Both the position numbers and the translations under genes were made by a program. Source: Pseudomonadota bacterium (GTDB lineage Bacteria > Pseudomonadota > Gammaproteobacteria > Burkholderiales > Gallionellaceae). From it: a DNA stretch of 64,000 bases. The DNA is taken from assembly GCA_021848465.1 (NCBI GenBank), contig JAJZUP010000002.1:1-64000 (forward strand), in the 5' to 3' direction. Below, piece after piece: positions 1-64,000 of the stretch. The number at the start of each line of letters is the position of its first letter. Within the stretch, counting starts at the first letter, position 1. The notes beneath the pieces are model-generated. The model made no database searches, was not told where the DNA came from, and saw only the letters and a list, made by a program, of their open reading frames with translations.

Positions 1-862
1 GCTCGCCCACTGCGGCGCCCTGAATCAATACGTCGGTTTCTTTCAGCAGCTTCTGGATGGTGTCTTGCATGCTCTTCATGGCGACCATCAGGCTGCTGGT
101 GTCGCCGGCCTTGAGTTCAATCTTGCTACTCAGGTCTCCCGAGGCGATCTTGTTGGCGATCTCGGCGGCATGACCCGGTTCGCCGCCTAGCGCTCTAGAC
201 AAATTGCGCACGACCAAATAGCCCATTACCCCAACCACTGCCAATACAATGAGCGCAATGATGATGGAAATCATGACTGCTGTCTGCTGTGCCGCGCCTG
301 CGTCACTCGCTCCCTTCTTGGCCAGTTCTGCGTTGTAATCAAGTTCCACATTCATTGCAGTCAGCACCTTTTCAATCGCAGGCATCAAATGATCTCTCAC
401 TGCCATTTCCGCTTCCTTGGTTTTGTTCGCTTTGGACAGTTCAAAAACCTTCAAACGTTGGGCGTCGTATTCAGCATAGAGCGCTTTAACTGTATCGAAC
501 ATCTTCTGTTCCTTGTCATCCGACATACAGTTGGATCCGCCACATCCGGTTGTCACGTATTCCTCTAGTGCATCATCCAGTCTTTTGTGTGCATCATTGA
601 TTTTTGTTTCTATTGCACGCATCCCCTCATCATCAGTTACGATGACATGAAACAAAGAATTCTCGCGCAAGTCCGCAAATGCTCCGCGTATCTTGAAAAA
701 AACCGTATAGGTTGGAACAGTATTGATATTGCCGTAGTTGGCGGCTGTGAATACCTTGTCAATCTGGTAGTAGCCGATCCCTGCAAGACTAATAATTCCT
801 AATACAGCAACAAACACTAATAAACCCAGCCTCTGTGCAACTGTCATTTTCTGTTCTCCCAT
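1..862 (-). CDS. Methyl-accepting chemotaxis protein, truncated at window edge (4HB-like periplasmic region, TM, HAMP)
   Basis: Translated reverse strand: MGEQKMTVAQRLGLLVFVAVLGIISLAGIGYYQ...VMGYLVVRNLSRALGGEPGHAAEIANKIASGDLSSKI (TM plus HAMP); alternative upstream starts at 877/886. Confidence 0.85.
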   Translation of the reverse strand, partial: MGEQKMTVAQRLGLLVFVAVLGIISLAGIGYYQIDKVFTAANYGNINTVPTYTVFFKIRGAFADLRENSLFHVIVTDDEGMRAIETKINDAHKRLDDALEEYVTTGCGGSNCMSDDKEQKMFDTVKALYAEYDAQRLKVFELSKANKTKEAEMAVRDHLMPAIEKVLTAMNVELDYNAELAKKGASDAGAAQQTAVMISIIIALIVLAVVGVMGYLVVRNLSRALGGEPGHAAEIANKIASGDLSSKIELKAGDTSSLMVAMKSMQDTIQKLLKETDVLIQGAAVGE

Positions 863-903
863 AGTAGTTATCTTCATTTTGTGCATCCCTGTTCTTGCCT
901 GCT

Positions 904-1011
904 TTACAAATTCACTAACTCACCAAGCTGTACCGCCAAACCAATGCCGTAGCCGATGCTCGCCACCAGCGGCAGCAAATCCAACAAATCCAACATATCC
1001 TGTTTCATCAT
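904..1011 (-). CDS. Possible 35-aa small protein MMKQDMLDLLDLLPLVASIGYGIGLAVQLGELVNL
   Basis: Open frame between cheA/smORF and the MCP gene on the same strand; hydrophobic central segment; not in the ORF track because of size. Confidence 0.35.
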   Translation of the reverse strand: MMKQDMLDLLDLLPLVASIGYGIGLAVQLGELVNL

Positions 1012-1037
1012 TAGCAATCCTGTAGCTCCAATTGCGA

Positions 1038-1243
1038 ACCCTTTTCGCGGCTGAAGCCGCTCCTACGAAAACCACACCCCCTGTGGGAGCGACCTTGGCC
1101 GCGAATGCGCACCATGCACCTCACCAAACCTTCGCGGTTAAAACCGCTCCCACAAATCCACCACACCCTGTGGGAGCGGCTTTAGCCGCGAATGCGCGCT
1201 GCAAATTCCTGAAACCCTTCGCGAGCAAGCTCGCTCCTACAAA
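1038..1243. repeat. REP/BIME-like palindromic repeat cluster
   Basis: Repeated units of the form ccttcgcggttaaaaccgctcccacaaa ... ccctgtgggagcggctttagccgcgaatgcgc. Confidence 0.8.
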
Positions 1244-1250
1244 ACCTCGT

Positions 1251-1346
1251 TTACGCAGCGAGATGCATGAGGAAATGCCCACCCGCATACAGGGTCAGCA
1301 GGGCCAGCCAGAGGCCGGCCATTTTTTTCATCAAGCCCATGTTCAT
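1251..1346 (-). CDS. Possible 31-aa membrane peptide MNMGLMKKMAGLWLALLTLYAGGHFLMHLAA, start overlaps cheA stop (ATGA)
   Basis: cheA stop TGA at 1343-1345 (minus) overlaps ATG at 1344-1346; single hydrophobic segment with preceding KK. Confidence 0.5.
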   Translation of the reverse strand: MNMGLMKKMAGLWLALLTLYAGGHFLMHLAA

Positions 1347-3538
1347 TGCCCCGCCGTAATCATCTTTTGTTCGCGATTGCCGAGCTGGTGCACCAAGCGC
1401 TGCACGTCGAGGATCAGCGCGACTTCGCCGCTGCCGAGGATGGTGAAGCCGCCGATGCCACGCACGCCGCCGAATACCTTGCCGAGCGGTTTGATGACGG
1501 TCTGGAATTCGCCCATCAGTTTGTCCACGACCAGCCCGGCTTTCTGCCCGGCATATTGCACGACGACGACGTTTTCGCGGCGCGGCGGAGTACCTTCCAC
1601 TTCGAACATGTCGCGCAGGCGCAGGTAGGGCAGCACTTCGCCGCGCAGGTTGAGGTAGCCGCGCTCGGCATTGGCAGTTGCATTGCGCTCGGCGTCGCTC
1701 ATTTCGATGCATTCCAGCACCATGTCGAGCGGCACGACATAAGCGGCATTGCCGACGCCGACCAGGAAGCCGTCGATGATGGCGAGCGTGAGCGGCAGGC
1801 GGATGCGCATGGTGGCGCCCTTGCCCATTTCGGATTCGATGTCGACAGTGCCGCGCAACGCCTGGATGTTGCGGCGCACCACGTCCATGCCGACGCCGCG
1901 GCCGGACAGGTTGCTGACGGCATCGGCGGTGGAGAAGCCGGCTTCGAAGATCAGGTTGTAAATTTCGGCATCGCTGAGCTGCTGCTCGGGCTTGACCAGG
2001 CCGCGCTCGATGGCCTTGGCGAGGATCTTGTCCTTGTTGAGGCCGCCGCCGTCGTCGGATACCTCGATGACGATGCTGCCGGAATCGTGGTAAGCGTTGA
2101 GCTTGAGCGTGCCTTGCGCGGGCTTGCCGCGCGCAAGGCGTACTTCGGCGGATTCGATGCCGTGGTCCATGCTGTTGCGCACCAGGTGGGTGAGCGGGTC
2201 GCCGATTTTCTCGACCACGGTTTTGTCCAGCTCGGTTTCCGCGCCGCTGATTTCCAGGCGGATGTCCTTGCCCAGCTCCTTGCTGACGTCGCGCACCACG
2301 CGCTGGAATTTATTGAAGGTGGCGCCGATCTGCACCATGCGCAACGACAATGCGGAGTCGCGCACTTCCTCGACCATGCGCGACAGGGTGGCGGTCGACT
2401 CGATCAGGTCGGCCTGACCGGAACGCAGCGCAGCCAGGCTGGCGCCCGCGCCGGCGATGATCAGCTCGCCGACCAGGTTGATAAGCTGGTCGAGCTTGGC
2501 CGCGTCCACGCGGATCAGGCTGCTTTCGGAAGTTTTGGTTTCCTTGACCTGCTTCTGTTTTTGCAGGGCGGCCTCCACCACCGGGGCCTGTACGATGTGC
2601 TGTTCCACCAATGCCTCGCCAATTTTCACCGGTGCGCCGCTTTCCTGTTGCTGCTGGAGCATTTTCTCCAGCTCGCACTGGGTCAGCGTACCGCACAGCA
2701 CGAGGATTTCGCCGAGACGCATATCTTCTTCGGGCAGGTCCTGGATCAATGCCAGGTATTCGCCGATCTTGCTGTTGGGCGGCAGGATGCGGATCTGGCA
2801 ATCGTCGCGCACGAACTCAAACACGCCTTCGATGGTGCTCTTGTCGGCAGCCGAGTTGAATGCGATTTCAAACCCCAGGTAGCAGGTTTCCGCGTCCATT
2901 TCCTTGAGCGGCGGAATCGAGTCGATCAGGGTGACGATGTGGACAATGCGCCCGAGTGTGGCGAGATACCGGATAAAGGAGAGCGGGTCCATGCCGTTGC
3001 GCAAGACATCCTTGCCAAAGCGCAGGGATATATGCCAGTTGTCGGATTCAACTGCACTTCCGCCCTCCTTCCCGATTTTATGGTCGAGTTCAGCGGGTAC
3101 GCCCGCTTTTTTTTCCTCGCCTTTCTTGCCCTCCGTTTTCTTTTCCTTGTTGCCCAGATAGGCGCCCAGCCGCTCCATGATGGCGATGCTCAAATCGGCG
3201 CTCTCTGTGTTCGGCTCTTCACCCTTGGCGGTATGTCCCACCAGCGTGCCGATATGGTCGGCGGATTCCAGCAACAAGGCGGCAAGATCGCCGTCGATAT
3301 GCAGCTCGCCGCTGCGCACGCGATCCAGCACGCTCTCGGCCACATGAGTGAATGAGACAATGTAATCCAGACCGAACAGGCCCGCCGAGCCCTTGATGGT
3401 GTGCGCGGCACGGAAAATGTCATTGATGATGTCCGGATCGTCCGGGTCCTGCTCGATACGCAACAGCGCCGCTTCCATTTGCTCCAGCAGTTCACCGCTT
3501 TCGATGATGAAGGTCTTGAGTGCCTCGTCCAGATTCAT
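1343..3538 (-). CDS. cheA: Chemotaxis histidine kinase CheA
   Basis: 731 aa; Hpt box AAHTIKGSAGLFGLD, LVGELIIAGAG dimerization region, VRNSMDHGIE N-box, GRGVGMDVVRRNI, C-terminal CheW-like domain. Confidence 0.95.
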   Translation of the reverse strand: MNLDEALKTFIIESGELLEQMEAALLRIEQDPDDPDIINDIFRAAHTIKGSAGLFGLDYIVSFTHVAESVLDRVRSGELHIDGDLAALLLESADHIGTLVGHTAKGEEPNTESADLSIAIMERLGAYLGNKEKKTEGKKGEEKKAGVPAELDHKIGKEGGSAVESDNWHISLRFGKDVLRNGMDPLSFIRYLATLGRIVHIVTLIDSIPPLKEMDAETCYLGFEIAFNSAADKSTIEGVFEFVRDDCQIRILPPNSKIGEYLALIQDLPEEDMRLGEILVLCGTLTQCELEKMLQQQQESGAPVKIGEALVEQHIVQAPVVEAALQKQKQVKETKTSESSLIRVDAAKLDQLINLVGELIIAGAGASLAALRSGQADLIESTATLSRMVEEVRDSALSLRMVQIGATFNKFQRVVRDVSKELGKDIRLEISGAETELDKTVVEKIGDPLTHLVRNSMDHGIESAEVRLARGKPAQGTLKLNAYHDSGSIVIEVSDDGGGLNKDKILAKAIERGLVKPEQQLSDAEIYNLIFEAGFSTADAVSNLSGRGVGMDVVRRNIQALRGTVDIESEMGKGATMRIRLPLTLAIIDGFLVGVGNAAYVVPLDMVLECIEMSDAERNATANAERGYLNLRGEVLPYLRLRDMFEVEGTPPRRENVVVVQYAGQKAGLVVDKLMGEFQTVIKPLGKVFGGVRGIGGFTILGSGEVALILDVQRLVHQLGNREQKMITAGQ

Positions 3539-3585
3539 GATCTATCCCTTTTCTACAAATTGTTCTTCCCCGTGGGGACATTTTT

Positions 3586-3816
3586 CGGCGGGAGCGCCCC
3601 GAGTTTCTGTAGGAGCGAATTTATTCGCGAATGCGCCCTGCGCTTCCCACCAAACCTTCGCGGTTGAAACCGCTCCCACAAAACCACCGCACCCTGTGGG
3701 AGCGAATTTATTCGCGAATGCGCACTGTGCATCTCACTAGCCTTCGCGGTTAAAACCGCTCCTACAAAATCACCGCACCCGTGGGAGCGGCTTCAGCCGC
3801 GAATGCGCCTTGCGCC
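3586..3816. repeat. REP/BIME-like palindromic repeat cluster
   Basis: Multiple gtgggagcg(g/a)...cgcgaatgcgc and ccttcgcggttgaaaccgctcc units between cheA and the STAS gene. Confidence 0.8.
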
Positions 3817-3818
3817 AT

Positions 3819-4133
3819 TCAGTCGTTCTGGTGCAGCACAACCTGGTCGCCAAAGAAGCTGCCGAGGTCGCACAGGTCGATGATGTCGAGCACGGCCTTG
3901 CTGTGGCCGACATAGCGCAAGGTCTTGCTGCGCAGGATCGCCTCCAGCTTGGCGGCGACCATGAGCTGCACGCCGGCGGCATCAATCTCGGTCACGCGCG
4001 ACAAATCGATTTCGATTTCTTCGTGTTCCGCCACGGCGGGAATGATCTGTTCGCGCAGGTTGCTCACTGCGTAAATCGTCATCTCGCCCTCAATCGGGAA
4101 ATACACAACCCCGGCAGTTCCATTGCGTCCCAT
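3819..4133 (-). CDS. STAS-domain (anti-sigma factor antagonist-like) protein
   Basis: 104 aa; IEIDLSRVTEIDAAGVQLMVAAKLEA typical STAS motif. Confidence 0.85.
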   Translation of the reverse strand: MGRNGTAGVVYFPIEGEMTIYAVSNLREQIIPAVAEHEEIEIDLSRVTEIDAAGVQLMVAAKLEAILRSKTLRYVGHSKAVLDIIDLCDLGSFFGDQVVLHQND

Positions 4134-4171
4134 GTTTTCCTCCTGTGTTATATCTGCGCCCCGGATTCAGA

Positions 4172-4540
4172 TCAGGGCAATACCAGCTTAGATACGGCCG
4201 TCAGCATCTGCGCCGGCTGGAATGGCTTGACCACCCATGCCTTGGCGCCGGCGGCCTGACCTGCCTGCTTCTTGTCCTCACCCGCTTCGGTAGTCAGCAT
4301 GATGACCGGCGTGAATTTGTATTCCGCCTTTTTCTTGGCCTCGGTGACGAAAGTGATGCCATCCATGTTGGGCATGTTCACATCGCTGATGATCAGGTGG
4401 ATCTTCTGACCGTTCAGCTTGCCCAGTGCATCCTTGCCGTCACATGCTTCGATGATGTCGTAGCCCGCGCCCTTGAGTGCGATGCTCACCACTTGGCGCA
4501 GGGATGCCGAGTCGTCTACTACGAGGATAGTTTTTGCCAT
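4172..4540 (-). CDS. cheY: Chemotaxis response regulator CheY
   Basis: 122 aa single REC domain: KTILVVDDSASLRQVV...LIISDVNMPNMDG...VKPF. Confidence 0.9.
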   Translation of the reverse strand: MAKTILVVDDSASLRQVVSIALKGAGYDIIEACDGKDALGKLNGQKIHLIISDVNMPNMDGITFVTEAKKKAEYKFTPVIMLTTEAGEDKKQAGQAAGAKAWVVKPFQPAQMLTAVSKLVLP

Positions 4541-4552
4541 TTCATTTGCCTC

Positions 4553-5818
4553 CTAAAAAAACGTGATTTCAGATTCCTGTTGCTGCTTTTTCTGCTCCGC
4601 CAGGCCGCCGCTATAGGTATCGCCGTTGTGCACCTTGAATTGCTCGGGCATGGTGTAAGTCTGGGAAAGCTCGCCCAGCCAGGAGTGCGCGTCGATCGGC
4701 GATACCGCTCGCCCTGCGGCCAAGTCTTTTTCGCTTTCATCAAGATGTTTTTCGAGCTTGGTCAAGTCGTCACGCACGTGACTCAATATCTGGCTGACGC
4801 GGTCCTGAAATTGCAGCGACACCAGCACGTCGCTGATTTCTTCGCCGATGACCTGCCCCTCCTTGCGCAACACGTCGGCGGACTGTTCCAGCCCGGTGGC
4901 GGCCTGCTCGAATTGATGCAGCACGCTGGCGATCACCTCGGCGGAATTGCTGACCATGACGGCATCCTGGCGGGAGAACTCTTCCGAGGCATGCAGTGTG
5001 GAGGCGATCGCGTTGTTGACGGTCTCGACGGTCGTCGCGATTTTCTTGCCACTTTCCGCCGATAGCGTGGAGAGCTTGCGCACTTCATCGGCCACCACGG
5101 CGAATCCGCGCCCGACCTCGCCGGCGCGCGCCGCTTCAATCGCCGCGTTCAGGGCCAGCAGGTTGGTCTGTCCGGCGATCTTGCTGACATCGGCGGCCAT
5201 GCCTTTCAACGAATCCGTCAGGCTGGCCAGTTCCTGCACCTCATGCAGCAAAGTCTGCTTGCCCGCAAGCGCGGTGCGCATCGATTCGACCACGCCATCC
5301 AGTTCCTGGTGGCAGCGTTTCAGCAAGTCAACCAGTTCCGGTTGTTGCGCGGTTCCGCTGCCATGCGACAAGTTAAGCGCCTTTTCCAGTCCTTGCGACA
5401 AAGTTGCAAAACGGTTCGCAAGGCTGATCGTGGATTCTTCGGTATGCAGGCGCGCCATGTCGATCTGGCGATACCAGACCGGCAACACTTCAGTACACAG
5501 GTCATCCAGCCCGCTGATACACCCGTTTTTCTTGCTGCACAGGCTACCGGACAGCCTGGCCTGCTCCTCCTGCACGGCGGTTTGCACGGCGGCCCTGTGG
5601 CGAGATGAAATCCAGGGAACGGCAAACAATGCCGCCAGTAACGGCACTGCCGCCAGCAACACTGAGGTGATTTCCAGCGCGCCTGAGGCCAGTACCGCCG
5701 CGCTGCCGACTGCGGCAACCAGCCATACCGGCACCGCAATCCATCCGATCAAGGCAACACCGGAAAGGCTTTCCTTCATGCCAGCGTCAGACATTTCTTC
5801 CTGTAGGGTAAAACTCAT
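4553..5818 (-). CDS. Methyl-accepting chemotaxis protein with short N-terminal TM region
   Basis: 421 aa; signalling hairpin [32 protein letters not shown]. Confidence 0.92.
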
Positions 5819-5874
5819 CTCGCGACTCCATCACTTTTCGAGTGGGCCTATGGTCGCAAAGACGCGCAAGAAAA

Positions 5875-5937
5875 ACAGTCAGGAAATCTTGATTTTTTTG
5901 TAGTCAAATTACACGGGGGTAGGGAGATTCCTACACG
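5875..5937 (-). promoter_or_regulatory. Candidate promoter/regulator element upstream of MCP gene: caggaaatcttgatttttttgtagtcaaattacacgggggtagggagattcctac
   Basis: Shared block with 8131-8185 and 20170-20233; GTAGGGA-GA-TTCCTAC near-palindrome. Confidence 0.5.
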
Positions 5938-5997
5938 GAATTATGCGGACTGACATATTCCGGTTGGGCGTTGATACACCGCTGAGGGGCACCAGTT

Positions 5998-6078
5998 GCA
6001 AGTGGGAGCGAACTTGATCGCGAATGCGCACGACAAACACCTAAAACCCTTCGCGGTTAAAACCGCTCCTACAAAACC
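5998..6078. repeat. REP-like repeat
   Basis: gtgggagcgaacttgatcgcgaatgcgcacgac...cttcgcggttaaaaccgctcctacaaaacc. Confidence 0.75.
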
Positions 6079-6092
6079 GCGACCATCTCAAA

Positions 6093-8123
6093 TCAATCTG
6101 CCTCCGCAGGACGGAAGCTCACCTCAATCACGGAGTGGTGTTCGAGTTCGCTGAAGATGCGCATTTCGCCGCCATGCGCACGGATGCGCTCCTGCATCAC
6201 CATCAGGCTTGGGGGAATTTGGCTGAAAAAATCTCCGGGGAGGATGTGCCCGTCATAGCGAATACCCAGCACGCAGTTGCGCCCGTCACTCTTCCAGCTC
6301 ATCAGTACCCGGCTCATCCCAACCACCTTGGCGGCATGATCGAGCACTTCTTCCGCCGCGCGGAATACCAGCAGCGCGACCTGGTCATCCAGCGGCATGC
6401 CGGTTTCGCTCACCTGGAGCTGGCAGGAAATTTCCGGCTGCTTGTTGTATTCCATGACCAGCCACTCCAGCGCAGGCGCAATGCCAAGCTGCAATGCGGT
6501 CGGGCGCAACTCGGAAACCAGCTCGCGTATCACCTTCAATGACTTGTCGATCAGTTCGCCCATCTCCAGGCTGAGTTCGCGCAAAGCGGAATTCTCCCTG
6601 GGAAATTGCATGCGCATCCCGTACAGGTGCATTTTCTGCGCTGCCATCAACTGGGCAAGTTCCTCGTTCATCTCCCAGGCGATGCGCTTGCTCGTCTCCT
6701 CGCGCTTGTTTTCGCGTATCAGCACCGCCTCGCGTAATCTTTGCTGCATCTCCTGCAGTTTCTGTTCCACAATTTTTGTCGCCGTGATGTCCTGCACCGT
6801 GCCGGACGATGCCAGGGGTTTTCCCTCTGCGTCGAAGGTTGTCTCGCAACGCTCGCGCACATGCTTGATGTTTCCTCCCGGCAGCAGCAGGCGATGCTCG
6901 ATGCTGTAGGGCGTACGGGTTTCCAGCGAGTGCCGGTAGGCTTGGTCGACGGCGGCGCGATCCTCCGGATGGATTGCCTCAAGGAAGGCCGCATACGAGG
7001 CGCCGAATTGGTTCCGGTCGATTTCAAAAATCCGGAAGATTTCATCCGACCAGCTCAGCGTACCCGTCACATGATCCAGGTCCCAGCTCCCCATCTGGCC
7101 GATGCGTTGCGCCTCTTCAAGGCGCGCATGGCTTTGCATCAGGGCTGCCTCCACACGTTTTCGCTCGCCGATGTCATGCATGAAGCCATGCCATAACACG
7201 CCGCCATCCGCCCCCGACTGTGGCAACGCGCGCGCTTCCAGCCAGATGCGGCCCTTGGACGGATGCTGCACCCTGAATTCAACATGCAGCGGCGCAAGCC
7301 TGGCGGCGGACTGCGCCATCGCGTCGAAAAACAACTTGAGGTCTTCCGGGTGAATGCACAGGTTGAGTTTCGAAATATCTCCGGCCACATCTTCCGGTTG
7401 CAACCCGAACAAATCCCGGATACCGGCGCTAGCGAACGGCATCGCGTTGCTGCCGTCGGCACCGTGGCGATAGGTAAAGAAAAAGCCCGGTGCGCTGGCC
7501 GCAAATCCGGAAAAGCGCTCTTCCAGCCTGCTGCGTTCCAGCAACTCGCGCTCGTACAAGGCGCGCGCCGTCATGTCCCGCGCAAAACACAGCACATGCG
7601 TGATGCCGCCATCGTCCGCCATCGGAACCAGGCTGATCGCGAACAGGCAATCTTCTGCACCGCCGCTGCAATAAAGCTCAGCCTCGTAATGCACCTGCAT
7701 GCCGGACTGCACCGCTTTGCGCAAATGCTCATCCAGGTGCAGCAACACCAGTTGCATGCGCGGCGTATTGATGCGACGCGCCACCTCATCGAACGGCACC
7801 CCGGCCAAACCCATTCGATCCGGATCGAATGCCTGCTCGGCGGCCGGATTCAGGCTCTCGAAACGAAAGGTCTTGTCGCGCCCGACCTCCACGACGAACA
7901 CCGCATCCGAGGCGTTTTCGAAAATTTCATGATAACGGCGGTTGGCGCGCTCATCCTGAATATCCGTCTCAAGCTGCGCCAGCCTGCGTGACGCATGCCG
8001 GAAATACAGCGTCGTGCTGAACAGCAAGACGATCATAACGATGAGCAGGAAATAAACCATGAGTTGGCCGCCAGGCACACCAATGCATATTAAATGGGCG
8101 CGCACTTTGCCTGACTTGCCCAT
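6093..8123 (-). CDS. Multi-PAS sensor protein with degenerate HisKA_3/HATPase module (predicted pseudo-histidine kinase)
   Basis: 676 aa; PAS/PAC motifs (DITATKIVEQKLQEMQQ); expected H-box reads RIAWEMNEELAQ (His to Asn), N-box and G-boxes degraded. Confidence 0.85.
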   Translation of the reverse strand: MGKSGKVRAHLICIGVPGGQLMVYFLLIVMIVLLFSTTLYFRHASRRLAQLETDIQDERANRRYHEIFENASDAVFVVEVGRDKTFRFESLNPAAEQAFDPDRMGLAGVPFDEVARRINTPRMQLVLLHLDEHLRKAVQSGMQVHYEAELYCSGGAEDCLFAISLVPMADDGGITHVLCFARDMTARALYERELLERSRLEERFSGFAASAPGFFFTYRHGADGSNAMPFASAGIRDLFGLQPEDVAGDISKLNLCIHPEDLKLFFDAMAQSAARLAPLHVEFRVQHPSKGRIWLEARALPQSGADGGVLWHGFMHDIGERKRVEAALMQSHARLEEAQRIGQMGSWDLDHVTGTLSWSDEIFRIFEIDRNQFGASYAAFLEAIHPEDRAAVDQAYRHSLETRTPYSIEHRLLLPGGNIKHVRERCETTFDAEGKPLASSGTVQDITATKIVEQKLQEMQQRLREAVLIRENKREETSKRIAWEMNEELAQLMAAQKMHLYGMRMQFPRENSALRELSLEMGELIDKSLKVIRELVSELRPTALQLGIAPALEWLVMEYNKQPEISCQLQVSETGMPLDDQVALLVFRAAEEVLDHAAKVVGMSRVLMSWKSDGRNCVLGIRYDGHILPGDFFSQIPPSLMVMQERIRAHGGEMRIFSELEHHSVIEVSFRPAEAD

Positions 8124-8130
8124 GCGACGC

Positions 8131-8185
8131 TATCAGGAAATCTTGTTTTTTTTGTAGGGAAAACTCACCGGGGTAGGAAAAGTCT
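8131..8185 (-). promoter_or_regulatory. Candidate promoter/regulator element upstream of pseudo-kinase: tatcaggaaatcttgttttttttgtagggaaaactcaccggggtaggaaa
   Basis: Near-identical block to 5875-5937. Confidence 0.5.
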
Positions 8186-8189
8186 GACC

Positions 8190-8655
8190 CCAAGTGGGAG
8201 CGAGTTTACTTAGGAATGCTCGCTGCGCTCACTACAGCCCTTCGCGGTTGAAACCGCTCCTACGCAAACCAGCCACCCCCTGTGGGAGCGGCTTTGATGA
8301 AACTACTAGCCAATCCACTGATGAAGCAACTGGCCATCTCACTAAGCCGCAGAAAACGCGGCAAGTGATTGGTCATAAGCACGATACGACTGTGCAAGTG
8401 GCTGGTTACAGCCGCGAATGCGCATTGTGCATCCCAAACCCTTCGCGGTTGAAACCGCTCCCACGAAAACCTGCGCGCCCTGTGGGAGCGGCTTTAGCCG
8501 CGAATGCGCACTGTGCATCCCGAACCTTCGCGGTTGAAACCGCTCCCACGCAAACCAGCTTCCCTGTTGGAGCGGCTTCAGCCGCGAATGCGCATTGTGC
8601 ATCCCAAACCCTTCGCGGTTGGAGCCGCTCCTACGCAATCCAGCCGCTCCTACAA
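8190..8655. repeat. REP/BIME cluster, including an interrupted unit (8296-8409)
   Basis: At least four tandem REP-pair units; one interrupted by gatgaaactactagcc...gtggctggttac. Confidence 0.8.
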
Positions 8656-8684
8656 AAAACGCCACATTACTGGCGGCTTGTCTC

Positions 8685-9317
8685 TCACTCAATCAGGTTG
8701 TAGTCGGCCGCATAGCGGATCAGCTCCGCGTTGCTCTGGAAATTCATTTTCTGCATCAGCCTGGCCTTGTGGGTGCTGACGGTCTTGTTGCTGATGAACA
8801 ATTCTTCGGCGATTTCGTTGATGCCCAACCCCTTGGCAAACAGCTTCAGGATGTGCATCTCCCGCTCTGACAGGCGTTCATGGGGTGCCGCTTCATTCTG
8901 GCTCGGCTTTTCGAACATCATCAGTTCGGCAATCGAGGGGTCGATATAGCGCCCGCCAGCCGACACCTTGCGAACCGCATCCATCAGCACATCCTGCATG
9001 CTGCCCTTGGTGACAAAGCCGGAAGCGCCGGCTTGCAGCACGCGCTTGGCGATCTGCAACTCGTTATGCATGCTGAGCACAAGGATGGGCAACTCCGGGT
9101 TCTGCTCGCTTATCTGCCCGATCAGGCCGACCCCGCTGACCCCCGGCATGGTCAGGTCGATCAGGATCAGGTCGTATTTATCCTTGCGCAGCTTCTCCAT
9201 TGCCTCTGCGCCATTGACCGCCTCGCCCGCCACAACGATATCGCCCATCAGCTCAAACAGCTGCTTCAGGCCATTACGCACGATCACATGGTCGTCTGCA
9301 ATCAAAACTCTAATCAT
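8685..9317 (-). CDS. NarL/FixJ-family response regulator (REC + LuxR HTH)
   Basis: 210 aa; DLTMPGVSG phosphoacceptor; LSEREMHILKLFAKGLGINEIAEELFISNKTVSTHKARLMQKM. Confidence 0.93.
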   Translation of the reverse strand: MIRVLIADDHVIVRNGLKQLFELMGDIVVAGEAVNGAEAMEKLRKDKYDLILIDLTMPGVSGVGLIGQISEQNPELPILVLSMHNELQIAKRVLQAGASGFVTKGSMQDVLMDAVRKVSAGGRYIDPSIAELMMFEKPSQNEAAPHERLSEREMHILKLFAKGLGINEIAEELFISNKTVSTHKARLMQKMNFQSNAELIRYAADYNLIE

Positions 9318-12300
9318 GATTTCACCTTTCCATTGTTCGCCGGAATGCGCACTTCGACTTCAGTGCCTTTCCCGCGTTTGCTCGTAATTCCGACATGCCC
9401 GCCCAGCATCAGCGCACGTTCCTGTATCCCGACAAGCCCGTACGACCCGGTTTTCCGGGCCTGGGCATCGAACCCCTTGCCGTTATCCTTCACCTTGAGC
9501 ACATACTCGCTGCCCCACATCCCAAAGCTGATATTGACGCGCGTCGCCTGCGCGTGGCGCGACACGTTGGTCAGCGACTCCTGCACAATGCGGAACAAGG
9601 CAATGGCCTGCTTTTCGTCCAGACTGATTTCGTCCTCCGCCAGATCCAGCTTGCACAGGATGCCGGTATTCGCTCCGAAGCGCCCGGCCAGCCACTCCAG
9701 CGCGGACTGGATACCCATGTCCAGCGCGGCTGGGCGCAGCGACGAGGCCACGTTGCGCGCCACGGCCAGCGCCTGGTCGGTCAGTCCCTTGGTATCTTTC
9801 AGGTGCGTCTTGAGTTCTGGAAGTCCGGGGGAAAACTTATGATCCAGTACTGACACACTCAATTGCAGTCCGGTCAATATCTGGCCCAGTTCATCATGCA
9901 CTTCGCGGGCAATATGTTTGCGCTCTTCTTCACGTGCGGCTTCACGACTCGCGCTCAGCCCGCGCAGCAACTCGCGCGACTCCTGCAGGTCCTGCTCAGT
10001 TTGCTTGAGAACCGTAATGTCACGCGAAATTCCGATCAGGCGGCTGACCCGCTCACCGTGGTAAATCGGTGTCATGGTCGAGTAGTAATAGCGCTTGCCG
10101 AGCGGCACATCCAGCGCAATCTCCTCTGTAAGCGTTTCCCCGGAAGCAGCGCAACGCCGGTATTTATCGATCACCGCCGCCGCGACTTCGGGAGGCACCG
10201 TCTCCTCGACATATTTCCCGATCAGTTGCTCGCGCGGAATGCCGGTGGAGGCAGCCAGCGCCGGATTGATCTCGATGTTGCGGAAGCGCCCGTCCGGCGT
10301 CACCTCCAGCAGGTACATGCCCTCGACCGCATTGTCGAAGATTTCGCGGTAACGCTGCTCGCTTTCCTGCAGGGCGCTTTCAGCCTGCTTGCGTTCGGAA
10401 ATATCCCGCACAGTCGTCAGGTGCAGCGTTTCGCCCTCATAAGTGAATGCGGTCGCGCCCACCTCAACGGGGAATATCTCACCATTCTTGCGCCGGTGGC
10501 TCGATTCGATGGTTCTATGAGCATCACCGCCTGCCACCGTCTGTTTCATCACTTCCTGCATGATTTCGCGCGTGAGATTGTGGTCAATGTCCAATACGGT
10601 CATCGCCAACAGTTCCTCGCGGCTGTATCCCAGCTCCCGCACGGCAGCTTCGTTGACATAGCGGAAGCGCAAGTCTTCGTCGATGAGGTAGGCGGCATCG
10701 AAAGAGTTATCCATCGCGCGGTTGAGCAAATGCAGCTCACGCTCGGCGCGCTTGCGCTCGGTGATGTCGCGTACCATGGCGAGATTGAAAGCTCTCCCGC
10801 CATAATTCATGTGGGAGATATTGATCTCCACCGGAATGATGCAGCCATCCTTGTGTCGGTGCTCGGCTTCGATGGTAACCGCCCCAGCCTCGCTTATCGC
10901 GCGCCAGCTTTCCGCCATCACCTCGGGCGTCCAGCCCGGCGCGATGTCCATGACGGTCATGCCGAGCAGTTCTTCCCGGCTATAGCCGAGCATGCGGCTG
11001 GCTTCTTCGTTGACATAGAAAAAACCACCGTATTCATCGACGAAATACGCGGCTTCGTGCGCATGATCGATAGCGGCCCCCAGCATGGCGAGTTGCAGCT
11101 CGGCCTGTTTGCGCTCGGTAATATCCATGAGTGAAACCAGCACCCTGGACCACGGTTTCCCGCTATCCGGCGCGATCGAGAAATGCACCGCGACATGTCG
11201 CGGCTCGCCCGTCAGGGTCTGCACCACAGCATCAAGCTTCATCTCTGTTTTGCCACGCCACAGGCCAATCAGTTCCTCGCGAAAAGCCCGGAATGAGTCC
11301 GGCGTGAAGGTTTGCTTCAAGCCCGCGAACAATTCCTCCTTGCTGTGTGCCTGGTGCAATGCTACAGCGGCCTGATTAACATCGACGACACGCGCCAGCT
11401 CGGCGCAATGCCCGACAGCGTCGGGATGTGCGTCGAACCAGGCTTCAATATCCTCAATGCCGGATTTCTGCAACTCATCAAAATAAACCCGTACCGCCGA
11501 GAAATCCTCTTCCCAGATGGACACCGGCGAGTTCTCGAACAACTGGCGGTAACGCTGTTCGCGCTCCCGGATCGCGGCATCGACAAGCTTCTGTTGGGTG
11601 ATATCGCGGCCGATGGCCAGCGCCCCGATGACATTTCCCGCTTCGTCGCGCTCAGCAACGAAGCGGATATGATGGTAGCGAATGGCATCACCAACACCCG
11701 GAATGACCAGCTCCATTTCTCCCGGCCGCCCTGTCTCTATGGTCCGCTGCAACATGGCCTGATAATCGAAATACATATCTCCCGGTGCGATTTCCATTGG
11801 AGTCATGTCGATCCGCTCCGCCAGTGTTTTGCCGAGGATCTTCAGCAGGCTGGAATTCATGTAGATAATTCGACACTGTTTGTCGTAGCGGGCAATGTTG
11901 TCCGGCAAGTTTTCCGCCAGCGTGCGGAATTCGCGTTCGCGTGCAGCCAGCTCCGCCGTGCGTTCTGCCACGCGGCGCTCCAGCTCCTCGTTATGTTCCG
12001 CCAGTTTTTTTTGTGCCGCACTCAATTTCAGATGGGTGTCCACCCGCGCCATGATTTCGTCGATCTGCAACGGCTTGGTGACATAGTCGACCGCACCGGC
12101 GCGGAAACCTTCCACCTTTTGCTCGGGCATGGCCAGCGCTGTCATGAAAATCACCGGAATGTCGCGTGTGCTGTCCTGAATTTTCAACCTGCGGCAAGTT
12201 TCGAAGCCGTCAATGCCGGGCATCATCACATCGAGCAGGATCAGGTCCGGTTGCAGCAATTGCGCGCGCCGCATACCTTCCTCGCCGTCCTGCGCGATGG

Positions 12301-12403
12301 ATACGCGATAACCGCGATCTTCGAACAGGCTTACCACCACGGCCAGGTTGCTCGGGGTGTCGTCCACGATCAGGATGGTGGAAAGTGCATTCACTGGCCT
12401 CAT
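9314..12403 (-). CDS. REC-multi-PAS sensor histidine kinase (HisKA_3 type)
   Basis: 1029 aa; N-terminal REC (ILIVDDTPSN...DVMMPGIDG), several PAS/PAC, AREEERKHIAREVHDELGQ; overlaps both neighbouring genes by 4 nt. Confidence 0.92.
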   Translation of the reverse strand: MRPVNALSTILIVDDTPSNLAVVVSLFEDRGYRVSIAQDGEEGMRRAQLLQPDLILLDVMMPGIDGFETCRRLKIQDSTRDIPVIFMTALAMPEQKVEGFRAGAVDYVTKPLQIDEIMARVDTHLKLSAAQKKLAEHNEELERRVAERTAELAAREREFRTLAENLPDNIARYDKQCRIIYMNSSLLKILGKTLAERIDMTPMEIAPGDMYFDYQAMLQRTIETGRPGEMELVIPGVGDAIRYHHIRFVAERDEAGNVIGALAIGRDITQQKLVDAAIREREQRYRQLFENSPVSIWEEDFSAVRVYFDELQKSGIEDIEAWFDAHPDAVGHCAELARVVDVNQAAVALHQAHSKEELFAGLKQTFTPDSFRAFREELIGLWRGKTEMKLDAVVQTLTGEPRHVAVHFSIAPDSGKPWSRVLVSLMDITERKQAELQLAMLGAAIDHAHEAAYFVDEYGGFFYVNEEASRMLGYSREELLGMTVMDIAPGWTPEVMAESWRAISEAGAVTIEAEHRHKDGCIIPVEINISHMNYGGRAFNLAMVRDITERKRAERELHLLNRAMDNSFDAAYLIDEDLRFRYVNEAAVRELGYSREELLAMTVLDIDHNLTREIMQEVMKQTVAGGDAHRTIESSHRRKNGEIFPVEVGATAFTYEGETLHLTTVRDISERKQAESALQESEQRYREIFDNAVEGMYLLEVTPDGRFRNIEINPALAASTGIPREQLIGKYVEETVPPEVAAAVIDKYRRCAASGETLTEEIALDVPLGKRYYYSTMTPIYHGERVSRLIGISRDITVLKQTEQDLQESRELLRGLSASREAAREEERKHIAREVHDELGQILTGLQLSVSVLDHKFSPGLPELKTHLKDTKGLTDQALAVARNVASSLRPAALDMGIQSALEWLAGRFGANTGILCKLDLAEDEISLDEKQAIALFRIVQESLTNVSRHAQATRVNISFGMWGSEYVLKVKDNGKGFDAQARKTGSYGLVGIQERALMLGGHVGITSKRGKGTEVEVRIPANNGKVKS

Positions 12404-15400
12404 GGGAGGAACCCTTCAACAAAATTGAGAATAGCCTGGGACTGGAACTCGCTGGCAAGGCGCTTCAGGTGTTCCGCGAACGGTTGGTAGCGCGCATCGA
12501 GTGCAGCAATATGCCCGGCCTGCTGCACAATGTCGCGCATGTTCCCGAGCAGCGCCAAACGGTGCAGCTCCCGAATTTCGGCCAACGGCGGCGCGGTCAT
12601 TTGAGCCGGGGCTGCGACAGCCCCTTCCGCTACGCCCTGCGGAATATCGGCGACGGAAACGGGCAATAAGTCCGCCTCGATATTCGCCGCAGGCAGTTCC
12701 AGTTCAAAACGGAAGGTGCTGCCGTCGCCGGGGCGGCTTTCAACTGCAATGTCGCCTCCCATCAAGCGCACCAATCGCCGGCTGATCGTCAAACCCAGGC
12801 CGGTGCCGCCGCTCTTTCCCCTGGCCTCGCCCACCTGCTCGAACGACTGGAAAATCTTCTCGCGGTCAGCCGCGGCGATTCCAACCCCGGTGTCGGACAC
12901 GCTGAACGCCAGCCGGGTTGGCGACTTGCGCTCGACTGCAAAAACCACTTTGCCTTGCTCGGTAAACTTGACTGCATTGGACAACAGGTTCAGCAGCACC
13001 TGGCGCAGCCGGCGCTCGTCACCACGCACGCCATCCGGCAAATCCTGTGCAAATTCGCAGACAAGATCGAGATTCTTTTGCCGGGCCTTGACGCCGATGA
13101 TCCCGGCAACACTGTTCAGGAGGCGGAGCAATGGTAAATCGCCGATATACAATTCCAGCCTGCCGGACTCGATGCGCGCCAGGTCGAGAATGTCTTCAAT
13201 CAGCGCCAGCAGGTGCTCGCCGCTCTGGCGGATCACTTCCATGCTGGCAAATTGCCGGCTATCGAGCTTGCCATCGCGTTCCAGCATCTGGGCATAACCG
13301 AGAATGCCGTTCAACGGCGTGCGCAACTCATGACTCATATGGGCGATGAATTCGCTGCGCATATCCGCCAGGCGCTGCGCCTCGACCAGCGCCGCCTCGC
13401 GCGCCTGCTCGTATTGCTTGCGCGCGGAGATGTCGCGGATCACTCCCACCAGCATCTGTTTGCCGTCCGAGGCGACAAACGGGGTCTTCTTGGTCTGGAT
13501 GTGGTGCGTCACGCCGTCTGACGAAGTGATTGTCTCCTCGTTCAGGTTCACTTCGCCGGAACCGAACACGAGTTCGTCCTTCGCCCAGAATTCGTCGGCC
13601 TCGTTCTTCGGAAAAATCTCGTAGTCCGACTTGCCGAGCAGCGTTCCGCGCGGATGGCCAATGAAGGAATAAAACGCGTTGTTCAGCAGCATCCAGCGAT
13701 GTAGCCTGTCTTTGACGAAGATCGGGTCGGGTACCGCGTCGATCACGCTGTCGAGGAAGTTGCGCGAATCCTCGAGTTGCGCCTCCATGCGCTTGCGCTG
13801 GGAAATATCGCGCGACAGCACCAGGAAGGTTCCGCTGGCCTTCTGCGAAACGGAAAGTTCGAACCAGTTCGTTTCCTGCCGATCGAGTGCGATGGTCTTG
13901 CCGAACGACACCCCTGTCTGACCGGCCTCGCGCAAGGCCTCCAGCACCGTGGCCGCCGCCGTGGGAGCGAGTATCTCGCTCACGGTGCGGCCCAGCAACA
14001 CATCCTTCTGCGCTGCCAGCAATTCCGGCGTATGCGTCCAGACATTCAGGTAGCGGCCGTCACTATCCATCTCGAACAGGATGTCTGGAATCGCATTGAT
14101 GACACCTTCGGTGAACTCCAGCGCCTCCTTCAGTTTCAGCTCGACTTCCTTGCGCTCGGTGGTATTCAGCACGAAGATCGTCATGCCGATCACTTCGCCG
14201 TGATCGCCATAGATCGGCGCACCGAAATTGTCGTGGTATTCGCGCACCGGTTTGCCATCTTCGATGCGCTCTTCCGTAGATTCCAGGTAGCCGTGGTTAC
14301 CCGCCAGCACATGATCCGCGCCTTGCCTGAAGAGTTGACGGTGCGCCTCAGTATCGATCGCATCGAGCACGCTCATGCCCGGCTCGATTTCCGCATTCCA
14401 AAGCCGTTTGGCCGCTTTCCTGAAGCGATTGTTGAAAGCCAGCAGGCGATAGTCGCGGTCGATCGCATAGATTGAAACGCTGTCGGACGGGCTCTCGATG
14501 ATGGTTTGCAGCAGGTTGTAGTTGTAACGGTAGCGCGCTTCGCTTTCCTTCAGCGCATCTTCCATGCGCTTGCGCTCGGTAATGTCGTGCACATAGCCGT
14601 ACCAGACCACCCCGCCTTCTGGATGCGGGTGCGGATTGGTATTCCCTTCCATCCAGCGCTCACCCTTGAGCGGATGAATAATGCGGTATTCGCAATGCCA
14701 CGGAGTCATCGTGCGCGCCGATTCTGCGATGCTGTCCATCACCCGCTGCGCATCGTCCGGATGATTTAGCCGCAACAGCGGGGTTGCATCCTCAACAACC
14801 TCTTCCGGTCGAACCCCGAACTGTTCGTAGATGTTCGGTGAAACATAGGGCATGCACACTGTGCCGTCGGGCTTCTGGTAAAAGCTGCCCACCATGCCGG
14901 GCGAGGATTCCGCGAGCGCGCGCAACTCGCGTTCGCGCTCGCCGAGTGCCTCTTCCAACAGCTTGCGTTCCGTGATGTCGCGCGACAACGCGAGAAAGGT
15001 TGCGTCACCCGGCTCATTCCCTGATTTCCTGGACAATGTGTGGGCAAACCAGCGCTGACCGCCCGGCACATCAATCAGGATGTCCTTGCCTTGCGCATAT
15101 CCCTTCTCGTCAGCCTCTCGGATAGCCTCCATAGCTGCAGCGGCATTCTCCGGGGAAAGCACCTCATGAACGGTCTTGCCCAGAAGCGACTCCCTCTGTG
15201 CCGCCAACAAATCGGGATTTTGTGTCCATACGTTCAGGTAGCGACCCTCGCGACTCATCTCGAGCAGGACATCCGGAATGGCATTGATGACACCCTCGCT
15301 GAATTCCAGCGCCTCCTTCAACCGCTGCTCTGCCAGCACGCGCTCGGTTATATCCTGCATCATGCCTACAGCACGCAGCAGGACGCCTTCCGGACTGCAT

Positions 15401-17517
15401 ACGATTTCGCAGCGCTCATGTACATACTTGACCCGACCGTCCGGCATCAGCAGGCGGTGCGTACTTTCATAGGGGCGTCCCGTTTCGACAGAATCGAGAT
15501 AAGCTTGCGCAATCGCGTCTCGATCCTTGGGATGGGTGGCATTCATGCACCCCTCGTAGGATGCGCCATCCTTCATCGGATCGATCTCGTAAATGCGGAA
15601 CAGCTCGTCAGACCAGACATGCACGTCGTTGACGATGTCGTATTCCCAACTGCCGACCAGGGCGATGCGTTGCGCTTCAGCCATCAACTGGCGGCTCTCT
15701 CGCAGCGCGTTTTCCATTTCCTTGCGATCGCTGATGTCCTGCACTGTTCCGATGGAACGCAGCGGTTTTCCGACAGCGTCATAGATCGTTTCGCAGCGCT
15801 CGTGAACGAACTTGATCCGGCCTCCGGGCAGCAGCAGGCGATGTTCGAGTTCAAAGGGCCGGTGCTGCGCCAGCGATGTCTTGTAGGCGGTATCGAGCAA
15901 CTGGCGGTCATCCGGATGCACGGTCTCCATGAACGCTTCATAGGAGGCGCCGAACTCGCTACGCTTGATCTCGAAAATACGGTAGATTTCGTCCGACCAG
16001 GTAAGGACGTTATCGACCAGATTGTTTTCCCAACTGCCGACATGGGCGATGCGTTGCGCTTCGTTCAACGACTCGCGGCTCTGTTGCAATTCCTCGGTGC
16101 GTTCCTGCACGCGCTGCTCCAGCCCGATATTCAATTGGCGGATTTCCTCGCTGGAGCGGCGCAGACGCAACACGAAATACGCCGTCAGCATCAGCAATGC
16201 CAGAGTCGCCCCGAGCACGGTCCACAACTGCTTCTGACGCGCCTTCTGGCGTTCGCTGGACAAGGTCAGCGCGTCAATCTGTCGTTGTTTGCTATCACGC
16301 TGGAAGCGCTCGGACAAGTCATGGATGCGCTTGCCGGCCTTTTCACTCTCCAGTTTATCGTTAAGCCGCGCCGCTTCAGCGGAATAACGATAGGCCAAGC
16401 GGTATTGACCTTCCGCCGCAGCCAGATCCGCCAGGCGCCGCGCGCTGCCGGCCTGATAGACCGTAAAACCGATCTTTTGCGCAAACTCGTTGGCGCGTTC
16501 GGCATCCTTGCGCGCCGCCCCCATGTGTCCCATCGTTTGGAGCAGGTAACTGCGCTTGGTCAGCGACCACCACAGGCCGATCGGGTTGTTGTGCTTTTCA
16601 TACAGCGCGACATCCTCATCCAGCAAGACCTGGGCCGTACGCAACTGGTTGGCATTCATGTAACGGTCTGCAAGAGTAAAGACCGCGTGCGCCACATACA
16701 AGGGTGCCCCCGCCTGGCGGAACAGTGCCAATGACTGTTCGGTGATGCGGATGGCCTCGACATGATTTTTTTTGCTGACGCTGAATTCAGCCATGCCCAA
16801 AACGGCGGCGGCTTCCAACAGTCTGGAATGTGCCTGGCGCGCCGCTTCCTGCATGCTCCGGTAATGCTCGTACGACAGCTCAAACAGCCCGCTCTGTGAA
16901 TAGGCGACCGCCATGCCCTGCTCGGCATAAGCCCGGGCCAGCGGACTATCGTTGCGTTTCGCTATGTCCAGGGACTGCATCGCGATTGTGGCCGCTTCGT
17001 CCTGATGACCGAAGCGCAAATACATCATGGCGACATGGAACATAACCTCGGCGCGCAAATCCTCGCGCTGGACGCTTTCCAGCAGGTTCATCGCGTCTTC
17101 CACCGCCGCCCGCATGTCATCAAGACGCCCCTGGTTGATGGCGCTGGAAGACACCACCAGGTCGGCCTCGATCTGGCCGACCGGGTCGTTATCCTGCTTG
17201 GCCAGCAGGTGGGCCGTGGCGCTATGCTGCGCAGATTCTTCGATCAAGCCCAGGTAAAGCTCGATGCGCGCACGTAAATTGAACATCCGCGCCTGGTCGT
17301 TGCCGGTGACCTCAACCGGGGCTTCGACTTGCAGGCGCCGCACTTCGCGGTACGCGGCCGGCGCATCGTTTTCGGCGAGCTCGCGTACCTCTGCAACCTG
17401 CGCGCGCCATGTCTCCAGTCTGCCCGCTTGCGCCGCCGACGGACACCATAAAACACAAGCCAGCATGAGGCCCGGCAGGATGCCACGGTGGAAGCGGGAG
17501 TACGGTATTGGCATCAT
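12400..17517 (-). CDS. Large sensor histidine kinase: signal peptide, periplasmic TPR-like region, TM, multiple PAS, HisKA-HATPase
   Basis: 1705 aa; VLWCPSAAQA signal, helical TPR-like repeats, TM LWTVLGATLALLMLTAYFVLRL, HMSHELRTPLNGILGYAQML, GTGLGLTISRRLVRLMGG. Confidence 0.92.
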   Translation of the reverse strand: MMPIPYSRFHRGILPGLMLACVLWCPSAAQAGRLETWRAQVAEVRELAENDAPAAYREVRRLQVEAPVEVTGNDQARMFNLRARIELYLGLIEESAQHSATAHLLAKQDNDPVGQIEADLVVSSSAINQGRLDDMRAAVEDAMNLLESVQREDLRAEVMFHVAMMYLRFGHQDEAATIAMQSLDIAKRNDSPLARAYAEQGMAVAYSQSGLFELSYEHYRSMQEAARQAHSRLLEAAAVLGMAEFSVSKKNHVEAIRITEQSLALFRQAGAPLYVAHAVFTLADRYMNANQLRTAQVLLDEDVALYEKHNNPIGLWWSLTKRSYLLQTMGHMGAARKDAERANEFAQKIGFTVYQAGSARRLADLAAAEGQYRLAYRYSAEAARLNDKLESEKAGKRIHDLSERFQRDSKQRQIDALTLSSERQKARQKQLWTVLGATLALLMLTAYFVLRLRRSSEEIRQLNIGLEQRVQERTEELQQSRESLNEAQRIAHVGSWENNLVDNVLTWSDEIYRIFEIKRSEFGASYEAFMETVHPDDRQLLDTAYKTSLAQHRPFELEHRLLLPGGRIKFVHERCETIYDAVGKPLRSIGTVQDISDRKEMENALRESRQLMAEAQRIALVGSWEYDIVNDVHVWSDELFRIYEIDPMKDGASYEGCMNATHPKDRDAIAQAYLDSVETGRPYESTHRLLMPDGRVKYVHERCEIVCSPEGVLLRAVGMMQDITERVLAEQRLKEALEFSEGVINAIPDVLLEMSREGRYLNVWTQNPDLLAAQRESLLGKTVHEVLSPENAAAAMEAIREADEKGYAQGKDILIDVPGGQRWFAHTLSRKSGNEPGDATFLALSRDITERKLLEEALGERERELRALAESSPGMVGSFYQKPDGTVCMPYVSPNIYEQFGVRPEEVVEDATPLLRLNHPDDAQRVMDSIAESARTMTPWHCEYRIIHPLKGERWMEGNTNPHPHPEGGVVWYGYVHDITERKRMEDALKESEARYRYNYNLLQTIIESPSDSVSIYAIDRDYRLLAFNNRFRKAAKRLWNAEIEPGMSVLDAIDTEAHRQLFRQGADHVLAGNHGYLESTEERIEDGKPVREYHDNFGAPIYGDHGEVIGMTIFVLNTTERKEVELKLKEALEFTEGVINAIPDILFEMDSDGRYLNVWTHTPELLAAQKDVLLGRTVSEILAPTAAATVLEALREAGQTGVSFGKTIALDRQETNWFELSVSQKASGTFLVLSRDISQRKRMEAQLEDSRNFLDSVIDAVPDPIFVKDRLHRWMLLNNAFYSFIGHPRGTLLGKSDYEIFPKNEADEFWAKDELVFGSGEVNLNEETITSSDGVTHHIQTKKTPFVASDGKQMLVGVIRDISARKQYEQAREAALVEAQRLADMRSEFIAHMSHELRTPLNGILGYAQMLERDGKLDSRQFASMEVIRQSGEHLLALIEDILDLARIESGRLELYIGDLPLLRLLNSVAGIIGVKARQKNLDLVCEFAQDLPDGVRGDERRLRQVLLNLLSNAVKFTEQGKVVFAVERKSPTRLAFSVSDTGVGIAAADREKIFQSFEQVGEARGKSGGTGLGLTISRRLVRLMGGDIAVESRPGDGSTFRFELELPAANIEADLLPVSVADIPQGVAEGAVAAPAQMTAPPLAEIRELHRLALLGNMRDIVQQAGHIAALDARYQPFAEHLKRLASEFQSQAILNFVEGFLP

Positions 17518-17520
17518 CGG

Positions 17521-20085
17521 TCAGTATCTGGCGGCCAATACGAGCGCCAACTGACGGTCGTTGCTGATTGAATTTTGCGGGCGGGTCTCGACACCGTAGT
17601 AGGAGGTGCGCACGGTGCCGAGCAGGTTATTGCCTTCCAGCGTCAGCGTGAGCTGCTGGCTGATGCGGTAGCTTACCGAGGCGTCCATCCAGCCGTACGC
17701 CTTGGTGTAGATCGGCAGCGCGCCCACCCCCGCATAATTACCCACCCCGCTCAGGAAAGTGTCGCGCCAGTTGTAGGCCAGCCGCGCGGAAAACTCGCCC
17801 AGCTCATACATGCCGACGACGTTGTAGCTGTGCGGCGACAGGTTTTGCAACGGCACGTTCAGCCCGAGCACGCTGTTCGGCGTGTCGCTGTCCACGTAGG
17901 TGTAATTGGCCTGCAAGCCCAGCCCCTTCATCCAGCCTGGCAGGAAATCGTAGAACTGCTGATAGCCTGCTTCCAGCCCGCGGATGTTGGCCGGATTGCT
18001 GTTCTGCGGGCGGCTCACCTGGTAGGTCACGCCGCTGTAGGTCTCGGCGTTGCTGACCGTAGTGACGAAGCCGTCCACGCGCTTGAAAAAACCGGTCAAG
18101 TACACCGAGGTGGTGTCGTTGAAATAGCGCTCAATGGCCAGATCATAGTTATCGGCGCGGATCGGGCGCAGGTTCGGGTTGCCGGCGGTGCCGTTCAACT
18201 GCACGGTATTCAACGTCAGCGAGGGCGACATCTGGTTGAAGTCCTGGCGCGTGATGGTCTTGGATGCAGCGCCACGCAGGTAAAGCCCGTCCTGCAGCCG
18301 GTAGCGCAGGTTGGCGCTGGGCAGGTAATCGACGTAATTGCTGCCCTGATTGATCGGCGTATACGGGCCAGCCGACGGGCCGCTATAACCGTCCATGCTT
18401 CCCTGGGTATTCACTATGCGCACCCCGGCATTGCCGTCCAGCGGCATTTCGTGCGTGGCGAGCTTGCCCATGAAGTACAACGCTTGCGTGTCTTCGGTCA
18501 TATCCCAGGTGCCGAGCGGATTGCTGGCCGGGATGGCGCTGGTGATGCCCAGCGTGGCGCGCGCGCCAGCCAAGTTGCGCGCAGCCTCCGGGTCGCCGAC
18601 CAGGTAACCGCCATAGGGACTGGTGATCGTCAGCGCTGACGCATTGGTCAGCACGCCGGAGGGGAAGCTGGTGACCTGCCCCGGCGCATCGCTGGCATGG
18701 CGACGCGCCACGCGCGCCCCGGCCAGCAGCGATTCCCAGGCACTGCCGGACAAGCGGTATTCGCCGTCCAGCCGCGCGGCGGTCTGGTCGGAATCGAACG
18801 GGCGCGCGGCATACCACATGCCGGTAGAACTGAAGCCGGACAAGGCCCCCAGGCTGCTGCCCATGCTGTACGAGGGTTGGCCGGGGCCGATGTCCTGGGT
18901 CACGGAGGCGGCGGTGCCGGTCAGCGTGATCGTCGAGTAGAACAGGTTGTTGTGGCTGCGGGTATAGCTGAGGTCGCTCTTCAGGGTGAGCGCGTCGTCG
19001 GTCCAGGTCCCGCCCGCCGCAAGCTGGGCAACCTGGTCGAGCGTATCGCGCGCGGCGCCCACCGTGGTGAGCGACATATTGCTCCAGGTGATGTGCTGCA
19101 AGTCATTCGTGCCGGGAAACAGCACCGGGCTGCCGGCTACGAATGTGGTGGGGGCCGATCCATATATCTGGTAGGTGTCCTGCCTGGTCTGGAATTCGCT
19201 ATAACTGCCTTCGGCGTACAGTTTGAGCGTGTCTTGCGGCGCCCACTCCACCATCAGGTTGACCGACTTGCGCTCGCGCGTGCCGACGTTGGTGCTTTCA
19301 TTGATGCCGTTCGGCACCACTACGGTTTGACCGGAAACAATGTTGGTACGCGAAACCGGGTTGCCTACGCCTTTCCAGTCTTCGCGGAAGGCACGTTTCT
19401 GGTAGGCCGCGTCGAGCAGCACGCCGATCTCGCCATGATCTTGACTCTGCCAGCGGTTGCTCGCCAGCATCGAATATTGCTGGGCATTTTGCTTGACGAG
19501 GTCGCCATACACCGTGCGCACCGTTCCCGCCAACGCCTTGCCGGGAAAGTCAAACGGACGCCGTGTGCGCATGTCAATCGTACCGCCCACGCCGCCCTCG
19601 ATGTGGTCGGCTGCGGAGGTTTTATAGACGTCAATGCCGGCGACCATTTCGGAGGGAATATCGGCAAAATCAAGCACTCGGCCATTGCCGGCGGTAAATA
19701 CTTCGCGCCCGTTCAGCAGGGTTTCCATCTGCGTCAAACCGCGGATCGCGACGCCGGAGCCTTCGCCGCGGTCGCGCAGGATTTGCACGCCGGTCACACG
19801 TGCCAGGGCATCGGTAACATTCGTGTCGGGGAGCTTGCCGATGTCGTCCGCCACCACCGAATCCACTACTTCCCTTTTGCGCTGCTTGATCGCCTGTGCC
19901 GAAACCAGGCTGGCACGCGTGCTGGTCACGACGACCACCGGAAGTGTCACCCCTGCATTATGGGCCTGCTGCTGTGCGGACACTGACGTATCCGCTTCCT
20001 CGGCTTGCGCTCCGGTCATGCCAATGGCATATGCAGCAGCCGCAATATGAACCGCCACCCCCATCTTCCCTGTTCGAGACACCAT
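17521..20085 (-). CDS. TonB-dependent outer-membrane receptor
   Basis: 854 aa; plug domain DDIGKLPDTNVTDALARVTGVQILRDRGEGSGVAIRGL, C-terminal barrel ending LALVLAARY; 3 nt from downstream kinase start. Confidence 0.92.
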   Translation of the reverse strand: MVSRTGKMGVAVHIAAAAYAIGMTGAQAEEADTSVSAQQQAHNAGVTLPVVVVTSTRASLVSAQAIKQRKREVVDSVVADDIGKLPDTNVTDALARVTGVQILRDRGEGSGVAIRGLTQMETLLNGREVFTAGNGRVLDFADIPSEMVAGIDVYKTSAADHIEGGVGGTIDMRTRRPFDFPGKALAGTVRTVYGDLVKQNAQQYSMLASNRWQSQDHGEIGVLLDAAYQKRAFREDWKGVGNPVSRTNIVSGQTVVVPNGINESTNVGTRERKSVNLMVEWAPQDTLKLYAEGSYSEFQTRQDTYQIYGSAPTTFVAGSPVLFPGTNDLQHITWSNMSLTTVGAARDTLDQVAQLAAGGTWTDDALTLKSDLSYTRSHNNLFYSTITLTGTAASVTQDIGPGQPSYSMGSSLGALSGFSSTGMWYAARPFDSDQTAARLDGEYRLSGSAWESLLAGARVARRHASDAPGQVTSFPSGVLTNASALTITSPYGGYLVGDPEAARNLAGARATLGITSAIPASNPLGTWDMTEDTQALYFMGKLATHEMPLDGNAGVRIVNTQGSMDGYSGPSAGPYTPINQGSNYVDYLPSANLRYRLQDGLYLRGAASKTITRQDFNQMSPSLTLNTVQLNGTAGNPNLRPIRADNYDLAIERYFNDTTSVYLTGFFKRVDGFVTTVSNAETYSGVTYQVSRPQNSNPANIRGLEAGYQQFYDFLPGWMKGLGLQANYTYVDSDTPNSVLGLNVPLQNLSPHSYNVVGMYELGEFSARLAYNWRDTFLSGVGNYAGVGALPIYTKAYGWMDASVSYRISQQLTLTLEGNNLLGTVRTSYYGVETRPQNSISNDRQLALVLAARY

Positions 20086-20169
20086 GTCATCCCCTTTATG
20101 CCGTTTGTTGGAATAACCAGCCGAAACAGCTTAATAATACTGCCAGTATCACAAAGTTCAGTGAATTAC

Positions 20170-20233
20170 ACTATCAGGAATAGTAAGGGGGGTAGGGAAA
20201 TCCCTACAAATGGATGATAGGGATTTCCCTACA
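20170..20233 (-). promoter_or_regulatory. Two palindromic sites GTAGGGAAATCCCTAC (20192-20207) and TAGGGATTTCCCTA(C) (20218-20232) upstream of TonB receptor gene
   Basis: Direct reading; first is a perfect 7-2-7 inverted repeat; centres 25 bp apart. Confidence 0.65.
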
Positions 20234-20265
20234 TTATTTCGCATAAGAGCGGGAATCGCTCAAGA

Positions 20266-22290
<2,025 letters not shown>

Positions 22291-22437
22291 GGCAGGCTGA
22301 CATTTTACCGGCAAATTACTGCGCCAGCCCAACAATCAGGAACCCGATCTGGCACTCCCCTTCACTCCCGATTCTTTTCCTGTAAACTCGCGGCACCATC
22401 TCAACGTGCCCGGCAATGCCGACATCAGGGAGCCGCC

Positions 22438-23730
22438 ATGGATCACGACGCAGACCAGGTTGCACGCAAGACACCGACATTACTCCTGATCGATGATGAG
22501 CCCAACATCCTCGCCGCGCTACGGCGCCTGCTCCACCCATTCGGCTATAACATCCTGGAGGCGGCCAGCGGCGACGAGGGTATGACCCTGATGAGACAGC
22601 ATCCTGTCGACTTGGTGATTTGTGACATGCGCATGCCGGAAATGGGTGGTGCCGAGGTGCTGGAAAACATCCGAATGAAGTGGCCGGATACCATCCGCAT
22701 CCTGCTGACCGGCTTTGCCGACCTGCAATCCACCATTGCGGCAATCAATCGCGGCGAAATCTACCGTTATCTTTCCAAACCATGGGATGACAACGAAGTT
22801 GTCCTCACGGTGCGCGACGCATTGGAGCGCAAGCGGCTACTCGCTGAAAAGCAACATCTCGAAACTTTGACCACATGCCAGAATCAGGAGCTGAAAGCCC
22901 TGAACGCCAGCCTGGAATCGCGCGTGCTGCTGCGCACAGAGGAGCTGTATGCGGCGCTTGAACACTTACGCAAGGATTACCTGGCCACCGTCCATGTATT
23001 TTCCAACCTGCTTGAGCTGCGAAAAGGCAAGCTGGCCGGGCATTCGCGCAGGGTTGCACTACTCTGCCGCGATATTGCCCGCAAGATGAACCTTCCGGAA
23101 ACCACCATCCAGGCCATCGAAACGGCGGCGCTGCTGCACCACATCGGGAAACTGAGCCTGCCCGACCATCTGCTGGAAAAGCCTTACCTGGAATTGTCCG
23201 AGACGGAACGCACCGAGTTCGATAAACATCCGCTGCATGCAGCTGCAGCGCTGATGGCACTTGAGCCGCTGCGACAGGCCTCCGAAATCATCCGTCACCA
23301 CCGTGACCCCTTTGCTGGAACGGACTCTTCCCGACTGCACGGTGCACAGCTTCCGATCGGCGCACGCATCCTTTCTGTCGCCAGCGATTTTGCGGGCTTG
23401 CAACTGGGCCTTTTGACGCGAGCCAACCTCTCTCCCGAACAGGCAATGGATGTCGTTGTCCATAGCAAGAATCGCTACGATCCTGAAGTGCTTGATGTGC
23501 TGCGCAGTTTGGCACCGTTTGCCGCGTGGCCTGCTGCGGTTGCCAGTGAATATCTGGTGACGTCGGATCAACTGCGCGCGGGCATTTCTCTCAGGCAGGA
23601 TATTGTGACCGGCAGCGGCGTCTTGCTGCTGCTCAAGGACACCGTACTCGGCAGCGAGCAGATTCAAGCCATTCGCGATTACGAGCGTTCTACCGGTGAG
23701 CAGCTCACCATTTATGCCAGTTCGATTTAG
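22438..23730 (+). CDS. Response regulator with degenerate HD-GYP output domain
   Basis: REC LLLIDDEPNILAALRRLL...DMRMPEMGG; output HHIGKLSLPDHLLEK and HHRDPFAGT instead of HDIGK and HHExxDGxGYP. Confidence 0.85.
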   Translation: MDHDADQVARKTPTLLLIDDEPNILAALRRLLHPFGYNILEAASGDEGMTLMRQHPVDLVICDMRMPEMGGAEVLENIRMKWPDTIRILLTGFADLQSTIAAINRGEIYRYLSKPWDDNEVVLTVRDALERKRLLAEKQHLETLTTCQNQELKALNASLESRVLLRTEELYAALEHLRKDYLATVHVFSNLLELRKGKLAGHSRRVALLCRDIARKMNLPETTIQAIETAALLHHIGKLSLPDHLLEKPYLELSETERTEFDKHPLHAAAALMALEPLRQASEIIRHHRDPFAGTDSSRLHGAQLPIGARILSVASDFAGLQLGLLTRANLSPEQAMDVVVHSKNRYDPEVLDVLRSLAPFAAWPAAVASEYLVTSDQLRAGISLRQDIVTGSGVLLLLKDTVLGSEQIQAIRDYERSTGEQLTIYASSI

Positions 23731-23741
23731 GGCGCGCTGCC

Positions 23742-24440
23742 TTACCAGGGCAATTTGCGCCCATCGTAATCGAAAAACTTTCCCGAATCGGCCTGCCCCA
23801 GATTACCGATCACCTTGCGCAAGCCGGCAACACTCTGCTGCACGGTAATCATCGCATTCGGACCGCCCATGTCGGTCTTGACCCAGCCGGGGTTGAACAC
23901 CACCGCCGTGATACCGCGGGACTGAAGGTCGAGCGCCAGGCTTTTGTTGACCATGTTCACGGCTGCCTTGCTGGAGCGGTACAGGTAACTTCCCCCGCTG
24001 GTATTGTCGTCGATGCTGCCCATCATGCTGCTGATCGTGGCAATGATTTTCAGCTTGCTGCGCGCCACCTGCTCGATAAAACACTCCGCCATCCGCAACG
24101 GCGCCATGGTGTTGACCTGGAACGCGCGCATCCACTCTGCGTAGTCAGTATGGCCGAAGCCTTTGCCATCGGCATGCGGGTAAATTCCGGCGTTGTTGAT
24201 CAGCACATCGATCGCTTCATGTGCCAGGGTTTTCGACAAGGTATCTACCTGGTTGATGTCCGCCACGTCCAGTGCACGTATCTGCACTTGTCCGGGGTAT
24301 TGCGTAGTGAGCTGCTTCAATGCCTCGGCGCTGTCCGGATTGCGACAACAGGCCAGCACGCGCCAGCCATCCATTGCGTATTGCCGTGCCAATTCCAACC
24401 CGATACCGCGGTTGGCGCCCGTAATCAGTGCTGTATACAT
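23742..24440 (-). CDS. Short-chain dehydrogenase/reductase family oxidoreductase
   Basis: ALITGANRGIGLELARQY, NNAGIY, YRSSKAAVN (YxxxK). Confidence 0.92.
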   Translation of the reverse strand: MYTALITGANRGIGLELARQYAMDGWRVLACCRNPDSAEALKQLTTQYPGQVQIRALDVADINQVDTLSKTLAHEAIDVLINNAGIYPHADGKGFGHTDYAEWMRAFQVNTMAPLRMAECFIEQVARSKLKIIATISSMMGSIDDNTSGGSYLYRSSKAAVNMVNKSLALDLQSRGITAVVFNPGWVKTDMGGPNAMITVQQSVAGLRKVIGNLGQADSGKFFDYDGRKLPW

Positions 24441-24463
24441 GTTTTCCTCCCCTGTAAAAACTG

Positions 24464-25057
24464 CTACTTGCGTGTATCCCGCTCCGCCAACTCGGCATAA
24501 TCCTTGCGTAATTTTTCAAGATCGCGGCTATACATTTCGGCGTCGCCGTGATCGAAGAACCTCGGGTAGCGCTCATGCGCGGCCTGGATGCGCCGGGCAT
24601 GCTTGATCGGGCACCAGTATTGTTCGGTACGCGCCGCCACCTCGCGCGCAAACCCGATCACACCGTTGCCATAGCTGCAATACAGACAGTTGAATTTCTC
24701 GACCAGGTTCAGGTACGGCAGCAGCGCGCGGTCGAATACCAGGTAGTCGGCGCGCCGCACCTTGGGAATGCCATATACCGGAAAACAAATTGCCTGGTAT
24801 ACGGAAACGAACAAATCCAGCAGCAGGAAAGCAATCCAGCCGGCATAGATGATCGGCGCGGTCAGCACCACCAGCGGCCTCGATTCGGCCAGGAAGCGCC
24901 ATAGCCCGACCTTGTACCGGCGCTGGCGGCGGCGCAACTCCCCGGCCAGCTCCATACGCTTGCGCTCCCACTCCTCACGCGCATCGCGATAGCTGCTTTC
25001 AACTTCTTCCTGCAGCGCGCGGATACGCGCCAGTAATTCCTCAAGTTGTTGTTTCAT
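24464..25057 (-). CDS. Conserved hypothetical membrane protein with N-terminal coiled coil and CLYCSYGNG motif
   Basis: 197 aa ORF; coiled coil, TM, Cys-rich motif FNCLYCSYGNGVIGFAREVAARTEQYWCPIKH. Confidence 0.75.
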   Translation of the reverse strand: MKQQLEELLARIRALQEEVESSYRDAREEWERKRMELAGELRRRQRRYKVGLWRFLAESRPLVVLTAPIIYAGWIAFLLLDLFVSVYQAICFPVYGIPKVRRADYLVFDRALLPYLNLVEKFNCLYCSYGNGVIGFAREVAARTEQYWCPIKHARRIQAAHERYPRFFDHGDAEMYSRDLEKLRKDYAELAERDTRK

Positions 25058-25131
25058 GGCATCCCCGGATGTCGATCTGAACGCTGATTACCAGCCTGCC
25101 AAAGCGGGAACAGCATCGCACACTTTATCGC

Positions 25132-26019
25132 TCATAGCCATGCCGCCCCGCGCACCCCGCTTGAGTCGCCGAACCGGTTGCGCACCAGGCGCGTATCGAC
25201 GCGATCCGAAAACACCCACTCGCCCCACAGCGCAGGCACATTGTCGTACAGCCTGTCGATGTTGGACATGCCGCCCCCCAGCACGATCACATCCGGGTCG
25301 AGGATGTTGATGACATGGGCCAGCGAACGCGCCAGGCGCTGTTCATATACCTGCATGCTGCGTTCGCACACAGCATCCCCCTGCCCGGCACGCAACACAA
25401 TTTCCTGCGCCGCCAGCGCTGCGCCGTTCGCCATGTGATGCAGTTTTGCCAGGCCGGGGCCGGAAAGAAAGGTTTCGATGCATCCGCATTTTCCGCAATA
25501 GCAAGCCGGGCCGGGCAGTTCCCCCGCCTCCGGCCAGGGCAAGGGATTATGCCCCCACTCCCCGGCAATGCCGTTCGGTCCGGTCAGCACTCGCCCATTG
25601 ACCACGATACCGGCCCCGACGCCCGTGCCGAGGATCACGCCGAATACCACCTCAGCCCCGGCGGCGGCTCCGTCCACGGCCTCGGAAAGGGCAAAACAGT
25701 TGGCATCGTTGCTGATCCGGATCTTGCGCTGCAGCAGAGCCTCCATATCCTGCAAAACGGGCTGGCCATTCAGTACGGTGGAATTGGAGTTTTTCAGCAA
25801 CCCGGTTGCGCGCGACAAGGCCCCAGGCGTGCCGATGCCCAGCGTCCCCTGCCTGCCCAGCTCGGCCTCGGCATCGCGCACCAGTTGCGCAATGGCCTGC
25901 AGCGTCTCGAGATATTTTCCCTGCGGCGTGGCGACACGGCGGCGCAGCATTTCCGTGCCATCATCGCTCAGCGCAACGATTTCAATTTTTGTGCCGCCAA
26001 GATCAATTCCCAACCTCAT
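25132..26019 (-). CDS. ROK family sugar kinase (fructokinase-like)
   Basis: [30 protein letters not shown]...[16 protein letters not shown] zinc/ROK signature. Confidence 0.92.
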
Positions 26020-26468
26020 GGTTTTTCTCCTCCCACCTGCAACCAGAAGGTCACCGGCCCGTCATTGACCAGACTGACTTGCATGTCGGCGCCAAACACC
26101 CCACTGGCGACAAGCGGATGCCGTTCCCGCGCAATTTCCAGCAGGTAGCCGAAGAGTTTTGCGCCATGCTCCGGCGCGGCGGCGGACGAGAAACTCGGTC
26201 GCGTACCCTTGCGCGTATCCGCCACCAACGTGAATTGCGGCACCAGCAGCAAGCCGCCTCCGGTGTCCGCCAGCGAGCGGTTCATCTTGCCCTGCTCATC
26301 GGGAAATACACGATAAGTCAGGATGCGTTCGAGCAGCCGCCGGGCTGTGGTTTCATCATCCTGCTTCTCCACTCCGACCAGCACAAGCAAACCGCTGCCG
26401 ATTTGACCGGTGAATTCCCCGCCCACGGCCACACTCGCGGAGCTCACGCGCTGCAATAACCCTATCAT
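26016..26468 (-). CDS. dtd: D-aminoacyl-tRNA deacylase
   Basis: [33 protein letters not shown]...[30 protein letters not shown]; overlaps ROK gene start. Confidence 0.95.
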
Positions 26469-26629
26469 GCCAGCCTTGCCTCCTGACAGCCGCAAAACCG
26501 GATGATTCTATGCAATACAACTGACGATGGGACTTTCCTTACCAAGGTAGTCATTTCCTGATATTCTCTTGCCAAAAGACTTACTAAAATATTGAAACCG
26601 ATCTTGGCATTTTAACCCGCAGTCCGAAC

Positions 26630-28576
26630 ATGCAATCCGATGTTTCACAATATCGTTTCCGTGACCTGGTGGATATTCCCGCTTTCACGCGTATGCTGGA
26701 AAGTTTTTACCGCGCCACCGGCATCCCCAATGGCGTAGTCGAAGCCAATGGCGATCTGATCTCACTGGCCGCCGGCGTCAATGCGTGCACCCAATTCCAC
26801 CGCGCCCATCCTGGCTCGGAAGCGCAATGCCGCAACAGCAATATCTCCATCATGCGTGATTTGCGGTCCGGAAATATTGCCGGAGGGCAATGCCTGAACG
26901 GCCTGATGGACTATGCCACGCCGGTGGTCATCGAAGGCCGGCAACTGGCAACGCTTTTTCTTGGGCAGGTGCTGCATGAACAGCCCGACATGGAATATTT
27001 CCGTGCGCAGGCCGAAAAATTCGGCTTTGACGAAGAGGAATACCTGGCCGCGATAGCCGCAATCCCGGTAGTAGACAAGACGCGCTTGCAAACACTGATG
27101 GAGGTAATGGTCGAAATTGCGCAGATGCTTGCCGCCAGTGGTCTTGCGCGCCTGCGCCAGGTCGAACTTGAGCAGGATATCAGCTCGATTACCGAGCGCC
27201 GTATCCAGCTCGAGGATATCCTGGATTCGTCGCCGGTTGCCATCGGCTGGTCCGATGCCCACGGGAAAATTGAATACCTCAACCGCCAGTTCGCCCGGCA
27301 ATTCGGCTATCAGGCCTCAGACCTTCCCGACCTGTCCACTTGGTACCAACTCGCTTATCCCGATCCACATTACCGGGAAACCGTCATCATGCCCTGGGTG
27401 CATGAGGTTGCGCTGGCACACCAGACCGGCACGCTGCCTCCGGAACTGGAGTCAGACGTCACCTGCAAGAATGGCAGCATCCGCCGCGTGGTCGTGCGCG
27501 TATCCTGGGTCGGGCAACGCCGCCTGGTCAACTTTACCGACATTACCGAGCGCTGGGTTGCCGAGCAGCGTTATAAAGCACACGACGCAATGCTGGAAAT
27601 GGTGGCGCGCGGGGTCATGCTTGGCCACATCCTGAACAGCATCGTGCTGCAGGTCGAGCAGGAAGACAGAACCGCGCGCGGCAGCATCCTGCTGCTTGAT
27701 GCAGAAGGCAAACGCCTGCAAACCGGCGCTGCACCGAACCTCCCGGACTTCTATAATCAGGCCATACACGGAATTGAGATCGGTCTCGGGGTTGGCTCCT
27801 GCGGCACTGCCGCCCACCTTGGGGAGCGCGTGGTCGTGGCGGATATCGAGACGCACGAGTACTGGCGCCCTTACACCGGCCTGGCACGCCAGGCCGGGCT
27901 GCGCGCCTGCTGGTCGGAACCCATCCTCTCCTCGCAAGGCAAGGTGCTCGGCACTTTTGCGATTTACCATGACGAACCCAGATCCCCGCTTGAGCACGAC
28001 ATCGAGCGCATCTCATTCGCAGCCAACCTGGCGGCGATTGCAATCGAAAACCGCCATGCTCATGAGGAGCTGGAGCGGCGCGCCTATACCGACTACCTGA
28101 CCGGCCTCAACAATCGCCGCCGCTTTATCGAGATCGCGGAGAACGAGCTTGCGCGCGCAGTGCGCTTTGACAAGGCGCTGTCATTGCTGATGCTCGATAT
28201 CGATCACTTCAAGCAGGTCAACGATACCTACGGCCATAAGACCGGCGATCTGGTTCTGCAAAAACTCTCGGAAATCTGCCGCGGCACCCTGCGTACGATT
28301 GACATCATAGGCAGGCTGGGCGGGGAAGAATTCGCCATCCTGCTCCCGGAGACTAACGACATCCAGGCCTTGGACGCCGCAGAGCGATTGCGCGCAGCCC
28401 TCGCTGCCGCACAGGTGCCACTGGGAAATGGCGAGGAATTGCGCTTTACCGCCTCTTTCGGGATCGCCACCCTGAACCAGCAAGACAGCGACATCGATAC
28501 GCTGCTCAATCTTGCCGACCACGCTCTGTACGAAGCCAAGAGCAAAGGACGCAACCGCGTCGCCTGCATCCGGTAA
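26630..28576 (+). CDS. PocR-PAS-GAF-GGDEF signalling protein (diguanylate cyclase)
   Basis: N-term matches PocR sensory domain pattern, PAS, GAF (GLGVGSCGTAAHLGERV), RLGGEEFAILLPET active GGDEF. Confidence 0.9.
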   Translation: MQSDVSQYRFRDLVDIPAFTRMLESFYRATGIPNGVVEANGDLISLAAGVNACTQFHRAHPGSEAQCRNSNISIMRDLRSGNIAGGQCLNGLMDYATPVVIEGRQLATLFLGQVLHEQPDMEYFRAQAEKFGFDEEEYLAAIAAIPVVDKTRLQTLMEVMVEIAQMLAASGLARLRQVELEQDISSITERRIQLEDILDSSPVAIGWSDAHGKIEYLNRQFARQFGYQASDLPDLSTWYQLAYPDPHYRETVIMPWVHEVALAHQTGTLPPELESDVTCKNGSIRRVVVRVSWVGQRRLVNFTDITERWVAEQRYKAHDAMLEMVARGVMLGHILNSIVLQVEQEDRTARGSILLLDAEGKRLQTGAAPNLPDFYNQAIHGIEIGLGVGSCGTAAHLGERVVVADIETHEYWRPYTGLARQAGLRACWSEPILSSQGKVLGTFAIYHDEPRSPLEHDIERISFAANLAAIAIENRHAHEELERRAYTDYLTGLNNRRRFIEIAENELARAVRFDKALSLLMLDIDHFKQVNDTYGHKTGDLVLQKLSEICRGTLRTIDIIGRLGGEEFAILLPETNDIQALDAAERLRAALAAAQVPLGNGEELRFTASFGIATLNQQDSDIDTLLNLADHALYEAKSKGRNRVACIR

Positions 28577-28701
28577 GCCCCTTGCCAAAGCCTGATTGCC
28601 GCTAGTACTGCGGCACGCTTGTACAACGCGCTGGACATCTCGTGCCGCCCGCCCGGGTCAGGGACAAAGCGTTTTTTCGTAAAGCTTCGCGCAGACTTGC
28701 G

Positions 28702-29805
28702 TTAATCCGCAGCCGGCAGAAGGATTGTTACGGCCAGCCCGCCTTCGGGCCGGTTTGCGGCCGTCACACTACCGCCATGGGCTTGTATCACGCGTCGCGT
28801 AATGATGAGGCCAAGACCGTAGCCGGAATGTTGCTTGCCGGCCTCGGTGCGGAAAAACGGTTCGAATATTTTTTCCACTTCATCGGGCGCGACACCCGGC
28901 CCCTGGTCGCTCACAACAATCTTCCATTTCCTGTCCGGCTCGGCATTGGCAGCAATCCAGACATTCCCTCCCGCAGGGGAATGGCGTACCGCATTGCGCA
29001 CTACATTTTCCAGCGCGCGGAACAGCAATTCCTGGTTGCCCTTCACACTGATGAACTCGGGCAGGTCGACCAGTACCTTGCACTGCTTCGCATCCGCTTC
29101 AAAACTCGCATCCTGCGCGACATACTCGATGATTTCCTGGACATCGACAGATTCGTTCATGCGCACCTGCATGCCGGAGTCGAGGCGCGAAAGGGTCAGC
29201 AGCTCGCCGACCAGCGTATCAATGCGCCCGGTGTCGCGCCCCATGCGCGCAACCAGCTCTGCGGCGCGCTCCGGCTGCTGCTGCATCAGGTCGGTCGCAG
29301 CCTGCAACCGTGCCAGCGGGGAACGCAATTCATGTGAAATATCGTGCAGCAGGCGGCGCTGCGAACAGATTAATGCCTGCAGCCGCGACGCCATCAGGTC
29401 GAAATCCGCCCCCAGGTCGGCAAGTTCATCCTTGCGCCCCCCCATCAGCTCACCCACGCGCGTGTCCAGTTTCCCGTTGGCCACCTGCTCCAGCGCGTGG
29501 CGCATGATGCGGATGGGTCGCGAGAAATACCAGGCCAGCAAAGCCGCGAAAATAAAGCTGAAGATGCTCCCGGCAATAAGAGGTAGCGGCGGCGGCAATA
29601 TCCCGCGGCGGTATGGCCTATGCTGTACGCCCTCGCCCAGCGGCGGACGCGGCTGCGCCATAACTGCCGCTCCAGGCGACTGTGCGACGGGAGGTGGTGC
29701 AGGCGGCTCCGAACGCAAAGTCACGATGGCCACCCCGACGGAAAGCGAGGTCAGCATCTGGGCCAGCCAGAAGAAAATGAAGAACTTCCAGAACAGGCGC
29801 CCCAT
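28702..29805 (-). CDS. Sensor histidine kinase (CpxA/RstB-like, HAMP-HisKA-HATPase)
   Basis: LLHDISHELRSPLARLQ; RNAVRHSP; GYGLGLIITRRVIQAHGG. Confidence 0.92.
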   Translation of the reverse strand: MGRLFWKFFIFFWLAQMLTSLSVGVAIVTLRSEPPAPPPVAQSPGAAVMAQPRPPLGEGVQHRPYRRGILPPPLPLIAGSIFSFIFAALLAWYFSRPIRIMRHALEQVANGKLDTRVGELMGGRKDELADLGADFDLMASRLQALICSQRRLLHDISHELRSPLARLQAATDLMQQQPERAAELVARMGRDTGRIDTLVGELLTLSRLDSGMQVRMNESVDVQEIIEYVAQDASFEADAKQCKVLVDLPEFISVKGNQELLFRALENVVRNAVRHSPAGGNVWIAANAEPDRKWKIVVSDQGPGVAPDEVEKIFEPFFRTEAGKQHSGYGLGLIITRRVIQAHGGSVTAANRPEGGLAVTILLPAAD

Positions 29806-29808
29806 GTC

Positions 29809-30495
29809 TTATTCCTTGACCAGCATATAACCCTTGCGCACCACGGTCTGGATACAGGAACGGCCATCCGGCAACGCCCCCAGCTTCTGGCGAATGCTGC
29901 TCATGTGCACATCGATCGAGCGGTCAAAACGCAACAGCGGACGCCCCAGCGCCTGCTTCGACAAATCATCCTTGCTCACCACTTGCCCGATATGGCTGGC
30001 CAACATCTCAAGCAGGTTGAATTCGGTACTGGTCAACTCCACCTGCCTGCCGCCCCACTCGACCTTGCGTTTCTCTGGCCACACCTTCAATTGGCCCGCG
30101 TTGATCACCCCTGCCACTTCGGCATGGTTGCCGCCAACCCGCTTCAGGATTGCACGGATACGCGCGGTCAGTTCGCGCGGCGTGCATGGCTTCGGCACAT
30201 AGTCATCCGCCCCCAGTTCGAGCCCGACGATACGATCCGTATCGTCGCCGCGTGCGGTCAGCATGATGACCGGCAAGGTACTGGTCAGGCGAATCTGGCG
30301 CAATGCCTCGATGCCACTGATGCCCGGCATCATCACATCCACCACCGCGATCGCATATTGCCCGCTCAACGCCTCGCGTACGCCGCTTTCGCCGTCATGG
30401 ACGATGGTCACCTCGAATCCTTCCTGCGTGAGATAGTCGCCCACCATCTCGACCAGTTCCACATCATCGTCCACCAGCAAGACTTTTTCCTTCAT
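29809..30495 (-). CDS. OmpR-family response regulator (CpxR-like)
   Basis: VLLVDDDVELVEMVGDYL, DVMMPGISG, winged-helix C-terminus; start at MKEKVLL. Confidence 0.92.
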   Translation of the reverse strand: MKEKVLLVDDDVELVEMVGDYLTQEGFEVTIVHDGESGVREALSGQYAIAVVDVMMPGISGIEALRQIRLTSTLPVIMLTARGDDTDRIVGLELGADDYVPKPCTPRELTARIRAILKRVGGNHAEVAGVINAGQLKVWPEKRKVEWGGRQVELTSTEFNLLEMLASHIGQVVSKDDLSKQALGRPLLRFDRSIDVHMSSIRQKLGALPDGRSCIQTVVRKGYMLVKE

Positions 30496-30675
30496 GGCTG
30501 CATCCTGTCCATTTACACGCCGCACATAGTATCCAAGCACGCTTCCGGCAGGTAGTCTCACCAGCCGTTTTTACCAAGATTTACGTAACTTAAATGCAGC
30601 TTACAACATGCCCGGACAGAATGCCGCCGTCTTGATTCAAGACGTTTTCGCAACTCTTCAACCAAGGAGAATTAT

Positions 30676-31200
30676 ATGAAAACCGGCAAGCAGCCCAACC
30701 TGATCACCTCCATGCTGCCCTACCTGCTGGCCGCCAGCATCTTCGTCGCACTGAGCCTGATCCGCGATGCGAGGGCCGTCGGCATGTTCGACTGCGGCGA
30801 CGAACCGCCGCACCCGGCCATGCACAACGGCATGCCCTTCCCGCCCGGCGAGCGCGCCGAAGGCAAAGGCATGCGGGAACACCATACGCCGTTTGCCGGA
30901 CTGAATCTGAGCGCAGCGCAGCAACAACAGATCAAGGCGATCACCGAAGCCAGTCGCGCCTCAGTATGCGAAAAACACCAAACCCTGCGCGCCAACATGC
31001 AGGCCCTGCACCAACTCACTGCGGCGGATTCATTCGATGCCGCACAGGCGCGCACCCTGGCTGACGCCCAAGGCAGGCTGCTGGCCGACCTTGCCTACCA
31101 GCGCGCGGAAGCCGCGGCCAAAATCCACGCCGTGCTGACCAGGGAGCAACGCCAGAAACTTGAAGAGCAGCGCAAGCACTGGATGGGGGATGCCAAATAA
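30676..31200 (+). CDS. CpxP/Spy-like periplasmic protein
   Basis: Signal/TM N-term; FAGLNLSAAQQQQIKAITEASR and LTREQRQKLEEQRKHW; divergent from Cpx-like RR. Confidence 0.8.
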   Translation: MKTGKQPNLITSMLPYLLAASIFVALSLIRDARAVGMFDCGDEPPHPAMHNGMPFPPGERAEGKGMREHHTPFAGLNLSAAQQQQIKAITEASRASVCEKHQTLRANMQALHQLTAADSFDAAQARTLADAQGRLLADLAYQRAEAAAKIHAVLTREQRQKLEEQRKHWMGDAK

Positions 31201-31316
31201 ACGGGGCGCCATGACCGGCTTCAGGATGGAAGACTGGACGCAATTGCTTGCCTGGAGCCGCATTGCATTGCGCCAGACACTGGCGGGCCTTCCGCTGCTG
31301 CGAAAGGCCCGAGTGG

Positions 31317-32219
31317 TTACAGCGGCTCGACGCTGTATTCGACTACCAGGCGATGTGTCTCACCGGGCTGGAAGGTGACGAGATTGTCGAATGCGTTGGC
31401 ACTTTCCACGCACACCATGTTGCGGAAACCGTTCTCGCCGAAATCGCCCATCTTGTTGGCTTTCTCGGTCCAGGGGTTCCACACCACGGTGGAACGGCTG
31501 CCCTGCTTGGCAATGCGGATCGCACGCTTCAGTCCCTTATCCTCGATCACGCAGTCGGCCTCGGTATCCACATACACGCGATCCACTTCACTCTCGATCA
31601 CGATTGCATCCTGCTGGGTGCGGCGCGCCGGTTCGCCCACCTTGTCCAGGTAGTCGCAGCCTTCCAGTCCGCGAATCTTCATTTGCGCCACGTCGCTGAT
31701 CTGGAAATAGGTATGCAATGCCTCTCCCAGCACGAATGCCGCCTTGCCGGTGTTCGCGGTGATCAGCTCGACGCGCAAGGTCTTGCCCACCACCACTTCC
31801 AGCCGCGCAGTCGAGGCATGCGGCCATTGCGCGCGCGTCGCGTCGGTCTCGACCAAGCCGAAGGCCAGGAACGTGCCGCCATCGGGAAGCGCCCGCGTTT
31901 CCTGCACATCCCACATCACAGTGCGCGCATAACCATGGCCGGGCAGCTTGCTGTCGCTGGCATGCGGACCGAACCAGGGCCAGCAGATCGGCACCCCGCC
32001 GCGAATGGACTTGCCCGGCGCGAATTTTGCGAACGGTGACAGCCAGATCACCGGCTCCTGCCCGCGCGGCTGCCAGGTGGCCACATGCGCGCCCTGCAGC
32101 ACGATATTGCTGTTGGCATGGGAATTGGATACCTCGGCGGCAATGATGCCGGGCGTGATTTCCTTGAACTGGACATGGTTGCTGATTGCAAAACGCTGGT
32201 TTAACTCGGCTACTGACAT
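31317..32219 (-). CDS. D-hexose-6-phosphate mutarotase family (aldose epimerase-like)
   Basis: PVIWLSPFAKFAPGKSIRGGVPICWPWFGPH...VWNPWTEKANKMGDFGENGFRNMVCVE. Confidence 0.92.
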   Translation of the reverse strand: MSVAELNQRFAISNHVQFKEITPGIIAAEVSNSHANSNIVLQGAHVATWQPRGQEPVIWLSPFAKFAPGKSIRGGVPICWPWFGPHASDSKLPGHGYARTVMWDVQETRALPDGGTFLAFGLVETDATRAQWPHASTARLEVVVGKTLRVELITANTGKAAFVLGEALHTYFQISDVAQMKIRGLEGCDYLDKVGEPARRTQQDAIVIESEVDRVYVDTEADCVIEDKGLKRAIRIAKQGSRSTVVWNPWTEKANKMGDFGENGFRNMVCVESANAFDNLVTFQPGETHRLVVEYSVEPL

Positions 32220-32351
32220 GCTGAAATCCCCCTTTAGACAATGCGGCATTGTCGCCGTTATTCGAATTGTTTTCCACTATCCGGTAGAATTGCAATTGCA
32301 AACCGCCCGGAAAAGCGATACGTTGCAACAAAACCCAGTGTGGAGGTCATC

Positions 32352-32741
32352 ATGGCTATTTCCAACATCAACGGCACAAACTCCCCCCAGGCACCGCGCT
32401 CGATCAGCGCCACCAACCCGGCGCCTGCGGTCAGCCGCGAACGCAGCTATGGCGAAGACCAGCCGGCGACCATCGTCACGCTGTCGCCACAGGCGCGGCG
32501 CCTGAGCCTGGAGCAACCACTCGTCACGCGCGAGCCGGTTCAACCGCGCACCAACCTGCCGGAAGCGCCGCCGCGCACGATCCCCGACACCCGTAAAACC
32601 CAGGATGTGGCTGTCACCCATGCCGATCTGGCGGCTGTCGCACAAACCCAGACCAGCGCGCGCGAAGCCGCCGAGGCCCCTGCCCGCCGCAGCAACGAGC
32701 AGCAGGTTACAGAAAGGAAACGTATCAATACTTATGCTTAA
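32352..32741 (+). CDS. Hypothetical low-complexity protein
   Basis: 129 aa ORF MAISNINGTNSPQAPRSISATNPAP..., stop overlaps start of ygfZ. Confidence 0.6.
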   Translation: MAISNINGTNSPQAPRSISATNPAPAVSRERSYGEDQPATIVTLSPQARRLSLEQPLVTREPVQPRTNLPEAPPRTIPDTRKTQDVAVTHADLAAVAQTQTSAREAAEAPARRSNEQQVTERKRINTYA

Positions 32742-33780
32742 CCCCGCCTGGCAATCCTTTCTCGAACAACACGGTGCACACATACAAGACGGCGTAACCA
32801 GCGACTTCGGCGATGCCGCCGCTGAGCGCGCCGCCGCACGCGACGGCACGATCCTGTGCGACCTCGGCCAGTTCGGCCTGCTCAAGGCAAGCGGCGAAGA
32901 CGCGCAAAGCTTCCTGCAAAACCTGCTCAGCAACGACATCAAGGCCGTCTCGCCGCAGCACGCGCAGCTCAGCAGCCTGAACACGCCCAAAGGCCGCGTA
33001 CTTGCCACCTTCCTGGTCTGGCAACACGGCAGCGATTATTTCCTGCAACTGCACCAGTCGCTCGCCGCCGCCATGCAGAAGAAACTCTCGATGTATGTGC
33101 TGCGCAGCAAGGTCAAGATCGAGGATGCCAGCGCGCGACATGTGTGCCTCGGATTGTCCGGGCCGCGCGCAGCAGCGCTGTTGCGGCGCGTTTTCGGTGC
33201 CGTGCCCGAACAGCCGCTGGCTGTGCACGCGCATGAATCCGGCAGCGTGATCTGCGTTGCCCAAAACCGTTTCCTGATTGCCACCACCGCCCAGTTTGCC
33301 GAACAACTCTGGCAGACGCTCAGCGCGGAAGCGCGTCCGGTTGGTTCACCCTGCTGGGATTGGTTGAGCATCCGTGCCGGCCTGCCGGTGGTCAGTGCCG
33401 CGACCCAGGAAGAGTTTGTCTTGCAGATGCTGAACCTGGAAGTGCTCGGCGGCGTCAGCTTCAAGAAAGGCTGTTATCCGGGACAGGAGATCGTCGCCCG
33501 CATGCAGTATCTCGGCCAGACCAAGCGCCGCATGTACCTGGCGCATGTAGCAGGTGAGCCCGCCCCGCAAGCCGGCGACAAAATTTTCGGTAATGAAGCC
33601 GACTCAGCCAGCGGCATGGTCGTCAATGCCGCCCCCGCACCGGGCGGCGGATACGATGTGCTGGCCGTATTGATGATCGCCAGCCACGACAGCCAGCCGC
33701 AACATCTCGGTACGCCGCAAGGCCCGCAACTGCAATTCGCGGATCTGCCCTACGCCGTGCCTGACCTGAGCAAAGCCTAG
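32734..33780 (+). CDS. ygfZ: Folate-binding Fe-S maintenance protein YgfZ
   Basis: Signature KGCYPGQEIVARMQYLGQTKRRMY; GCV-T like N-terminus. Confidence 0.93.
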   Translation: MLNPAWQSFLEQHGAHIQDGVTSDFGDAAAERAAARDGTILCDLGQFGLLKASGEDAQSFLQNLLSNDIKAVSPQHAQLSSLNTPKGRVLATFLVWQHGSDYFLQLHQSLAAAMQKKLSMYVLRSKVKIEDASARHVCLGLSGPRAAALLRRVFGAVPEQPLAVHAHESGSVICVAQNRFLIATTAQFAEQLWQTLSAEARPVGSPCWDWLSIRAGLPVVSAATQEEFVLQMLNLEVLGGVSFKKGCYPGQEIVARMQYLGQTKRRMYLAHVAGEPAPQAGDKIFGNEADSASGMVVNAAPAPGGGYDVLAVLMIASHDSQPQHLGTPQGPQLQFADLPYAVPDLSKA

Positions 33781-33889
33781 CAGACTGTTGAAAAACTACT
33801 GCGGTGGTCATCTGCGGCGTTGCGCGGCATTTGCTCTGCTTGCTGAGAGCTGAACAGAGGTGGACGCACAATCGGTAGGTTGGAAAGCA

Positions 33890-33922
33890 GCGCCCTTCGA
33901 CAGGCTCAGGGCGAACGGGTTA
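33890..33922. repeat. Dispersed palindromic repeat cccttcgacaggctcagggcgaacggg
   Basis: Matches a dispersed intergenic repeat type recalled from many proteobacterial genomes; imperfect inverted repeat. Confidence 0.5.
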
Positions 33923-33935
33923 AATCAACAAATCC

Positions 33936-34370
33936 CTAGCGCGGCTCAAGGCGCAGTTTCATTTTCTTGTGGGGTAGACCGGCATCGAGGAATTCTTCCC
34001 CCTCCTCGATAAACCCGAAGGTGTGATAGAACGGGATCGCATAGGTCTGCGCATCCACATCCACCTGCACGTAACCGCGCATGCGCGCCTCGCTCAGCAA
34101 AGCCTCCATGATCGCCGTGCCCACCTTGCGCTTGCGCCATTGCGGCAACACTGCGATGCGCCCGATGTGGCCATTGCTGAGCATGCGACCGCAGCCGATC
34201 GCCTCGCCACTCAGGCTCAGCGCCAACGCATGGCGACAGCCCTCATCCAGCCCATCCCATTCCAGCGCCTCAGGCACGCCTTGCTCACGAACGAACACAG
34301 CCTCGCGTATCCCGCGCAACAGCGGTTCGCCATCATGCCAACTGACCAGGTGTACCGTGAAATCCATCAT
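33936..34370 (-). CDS. GNAT family N-acetyltransferase
   Basis: VFVREQGVPEALEWDGLDEGCRHALAL...GRIAVLPQWRKRKVGTAIMEALL. Confidence 0.9.
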   Translation of the reverse strand: MMDFTVHLVSWHDGEPLLRGIREAVFVREQGVPEALEWDGLDEGCRHALALSLSGEAIGCGRMLSNGHIGRIAVLPQWRKRKVGTAIMEALLSEARMRGYVQVDVDAQTYAIPFYHTFGFIEEGEEFLDAGLPHKKMKLRLEPR

Positions 34371-34466
34371 GACCTCCCGCCAATTGTGAAGTCTCATTCG
34401 CGGCCACAGCCGCACCTGCATCCCGTTGTGCTGAACGGCTGAAGCCTAACGCAAGCCGCATCAATG

Positions 34467-34946
34467 CTATGCCACAATCTCTACCGGCGTGCCTGCCGGC
34501 ACCAGCTCAAACAGCTCCAGCAAATCCGCATTGCGCATGCGCACACAGCCGCGCGAGCCCGGCTTGCCCAGCTCCACGCTGTCGGGCGTGCCGTGAATAT
34601 ACACATAACGGCGCATCGTGTCGCACGAACCGAAACGGTTGTAGCCCGGCTCCTTGCCGCCCAGCCACAGGATGCGCGTCAGTATCCAGTCGCGCCCCGG
34701 ATGCGCCGCCCCGAGTTCCGGCGTATAGATTTCCCCGGTCGCGCGGCGCCTCACAAACACCGCATTCTCCGGCTGCCCTGCGCCAATCTTGGCGCGGATC
34801 ACATGCTTGCCGCGCGGCGTGCAAAAGCTGCCATTCTCCTCGCCAGCGCCATTCGCACCGGTAGACACCGCATAGCGGCGCAGCAAGGTGCCGTCGTCAG
34901 CAAACAGTTCCAGCGTCTGCGCCGGAATGGAAATCATGATTTTCAT
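34467..34946 (-). CDS. L,D-transpeptidase (YkuD domain)
   Basis: YIHGTPDSVELGKPGSRGCVRMRNADLLELFELV (HG...SxGCxRM). Confidence 0.92.
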   Translation of the reverse strand: MKIMISIPAQTLELFADDGTLLRRYAVSTGANGAGEENGSFCTPRGKHVIRAKIGAGQPENAVFVRRRATGEIYTPELGAAHPGRDWILTRILWLGGKEPGYNRFGSCDTMRRYVYIHGTPDSVELGKPGSRGCVRMRNADLLELFELVPAGTPVEIVA

Positions 34947-35039
34947 TTCTCACCTGAAATAACCTTAGCCCAAAGCAAACTCGCGCACAGGGGCAAGTGC
35001 AAGTCGCATAAACTCACCGTCCCCCTTCGCTCCAGGCCT

Positions 35040-35245
35040 CCCACATGTAGGAGCGGCCTATGCATTCCAAACCCCATCGCGGCCAAGGCCGCTCCTACGA
35101 AACCCGCCACACCCCGTGGGAGCGGCTTTGATGAAACTACTAGCCAATCCACTAAGCACGATAAAGCCGTGCAAGTGGCTGGTTATAGCCGCGAATGCAC
35201 ACCATGCCACCCACTACCCTTCGCAGTTGAAGCCGCGCCTACAGC
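35040..35245. repeat. REP-like cluster with interrupted unit (35130-35186)
   Basis: gtgggagcggcttt interrupted by gatgaaactactagccaatccactaagcacgataaagccgtgcaagtggctggttat before agccgcgaatgc. Confidence 0.75.
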
Positions 35246-35301
35246 TTTTCGAGAAACCGCTCCTGCGCACAAACGCCCCTTACATAACGTGCAACAACAC
35301 C

Positions 35302-36761
<1,460 letters not shown>

Positions 36762-36789
36762 AATTTCCCCTCCAATAAAAACAAGGCAT

Positions 36790-36866
36790 TGCAGAGCGGA
36801 TGCCAGATTGTACACCTCGAAGGTGCCTTTCAAGGCATTTTTTAGGGTGTCTACTTTACGTTAGAC
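36790..36866 (+). other. Putative attI region, recombination core GTTAGAC at 36860-36866
   Basis: Between divergent intI and first cassette; GTTRRRY core. Confidence 0.7.
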
Positions 36867-36869
36867 ATC

Positions 36870-37184
36870 ATGAATTTCTTTCGCCGAATTTTTCGTAAAG
36901 CAGAACCATTTACACCGCATGAGATGGTGATTTACCTGCTGGACAAATCGGGTGATCTTGGTAGTCGTGACGATGTAGCAATGGATCTAGGGAAATATGA
37001 CTTGGAGGAAGTTGAAGATGCACTTATTCAGGTTGCCCAAGACCACTCCGAAGAGGAAATGATTATTGATTCAGCGGGTGAATCACTCTGGGAAATTTGG
37101 AAGCGTAAGAATAAATTTAACTCTGAGATAGTTGCAAAAATGCACCCATCAGCCCAAAAATTTTTCATTACATATGAAGTCTAA
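36870..37184 (+). CDS. Integron cassette 1: hypothetical acidic protein, 104 aa
   Basis: ORF directly after attI core, ends at attC1. Confidence 0.8.
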   Translation: MNFFRRIFRKAEPFTPHEMVIYLLDKSGDLGSRDDVAMDLGKYDLEEVEDALIQVAQDHSEEEMIIDSAGESLWEIWKRKNKFNSEIVAKMHPSAQKFFITYEV

Positions 37185-37256
37185 CCCTGCGCTCAAGTTC
37201 GCTCCCTTTGGTCGCTGGGACGCGCCTTCGGCGCGCCCCTTAGCTCCACGTTAGCT
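37183..37256 (+). other. attC1
   Basis: taaccctgcgctcaagttcgctccc...ggacgcgccttcggcgcgccccttagctccacGTTAGCT. Confidence 0.85.
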
Positions 37257-37282
37257 ATATTGAGTTTACAAATGGAGAAAAG

Positions 37283-37693
37283 ATGAAGAAGAAAAAAGCT
37301 TTCTATCAGCTTTTGACGAATATTTTGCTATGGTTATGTGTAGCGGTAGTTACTGGAATTATCCATTTCATTCGAGGAAATTCAGCTGCTAGTCCGTTTC
37401 CTTTGTCTGAGATTGCAAAATTTATTGATCCTTGGCTGCTCTTTACGGTTTCTGTGGCGGGACTACTCCTTTTTTCAGCGTTCTGTATCGTGAGGCAGCG
37501 TAGTTCTAACGAGAAGAATAAAGAAAACGCAGATTATTTTGCAGATCTTGCGCTTGATGAAATTGCCTCAGCGCTCTACAACTTTGGTTCGCTTCTGGCA
37601 ACTTGTGTTGCAGTTGGCTTATCTCCTTGGTATCTTTTTGCCACACCAATCTGTTATGCAACTGGTTACTATTTGAAATCTAATGATAGCTAA
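37283..37693 (+). CDS. Integron cassette 2: hypothetical membrane protein, 136 aa
   Basis: ORF with at least two TM segments, ends at attC2. Confidence 0.8.
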   Translation: MKKKKAFYQLLTNILLWLCVAVVTGIIHFIRGNSAASPFPLSEIAKFIDPWLLFTVSVAGLLLFSAFCIVRQRSSNEKNKENADYFADLALDEIASALYNFGSLLATCVAVGLSPWYLFATPICYATGYYLKSNDS

Positions 37694-37750
37694 CCCGTCG
37701 CTCAAGCGGGACGCCGCAAAAGCGCGTCGCCCCTTAGCTTTACGTTAGGC
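37690..37750 (+). other. attC2
   Basis: ctaacccgtcgctcaagcgggacgccgcaaaagcgcgtcgccccttagctttacGTTAGGC. Confidence 0.85.
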
Positions 37751-37757
37751 AAAACAT

Positions 37758-38168
37758 ATGGGTACAACTGGGCATACCACCGGCATGGCTGGAGAATTTC
37801 ACGCAATGGAAATATTGCACAGACTTGGGCACCAGCCCGCCTTGACGCTTGGAAATGCAAAAACCATCGACATTCTTTCCAAAGCACCATCTGGCAATGT
37901 GTACGAAGTGTCGGTCAAAGCAATTCGAGGTGGGGGTAAATGGGGTATTGGAATGGACGATTACTCGAAAAGTGAAAACCTCGTGTTTATGCTTTTCTGG
38001 TACAAGAGCTTCGAAGACATCAACACTCTTCCTGATGTATGGATTGTTCCAGCTCAAAAGGCTGAGAGCATCAAAAAGCAATGGCACAATCAATATGGCA
38101 TCTATCTATACAAAGAGCATTTGCACCTACTGGAGCCGTATAAAAATGCTTGGCAACACCTCGCCTAA
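37758..38168 (+). CDS. Integron cassette 3: putative PD-(D/E)XK nuclease-like protein, 136 aa
   Basis: GEFHAMEILHRLG...KTIDILSKAPSGNVYEVSVKAIRG, consistent with D-x(n)-ExVK core. Confidence 0.65.
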   Translation: MGTTGHTTGMAGEFHAMEILHRLGHQPALTLGNAKTIDILSKAPSGNVYEVSVKAIRGGGKWGIGMDDYSKSENLVFMLFWYKSFEDINTLPDVWIVPAQKAESIKKQWHNQYGIYLYKEHLHLLEPYKNAWQHLA

Positions 38169-38240
38169 CCCTACGCTCAAGTTCGCTCCCTCCGGTCGCT
38201 GGGACGCGCCTTCGGCGCGCCCCTTAGCTCCACGTTGGGC
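38163..38240 (+). other. attC3 (near-identical to attC1)
   Basis: cctaaccctacgctcaagttcgctccctccggtcgctgggacgcgccttcggcgcgccccttagctccacGTTGGGC. Confidence 0.85.
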
Positions 38241-38260
38241 ATCGCACAGGAGGCCATGCC

Positions 38261-38977
38261 ATGTTTAGCGGTTTGCTTGAGGCAGTTGCGTCCCATTGTC
38301 CCGACACAGACACGGCACTGACGTCTGAGCAACATAAGGAGTTGCTCGATGAAATTTTGCCGTGGCTATCCGTTGATGCCGAACCTCTGCTTGGTGCAAC
38401 TCAAGCAATATTTGGTGAAGCTGTCTTCGACAGTTCGGAAATCGGCTTTGAATACATGGCGCCAAAGCCTGACCAGGATGGGCTTATACATGTGCCCATT
38501 CAAGTCTGCTCAATGTATGTTCGTCCCACGAAAGATTCCCGCAGCGTTTCACTCAATTTCACTGTGCTGCGAGGCTTTACGAGCCGGGGGCAGATACATC
38601 AGCCTTCCGTCGAGCTAGAGCTTGAGATATGGGACTTGGCGGCAAAGGAAGCTTTTGAATCTCTCTACAAGGATTACCGTGGTCAGATAACCCGACTCCT
38701 TGAGCACGAACAAACTCAGTTCTTCACATCCTATTGCTCGGACATTGTTGGGAAGTCGAAGAGCAACAGGTTATCGGTGAAACTCGACGAGTACTTCACT
38801 GACTCCGAGGTCGACAACTGCTTCTCCTTGACCAAGAGTTGTCCAAGTGGAACCAGCCACTCAAAGGCAATTCGTGGACTTCTTGTCCTCTCCGTTCTTT
38901 ACATTGCTTGTCGCGCAAGTTTGGCCGGGAAGAGCGGTCGCTTATTGCTTGAAAAGAATCTTGCGAGGGTTGCATGA
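38261..38977 (+). CDS. Integron cassette 4: hypothetical protein, 238 aa (C-terminus may be frameshifted)
   Basis: Long ORF between attC3 and attC4. Confidence 0.65.
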   Translation: MFSGLLEAVASHCPDTDTALTSEQHKELLDEILPWLSVDAEPLLGATQAIFGEAVFDSSEIGFEYMAPKPDQDGLIHVPIQVCSMYVRPTKDSRSVSLNFTVLRGFTSRGQIHQPSVELELEIWDLAAKEAFESLYKDYRGQITRLLEHEQTQFFTSYCSDIVGKSKSNRLSVKLDEYFTDSEVDNCFSLTKSCPSGTSHSKAIRGLLVLSVLYIACRASLAGKSGRLLLEKNLARVA

Positions 38978-38983
38978 CGCGAT

Positions 38984-39050
38984 GCCCAACCCATCATTCC
39001 ACCGGACCTGCGCGAAAAGCCGCGCAGGCCAGTGAATTCAGACGTTGGAC
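38984..39050 (+). other. attC4
   Basis: gcccaacccatcattccaccggacctgcgcgaaaagccgcgcaggccagtgaattcagacGTTGGAC. Confidence 0.85.
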
Positions 39051-39108
39051 ACCTTAGAACTACCGCATGGAAATTGACAATATGTAGCCTCGCGACTACA
39101 GTGACAGC

Positions 39109-39405
39109 ATGATTGAAATCCGCAAAACTGCTCTTTTCGCTCAATGACTCGACGGCCTGACGGATCTTCAGGCGAGGGCTCGGGTTCAGACAAGAATCGA
39201 GCGGCTCGCTTCCGGAAACGCTGGTGATGTTGAACCGGTTGGCGAAGGAGTTTCAGAGTTGCGGATCAGTTACGGCCCCGGTTACCGGGTATATTTCAAG
39301 AAGCGCGGGCGGGAACTGGTCATTCTGTTGGCCGGTGGTGATAAGAGCACCCAAGCCAAGGACATCAAAGCTGCCTTGCGCCTCGCGCGTAATCTTTCGG
39401 AGTAG
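39109..39405 (+). pseudogene. Integron cassette 5: HigB/RelE-superfamily toxin interrupted by in-frame TGA (codon 13)
   Basis: MIEIRKTALFAQ*LDGLTDLQARARVQTRIERLASGNAGDVEPVGEGVSELRISYGPGYRVYFKKRGRELVILLAGGDKSTQAKDIKAALRLARNLSE; rest in one frame. Confidence 0.8.
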
Positions 39406-39410
39406 CTACC

Positions 39411-39710
39411 ATGACTAAAACCGTTACCACTCGCTATGACGTCGCCGAACATCTCAGAACCCCTGAGGAGATGGCTGCTTACCTCGAAGCCTGCCTTGAG
39501 GAAGCTGACGGGGATGCCGCATTCATTGCCAAAGCACTCGGTGACATTGCACGCGCAAAGGGCATGACACAAGTTGCACGAGATGCCGGGCTGTCACGCG
39601 AAAGCCTTTACAAAGCTCTTTCTGGTGATCGCGCACCAAGCTTCGACACCATCCTGAAAGTGGTCAACGCACTAGGCATTAAGCTGCATGCTGAAGCAGT
39701 TCGCGCCTGA
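39411..39710 (+). CDS. Addiction module antidote (HigA-like HTH) protein
   Basis: 99 aa; YDVAEHLRTPEEMAAYLEAC...GMTQVARDAGLSRESLYKALSGDRAPSFDTILKVVNALG. Confidence 0.9.
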   Translation: MTKTVTTRYDVAEHLRTPEEMAAYLEACLEEADGDAAFIAKALGDIARAKGMTQVARDAGLSRESLYKALSGDRAPSFDTILKVVNALGIKLHAEAVRA

Positions 39711-39716
39711 CCTATT

Positions 39717-39780
39717 GCCCAACCCGGCGCTCGATGGGACTGCCATAAGGCAGTGGCAGCCCATCAACTCCACGTTAAGC
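39717..39780 (+). other. attC5 (last of array)
   Basis: gcccaacccggcgctcgatgggactgccataaggcagtggcagcccatcaactccacGTTAAGC. Confidence 0.8.
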
Positions 39781-39879
39781 CCCGCAACCCTCTCCCGCCC
39801 GCCCAGCAGAAATTATTTTCCCTGATCGCTTACGCACCCGGCTAAAATAGCGGTTTGTCCGTTTTCTGGTGTGCGCTAC

Positions 39880-42800
39880 ATGAATGACGAGCTATCCGGC
39901 AAGATTTCCGCGATGTCTGCCCTGAACGGGGTCGATGACGATTCGCGCCTGGTAATGCTTGCCATGGCCCTGCTGTGGTCGCCCCACCCGCTCAGCGCCA
40001 TCCATACGCTGATGCGCAAGCTCGATTTCAAGCACCGCAACGGCCACTCGTTCATGGCCGAGGAAATCCGCTTCTGCCTGCCCGCCTTGCTGGATAAGCA
40101 ACTCGTCAGCGAGCCCCGCCCCGGCTATTTCCGCGTCGCCGAACCGGCGCGCGGCCTGCTCTACGAAGAGCTGTTCGGCGCGCTGGAGGTGGCGGTGCTG
40201 CGCCGCGCGCTGTATGAGACCGAGGGCTACAGCCCGCAGCACACGCTGTATTCCTGGCCGCTGCTGGAGCGCGACCCCACCATTGCGATCGTGCGGCTGT
40301 CCCTGCTGACACGCACCGGCAAATTCGACATCGAGCGCATGAGCCAGTTGATCGGCCGCAATATGGACTGGCGCGGCATCCTGCAAGCCGCGCTGTTGCA
40401 GCACTTCACGCCTACGGATTTTGCGCGCATCGACCCGGAGCTGAGTTTCGACTTTGCGCAACTGGCGGTACAGGATTTTTGCGCCTACTGGGATGCTGAC
40501 CTGCAGCCGCTTGCCGAATGGACACTGACGCAGGCCGCCAACCTGCCGGAGCGCCTGCCGAATGCGCTGCGCTGCGCCGCCGCCGAACTGTTGCTGCACA
40601 AGGGCCAGCGCGCACAGGCTTTAACCGTGCTGGCCGGTTTGCAGGATAGTCATGCGAACGCACTGCGCGCCTATGCGCTGGCACAGGAAAGCCGCTGGGA
40701 AGAGGCGCAGGAATTATTCGAGAGCGCGCTGAAGCAACGCCACAGCGAAGCGGGCGCGAAAAAGCGCGCCTTCCCGGTGAGCTTCGCATGGGTATATCCG
40801 CTGGCCCTGCTGGCCCAGCAAACGCCGCGCCACCTCGAGCTGGCACGCAAATTCTGCCTGAACGAGTCGGGCAAGCGCGACCCGGACAGCAGCTCCGGCT
40901 GGGGACAATGGGTGCATGCGATCGACATCAAGCGCGGCGACAGCGAGCCGGACCCGGCCCTGCAACGCGCAGCCGAGTATTACGGGCAGCATGTCAGCCT
41001 GGACCATTTCTGGCGTGTGCTGATTGGCGCCTGGGTCGGCATGGAGACCATGCGCGACACCGGCGCTTACCGCACGGCGCTTGGCACGATGGCGCGCAAC
41101 CAGGCGGCCACGCTGCGCCGGATCGGGCTGGACTGGCTGGCCTTCCTGGCCGATGGTGCGCAACAGGTAATCAACGGCCAGGAGGCCCCTGAAGGATTTT
41201 TCCTGGCCGGCAAGAACGAACATTGGCGCGACCTGCTCTCCGCCTTGCAAACCCTTGGCGAAGAAAGCACCGAAGCGGCTGCGGAAAACGCGCGCTTTGC
41301 CTGGATGCTGGACATCGCGCCGGATGGCGCACTGCGCGACATCCAGTTGCTCGAACAGCAAATGGGCGTGCGCGGCTGGAACACCCCGCGCCCGGTGACG
41401 CTGGGGCGCATCGTCGGCAATCCGCAACTGGCCCCGTGGGATGCCAAGGTCGCCAACTGCCTGCGCAGCGAAAAAGGCGCGCGACGCGGCGTGCAACTGG
41501 ATATGGCGAATGCGATCCAGGCGCTGGTCGGCCACCCGCACGTGGTATTGAAAAGCAGCATCGAGCAATTCGTCGAACTCAGCGAAGCCACACCGGAAAT
41601 CGAGGTGGCCCACCAGGGCGACCAGATCGTGCTCAAGGTCACGCCACCGTTGCGCGCCGGCGACCCCGGCCACAAGCACTATTACGACGAGGCGGAAAAG
41701 CGCGAAGCCGAGGCGCTGCACCTGATCACGCTGGTGCCGGACGGTGCCCAGCGCGTGCGCCTGTACCGCTTCACCCCGGCGCAGCGACGGGCCGCACAAC
41801 TGCTGGCCGACAAGGTCAGCATCCCGGCCAGCGCACAGCATGAGCTGAACATCGCCATGCAGGCACTGACCAGCCATTTCCAGTTGCAGTCCGACCACCT
41901 GCAGGCGGCACGCGAAGTGCCGGCCGAAACCCGTTTGCGCGCCGAGCTGGCGCCGTTCGGCGACGGACTGCTGCTGCGGCTGGTCGCCACGCCGCTCGGC
42001 AGCGACGGCCCGCGCATGCCGCCCGGCAGCGGTCGCACGCGCCTGATGGCCATGGTGGGCGGAGAAAGCACCGGCACCACGCGGGAGCTGGACATCGAGC
42101 GCCGCCACATGGAAAGCGTGCTCGATGCGCTGCCGTTCCTGGAGAGTTGCCGCGGCAACAGCCGCCAATGCGAATGGGAAGTGCCGGTCATCGACGATGC
42201 GCTGGCGCTGGTCGAAGTGCTGCCCACCCTGCCCGGCATCGCGGCGCTGGACTGGCCCAAGGGCAAGGCGGTGAAGGTGGTGACGCTGGACGAGGAGCAA
42301 CTCGCCATGCGCATCACCAGCGCACGCAACTGGTTCAAGCTGGACGGCGAAGTGCGCGCGGACGAAGGAATGGTATTTACCTTCCAGGCACTGCTGGCCG
42401 CCGCCGAGAGTTCCAGCCGCTTCGTCGCCATGGGCAACGGCACGTATGCCGCACTCACGCGCAAGCTCAAGGAGCGCCTGTCCAACCTCGCCGCCGTCAG
42501 CGAAACCGATGCGCACGGCACGCGCGTGCCGCGCCTCGCGGCGGTCTGGCTCGACGATGTGCTGCAGGACATCCGCACCGAAACCGATTCCGATTTCCAG
42601 CAGGCCATCGAGCAACTGCACCGCGCCCAACAGCAGAACTTTGTCCTGCCCGGCACGCTGCAAGCCGAGCTGCGCCCCTACCAGGAAGACGGCTACCAAT
42701 GGGCATCGCGCCTCGCGCAAGCCGGGTTTGGCGCCTGCCTCGCCGACGACATGGGCCTGGGCAAAACGTTGCAGTCGCTGGCCTTGCTGCTGGCGCGCGC

Positions 42801-44046
42801 GGAAGGCGGCCCGGCGCTGGTCATCGCGCCGACCTCGGTGTGCGGCAACTGGGTCAGCGAGGGCGAGCGCTTTGCTCCCAGCCTGAACCTGCATCTGTAC
42901 GGCGCGGCCGACCGCGCCACCGTGGTTGAGGCCGCCGGTGCGCGCGACGTGGTGGTGGTGTCGTACACCCTGCTGCAACAGGCAGCCGAACAGTTCGCGG
43001 CCAAGCGCTGGCACACGGTCATCGCCGACGAGGCGCAAGCGATCAAGAATGCCAGTGCCAAGCGCAGCCAGGCGGTATTCGAGTTGCAGGCGGACTTCCG
43101 CCTTGCGCTCTCCGGCACGCCAGTGGAAAACCGCCTCGCCGAGCTGTGGTCGATCATGCGCTTCATCAATCCCGGCCTGCTCGGCAGCAGCACGCGCTTC
43201 AACGAGCGCTTTGCCGCGCCGATCGAGCGCGAAAAGGATCGCGATGCACAACACACGTTGCGCCGCCTGATTGCGCCGTTCCTGCTGCGCCGCACCAAAT
43301 CCCAGGTGTTGCAGGAATTGCCGCCGCGCACCGAACTGGTGATCAAGATTGCACCGGGCGTAGAAGAGGCCTCGCACTACGAGGCGCTGCGCCGCCAGGC
43401 GATCACCGAAGCCGACAAGGCGCTGGCAAGCAACAGCAACGGCCAGGCACGCATGAATATCCTCGCCCAGCTCACGCGCCTGCGCCGCGCCGCGTGCGAC
43501 CCGCGCGTGGTCACCCCCGGCTTCCCGGCCAGCGGCAGCAAGGTGCAGACCTTCGTCACGCTGGCGCAGGAGTTGGTTGCCAACGGCCACAAGGCGCTGG
43601 TGTTCAGCCAGTTCGTGGACTTTCTCACGCTGCTGCGCACCGCGCTGGATGAAATCGGGGCCAGTTACCAATACCTGGATGGCGCCACGCCTGCGGCCGA
43701 ACGCAGCAAGCGCGTGGATGCATTCCAGGGCGGCCAGGGTGATTTCTTCCTGATCAGCCTGAAAGCGGGCGGCTTCGGCCTGAACCTGACGGCGGCAGAT
43801 TATGTGGTGATTACCGACCCGTGGTGGAACCCGGCTGCGGAAGACCAGGCCATGGGACGCGCGCACCGCATGGGACAGCTGCGCCCGGTGACGGTGTATC
43901 GCCTGGTCACGCAGGGCACCGTGGAGGAGCACATCGTCGGGCTGCATAACGACAAACGCGCGCTGGCGGAGAGCATTCTCGGCGAGGGCGAAGCGGTCAG
44001 CCTGCCCTCCACCGACGAGCTGATTTCACTGATCCGGGGCGAGTAG
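39880..44046 (+). CDS. SNF2-family DEAD/DEAH helicase
   Basis: DDMGLGKTLQSLALLLA, IADEAQAIKN, LSGTPVENRLAELWSIM, C-terminal helicase motif DPWWNPAAEDQAMGRAHRMGQ. Confidence 0.93.
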   Translation: MNDELSGKISAMSALNGVDDDSRLVMLAMALLWSPHPLSAIHTLMRKLDFKHRNGHSFMAEEIRFCLPALLDKQLVSEPRPGYFRVAEPARGLLYEELFGALEVAVLRRALYETEGYSPQHTLYSWPLLERDPTIAIVRLSLLTRTGKFDIERMSQLIGRNMDWRGILQAALLQHFTPTDFARIDPELSFDFAQLAVQDFCAYWDADLQPLAEWTLTQAANLPERLPNALRCAAAELLLHKGQRAQALTVLAGLQDSHANALRAYALAQESRWEEAQELFESALKQRHSEAGAKKRAFPVSFAWVYPLALLAQQTPRHLELARKFCLNESGKRDPDSSSGWGQWVHAIDIKRGDSEPDPALQRAAEYYGQHVSLDHFWRVLIGAWVGMETMRDTGAYRTALGTMARNQAATLRRIGLDWLAFLADGAQQVINGQEAPEGFFLAGKNEHWRDLLSALQTLGEESTEAAAENARFAWMLDIAPDGALRDIQLLEQQMGVRGWNTPRPVTLGRIVGNPQLAPWDAKVANCLRSEKGARRGVQLDMANAIQALVGHPHVVLKSSIEQFVELSEATPEIEVAHQGDQIVLKVTPPLRAGDPGHKHYYDEAEKREAEALHLITLVPDGAQRVRLYRFTPAQRRAAQLLADKVSIPASAQHELNIAMQALTSHFQLQSDHLQAAREVPAETRLRAELAPFGDGLLLRLVATPLGSDGPRMPPGSGRTRLMAMVGGESTGTTRELDIERRHMESVLDALPFLESCRGNSRQCEWEVPVIDDALALVEVLPTLPGIAALDWPKGKAVKVVTLDEEQLAMRITSARNWFKLDGEVRADEGMVFTFQALLAAAESSSRFVAMGNGTYAALTRKLKERLSNLAAVSETDAHGTRVPRLAAVWLDDVLQDIRTETDSDFQQAIEQLHRAQQQNFVLPGTLQAELRPYQEDGYQWASRLAQAGFGACLADDMGLGKTLQSLALLLARAEGGPALVIAPTSVCGNWVSEGERFAPSLNLHLYGAADRATVVEAAGARDVVVVSYTLLQQAAEQFAAKRWHTVIADEAQAIKNASAKRSQAVFELQADFRLALSGTPVENRLAELWSIMRFINPGLLGSSTRFNERFAAPIEREKDRDAQHTLRRLIAPFLLRRTKSQVLQELPPRTELVIKIAPGVEEASHYEALRRQAITEADKALASNSNGQARMNILAQLTRLRRAACDPRVVTPGFPASGSKVQTFVTLAQELVANGHKALVFSQFVDFLTLLRTALDEIGASYQYLDGATPAAERSKRVDAFQGGQGDFFLISLKAGGFGLNLTAADYVVITDPWWNPAAEDQAMGRAHRMGQLRPVTVYRLVTQGTVEEHIVGLHNDKRALAESILGEGEAVSLPSTDELISLIRGE

Positions 44047-44135
44047 GGGTATTTCCGGACAGTTCAAGGGGCAATATTCATCTCGGCCCGGCATTAGGTA
44101 TAATCCGCATCCTCGTTAAATCCCAAGGAAACATC

Positions 44136-45329
44136 TTGAACCTTTCGCACCGCGTCCTCGCCATCAAGCCTTCCCCTACCCTCGCCGTCGCTGCGCGCGC
44201 GGCCAAGCTGAAAGCTGAAGGCAAGGACATCATCGGACTGGGTACCGGCGAACCGGATTTCGATACTCCGCAACACATCAAGGATGCCGCCATCGCGGCG
44301 ATCAACAAGGGCTTTACGAAATACACCGCGGTCGGCGGCACACCCGGCCTGAAGCAGGCGATCATCGCCAAGTTCAAGCGCGACAACGGGCTTGATTACA
44401 CCGCGAAGCAAATCCTGGTGTCGTGCGGCGGCAAGCAGAGTTTCTTCAACCTGGTACTGTCCACGATCAATCCCGGCGACGAAGTCATCATCACGGCACC
44501 GTACTGGGTGTCGTACCCGGACATCGTGATCATCGCCGAAGGCAAGCCGGTGATCGTGCAAGCCGACATTGCACAAGGTTTCAAGCTGACGCCGCAGCAA
44601 CTCGAAGCTGCGATCACGCCGAAGACGCGCATGGTCGTGATCAACAGCCCGAGCAACCCTTCCGGCGCGATGTACTCGCGTGAAGACCTGGCGGCGCTGG
44701 GCGCAGTGTTGCGCAAGCACCCGAACATCCTGATCGCGACCGACGACATGTACGAACACATCCAGTTGGGCGCGGACAAGTTCTACAACATCCTGAACGC
44801 CTGCCCCGACCTGTATGACCGCACGATGGTGCTGAACGGCGTGTCGAAAGCCTATGCAATGACCGGTTGGCGCATCGGCTATGCGGCCGGCCCGGAAGCC
44901 ATCATCACCGCGATGGAAAACGTGCAGTCGCAAAGCACCTCCAATCCAACCTCGATTTCGCAGGTTGCCGCCGAAGCGGCATTGAACGGCGACCAGAACT
45001 GCCTGGCTCCGATGATTGCCGCGTTCCGCGAGCGCCACGAGTTTGTGGTGGATGCCTTCAACAAGATTCCCGGCCTCAAGTGCATCAAGGCGGGCGGTGC
45101 TTTCTACGCCTTTCCGGATGCGCGTGCCGCCATTGCGCGCCTGCACCAGCAAGGAAAAATCAAGGAAACCACCGACATTGCGCTGTCCGAGTACCTGCTG
45201 AACGAAGCCGGCGTGGCGGTGGTGCCGGGCTCGGCATTTGGCAGCGAAGGCTACTTCCGCATTTCCTTTGCTACGTCGATGGAAAATTTGACGGCAGCGC
45301 TTGAGCGTATCGCAAAAGCGCTGGCCTGA
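44136..45329 (+). CDS. Class I/II PLP-dependent aminotransferase (aspartate aminotransferase family), TTG start
   Basis: LGTGEPDFDTPQHIKDAA, SPSNPSGAMYSREDL, NGVSKAYAMTGWRIGYAAGP. Confidence 0.93.
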   Translation: MNLSHRVLAIKPSPTLAVAARAAKLKAEGKDIIGLGTGEPDFDTPQHIKDAAIAAINKGFTKYTAVGGTPGLKQAIIAKFKRDNGLDYTAKQILVSCGGKQSFFNLVLSTINPGDEVIITAPYWVSYPDIVIIAEGKPVIVQADIAQGFKLTPQQLEAAITPKTRMVVINSPSNPSGAMYSREDLAALGAVLRKHPNILIATDDMYEHIQLGADKFYNILNACPDLYDRTMVLNGVSKAYAMTGWRIGYAAGPEAIITAMENVQSQSTSNPTSISQVAAEAALNGDQNCLAPMIAAFRERHEFVVDAFNKIPGLKCIKAGGAFYAFPDARAAIARLHQQGKIKETTDIALSEYLLNEAGVAVVPGSAFGSEGYFRISFATSMENLTAALERIAKALA

Positions 45330-45403
45330 TACCTCGTGGCGCACCGTTTCATGATGCCCACGTTCCGCACTCCATCCCACCTTATCGCAAGGTGGTCGCG
45401 CCC

Positions 45404-46372
45404 ATGACAATCGAACACCTCGCCGTGCTCGGACAAATCCTTGCTGCGATCGAAAACGATACGCTGGCCCTGCCCGCCTTGCCGGATGTCGCCCTGCGCC
45501 TGCAAAAACTGATCGACGACCCGAATGTGGCCGCGGATGAAATTGTGGCAGCCCTGTCGGGCGACGCGCTGATTTCCGCACAGTTGATAAAAAGCGCAAA
45601 CGGCGCTGCCTTTGCCGACAAGCACCCGGTCAACAATGTGCGCGGAGCCTTGTCGCGTCTGGGCTATCGCCAGGTACGCAACCTGGTCATCGCGACCACC
45701 ATGAGCAAGATGTTCCGCTTCGGTAACCCGTTGCTCAACCGCCATCTGGAGAGCGTTTGGGAACATAGTCGCCGGGTTGCGGCGGTCAGTTATGTGCTGG
45801 GGGCACGCAAGCCTTACCTTTCGCCAGACCAGGCCATGCTCGGCGGACTGGTGTCCCGGATTGGCACCCTGCCGCTATGCACGTTTATCGAGACCCGCCA
45901 GCTCTCGTTAAACGAAGAGGAGTTGCAGGTATTGCTCGACAAATACAGCGCGATGGTCGGGGGAAAACTGCTCGGGAAGTGGAGCTTCCCGGAGGAACTG
46001 ATTAACGTCGCCACACCGCGCAGCGAGACACAAGCTGCGGGCGACAACCTGTCACGTGCGGACTATGCCGACGTCGCTGCGGTATCCGATTTGCTGCTGA
46101 AGGAAAATGCGGCCGACATCGCTTGGGACAGCCTGGCTGCGGTGCAACGACTCGGCCTGAGCGACGAGGGGTGCATAGAATTCATGGAGCACAACGCCGC
46201 ACGTATTGCCGAAGTATCGGAAATGCTCGGATTGACCGCGGCAGGCAGTTCATCTTCCCCACCTGCGGCTGAGTCTCGCAGCCCATTTAGCGCCAGCGGG
46301 ACTGTAGCCCCCCGTCCCGCAGGCAAGCTGGACGCGTTGCTTGCCTGGCTGAAAGCGTTGCTGAAGCGCTAA
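45404..46372 (+). CDS. HDOD domain protein
   Basis: LPALPDVALRLQKLIDDPN...DALISAQLIKSANGAAF...VRGALSRLGYRQVRNLVIATTM. Confidence 0.88.
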   Translation: MTIEHLAVLGQILAAIENDTLALPALPDVALRLQKLIDDPNVAADEIVAALSGDALISAQLIKSANGAAFADKHPVNNVRGALSRLGYRQVRNLVIATTMSKMFRFGNPLLNRHLESVWEHSRRVAAVSYVLGARKPYLSPDQAMLGGLVSRIGTLPLCTFIETRQLSLNEEELQVLLDKYSAMVGGKLLGKWSFPEELINVATPRSETQAAGDNLSRADYADVAAVSDLLLKENAADIAWDSLAAVQRLGLSDEGCIEFMEHNAARIAEVSEMLGLTAAGSSSSPPAAESRSPFSASGTVAPRPAGKLDALLAWLKALLKR

Positions 46373-46374
46373 AC

Positions 46375-49176
46375 TCAGCGTGCCGCCCGCAACTGCGGCG
46401 CGCTTAATGTGCCCGACAGACTCAGGTTGCTGGTGCCGCTACGCCCCTTGAGTTCCGCGCTGAAGCGTCCCGCAATGCTCCCGTCGCCATTCACATCAAA
46501 TGCGCCACGACTGCTCAGGATGCCGGAGGCGATCTGCAAGCGCTGGAAATGGCTGCCTTGCGCGCTGCTCTGGAAATCGCCGCCCAACTCGTCCAGATAG
46601 GTCCGGCCGCCGGCCCCGGTATTGCCTTGACGTGCGGTTTCGATCATGTCGAAGCCCTTGATCTCGCCCTTGCCAACCTTGAAGCGGCCTTCCAGCGTTT
46701 TACTTTCCGACAGCTTGTCGAAACGTGCCGCACTTGCATTCAGGCGCGCATTACCGGACAGCTCGCCGCTCACACCGAATTTCGGGAACAGCTTGTCCAG
46801 CTCGACGCTGCTGGCTTCCATCTCGGCACGCATCGCCCAGCCGCGCTGCCATTCCAGCTTCAGCTTGCCGTTCAGGAAACCGCCATATAGCTGGGCCTTG
46901 AATTCGGGAAAGTTAAGTACGGCAGCGGAGAGCTCACCTTTGGCACTGAAATCTTCGAAATTGACTTCATTGAACAAAGGTACGCCAGTGCCTTTGGCAT
47001 CCAGCTCAACTTGCCAGCGTTCCTCCACCGGATGCAATGCAAGATCGATCTTGCCGTCGGCGCTGAGCAGTTTTACTTGCGCTATTTTCCCCTGCGGATC
47101 GAGATCGACTGCGCCGTTGAATGCGGGCAAGGCCAGATCGCTGCCCACAATCTGCAACTGCTTGATCGTGACACGTTGCACCGGATACGCATTATCGTTG
47201 CCAAGACGCTGTAGCCAGCCTTGCAGCTTATCCAGGCTCTGTCCTGCCAGACTGACATCCTGCAATTCGGCATTGCTGATTTTTTTGACTTGGCCGAACA
47301 GGCTGGCGACATCGAAAGTCAGCACGACCTTGCCGGCCTGTCCTTCATGCGCTTCGCCCACTTGTACCTGCTCCAGTTGCAAGCTGGGTACCGGCAGCGA
47401 ACTCGCGTGCAGTTTCGCAATATGTACCGGCTGGCCAAATTGTGCCGACAGGCGCTGCTCGATTGGGGCAATGTAGCTGTCCAGCGGCATGACGTATGGC
47501 AAGGCAAATACCAGCAACACCGCCACCACGAGCAAACCTGCGGCAATCTTGCCCAATGGCAGCGGTTTACGCCGGACCTTGGCGGATGCCGGCGCTGCGG
47601 GCCTGACCGGCTCGGCAGCTGGCTGGGCCGGGCGTTCCGCTTCCTGTCGTGCCTGTTCCCTGGCACGCTGCTCGGCGGCCGCCCAGGCCTTGGCCTGCTC
47701 AGCCGCCAACTGCTGCGCCTCTTGTGCAGCCTTCGCGGCAGCCGCTTCCGCCGCCGCGAAATTTGGCTGCTTGTCAGTCTTGTCCCCGACGCTGGCCGCC
47801 TGCAATTTTGCGGCCTCCAGTTCGGCCTTGATGCGCACGTTGTCCTGCTCCGCCTTCTGGCGTGCGACCTCAGCCTCCTGTCTGGCCCGGGCTTCAAGTG
47901 TCGCCTTGAGTTCGGCTTCAGCACGCGCCTGAGTTTTTTCCTGCTCCATTTTCTCGCGCAAGGATGCGGCTTCCTGCTGCGCACGCGTCTTTGCTTCAGC
48001 ACGGATTTTTTCAGCCTCCTGTTTGGCCTGCGCCTCAGCTTCGGCCCGGATGCGCTCAGCCTCTTGCTGCGCCTTGATGCGGGATGCCTCCTGCTCTGCC
48101 TGCAAACGGGCCGCTTCTTCTTTCGCACGTGCCTCGGCTTCGGCGCGGATTTTTTCCGCCTCCTGCTTGGCGCGTATTTCGGCTTGCGCCCGGATACGCT
48201 CAGCCTCTTGCTCGGCTTTCTGCCGCGCTGCCTCCTGTTCCGCTTTCAGACGTGCGGCTTCCTGCTCAGCCTTCAGCCGGGCCGCCTCCTGCTCTGCTTT
48301 CAAGCGCGCGGTCTCGGCCTCTTGCTTGATGCGCTGCGCTTCGAGTTCCGCCTTGACGCGCGCAGCCTCCTGTTCGGCTTTCAGCCGCGCGGCCTCGGCC
48401 TGCTCCTTGGCTTGGGCTGCGGCGGCGAGTTCCGCCTGCACACGTGCGGCTTCCTTTTCAGCCAGCTGACGCGCAGCCTCTATTTCGCGTTTGGCCTGCA
48501 ATTCGGCTTCTGCCTTGGCACGCGCCGCCGCCTCTATTTGCCGCTGCGCCTGTGCCTCGGTTTCAGCCTTGGCTTTGGCTGCCGCTTCCAGTTGTTGGCG
48601 CGCCTGTTCGGCGGCCTGCTCCGCGCGCACTCGGGCTGCGGCCTCCTGCCTGGCCTTTGCCTCAGCTTGCTCACGAATGGCAGTTTCCTGCTGGACTCTT
48701 TGTTCGATTTCGGCCTTGCCCTTGGCGGCGGCCTCGGCTGCGAGACGCGCATTCGCCTCCGCCTTGGCCTCGGCGTCCTGGCGCGCCTTTTCCTTGGCCG
48801 CAGCTACGGCCGCCTCAAGCTCAGCGTGTGCCCGCGCGGCCTTGTCGTCGGCTGTCCGCGCCGCTGGAGTTGGGCTGACCAGGCTGGTGAAATCCAATTC
48901 TTCACCCGAATTCATCGCTGCTTGGGCCTTGGGCTTGACGATCTGCACCGTTGCCACTGGCTTGTCTTTATCCTGGATCAGGCCCTCTGCCAGCAACGCC
49001 TCAAGTGTGTCATCAAGAACTGCGCGCAAGCTCGGCGGCGCCCTGCGCGCGACCTCATCCAAAGTGGATTTACCATCAATCAGCAGCAAGGCGCGCTTCA
49101 AATCGCCCGATATGCCAGCCGCCATCATCTCTGCCTTGGCGGTTTTTACAAAAATGATTTTCTTGTCCATTGCCAT
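46375..49176 (-). CDS. Large protein: N-terminal small domain, ~380-aa Ala/Glu/Lys/Arg coiled coil, TM, AsmA-like C-terminal region
   Basis: 933 aa; EQEAARLKA-type repeats; TM IAAGLLVVAVLLVFALPYVMPLDSYIAPIEQRLSAQFGQPVHIAKLH. Confidence 0.8.
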   Translation of the reverse strand: MAMDKKIIFVKTAKAEMMAAGISGDLKRALLLIDGKSTLDEVARRAPPSLRAVLDDTLEALLAEGLIQDKDKPVATVQIVKPKAQAAMNSGEELDFTSLVSPTPAARTADDKAARAHAELEAAVAAAKEKARQDAEAKAEANARLAAEAAAKGKAEIEQRVQQETAIREQAEAKARQEAAARVRAEQAAEQARQQLEAAAKAKAETEAQAQRQIEAAARAKAEAELQAKREIEAARQLAEKEAARVQAELAAAAQAKEQAEAARLKAEQEAARVKAELEAQRIKQEAETARLKAEQEAARLKAEQEAARLKAEQEAARQKAEQEAERIRAQAEIRAKQEAEKIRAEAEARAKEEAARLQAEQEASRIKAQQEAERIRAEAEAQAKQEAEKIRAEAKTRAQQEAASLREKMEQEKTQARAEAELKATLEARARQEAEVARQKAEQDNVRIKAELEAAKLQAASVGDKTDKQPNFAAAEAAAAKAAQEAQQLAAEQAKAWAAAEQRAREQARQEAERPAQPAAEPVRPAAPASAKVRRKPLPLGKIAAGLLVVAVLLVFALPYVMPLDSYIAPIEQRLSAQFGQPVHIAKLHASSLPVPSLQLEQVQVGEAHEGQAGKVVLTFDVASLFGQVKKISNAELQDVSLAGQSLDKLQGWLQRLGNDNAYPVQRVTIKQLQIVGSDLALPAFNGAVDLDPQGKIAQVKLLSADGKIDLALHPVEERWQVELDAKGTGVPLFNEVNFEDFSAKGELSAAVLNFPEFKAQLYGGFLNGKLKLEWQRGWAMRAEMEASSVELDKLFPKFGVSGELSGNARLNASAARFDKLSESKTLEGRFKVGKGEIKGFDMIETARQGNTGAGGRTYLDELGGDFQSSAQGSHFQRLQIASGILSSRGAFDVNGDGSIAGRFSAELKGRSGTSNLSLSGTLSAPQLRAAR

Positions 49177-49344
49177 GTTTGACTCAATATATGCCTAAAT
49201 TTCGGCTTGATTTTCTGCAAAACGGCATCTTACCCCTGCCTGTCAGGGGATGACAAATACTCCGGCCCGGCCTCACTACCGACCTGCTTTTTATGATTAC
49301 TTCAGTTAAAATGCCGGAAGTTTAAAAACGAAAACAGGCATATC

Positions 49345-50577
49345 GTGGCACTGATAGTACAAAAATACGGCGGCACGTCCGTCGGCAATCCGGAACGCAT
49401 CAAGAACGTTGCAAAACGCGTCGCAAAATACAAAGCCCAGGGACATCAGGTTGTAGTGGTGGTTTCCGCCATGAGCGGCGAAACCAATCGCCTGATTTCC
49501 CTTGCCAAGGAAATCCAGGCGAATCCCGACCCGCGAGAACTTGATGTCGTCGTTTCAACTGGCGAGCAGGTCACCATCGGCCTGGTTTCCATGGCCTTGA
49601 TCGCAGAGGGGCTGAAAGCCAAGAGCTATACCGGCGCCCAGGTCAAGATCATGACCGATAGTGCCTTCACCAAGGCTCGCATCGTCAGCATCGATGAACA
49701 AAATATCCGCACCGACCTTGCCAACGACTATGTCGTGGTTGTTGCCGGATTCCAGGGCATCGATGAGCAAGGCAATATCACGACGCTGGGACGCGGCGGC
49801 TCGGACACCACGGGCGTTGCCGTTGCTGCGGCCCTGCGTGCTGACGAATGCCAGATTTATACCGATGTGGACGGCGTCTACACCACCGACCCGCGCATGG
49901 TGCCGGAAGCGCGCCGCCTGAAGAGCATCACATTTGAAGAGATGCTGGAAATGGCAAGCTTGGGCTCCAAGGTTTTGCAGATACGCTCGGTTGAATTCGC
50001 CGGCAAGTACAAGGTCAAGTTGCGGGTGCTTTCCAGCTTTGCTGATGAAGGCGAAGGCACGCTGATCACTTTTGAGGAAAACGACAAAATGGAACAGGCA
50101 ATCATTTCAGGAATCGCGTTCAACCGCGATGAGGCAAAAATTACTGTGCGCGGCGTGCCGGACAAGCCCGGCATCGCATACCAGATTCTCGGGCCGGTCA
50201 GCGAAGCCAATATCGATGTCGACATGATCATCCAGAACGTCGGCGTGGATGGCTCGACAGACTTCTCGTTCACCGTTCATCGCAATGAATACACCAAAGC
50301 GATGGACATCCTGAAAACGCAGATACAACCCCATATCGGCGCGCGCGAGGTGGTGGGCGACAACAAGATCGCAAAGGTGTCCGTGGTCGGTGTCGGCATG
50401 CGCTCCCACGTGGGAATCGCCAGCAAGATGTTCCGCACCCTCGCTGAAGAGGGTATCAATATCCAGATGATCTCAACCTCCGAAATCAAGATCTCCGTCG
50501 TTATTGACGAGAAATATCTTGAGCTGGCAGTGCGCATTCTGCACAAGGCCTTCGATCTGGATCAGGAAGACGCATAA
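49345..50577 (+). CDS. lysC: Aspartate kinase, GTG start
   Basis: IVQKYGGTSVGNPERIKNVAKRV; two C-terminal ACT domains. Confidence 0.96.
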   Translation: MALIVQKYGGTSVGNPERIKNVAKRVAKYKAQGHQVVVVVSAMSGETNRLISLAKEIQANPDPRELDVVVSTGEQVTIGLVSMALIAEGLKAKSYTGAQVKIMTDSAFTKARIVSIDEQNIRTDLANDYVVVVAGFQGIDEQGNITTLGRGGSDTTGVAVAAALRADECQIYTDVDGVYTTDPRMVPEARRLKSITFEEMLEMASLGSKVLQIRSVEFAGKYKVKLRVLSSFADEGEGTLITFEENDKMEQAIISGIAFNRDEAKITVRGVPDKPGIAYQILGPVSEANIDVDMIIQNVGVDGSTDFSFTVHRNEYTKAMDILKTQIQPHIGAREVVGDNKIAKVSVVGVGMRSHVGIASKMFRTLAEEGINIQMISTSEIKISVVIDEKYLELAVRILHKAFDLDQEDA

Positions 50578-50622
50578 AACGTTTGACCTGAAGGCCTCAA
50601 GCCAGTATCATGCGCGGCCTTC

Positions 50623-50716
50623 GGAGAGATGGCCGAGAGGTCGAAGGCACACCCCTGCTAAGGGTGCATACGAGCTTAAACTTGTATCGAGGGTTCGAAT
50701 CCCTCTCTCTCCGCCA
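50623..50716 (+). tRNA. tRNA-Ser(GCT)
   Basis: ggagagatggccgagaggtcgaaggcacacccctGCTaagggtgc...ggttcgaatccctctctctccgcca, long variable arm. Confidence 0.95.
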
Positions 50717-50762
50717 GAGATGGCAGAGAAACAAATGCAGTACTGCAGTAAAAGTTAACAAC

Positions 50763-50839
50763 GCGCCCGTAGCTCAGCTGGATAGAGTACTTGGCTACGA
50801 ACCAAGGGGTCAGGAGTTCGAATCTCTTCGGGCGCGCCA
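50763..50839 (+). tRNA. tRNA-Arg(ACG)
   Basis: gcgcccgtagctcagctggatagagtacttggctACGaaccaaggggtcaggagttcgaatctcttcgggcgcgcca. Confidence 0.95.
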
Positions 50840-50844
50840 AATAG

Positions 50845-50871
50845 CAAGGCCTCCAGCGATGGAGGCCTTTT
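50845..50871 (+). terminator. Rho-independent terminator after tRNAs
   Basis: aaggcctccagcgatggaggcctttt. Confidence 0.75.
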
Positions 50872-50894
50872 CATTTGCATGATCTGCCTTCCTG

Positions 50895-50936
50895 AAAAAG
50901 AAACGGCTTACGCTATGAATCGTAAGCCGCAAAAAC
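50895..50936 (-). terminator. Probable terminator for cytochrome c gene (minus)
   Basis: Perfect 9-bp stem cggcttacg/cgtaagccg; U-rich tail on minus strand (tttcttttt). Confidence 0.6.
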
Positions 50937-51034
50937 TACTATAGGGATACTACAAACTCCTCAGTTGCAAATTCATGCAACCGTACATCAGCCATCCGGG
51001 CTTCAGCTTTCACCGAAGCCCAAATGGCAGTGTC

Positions 51035-51370
51035 TTACTTCAACTCCAGAATGGCTTCAACAATCTTTTCGATCTCAGCCTTGCTTGGCTTGGAAGCGTG
51101 AGGTGGCATTGCCATGCCGCCGGTCACTTTAGTCCAATTGCCCTTGCCGCCCTTGATGACCTTCTCTACCAGCATTTCCTTGGCTCCTTTGTCACCACGG
51201 TACTTGTCAGCGACGTCTTTCCAGGCAGGCCCTACAACTTTCTTCTCTACTGAGTGGCAAGCCAGACAGTCGCCTTTGTATTCCTTTGCCAAAGCGACTG
51301 GATCTGCGGCCCATGCCGATCCGGATGCCAAACCTGCTACTGAAACCAACGCTACAAGTATTGCTTTCAT
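51035..51370 (-). CDS. Class I cytochrome c (c551/c552 type)
   Basis: Signal peptide, CLACH haem motif, C-terminal GGMAMPPHA. Confidence 0.93.
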   Translation of the reverse strand: MKAILVALVSVAGLASGSAWAADPVALAKEYKGDCLACHSVEKKVVGPAWKDVADKYRGDKGAKEMLVEKVIKGGKGNWTKVTGGMAMPPHASKPSKAEIEKIVEAILELK

Positions 51371-51643
51371 ATCACGCTCTCCCATAAGTTAAATTGAGTT
51401 TAAAGCCTAGAGCAACCAGGCTGTAATATCCTAACTTGTTGAATGCAAAATTTTAGTTAAATTTCGTGAGGTTTGTATTTTTCGTAACACAAATATGCTA
51501 TCCAGCACGACTCACCACCACATGGCACCGCACAAAATCAGTCCCTGCCGAACAGGGGAGTCAGCAACATTAGCCTTACAGTTCGTTTACTCCCTCACGT
51601 AGGCTAAACTGGCTTATGATTCCCCAACCCCAAGGAGTAATTT

Positions 51644-52300
51644 ATGAAAAAAGATTTTTGGCTGGAGCGATGGGAACGTCAGGAAATCGGGTTCCACCAA
51701 GGTGAAGTCAATCCGTATCTGATTAAATATTGGGCAAGGGCCAATCCCGCTCACTCGGGCAAAGTGTTTGTACCGCTTTGCGGGAAAAGCCAGGATCTGA
51801 TATGGCTCCGCAATTATGGGCAGCAGGTATTGGGTGTTGAGTTAAGTCCGCTTGCTGTTGAATCTTTTTTTTCAGAAAACGGTTACTCGCCCATTACAAC
51901 TCGCATTCACAATTTCCAGCAATGCGCAGCCGACGACTTGAAGTTATTGTGTGGCGACTTTTTTGATTTAACCGCTGACATTCTCGAAGACACCGTTGCT
52001 GTGTTTGACCGGGCATCGCTGGTCGCGCTGCCGCCCGAAATGCGTAGCCGCTATGCCAAGCACTTGGTCGAAATTTTACCGCCTTTGGCGAAAATCCTTC
52101 TCATCACTTTTGAATATGACCAAATGCGCATGCCAGGCCCACCCTTTGCCGTCACTCAAGATGAGGTTGACGCGCTATATGGGCAATATGCCGAAATTGA
52201 GTTGCTTGAGTCGATCAGTGTTCTTGAGGACAACCCGCACTTCAAGGCTCGCGGCCTGTCAGCGCTTCACGAAAACATATTCCTGCTGACGCTGAAATAA
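51644..52300 (+). CDS. tpm: Thiopurine S-methyltransferase
   Basis: FWLERWERQEIGFHQGEVNPYLIKYW...VFVPLCGKSQDLIWLRNYGQQVLGVELSPLAVESFF. Confidence 0.93.
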   Translation: MKKDFWLERWERQEIGFHQGEVNPYLIKYWARANPAHSGKVFVPLCGKSQDLIWLRNYGQQVLGVELSPLAVESFFSENGYSPITTRIHNFQQCAADDLKLLCGDFFDLTADILEDTVAVFDRASLVALPPEMRSRYAKHLVEILPPLAKILLITFEYDQMRMPGPPFAVTQDEVDALYGQYAEIELLESISVLEDNPHFKARGLSALHENIFLLTLK

Positions 52301-52368
52301 TTCCGGAGCATCATTTTTGTCACCCATAATGACGACACTCCACAACCGGACCGGCACTCCCATCAAGG

Positions 52369-53265
52369 ATGGATATGAACGATTTCATTACCGCCAACAT
52401 TAAAGCTGTCCCCAAGGAAACGATGATTATCATCATCATTGTTGCAGTCGCATGGCTCCTCTCCAGACTCGGAAAGCGACTTATTCTTGTTTTTCGCGAC
52501 TACATGGATGAACACGCGGACTCAGCCGAAGACCGCAGAAGAATCGACACGCTCGCCAGCGTTTTCCATTACATCAAAACAGTCTTGATCTCGATAATCG
52601 CCGGCAGCCTGATCCTGAGCGAGATTGGCGTTTCTATTGCCCCAATCCTGGGGGCCGCAGGCGTAATTGGTCTAGCGGTAGGTTTCGGCGCACAAAGCCT
52701 TGTCAAAGATTATTTCACCGGGTTCTTCTTGTTATTGGAAAACCAGATTCGACACGGTGATGTGATTGAAATTTGCGACAAAGTCGGCACAGTTGAGAAT
52801 GTAACGCTGCGCTATGTTTCTCTCCGTGACAATGAAGGAAACGTGCATTACGTCCCCAATGGGCAAATCAGTATTGTCACCAATAAATCGAGAAGCTATG
52901 CCTACTCATTGATTGATTTTGGAGTAGCGTATCGCGAGGATCTGGAAGAGGTTTACGCGCTTATCCGGGAAGTAAACCATGAGCTGCGCAGCGACCCTGC
53001 CACCGCTAACAAGATTCTTGAAGACATTGAAATTCAGGGCGTACAGGATTGGGCGGAATCCGCAGTAACCATCAGATGCCGAATTAAAACTGTTGCACTT
53101 GAACAATGGAACATCCGACGCGCCTTTCTTGGCAAACTGAAAGTCATCTTCGATAAAAATAATATCGAAATCCCGTTCCCCCATCTCACGTTGTATGCTG
53201 GACAAGACAAACATGGAAACAGCCCTGCGTTTCGCGTTATCCGGCAGGATGCGCCAACCGCATAA
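52369..53265 (+). CDS. Mechanosensitive ion channel (MscS family)
   Basis: LGAAGVIGLAVGFGAQSLVKDYFTGFFLLLENQIRHGDVIEI. Confidence 0.93.
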   Translation: MDMNDFITANIKAVPKETMIIIIIVAVAWLLSRLGKRLILVFRDYMDEHADSAEDRRRIDTLASVFHYIKTVLISIIAGSLILSEIGVSIAPILGAAGVIGLAVGFGAQSLVKDYFTGFFLLLENQIRHGDVIEICDKVGTVENVTLRYVSLRDNEGNVHYVPNGQISIVTNKSRSYAYSLIDFGVAYREDLEEVYALIREVNHELRSDPATANKILEDIEIQGVQDWAESAVTIRCRIKTVALEQWNIRRAFLGKLKVIFDKNNIEIPFPHLTLYAGQDKHGNSPAFRVIRQDAPTA

Positions 53266-53525
53266 GTTATCACGCCCGTAATCCTCTGCAGTTTTACATC
53301 CCCGCCACAAATCCCCTCCCCGCGCCCTATATCCTGCACGCAATATATAGAACCTATTGCATATTGACAGTCGCGCCCCCAAGGTTACAGTAACGAATCC
53401 GCATCTCATTATTTATTAACAGCTTTTTGACGCAACTTCCTGATCAAAAAATCAGCAAAATAAAAAATAGAAAGAGCATGTGGCACACAGGTTGGCTTTT
53501 CATACGGAAGTACAAAGGGGCAAAA

Positions 53526-54431
53526 ATGAGCGTAAGAGCGGCAATCAGCCAAGCTGTCAGATCGTCAGAAGCCGAGACAATCATTGAAACCCAGGTCCAC
53601 AATATCATTCTGGAAATCCTGGATGAGCTGCGCAATGACCGTTTGCAGTTACCCGAGTTACCGGCTCTTGCCCGTGCAATTCATAACACCGTTTTCAGCT
53701 CTGATCCGTCTCGAAACATGCTCGAGAAAACCATCGCTTTGGACGCTACCACTTCACAGGTTGTGATAAAGGCCGCAAATATCGCAGCGTATTCGAATGG
53801 AAAACAGATTTGCAACCTGCATGACGCGATACAAAGCCTAGCCCCAAGAATGGTCTACAACATCGTTCTATGCTCAACGATGTCAAGCTTTTTCCAAGCA
53901 CGCAGCCCCCTTATCAACCTAAAAATGAAAGCCCTATGGGCGCACTGCCAGAAAATCGCAGTATACGGTTATGTGTTAGCGGCACGGAAAAAGTCCCTGA
54001 ATACGGATGAGGCTTTGCTGGCCGGGTTAGTCCACGAAATTGGTTCCTTGCCGTTGTTCCATTACATTGACCAGAACCATCCGCAAATCAGCGAACATGC
54101 GCTGGACCGACTGACTGGCACTTACTCTGCCCCCATCGGCTTTCGGGTTTTGCAAAACTGGAAATTTCCGGAACCGCTAATCGACGTGGTATCGGAGCAG
54201 TTAAATATGAACTTCAGGCCCAAATCTGCTTCGCCCGATTATATTGACGTCATCTCAATTGCGAAATTACAGGCGCAAACCATTGGAAAAAAATTGGCCT
54301 GGAGAAATATCGCGGCCGCAGAGCGTTTGGGACATTATCCGGGCGATTGCAGTCGCTTCCATGAGACCTACGCAGAAAAACTGCAGATGATCGCCAACAT
54401 GTTCGGCATGCCCCACCCCGCTGCCGCTTAA
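53526..54431 (+). CDS. HDOD domain protein
   Basis: Same fold pattern as 45404-46372 (LPELPALARAIHNTVF...; ALWAHCQKIAVYGYVLAARKKSLNTDEALLAGLVHEIG). Confidence 0.85.
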   Translation: MSVRAAISQAVRSSEAETIIETQVHNIILEILDELRNDRLQLPELPALARAIHNTVFSSDPSRNMLEKTIALDATTSQVVIKAANIAAYSNGKQICNLHDAIQSLAPRMVYNIVLCSTMSSFFQARSPLINLKMKALWAHCQKIAVYGYVLAARKKSLNTDEALLAGLVHEIGSLPLFHYIDQNHPQISEHALDRLTGTYSAPIGFRVLQNWKFPEPLIDVVSEQLNMNFRPKSASPDYIDVISIAKLQAQTIGKKLAWRNIAAAERLGHYPGDCSRFHETYAEKLQMIANMFGMPHPAAA

Positions 54432-54494
54432 ACACCGACGCATCGGCCGTCCACCTGCACCCCTTCGGGATGTGCCGTTACAAACGGCCTCATA

Positions 54495-54821
54495 TCAGGC
54501 CTGCCACACACCAAAGCCGGCGCTGCGTAAATCGATGCCGATCTCGATTTCCCGGACACATGCCTCATCGTAAGACATCGGGTTAAATCCTTCGTACAAA
54601 TCTGGAAGCAAATGCAGCCCATAGTCCCGAACGTAACGATTGGACTGAATGCCGGCCTTATGTTTGTCAAACCGAACATCCGGATCGAGTCCGGTCATGC
54701 CGACATAAACGCAGGGCTTGCCTTGAATATAGTCGGGATTACATTTCCTGAATTTGCCTTCGTGCAGAACATCGCGGGATAACTCAATAACATAAACATG
54801 ATAATGTTTACGCTTCGGCAT
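54495..54821 (-). CDS. Putative stand-alone GIY-YIG-like domain protein
   Basis: HVYVIELSRDVL...KPCVYVGMTGLDPDVRFDKHKAG. Confidence 0.6.
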   Translation of the reverse strand: MPKRKHYHVYVIELSRDVLHEGKFRKCNPDYIQGKPCVYVGMTGLDPDVRFDKHKAGIQSNRYVRDYGLHLLPDLYEGFNPMSYDEACVREIEIGIDLRSAGFGVWQA

Positions 54822-54876
54822 GACGAAAAAATCTGGAAGAAAGGGCAACTGTCGCTTGGCAGTTGCCCATGGAGAC

Positions 54877-55161
54877 TTACTTCTTGGTGCCGTTGACGGC
54901 CCCTTTAAGCGCAGCTCCTGCCTTGAAGGCCGGTTGCTTGCTCGCCTTGATCTTGATTTCGGCACCGGTTTGCGGGTTACGGCCAGTACGTGCAGCACGT
55001 TTGCGAACCTCAAAAGTGCCAAAGCCGACCAATGCCAACTTATCCCCTTTTTTCAGCGTATTGGTTACGACATCAATGAAAGCGGAAATTGCGCGATCAG
55101 CGTCTGCCTTGCTTCCCCCTGTCTTCTTGGACAGAGCATCAATCAGTTCCTTACGGTTCAT
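54877..55161 (-). CDS. HU family DNA-binding protein
   Basis: [32 protein letters not shown]...[21 protein letters not shown]. Confidence 0.95.
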
Positions 55162-55339
55162 CTGGTAAATCTCCCTGAGCGTTGTTATTTAAGTACTGCG
55201 GCGAGCATTTTATTCGTCAAAGCGATACTGGCAATAGCCCGGATTAGCTAATGTTGTTTATTTCATACACCGATATAAATAAAACGCTGCTTTGCATCAT
55301 TTTTCACATTTTTTTAAATTTTGTGGAACTTATTACGGA

Positions 55340-55470
55340 ATACCCAATCAAATCCCTCGAGTAATGCAATTAGCTCCATATCTCTTCCTCCCTGGAGATA
55401 TGTTCGGGTCTTAACCTCCCCTTTGTTAAGACCTTATTTTCCCCCGGCGCAAGTCGGGGGTTCTTTTTTC
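55340..55470 (+). ncRNA. Predicted small RNA with two C-rich-loop hairpins and intrinsic terminator
   Basis: Stem 8 bp catatctc/gagatatg (loop uuccucccug), stem 9 bp ggtcttaac/gttaagacc (loop cuccccuuu), then cccccggcgcaagtcgggggttctttttt; 5' end uncertain. Confidence 0.6.
55441..55470 (+). terminator. Rho-independent terminator
   Basis: cccccggcgcaagtcgggggttctttttt. Confidence 0.8.
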
Positions 55471-55543
55471 CAGATTCACAGCGTGATTTTGCCCGGCAAG
55501 CTGCTGTGCCACCACGACACAGGGAACTCCTGCCGCGATACTG

Positions 55544-56425
55544 TTAGCGAACCAATGCCTCAAAGCCCGCAATCACATCGAACAATTCTTCATCTATAGT
55601 GTTTTGCCGTTGGAGATGAAAAGACTGTCGCAGCGCTTCCATGATTTCGTCGATATTTTTTTCAGCGCGTTGCATGGCAGCCAAACGGCTTGCATGTTCG
55701 CTCGCCAAAGACTCCGCGCATGTCCGGAAAAGAATAATGAACAGATACTCCCGGATTAACGCCTTCAGGGCAGCTTCCTGTGCTCCAATCACTTCAGGCA
55801 GGTTCTTGTCCGGCCATTTGAGGTGTAAAAAATCCTGCAACCACGACTCATCCAGCGGCAAAAGCCGCAATTTGGCAGGACTGTAACCACCGCCTGATAC
55901 CGGCCGATTGTTAAACAGGTAAACCTGCTCAATGCGCCCCTGCTCTCGCAGGGTTTCAATCTCCATCAGAATACGCCCCACCAAAGGGGCGATTGCCGCA
56001 ATCGAATTCGGCACTGGGTATTGACCGCTTACCCGCAGTCCAGCCTCATCGAGAAAGTCCCGCATGCGCTCCCCTACCGCCCAAATATATGGGGTCTCGG
56101 TACCCGCGAGGGATTCGCTGGCAAACGCTGCCAGCATCTCGTTAAACTGCCCGACCAACCCTTGATCCGAACCAAAAACTACGGCGCCAATCATCTTGCC
56201 ACAGCCCCCCACCCGCCCGTTTAGCGGCAGCACTGTACCGCTCTGCCGCAACCAGACAAACAGGCCGAGCTCAACCGTATGGGCATATTCCCCCAACGAT
56301 TGCAGCGCACGCTCGTATTGCACAATGCTTGATGCGGACAAAGCTTTCATCGCGCGCACCACTGCGGCCAGATCCTGCGCATTGCTTATTTTGCGTTGCA
56401 AACTGTCGAGACTGTCGCTCATCAT
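55544..56425 (-). CDS. atpG: N-ATPase F1 subunit gamma
   Basis: Last gene of F1Fo operon; LQRKISNAQDLAAVVRAMKALSASSI... Confidence 0.9.
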   Translation of the reverse strand: MMSDSLDSLQRKISNAQDLAAVVRAMKALSASSIVQYERALQSLGEYAHTVELGLFVWLRQSGTVLPLNGRVGGCGKMIGAVVFGSDQGLVGQFNEMLAAFASESLAGTETPYIWAVGERMRDFLDEAGLRVSGQYPVPNSIAAIAPLVGRILMEIETLREQGRIEQVYLFNNRPVSGGGYSPAKLRLLPLDESWLQDFLHLKWPDKNLPEVIGAQEAALKALIREYLFIILFRTCAESLASEHASRLAAMQRAEKNIDEIMEALRQSFHLQRQNTIDEELFDVIAGFEALVR

Positions 56426-57948
56426 TACGCCCGATGATCCTGCAGCACACGGCTGGCCTGCTGCAGGATCAATTCATGGTCTGCCTCGCTGATCGCTTCC
56501 GAAGAGCTAATGCGCTGTACCAATTCAGCAGGCAACTGCTCTGCTATGGCACGCAAGGCGAGTTCCGCCTGCCGCATTTTTTCCAGTGGGATCGCATCGA
56601 ACAAGCGCCGGGTCAAAGCCAGCAGCACAACAATCTGCCCAGCTACGGAAACAGGTTCAAATTCCGGCTGCTTGAGGCAAGCGCGAATACGGCGCCCATG
56701 CCCGATAATCCTGAGGGTATTTTCGTCCAGCCGTGTCCCAAAACGAGCAAAGGCCTCCAGCTCTTCAAACTGCGCATAGGCCAATTTGAGGTCTCCCGCC
56801 ACCAGCCGATAGGCCTCATGCTGGGCTTTACCGCCAACGCGCGAAACAGACTTTCCCACATCGACCGCAGGCAGTATTCCCAGTGCAAACAAATCGGGAG
56901 AAAGATAAATCTGACCATCGGTAATCGAAATCAGGTTGGTAGGGATGTATGCAGAAATATTTTGCGCTTCAGTCTCAATGATAGGCAGCGCAGTCAATGA
57001 GCCGCCGCCAAGCTCGGCGCGTAACCGGGTTGCCCGCTCCAGCAGGCGCGAGTGAATATAAAAAATATCTCCCGGATAAGCCTCGCGCCCGGGCGGACGG
57101 CGCAACAATAACGACAGCTCACGGTAGGCCCGAGCATGATGGGTCAGGTCGTCATACACGATAAGCACATCGCGCCCCTGCTCCATGAAATATTCCGCAA
57201 TGCTGGTAGCCGCATAAGGAGCGATGTAGGAAAGCCCCGGCGGGTCGTTTCCCTCGGTCACGACGACCACCGTATAGTCCATCGCTCCATTTTCGCGCAG
57301 GTCGGCAACCACTTTGGCAACACCCGATGCTCGCTGCCCGATTGCGCAATACACGCACAACACATCCTTTCCGCGCTGGTTCAAGATGGTATCGACGGCG
57401 ATCGCAGTTTTACCAGTCTGCCGATCGCCAAGGATCAGCTCGCGTTGACCGCGCCCTATCGGCACCAGTGCATCGATTACCTTGATGCCGCTCTGCAGCG
57501 GCTGGCTGACCGGCGCGCGATCCATAATAGGCGGGGCGGGACGCTCAATGGGGTAGCGCTGCCGGGAAAGAACCACCCCCTTGCCATCGAGAGGTTTGCC
57601 GAGCGGGTTGACGACCCGCCCCAACAACGCCTCCCCAACCGGAACATCCATGATATGACCGCGACGTTCGACTTCATCGCCGGAATGCAATTGCAGGTAA
57701 TCCCCCAGCAGCACCACACCGATTTCATCCTCATCGACATTGAATGCGATTCCATACAATTCGCCGGGAAACTTGACCACCTCCTCATAACACACCCCCG
57801 GCAAACCGGACACGCGGGCGATGCCATTCGACAAGCTGGTCACAATGCCGATTTCCCGGGACACCAATTGCGGCATAGTGGCATCCCTGATATGTGCCAT
57901 ATCAGAAAAGGCCTGTGCGACCGTATTTTGCAGACTTTGCGTTTCCAT
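56425..57948 (-). CDS. atpA: N-ATPase F1 subunit alpha
   Basis: [29 protein letters not shown]. Confidence 0.95.
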
Positions 57949-57952
57949 GCTG

Positions 57953-58717
57953 CTAGGCGGTATTTCTGGCTCTCAGTAAACGGTTTAAAGACTGCTCCAG
58001 TTCATGCAAATGTTCCGACACGCTCCAGGCTAGTTTCCTGCCATGCACATACAGTTCAATTCCGGCAATCAGGCTGGGTTCAATTTCAAAGCGAATGGCC
58101 AATTCCCGCCCCGCCAAATTCGCCATCGTCGACCTGATCTTTTCCTGCAACGGCGACGGAAGTGCAAACGCACTTCGCAGAATAGCCTCTCCCCCCAGCA
58201 CCGCTAGTGCGCTCAGTTCACCCTGCACAATGTTGCCCGCATCCTTCAGGCGCGCCAGAAACACCTCTACCAGACGCTGCTCCAGCGCCGTGTCTGAAAG
58301 TTCTGAGAGGACTTTGCGCGTAATCGAAAATACCTCCTGCTGAGCTTGGCGTGCAATTTCATGATTCAAGTTCCGGTACTCTGCATCCAACTGGGTATCC
58401 AGCCGCTTGCGCAGCTCCTCTGCACGACTCCTGGCCTCATCAAGCAAGCGCTGGCGCTCGGCGGCTGCTTCTGCGCGAGCATGATCCAGCAATGTCGCGT
58501 GCTGTTGCTCAAACTCGGCACGCCGCTGCTGATATTCACTGCGTTCGGTCGCTGCGGCCTCGCTCGCATGCCGCGCATCCTCAAGCTCACGGGCGATACG
58601 CTGTTCCCGCGCGTCCAGCGCCTTCAAAACCGGCTGGTATAAAAAGCGCTTCATCAACCATACCAGAACCAGGAAGTTGAACACCTGCGCAATAACGGTA
58701 AACCAGTCGATCAACAT
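57953..58717 (-). CDS. atpF: N-ATPase Fo subunit b (b/delta-like)
   Basis: N-term [38 protein letters not shown]. Confidence 0.93.
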
Positions 58718-58719
58718 GT

Positions 58720-58998
58720 CTATTTGGCAGCCTGCGCAATCACGTGGTTCCAGAATGGATTGGCAAAGATCAGGATCATCGACACGACAAAACAGTAGAT
58801 GGCGATCGACTCGATCATGGCCAGACCGACGAACAAGGTGCGCGTAATTGTTGTCGCAGCGTCAGGCTGCTGGGCCAGCGAACTGAGCGCGGTCGAAACC
58901 GCTCGCCCCTCCCCCAGCGCTGGCCCGACCCCGCCGATGGCAATGGTAAGGCCCGCGGTAATGATGGACACCATCGCAACCAGTGTTGAGCTATCCAT
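58720..58998 (-). CDS. atpE: N-ATPase Fo subunit c
   Basis: GGVGPALGEGRAV...TRTLFVGLAMIESIAIYCFVVSMILIFANPFW. Confidence 0.95.
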   Translation of the reverse strand: MDSSTLVAMVSIITAGLTIAIGGVGPALGEGRAVSTALSSLAQQPDAATTITRTLFVGLAMIESIAIYCFVVSMILIFANPFWNHVIAQAAK

Positions 58999-59029
58999 GA
59001 CTTCTCCTTTCCTGTGGCATGATTCAATC

Positions 59030-59704
59030 CTAAACCTCTTCGCGCGCCCGGGTCGCAGCGGCAATATATACCGTCGCCAGAATGCCGAAAATATAAGCCT
59101 GCACCACTCCGGTAAGCAGCCCCAGCAGACTCATGACAATCGGGAATATGAACGGCGTGACCGTCAACAGGATAGCCAGGATCATGGTTCCGCTCATGAT
59201 GTTCCCGAACAGGCGAATTGCCATGGCCAGCGTACGGGAAAGCTCGCTGATGATATTGAAAGGCAGCATGACAACACTGGGCTTAAGGTAAGAAGCCAGA
59301 AACGCACTCAATCCGCTTTCCGCAATCCCGAATACCGGCACCGCAATAAATACACACAGCGCCAAGGCCGTCGTTGTCGACAGCGAGCCCGTCGGCGGTT
59401 CGTAATAAGGGATAACCGTACACAGGTTGGAGATCGCTATGAACAGGAACAAGGTGCCGATGAAACCAATGTATTTATTGGCCTGACGCAAACCGACCTC
59501 TTCAATCTGTTTGCGCATGGTCACCACAATTACCTCCAGCGCGCCTTGCCAGCGCGAGATGCGCCCATCGCTGACCAGATTACGCGTGGCCCAGCGCGCA
59601 CCGAGCACAAGAACCAGCATCAGCGCCCAAGTCGTCACGATTGTCACATTGAGCTTGATATAGCCGTGCTGCCACAGGACCAGCTCATCCGGGCTAAGAC
59701 GCAT
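59030..59704 (-). CDS. atpB: N-ATPase Fo subunit a
   Basis: MRLSPDELVLWQHGYIKLNVTIVTTWALMLVLVLGARW...SRTLAMAIRLFGNIMSG. Confidence 0.93.
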   Translation of the reverse strand: MRLSPDELVLWQHGYIKLNVTIVTTWALMLVLVLGARWATRNLVSDGRISRWQGALEVIVVTMRKQIEEVGLRQANKYIGFIGTLFLFIAISNLCTVIPYYEPPTGSLSTTTALALCVFIAVPVFGIAESGLSAFLASYLKPSVVMLPFNIISELSRTLAMAIRLFGNIMSGTMILAILLTVTPFIFPIVMSLLGLLTGVVQAYIFGILATVYIAAATRAREEV

Positions 59705-59981
59705 GGCATTCTCCCCGCGCCTTGATGCGGCCGGCAACCAGAAAGCGCGCAATGATGAATCCCGCCAGACACACCAGCAAACGTTGCCATTCAGCTCCGG
59801 CCAGCCAATAAAACCCGGCAAGCACAAACGCATTCCGCACCAGGAAACTGGCACCAAACCATACTGCCGGATATTGGGCAGCCAGACCTTTTTTGACCGT
59901 CCACCACAACCCGGCAAAATATATTGCCCCAAGCGCCATGCCGGCCAGCAGCGCTGCGGTTATTTGCAGCAATTCAGGCAT
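59694..59981 (-). CDS. atpR: N-ATPase subunit AtpR
   Basis: Small 3-TM protein between atpQ and atpB, MPELLQITAALLAGMALGAIYFAGLWWTVKKGL. Confidence 0.85.
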   Translation of the reverse strand: MPELLQITAALLAGMALGAIYFAGLWWTVKKGLAAQYPAVWFGASFLVRNAFVLAGFYWLAGAEWQRLLVCLAGFIIARFLVAGRIKARGECHAS

Positions 59982-60298
59982 CGCCCTGCCCCCTTTTGTC
60001 TGCCTGCTCATCACGAATGCTTTGATGTTCCCGCGCCACCCACCGCCATGCATTCAGGCACCCCAGCGTCAGCCCGACAATCATCAGGGTCAATGTCCAC
60101 GATTGCCGTAGCGGGTAATGCTCATCCAGCCAGATCCCCAGAGCCGCGCCCAGCAACGCCGGCACGGCAACAGACCAGCCCACCAGCCCCATCATGCCCA
60201 GTCCGCTCCACACCGTTTGTGTCACTTTGCGCTGTGCCTGCAATTTGCGTTCTTCCTTGCTGCCAATCTGGCGCACAAACTCGGGCTCTTCCGGAATG

Positions 60299-60306
<8 letters not shown>
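59974..60306 (-). CDS. atpQ: N-ATPase subunit AtpQ (AtpI-like)
   Basis: MADIPEEPEFVRQIGSKEERKLQAQRKVTQTVWSGLGMMGLVGWSVAVPALLGAALGIWLDEHYP. Confidence 0.85.
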
Positions 60307-62226
<1,920 letters not shown>

Positions 62227-62373
62227 TCAAATGACACCCTACCCACCACCGACCAAGATCGCAAGCAAAGAATACCTGATGAAAAGTCATAAATCCATTT
62301 GCGAACATCAAGACCGCAATAAGCTGCCTGACTTGCATTAAAATTACCGGGTTCATTTTGACGGAGCACTGAA

Positions 62374-62898
62374 ATGCGAAAAATACTTGTAACCACCCTG
62401 CTGTTGATCCTGTCCGTCCCCGCTGTTGCTGAGCAACAAATTTACGGTGCATTGTCTGTCGGCAATGCCAATGAGGCAGACCTGAGCGGACTGGGGAATA
62501 CGGCCAGCGGCACCTCTGCCGGTGCAACATTCGGCTTTCACATGAACAAGAATTTCGCTTACGAGGTGAGCTATCTCTCGTTGCTCAGCAACGCGAAAAT
62601 TTCCAACTCCACTGCCAGCAGGACTATCCATGGAGCAGAATTGGCTGTCGTGGCCAACTGTTTCGTCGGTCAAAATTTTTCGGTCTTCGGACGTTTGGGA
62701 TATGCCAACCTGGACCAGCCCTACAGTACCGGCATCGCCGTTTCCAACCTGGTTGGATTTATATATGGGGGCGGAGTGCAATACGACCTGAATTCGACTA
62801 TCAGCGTTCGTGCTGGCTATCAGATCGCCAACCTCACAGGGAAGTCCGGTGACGCCATCGTCAACGATGCTTACGCATCTCTGCTTTATAACTTCTGA
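62374..62898 (+). CDS. Small outer-membrane beta-barrel protein
   Basis: Signal peptide MRKILVTTLLLILSVPAVAEQQ, alternating strands, C-terminal aromatic ...ASLLYNF. Confidence 0.85.
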   Translation: MRKILVTTLLLILSVPAVAEQQIYGALSVGNANEADLSGLGNTASGTSAGATFGFHMNKNFAYEVSYLSLLSNAKISNSTASRTIHGAELAVVANCFVGQNFSVFGRLGYANLDQPYSTGIAVSNLVGFIYGGGVQYDLNSTISVRAGYQIANLTGKSGDAIVNDAYASLLYNF

Positions 62899-62926
62899 TC
62901 CAGCGCAAGCCACTCCGATAAAAAGC

Positions 62927-62953
62927 AAAGGCCCGGTAATCCCGGGCCTTTTA
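62927..62953 (+). terminator. Rho-independent terminator
   Basis: aaaggcccggtaatcccgggcctttt. Confidence 0.8.
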
Positions 62954-63121
62954 CTATGCCATATAGTGTACACCAAATACATTTTTCACAACAGGATTGA
63001 TCTATGATGCATAAAATGGATATAAAGTCGGCCAGCAGGATGACGAAATAGAAAATCTGGCGGCATGCAAAATGCCTCCCAAAAACCGGCCAAAGAGCTG
63101 GAGCTGAAACGAGGAGAAGAA

Positions 63122-63649
63122 ATGAAACTGAATATCCAGCCAACCCAAAAGGAAATCAGCCTTGGGGACGACGATGTCATCGTCTCAAAAACCGACCTGA
63201 GCGGACGTATTACCTACGTCAACCGCGCGTTCATGAGGATCGCCAATTTTTCCGAGGAAGATGTCCTTGGCCAACAGCACAACATTGTGCGCCACCCAGA
63301 CATGCCGCGCGGGGCATTCAAATTGTTATGGGACACGTTACAACAGGAGCGCGAATTTTTCGGCTATGTCAAAAACATCACCTCCGACGGGGATTATTAC
63401 TGGGTGTTTGCCAATGTAACTCCTGACCGGGATGCCTCTGGAAAGCATATCGGCTATTTTTCCGTGCGACGCAAGCCAGTCAAATCTGCAGTCGCGACGA
63501 TGCAAACCATCTACCAGGAAATGCTTGCCGTTGAAAAAAGTTCGCATGCAGCCCAAGCCCCGGCTGCGTCGATCGCTCTCTTGCAAAGCAAGCTGAAATC
63601 AATGGGAACAAGTTACGACCGCTTCATCCTGGCGCTGCAGGAGCACTGA
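63122..63649 (+). CDS. PAS domain protein (Aer-like redox sensor N-half)
   Basis: GRITYVNRAFMRIANFSEEDVLGQQHNIVRHPDMPRGAFKLLWDTLQQEREFFGYVKNITSDGDYYWVFANVTP. Confidence 0.9.
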   Translation: MKLNIQPTQKEISLGDDDVIVSKTDLSGRITYVNRAFMRIANFSEEDVLGQQHNIVRHPDMPRGAFKLLWDTLQQEREFFGYVKNITSDGDYYWVFANVTPDRDASGKHIGYFSVRRKPVKSAVATMQTIYQEMLAVEKSSHAAQAPAASIALLQSKLKSMGTSYDRFILALQEH

Positions 63650-63650
63650 A

Positions 63651-64000
63651 ATGAGTAAAACCACAAACTCGAAACTCAACCCTTTCTATCACCTGATGAT
63701 GGGAGGGCGATTCCTCATGGTATGCACAGGCTTCGTCCTGATTACGGTAGTGATGTCTACTTGGCACACCTTCAACTATGGCTTTGACTGGACCGCCTGG
63801 GCATTCCCGCTTTTCGCCCTGCTATTCACCTTCTACGCCTATACAAAGTACAGCCATGCGGTGAAAGTAGTCGTAAAAATGCAGGAGGTACTGCGCGAAT
63901 CACGCAAAGGACAACTGCACCAACGCGTTGTCCGCACCAAAGGGCTGGGGGAAATCGGCCGCGCTGCGTGGGAGTTAAACGATTTCCTCGACATCATTGA
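63651..64000 (+). CDS. Methyl-accepting chemotaxis protein (Aer-like C-half), truncated at window edge
   Basis: MSKTTNSKLNPFYHLMMGGRFLMVCTGFVLITVVMSTWHTFNYGFDWTAWAFPLFALLFTFYAYTKY...HQRVVRTKGLGEIGRAAWELNDFLDII. Confidence 0.75.
   Translation, partial: MSKTTNSKLNPFYHLMMGGRFLMVCTGFVLITVVMSTWHTFNYGFDWTAWAFPLFALLFTFYAYTKYSHAVKVVVKMQEVLRESRKGQLHQRVVRTKGLGEIGRAAWELNDFLDII

Follow-up and report, generated by a model that had tools for sequence, protein, structure and literature searches.

NarL and NarP of Escherichia coli recognize heptamers in a 7-2-7 geometry, the NarL heptamer being TACYYMT. In Bordetella, BvgA binds the inverted heptad TAAGAAATTTCCTA, which has no spacer, as head-to-head dimers, and further weak dimers are bound every 22 bp down to −35, with the strongest site lying most distal at Pfha (PMC7250471). 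Control of chemotaxis genes by a two-component response regulator (RR) is represented by DegU at the fla/che operon of Bacillus subtilis (PMC2245950).

Here we analyse a locus in a Gallionellaceae MAG of 2.43 Mb, which groups with Gallionella/Sideroxydans. The locus lies in a 64,000-nucleotide stretch of DNA, hereafter referred to as the window. An earlier note on this DNA had described GTAGGGA-type elements in front of three sensory units and ascribed them to a NarL-type RR encoded among them. We consider it probable that the GTAGGGA element is the distal and strongest of three sites in an activator promoter, through which a NarL/BvgA-type RR would activate a sensory regulon and its own operon.

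The element is formally 7-2-7 and the RR belongs to the same protein family as NarL, as the earlier note held, but the BvgA array is a closer model than classical NarL. The heptamer is not TACYYMT, and no nitrate genes were seen among the targets examined. The likeness to the fha and ptx promoters of BvgA lies in the NarL-family RR, in the inverted heptad (TAGGGAAATCCCTA here versus TAAGAAATTTCCTA at Pfha), TAGGGAAATCCCTA being a distal inverted heptad of the TARGRAA type, and in a promoter-proximal site centred at about −42 and abutting the −35 region, a predicted position, deduced from the spacing to the −10 hexamer. In contrast to BvgA, the predicted targets are chemosensory and c-di-GMP genes, the proximal site has a conserved sequence of its own (ATCA-N8-TGAT), the spacing in the window varies from 19 to 25 bp, and the kinase is of the REC-PAS-HisKA_3-HATPase type, lacking the periplasmic Venus-flytrap domains of BvgS. 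The RR missed the NCBIfam equivalog cut-offs of NarL (123 against 250 bits), EvgA (115 against 251 bits) and UvrY (172 against 280 bits). Because it falls below these cut-offs and the kinase is not of the BvgS type, we regard the system as one that would work like BvgA, not as BvgA itself. EvgA, an E. coli RR of the NarL family, uses the half-site GTARGAA, similar to that found here, with half-sites facing the other way; two solved structures, 5f64 and 8zwn, match the window RR. Unlike DegU, which belongs to another lineage, this RR is encoded inside a chemosensory cluster and its predicted sites form a phased three-site array.

Gene organization of the locus

The genes and promoter elements of the locus lie on the minus strand of the window. 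The first gene of the RR operon encodes a TonB-dependent receptor (TBDR; TIGR01782; 17521–20085). It is followed by the genes for a TPR-PAS HisKA histidine kinase (12400–17517; Pfam), a REC-PAS(x4)-HisKA_3-HATPase histidine kinase (9314–12403; Pfam), which overlaps each neighbour by 4 bp and has intact catalytic boxes, and the NarL/BvgA-type RR (8685–9317). The RR consists of a receiver with the phosphorylatable Asp54 and the conserved Lys104 (Pfam Response_reg, 2.6e-29) and a C-terminal GerE helix-turn-helix (Pfam GerE, 7.9e-21) with the recognition helix SNKTVSTHKARLMQKM. Kinase 9314–12403 is its probable cognate kinase. Since the TBDR-HK-HK-RR genes overlap or abut, they probably constitute one operon, and the site in front of the TBDR gene would then also be the RR promoter. 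The receptor unit is probably the RR's own operon, so the palindromes there would mean autoregulation.

The second unit is a gene for a PAS-HisKA_3 protein (6093–8060; annotated as 6093–8123), and the third is MCP-cheY-STAS-cheA (1343–5818), comprising MCP (4553–5818), cheY (4172–4540), STAS (3819–4133) and cheA (1343–3538). The PAS-HisKA_3 protein had been read as a pseudo-kinase, and its catalytic boxes bear this out: the phospho-acceptor histidine is replaced by Asn486, the N and G boxes are degenerate, and Pfam gave no HATPase_c match in 6093–8123. Its closest relatives (in genomes G029 and G167) have kept the histidine but have poor ATP-binding boxes. The family is otherwise kinase-like, and this protein appears to be a member in decay that has stayed under the predicted promoter of the regulon. 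Intergenic clusters of REP-like repeats, GT(G/A)GGAGCG...CGCTCC(C/T)AC, are found at 1058–1240, 3609–3790, 6002–6072, 8194–8653 and 35047–35124, some of them between the RR and PAS-kinase genes.

Palindromes in front of the three units

Direct reading of the window sequence showed that all the motifs claimed for it are present at the positions given. Relative to the palindrome, GTAGGGAAATCCCTAC at 20192–20207 has no mismatch, whereas ATAGGGATTTCCCTAC at 20217–20232 and GTAGGGAGATTCCTAC at 5919–5934 have one each. The MCP-che promoter also carries the partial site TGTAGTCAAATTACA (5899–5913). In front of the PAS-kinase gene, both claimed sites, GTAGGGAAAACTCAC at 8154 and GTAGGAAAAGTCTGAC at 8173–8188, were found, but they are half-sites with at least 4 mismatches to the palindrome. 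The (a/g)tcaggaa element precedes all three units (at 5878, 8132 and 20173).

A scan of the window with 3 mismatches allowed gave 3 sites against 0.74 expected, and 7 of 100 shuffled sequences reached 3; the window-only count of near matches is thus a weak signal, mildly above chance. Genome-wide, GTAGGGANNTCCCTAC with up to 1 mismatch occurs at exactly 3 sites in 2.43 Mb, all of them within this 14-kb stretch. The reversed control pattern had no occurrence in the whole 2.43-Mb genome at the same threshold, and an order-3 Markov simulated genome of 2.4 Mb with the same composition contained no site. The genome-wide counts and the simulated genome together rule out a chance origin. These sites, together with the profile search described below, support a shared, predicted operator before all three units. 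Across the family, a plain consensus scan at 2 mismatches was uninformative because the control pattern is commoner there; we used a three-site profile instead.

A probable three-site promoter with a fixed −10 spacing

Aligned promoters of relatives share the order palindrome (site 1), half-site ending in CCTAC (site 2), ATCA-N8-TGAT (site 3) and −10 hexamer. In most relatives, the CCTAC half-site follows the palindrome by 21–24 bp and ATCA-N8-TGAT lies a further 22–23 bp on. The right half of ATCA-N8-TGAT is the "tcaggaa" of the earlier note on the opposite strand. In an alignment of 21 promoters from other genomes, site 3 and the −10 hexamer have invariant letters. A hexamer with A at position 2 and T at position 6 (CATTAT, CAAGAT, etc.) starts exactly 22 nt past site 3 in 23/23 of the first-aligned promoters. 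Of 50 promoters that had not entered the model, 42 show the same spacing, a count partly favoured by the profile itself, with other spacings at 0–6 of 50; the two window promoters belong to both sets. Among the 11 profile matches that end before the −10 hexamer, 7 have exactly 22 nt and all 11 are within 1 nt of it. At the expected position of a −35 element, the aligned promoters have no consensus hexamer.

Taking the hexamer as the −10 element would place the centres of the sites in relatives at about −42, −64 and −86. The 7-2-7 palindrome is a real inverted repeat, as claimed, and in the aligned promoters it is the strongest of three sites rather than the whole operator. Likewise, the gene-proximal tcaggaa element is better described as the promoter-proximal site, which is centred near −42 and keeps a constant distance of 22 nt to the −10 hexamer. 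Sites 2 and 3 resemble site 1 loosely, so the predicted binding of the RR there rests on the analogy with BvgA.

The window promoters can be read in the same way. The TBDR-operon promoter has its distal palindrome, GTAGGGAAATCCCTAT on the gene strand, at 20217–20232 and a second full palindrome, GTAGGGATTTCCCTAC, 25 bp downstream at 20192–20207; by sequence reading, its site 3 (20173–20188) has a conserved right half, TTCCTGAT, and a poor left half, and by the spacing rule the predicted −10 hexamer is GATACT (20145–20150). In the PAS-kinase promoter, the distal site GTCAGACTTTTCCTAC (8173–8188), with a good right half, is followed by the second half-site TTTTCCCTAC (8154–8163; profile alignment), site 3 AACAAGATTTCCTGAT (8132–8147; alignment and −10 spacing) and the predicted −10 hexamer CAAAGT (8104–8109). 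The MCP-che promoter comprises the distal palindrome GTAGGAATCTCCCTAC (5919–5934), the second half-site TTTGACTAC (5900–5908; sequence and profile alignment), site 3 ATCAAGATTTCCTGAC (5878–5893; alignment and −10 spacing) and the predicted −10 hexamer GACCAT (5850–5855). The 22-nt rule holds in all three. Successive sites are 19 and 22 bp apart in both the MCP and the PAS-kinase promoter, and 25 and 20 bp apart in the TBDR promoter; phasing in the window is less regular than the 22-bp scheme. The MCP and PAS-kinase promoters are closely alike.

The first possible start of the PAS-kinase gene (8123) is probably 63 bases too early, and the predicted −10 hexamer falls inside the 8060–8123 frame. 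Because the predicted transcription start lies inside the annotated frame, Met22 (8060) is the likelier start codon.

Further predicted targets in the genome

The profile with which we searched the genome was built from 21 promoters, all of them from other genomes; its calibration was shortened, and the E-values are approximate. The profile recovered the window MCP-che promoter (match 5865–5937, E 4.2e-8 genome-wide) and the PAS-kinase promoter (match 8126–8191, E 8.3e-6 genome-wide). The TBDR promoter matched over the palindrome only (13.7 bits, E 0.09 genome-wide). The top match lies before a gene for an MCP that combines a CxxCH sensor region with PAS and HAMP domains (C8:101382, E 5e-10). 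Others precede genes for an sCache_2 protein followed by a 4HB MCP fragment (C4:1451, E 4e-7), a diguanylate cyclase of Cache-HAMP-GGDEF type (C7:897922, E 9e-6), a 130-residue unknown protein (C7:116592, E 1e-5) and a FIST protein (C4:149309, E 2e-4). The promoters of two RR paralogs were matched as well (C4:247837 and C4:217265). Thus, the predicted regulon extends beyond the window.

A 1372-bp stretch is present twice in this genome, in inverted orientation and with 99.6% identity (L193:8158-9529 and L194:9332-10703; C2 at ~326 kb and C7 at ~594 kb). By eye it appears to hold flhDC, with a weak version of the module in front (E 0.03). It represents either a recent duplication or an assembly artefact.

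Association of the module with an RR subfamily

From 158 Gallionellaceae genomes, we retrieved and mapped the neighbourhoods of RR homologs and of all 55 close homologs of cheA. With the PAS hybrid kinase as query, one relative only was found at 1e-100. The recurrent gene order is HK - RR - [motif] - second kinase - [motif] - MCP-cheY-STAS-cheA. Looked for upstream of the RR genes in relatives, the motif proved to lie mostly downstream of the RR, before the next gene.

Loci whose linked RR has a ..STHK.. recognition helix carry the module, whereas che loci without the RR (e.g. in genus g8) or with a ..STYR.. helix had no convincing module. The latter include the clusters L142, L143, L145, L146, L150 and L161, which presumably use another operator. 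Loci of Collimonas carry the module too, next to RRs that share the module-linked helix.

Over the family, the profile gave 107 matches in 50 genomes. With RR presence called at a 1e-60 cut-off, matches were found in 37 of the 50 genomes having the RR subfamily and in 13 of the 108 others. When only genomes outside the model were considered, the figures were 22/35 with the RR and 13/108 without it (p 1.2e-8), and 20 of the 66 matches in such genomes lay within 400 bp of an RR gene. The mismatched genomes comprise 13 without an RR at 1e-60 yet with matches and 13 with an RR yet without them. The proposed link of the motif to a NarL-family RR is thus borne out by co-occurrence in the 158 genomes, by the adjacency of module and RR, and by the lack of a convincing module where the RR was absent or had the other helix.

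The family target genes sampled encode MCP, MCP-GGDEF, CheR, CheW, FIST, PAS-GGDEF-EAL and kinase proteins; a minority of the sampled matches had no clear sensory gene downstream. The G167 operon FIST - TPR-PAS kinase - REC-PAS kinase - RR carries the module and is homologous to the window operon, with FIST replacing TBDR. Two regulon genes of G167, whose RR is 72% identical to that of the window, lie at L225:1855-3500 and L225:3560-5700. In the product of one, GGDEF comes after an MCP signalling domain (Pfam), and the other is similar, seemingly with an additional EAL by eye; they are possible chemoreceptor-cyclase hybrids.

The probable regulator and its proposed mode of action

The acting regulator is most likely RR 8685–9317 or a paralog whose recognition helix is almost identical. 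The claim that this RR itself co-regulates the receptor, pseudo-kinase and chemosensory genes gains from the link to the RR subfamily, and the specific RR is likely, but three RRs of the genome share similar helices. In the RR tree, the window RR groups with RRs of G095, G088, G008 and G167. Two own-genome paralogs belong to the same clade, and with helices so similar (SKKTVSTHKANLMHKM and SSRTVSTYKTRLMQKM) cross-binding is likely. One of them (C4:217363, 61% identical, or C4:247967, 56%) might be the main binder, with RR 8685–9317 secondary or cross-talking, and each adjoins promoter modules of its own. We regard this as the less probable assignment: the closest orthologs of the window RR, in G095 and G008, immediately precede MCP-che units that carry the module, and the palindromes are borne by the window RR's own operon.

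For action through RR 8685–9317, we infer binding, its dependence on phosphorylation and activation over repression as follows. Upon a signal, the REC-PAS-HisKA_3 kinase (9314–12403) would phosphorylate the RR (8685–9317), whose dimers would first occupy the distal palindrome TAGGGAA/TTCCCTA. Cooperative binding to the CCTAC half-site ~22 bp downstream and to the weak ATCA-N8-TGAT at about −42 would follow. The bound dimers would then lie two DNA turns apart on one face, beside a promoter with a −10 element and no good −35 element. RNA polymerase would thereby be recruited to the RR operon (autoregulation), the (pseudo-)kinase gene, MCP-cheY-STAS-cheA and sensory genes elsewhere.

Alternatively, ATCA-N8-TGAT and the element downstream of it could be the core element of a particular sigma factor, leaving the palindrome alone as the regulator site. 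The CCGATAT part does resemble a sigma-28 −10 element, and site 3, which reads GCCGATAT in some promoters, is better conserved than site 2. We find this improbable: in the 42 of 50 promoters noted above, the A/T pair of a sigma-70-like −10 element lies at its fixed spacing downstream of site 3, a finding that disfavours the sigma-28 reading; site 3 itself forms an inverted repeat of 16 bp at a distance of 22 bp from site 2; and no sigma-28 −35 element was seen. A repressor or silencer role of the RR at these sites is comparably hard to credit. The sign of regulation is not given by sequence alone, but the sites extend upstream from about −42, the promoters are without a −35 element, and BvgA activates through this layout (PMC7250471). 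That the elements are dispersed repeat copies or recently duplicated promoters devoid of regulatory meaning, as the nearby REP-like repeats and the similarity of the MCP and PAS-kinase promoters could suggest, is already largely refuted and very improbable, since modules occupy syntenic positions across distinct genera and Collimonas while the inter-site sequence varies, and they track the RR, whereas the REP-like repeats differ in sequence.

Discussion

We found no earlier description of this arrangement in the open-access literature that was searched, also by the motif letters. A motif recognized by eye has become a precise promoter model, with three sites and a fixed −10 spacing, for little-studied, hard-to-grow betaproteobacteria, and a sensory-gene regulon has been predicted by sequence alone. 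Since the element recurs among iron-oxidising relatives, beside one type of regulator and before genes for chemotaxis and other sensing, one regulator probably sets the amount of sensing machinery. Going further, and only tentatively, we propose that a dedicated two-component system may set the whole sensory repertoire (chemosensory array, MCPs, c-di-GMP enzymes and FIST sensors), and that a target kinase paralog has decayed to a pseudo-kinase, which would give the RR feedback via a catalytically dead partner. The analogy with BvgA suggests that phased-array activation, known from the virulence genes of one pathogen, may be a more general mode, which in free-living bacteria would control chemosensory capacity.

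Follow-up and report, generated by a model that had tools for sequence, protein, structure and literature searches.

In the window, the stretch of 64,000 nucleotides analyzed here, four adjoining genes encode a TonB-dependent receptor (TBDR), a large histidine kinase with a TPR domain (HK1), a second kinase that begins with a REC domain (HK2), and a NarL-type response regulator (RR). The same set is found in unrelated proteobacteria, among them Methylobacter and Duganella, and so probably represents a real, apparently undescribed route by which an outside signal crosses the envelope to reach genes. Our best explanation, which we consider fairly probable, is a dedicated cell-surface signaling operon in which the signal would run from the TBDR to HK1, through a switch formed by the REC domain of HK2 to RR, and from RR to palindromic sites, including sites for regulation of the operon itself.

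The four genes are packed closely on the minus strand, with a 3-nt gap between TBDR and HK1 and 4-nt overlaps at the HK1/HK2 and HK2/RR junctions; re-reading of the open reading frames returned exactly the coordinates and spacing that an initial annotation of this DNA had given for them (Table 1). A single transcript spanning TBDR-HK1-HK2-RR is plausible from the sequence, because a hairpin follows RR and the minus strand holds just one sigma-70-like match inside the block. Such matches are also fewer in the region of the block than in shuffled versions of that region. Recurrence of the set across families indicates that the arrangement is more than chance.

Table 1 Features of the signaling operon and its surroundings (positions in the window)
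Feature	Position	Strand	Remarks
TBDR, TIGR01782 subfamily, without STN signaling domain	17521-20085	-	854 aa; ORF list, domain search and tree
HK1: predicted signal peptide, predicted periplasmic TPR, TM 431-452, PAS array, HisKA (His1396), HATPase_c	12400-17517	-	1705 aa
TPR sensor domain of HK1, residues 25-430	16228-17445	-	AlphaFold2 model; homologues in 20 loci
HK2: REC (Asp58), PAS array, HisKA_3 (His836), HATPase_c; without transmembrane segment	9314-12403	-	1029 aa
RR: NarL/FixJ-type response regulator, Asp54, GerE HTH	8685-9317	-	210 aa; ORF and domain searches
Terminator-like hairpin with T run, directly past RR stop (8685)	8660-8677	-	
Perfect palindrome GTAGGGAAATCCCTAC, candidate regulator site	20192-20207		115 bp upstream of TBDR start
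Palindrome ATAGGGATTTCCCTAC, second candidate site	20217-20232		140 bp upstream of TBDR start; 25 bp from first
Degenerate palindrome GTAGGGAGATTCCTAC	5919-5934		109 bp upstream of MCP gene; two mismatches
HK3, membrane-anchored PAS/HisKA_3-like protein beside operon	6093-8123	-	Phosphoacceptor His and N box lost (pseudokinase)
Methyl-accepting chemotaxis protein (MCP)	4553-5818	-	CheY-like, STAS and CheA genes follow

The receptor belongs to TIGR01782, the Xanthomonas-Caulobacter type, which it matches over residues 51-853 with 645.6 bits (curated cut-off 310). It consists of a plug, beginning at residue 73, and a barrel; the domain search gave no match to an STN domain, and the genes beside it are HK1 and uvrB, with no FecR anti-sigma or ECF sigma factor gene among them. 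Sequence comparison with solved structures returned no match for the TBDR, and its structure model (pLDDT 79.3) shows likeness to TBDRs in general only. Domain searches resolved HK1 into TPR, PAS array, HisKA, and HATPase_c, with no REC domain; the NCBIfam FimS model covers its kinase region alone. HK2 comprises REC, PAS array, HisKA_3, and HATPase_c, with no predicted transmembrane segment, and RR comprises REC and GerE. With a HisKA_3 kinase adjoining a REC-GerE regulator and the catalytic residues intact, the HK2-RR pair is of the NarL/UhpA type.

The strongest evidence that these genes belong together comes from the receptor's relatives. An alignment of five TBDRs, four of them from Duganella, was used to scan about 85,000 genomes, one per species, and 44 loci were retrieved by the TBDR alone. 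Twenty-two of them form with the window one TBDR clade, supported at 100/100 in the tree. A TPR kinase, in most cases the immediate neighbor of the TBDR, is encoded in 20 of these 22 loci (21 of 23 rows with the window included) and in none of the 22 outgroup loci from Sphingomonas, Hephaestia, Dyella, and others. Because only the TBDR was used for retrieval, its linkage to the TPR kinase was not selected for, with the exception of the four Duganella TBDRs in the alignment. The clade members without a TPR kinase are L146, where the contig ends, and L130, which keeps the TBDR, the regulator, and a REC-HisKA_3 kinase and has no TPR kinase within 10 kb. Loci with the TPR kinase, all in the one clade, span Methylococcales, Methylophilaceae, Oxalobacteraceae, Sphaerotilaceae, and Halothiobacillaceae.

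Gene order is partly conserved over this range. The window's order of TBDR, TPR kinase, REC-PAS-HisKA_3 kinase, and NarL regulator is identical in two Methylobacter loci (L117 and L119, the latter from M. tundripaludum SV96), while Duganella loci are ordered as regulator, TPR kinase with a REC domain, REC-PAS-HisKA_3 kinase, and TBDR. Where the TBDR comes first, its stop overlaps or abuts the start of the TPR kinase in most loci. The NarL regulator or the HK2-type kinase is missing beside the TBDR in L127 and in L120-L122 and L124, the last four having GGDEF/EAL outputs. Distance matrices of TBDR and TPR domain correlate with r = 0.77, a value not reached in any of 2000 permutations (best 0.31), and part of this correlation is owed to shared species history.

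Closer to the window, the cassette is rare and patchy among the candidates listed per genome. Of 149 relatives sampled, 89 belong to the same family as the window, and apart from the window's genome no sampled member of that family has either the TBDR or HK1's TPR domain. Scanning genome contigs with a single TBDR as query gave no match, class-wide searches yielded no further copies at the thresholds used, and a TPR profile run against 399 genomes sampled evenly across the order found the window's own genome alone. Conservation of the gene set in relatives, which the initial annotation had proposed as a check, therefore fails within the family but holds in distant genomes, through the 20 of 22 clade loci and the identical order in Methylobacter. 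In one genome of the family (G088), an HK1-like kinase, a REC-PAS-HisKA_3 kinase, and a regulator follow each other in the window's order with overlapping ends, with neither TPR nor TBDR; the first kinase still has a signal peptide, and its transmembrane segment closely resembles that of HK1, which gives the impression of a deletion of the TPR part. A genome from another family sampled (G633, of the family of G144) encodes a TBDR with 51% identity to that of the window. This TBDR gene shares 4 nt with the gene of a TPR-PAS-HisKA-REC kinase, the TPR of which is a homologue of the HK1 domain, and a NarL regulator, 56% identical, lies on the kinase's other side. The same kinase occurs at about 70% identity in four more genomes of that genus, the TBDR being found in all three of those in which the contig allows; two of these three (G724 and G701) have a REC-PAS-HisKA_3 kinase as well.

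Pairs of the HK2-RR type without TBDR or TPR are common in the window's family, often beside an MCP gene, and since the other sampled genomes of the family have neither, the pair works there without them. Such a distribution would suit two independent units lying side by side, an ancestral HK2-RR pair serving the MCP/Che operon and an acquired TBDR-TPR-HK1 unit, with no cross-signaling between them. We consider this unlikely: the four-gene set recurs in other families and several orders, HK2 has an N-terminal REC while HK1 has none, one clade member (L126) has its TPR fused to a HisKA_3 kinase, and the two best palindromes precede the TBDR rather than RR or the MCP gene.

The cassette loci also bear on how a signal might pass from the first kinase to the regulator. 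At the place of HK2, L120 encodes REC-PAS-GGDEF, L118 and L122 encode REC-PAS-GGDEF-EAL, and L124 encodes REC-PAS-GAF-GGDEF-EAL. Many of the TPR kinases include their own REC, placed after HATPase and before the C-terminal segment, and in L126 the TPR is joined directly to PAS-HisKA_3-HATPase, followed by the regulator. The initial annotation had read the operon as a His-Asp-His-Asp phosphorelay, which in its strict form would pass phosphate in four steps from the His of HK1 to the REC Asp of HK2, the His of HK2, and finally the Asp of RR. All four phosphorylatable residues are indeed present (HK1 His1396, HK2 Asp58 and His836, RR Asp54), but the domain search found no Hpt match in the four proteins, we know of no precedent for a REC donating phosphate to a HisKA_3 domain, some homologues of HK1 carry a C-terminal REC themselves, and the REC-PAS unit drives GGDEF or GGDEF-EAL outputs, which cannot hand phosphate on. 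We therefore abandon this part of the initial annotation, regarding a strict relay as very unlikely. Recurrence of REC-PAS before GGDEF or GGDEF-EAL, the L126 fusion, and the lack of Hpt argue for taking the REC of HK2 as an allosteric switch with HK1 as its input rather than as a relay station. The recurring logic would then be a TPR-HisKA kinase acting on a REC-PAS switch with an exchangeable output.

Candidate operators point to where the output may act. Two palindromes with the consensus GTAGGGAWWTCCCTAC sit in the intergenic region between TBDR and uvrB. Allowing at most one mismatch in the 14-bp core, the pattern occurs at three places in the 2.43-Mb genome, two of which are those before the TBDR, and the reversed control pattern has no site in the same genome. 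The third site lies about 100 bp upstream of a signaling gene on contig C7. A 52-nt element that contains the palindrome region upstream of the TBDR has a second copy in front of HK3, and visual comparison places it in the C7 promoter too (TCAGGAAATCTTGATTTT...GGGTAGGGA). Among the matches listed for relatives, 9 of 75 sites fall within 2 kb of RR orthologues (at least 50% identity) versus 0.027 expected, the p-value being indicative only, given an approximate genome size and the relatedness of the genomes. In Duganella loci, a palindrome is located between the regulator and the TPR kinase; the Methylobacter loci that share the window's gene order lack it, so the candidate site is not universal. 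The literal palindrome sequences were not found in the open-licence literature. The MCP gene, which in the window is preceded by the degenerate palindrome, adjoins the regulator in three relatives (L036, L037, and L051) and is one gene away in a fourth (L042). Taken as comparative evidence, these patterns suggest that the RR lineage probably binds the palindrome and in the window probably controls its own operon and the neighboring chemosensory operon, the MCP gene being a likely second target. Together, co-inheritance across many genera, the correlated TBDR and TPR distances, and the candidate sites in the TBDR promoter region support reading TBDR, TPR kinase, REC-PAS kinase, and NarL regulator as a single functional unit, and the grouping made in the initial annotation is upheld on the same grounds.

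The nature of the signal can be approached through the sensor domain. The TPR domain of HK1 is predicted to be periplasmic, because a signal-peptide-like N terminus is followed by one strong transmembrane segment at residues 431-452. Its Pfam match is weak for the window's copy, but homologues and the fold model show the TPR clearly; AlphaFold2, run with 21 TPR homologues, gave a confident all-helical superhelix (pLDDT 92.6, pTM 0.86). Profile and fold comparisons with solved structures matched it to LGN, Rap, and NprR, all of them TPR proteins with peptide or protein ligands; LGN ranked first by E-value, and peptide-bound Rap and NprR gave whole-chain TM-scores of about 0.6-0.7, among the largest obtained. 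The modeled fold fits a domain that senses a protein surface or a peptide, with matches that are generic for TPR superhelices.

Gene context offers no clue to the ligand, as the neighbors of the cassette vary between lineages. The initial annotation had named outer-membrane uptake as the event that is sensed; this can be taken as a possibility at most, and the cassette itself includes no metabolic genes. In the loci read, genes for metabolism, inner-membrane transport, or siderophores do not recur near the cassette, and for lack of recurrent metabolic partners the cassette resembles a sensor more than an uptake locus, even though remoter TBDR homologues in Sphingomonadales (about 39-40% identity) adjoin glycoside hydrolase or sugar-catabolism genes. 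These homologues would agree with substrate-induced uptake of the PfeA/PfeRS type, in which a nutrient or siderophore imported into the periplasm by the TBDR is bound there in free form by the TPR kinase, mainly in order to induce the transporter, with no direct contact between receptor and kinase. We regard this as a real possibility that falls somewhat short of probable: PfeS/PfeR and PeuRS provide precedents, the palindromes are placed before the TBDR, and the TPR fold is overall closest to peptide-binding Rap and NprR; however, besides the missing partner genes, the outputs linked to the cassette are chemosensory or c-di-GMP genes and not uptake genes. Substrate-induced uptake overlaps in part with our best explanation, which admits either an imported ligand or contact with the TBDR at the TPR step.

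For the dedicated signaling operon that we favor, we infer the phosphotransfer steps, the link from TBDR to TPR, the ligand, DNA binding, and target regulation as follows. The TBDR would bind, and perhaps import, an extracellular ligand, and the TPR domain of HK1 would sense the signal in the periplasm, either through the imported ligand, as in PfeS, or at the TBDR's periplasmic face. By the logic of the domains, the HisKA kinase HK1 would phosphorylate the N-terminal REC of HK2, which would switch the PAS/HisKA_3 kinase of that protein; HK2 in turn would phosphorylate the NarL-type RR, as expected from NarX/UhpB-type pairing. Comparative genomics suggests that RR may bind the palindromes upstream of the TBDR, resulting in autoregulation, and through weaker sites may act upstream of the MCP/CheA chemosensory operon and a few other signaling genes. 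Several observations speak against this explanation: TBDR and TPR are missing from the rest of the sampled family, some clade loci have no NarL regulator or HK2 at the TBDR, L130 has no TPR kinase, and the Methylobacter loci have no palindrome. A further idea, which we put forward tentatively and with some doubt, is that the clade represents a third route of TBDR signaling, in which receptors without STN directly contact the periplasmic TPR superhelix of a histidine kinase or deliver a peptide-like signal to it and so serve as the sensor of a kinase cascade, the output being chemosensory or c-di-GMP signaling and not uptake.

A TBDR clade that almost always lies beside a TPR kinase, with a regulator or c-di-GMP enzymes as output, suggests that detecting external signals is the main role of some TBDRs. 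The cassette also singles out a clade of receptors in methylotrophs and soil betaproteobacteria, and the candidate operator, the isolates that carry it (M. tundripaludum SV96 and several Duganella), and the small number of phosphotransfer steps make the idea directly testable.

Signaling by TBDRs through FecR and ECF sigma factors is known, as is the pairing of some of these receptors with simple two-component systems. The operon resembles FecA-FecR-FecI in placing a TBDR in a signaling operon and in its envelope-spanning signal path, but its TBDR has no STN domain and it includes neither FecR nor an ECF sigma factor. In Bacteroidetes, hybrid two-component systems of the HTCS type that accompany SusC/SusD are single-chain hybrid kinases with a periplasmic beta-propeller and an AraC output; as in these systems, a TBDR of a carbohydrate-type subfamily adjoins multidomain sensor kinases here, whereas the regulator is a separate NarL protein, the sensor is a TPR domain, and neither SusD nor adjoining glycoside hydrolases are present, which sets the operon apart from HTCS. 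The initial annotation had named FecR/sigma signaling and HTCS as the known routes; the operon does differ from both, having no STN, FecR, or beta-propeller, but the PfeRS/PfeA and PeuRS/PeuA systems had been missed. In the Pfe system of Pseudomonas aeruginosa, which serves enterobactin, the TBDR first imports the ligand, which an inner-membrane sensor then detects in the periplasm (PMC8001512), and in Vibrio parahaemolyticus peuRS lies immediately upstream of peuA (PMC4141801). The operon is like these in pairing a TBDR with a two-component system, the kinase and regulator genes adjoining the TBDR. In systems of the Pfe/Peu type the two-component system also controls the TBDR, the regulator inducing it in the presence of ligand; in the window, candidate operator sites would fit such control. 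However, Pfe and Peu have one kinase (PeuS with a 115-aa extracytoplasmic loop and Cpx-like), a PfeR/CpxR-type regulator, and a ferric-enterobactin receptor, in contrast to the large TPR sensor, second REC-PAS-HisKA_3 kinase, NarL-type regulator, and TIGR01782 TBDR found here. A periplasmic TPR sensor kinase like HK1 is also known in the FimS-FimR system, the TPR domain of FimS from Porphyromonas gingivalis being thought to bind a polypeptide (PMC11053733), but FimS, a simple kinase, has no PAS array and is not described in that paper as paired with a TBDR. The kinase core of HK2 and RR belong to the class of UhpB/NarX-type kinases and NarL/UhpA-type regulators, from which HK2 differs in being soluble and in having an N-terminal REC and a PAS array. 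We found no description of a system of TBDR and TPR kinase in the open-licence literature, and a recent TBDT review makes no mention of kinases. TBDR/two-component pairs and TPR kinases are thus each already known, and it is the combination of a TBDR with a TPR kinase, a second kinase, and a NarL output that is apparently new.

In the window, one copy of the 52-nt promoter element lies 5' of the MCP gene and the other 5' of HK3, with the pattern TCAGGAAATCTTG.TTTTTTTGTAG...GGGGTAGG, and the element can also be made out on contig C7 of the same genome (L164, about 1463–1515), where it precedes a signalling gene. From this common element, the MCP gene, HK3 and the C7 gene are predicted to share a small regulon. 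The CheY-like, STAS and CheA genes, which together span 1343–4540 (minus strand) after the MCP gene, form a chemosensory operon with it, probably regulated by the NarL-type RR of the TBDR operon. REP-like intergenic repeats in this region consist of GTGGGAGCGGCTTCAGCCGCGAATGCGC alternating with CCTTCGCGGTTGAAACCGCTCC, with a period of about 85 nt.

Judged from its residues, HK3 is likely a pseudokinase: Asn occupies the phosphoacceptor His position (AWEMNEELAQ), and the N and G boxes are both degenerate; the His is retained in the homologue of locus L039.

Features of the window discussed here
Feature	Position	Strand	Description
CheA gene	1343–3538	-	downstream of MCP gene
STAS gene	3819–4133	-	downstream of MCP gene
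CheY-like gene	4172–4540	-	downstream of MCP gene
52-nt promoter element	5879–5930, 8133–8184		two copies, 81% identical
HK3	6093–8123	-	PAS/HisKA_3-like, membrane-anchored; between MCP gene and operon
REP-like repeat clusters	3595–3815, 6002–6078, 8180–8640		intergenic
Alternate F1F0 ATPase subunits alpha and beta	56425–57948, 60685–62220	-	TIGR03324, TIGR03305

In the same-family genome G088 (L038, 13404–19899), an HK1-like kinase, a REC-PAS-HisKA_3 kinase and an RR follow the window order without TPR or TBDR, adjoined by a FIST-domain gene; sensor and receptor were apparently lost jointly. Within the same cassette at other loci (L118, L120, L122, L124 and L130), REC-PAS is fused to GGDEF or GGDEF-EAL, making c-di-GMP an alternative or additional cassette output.
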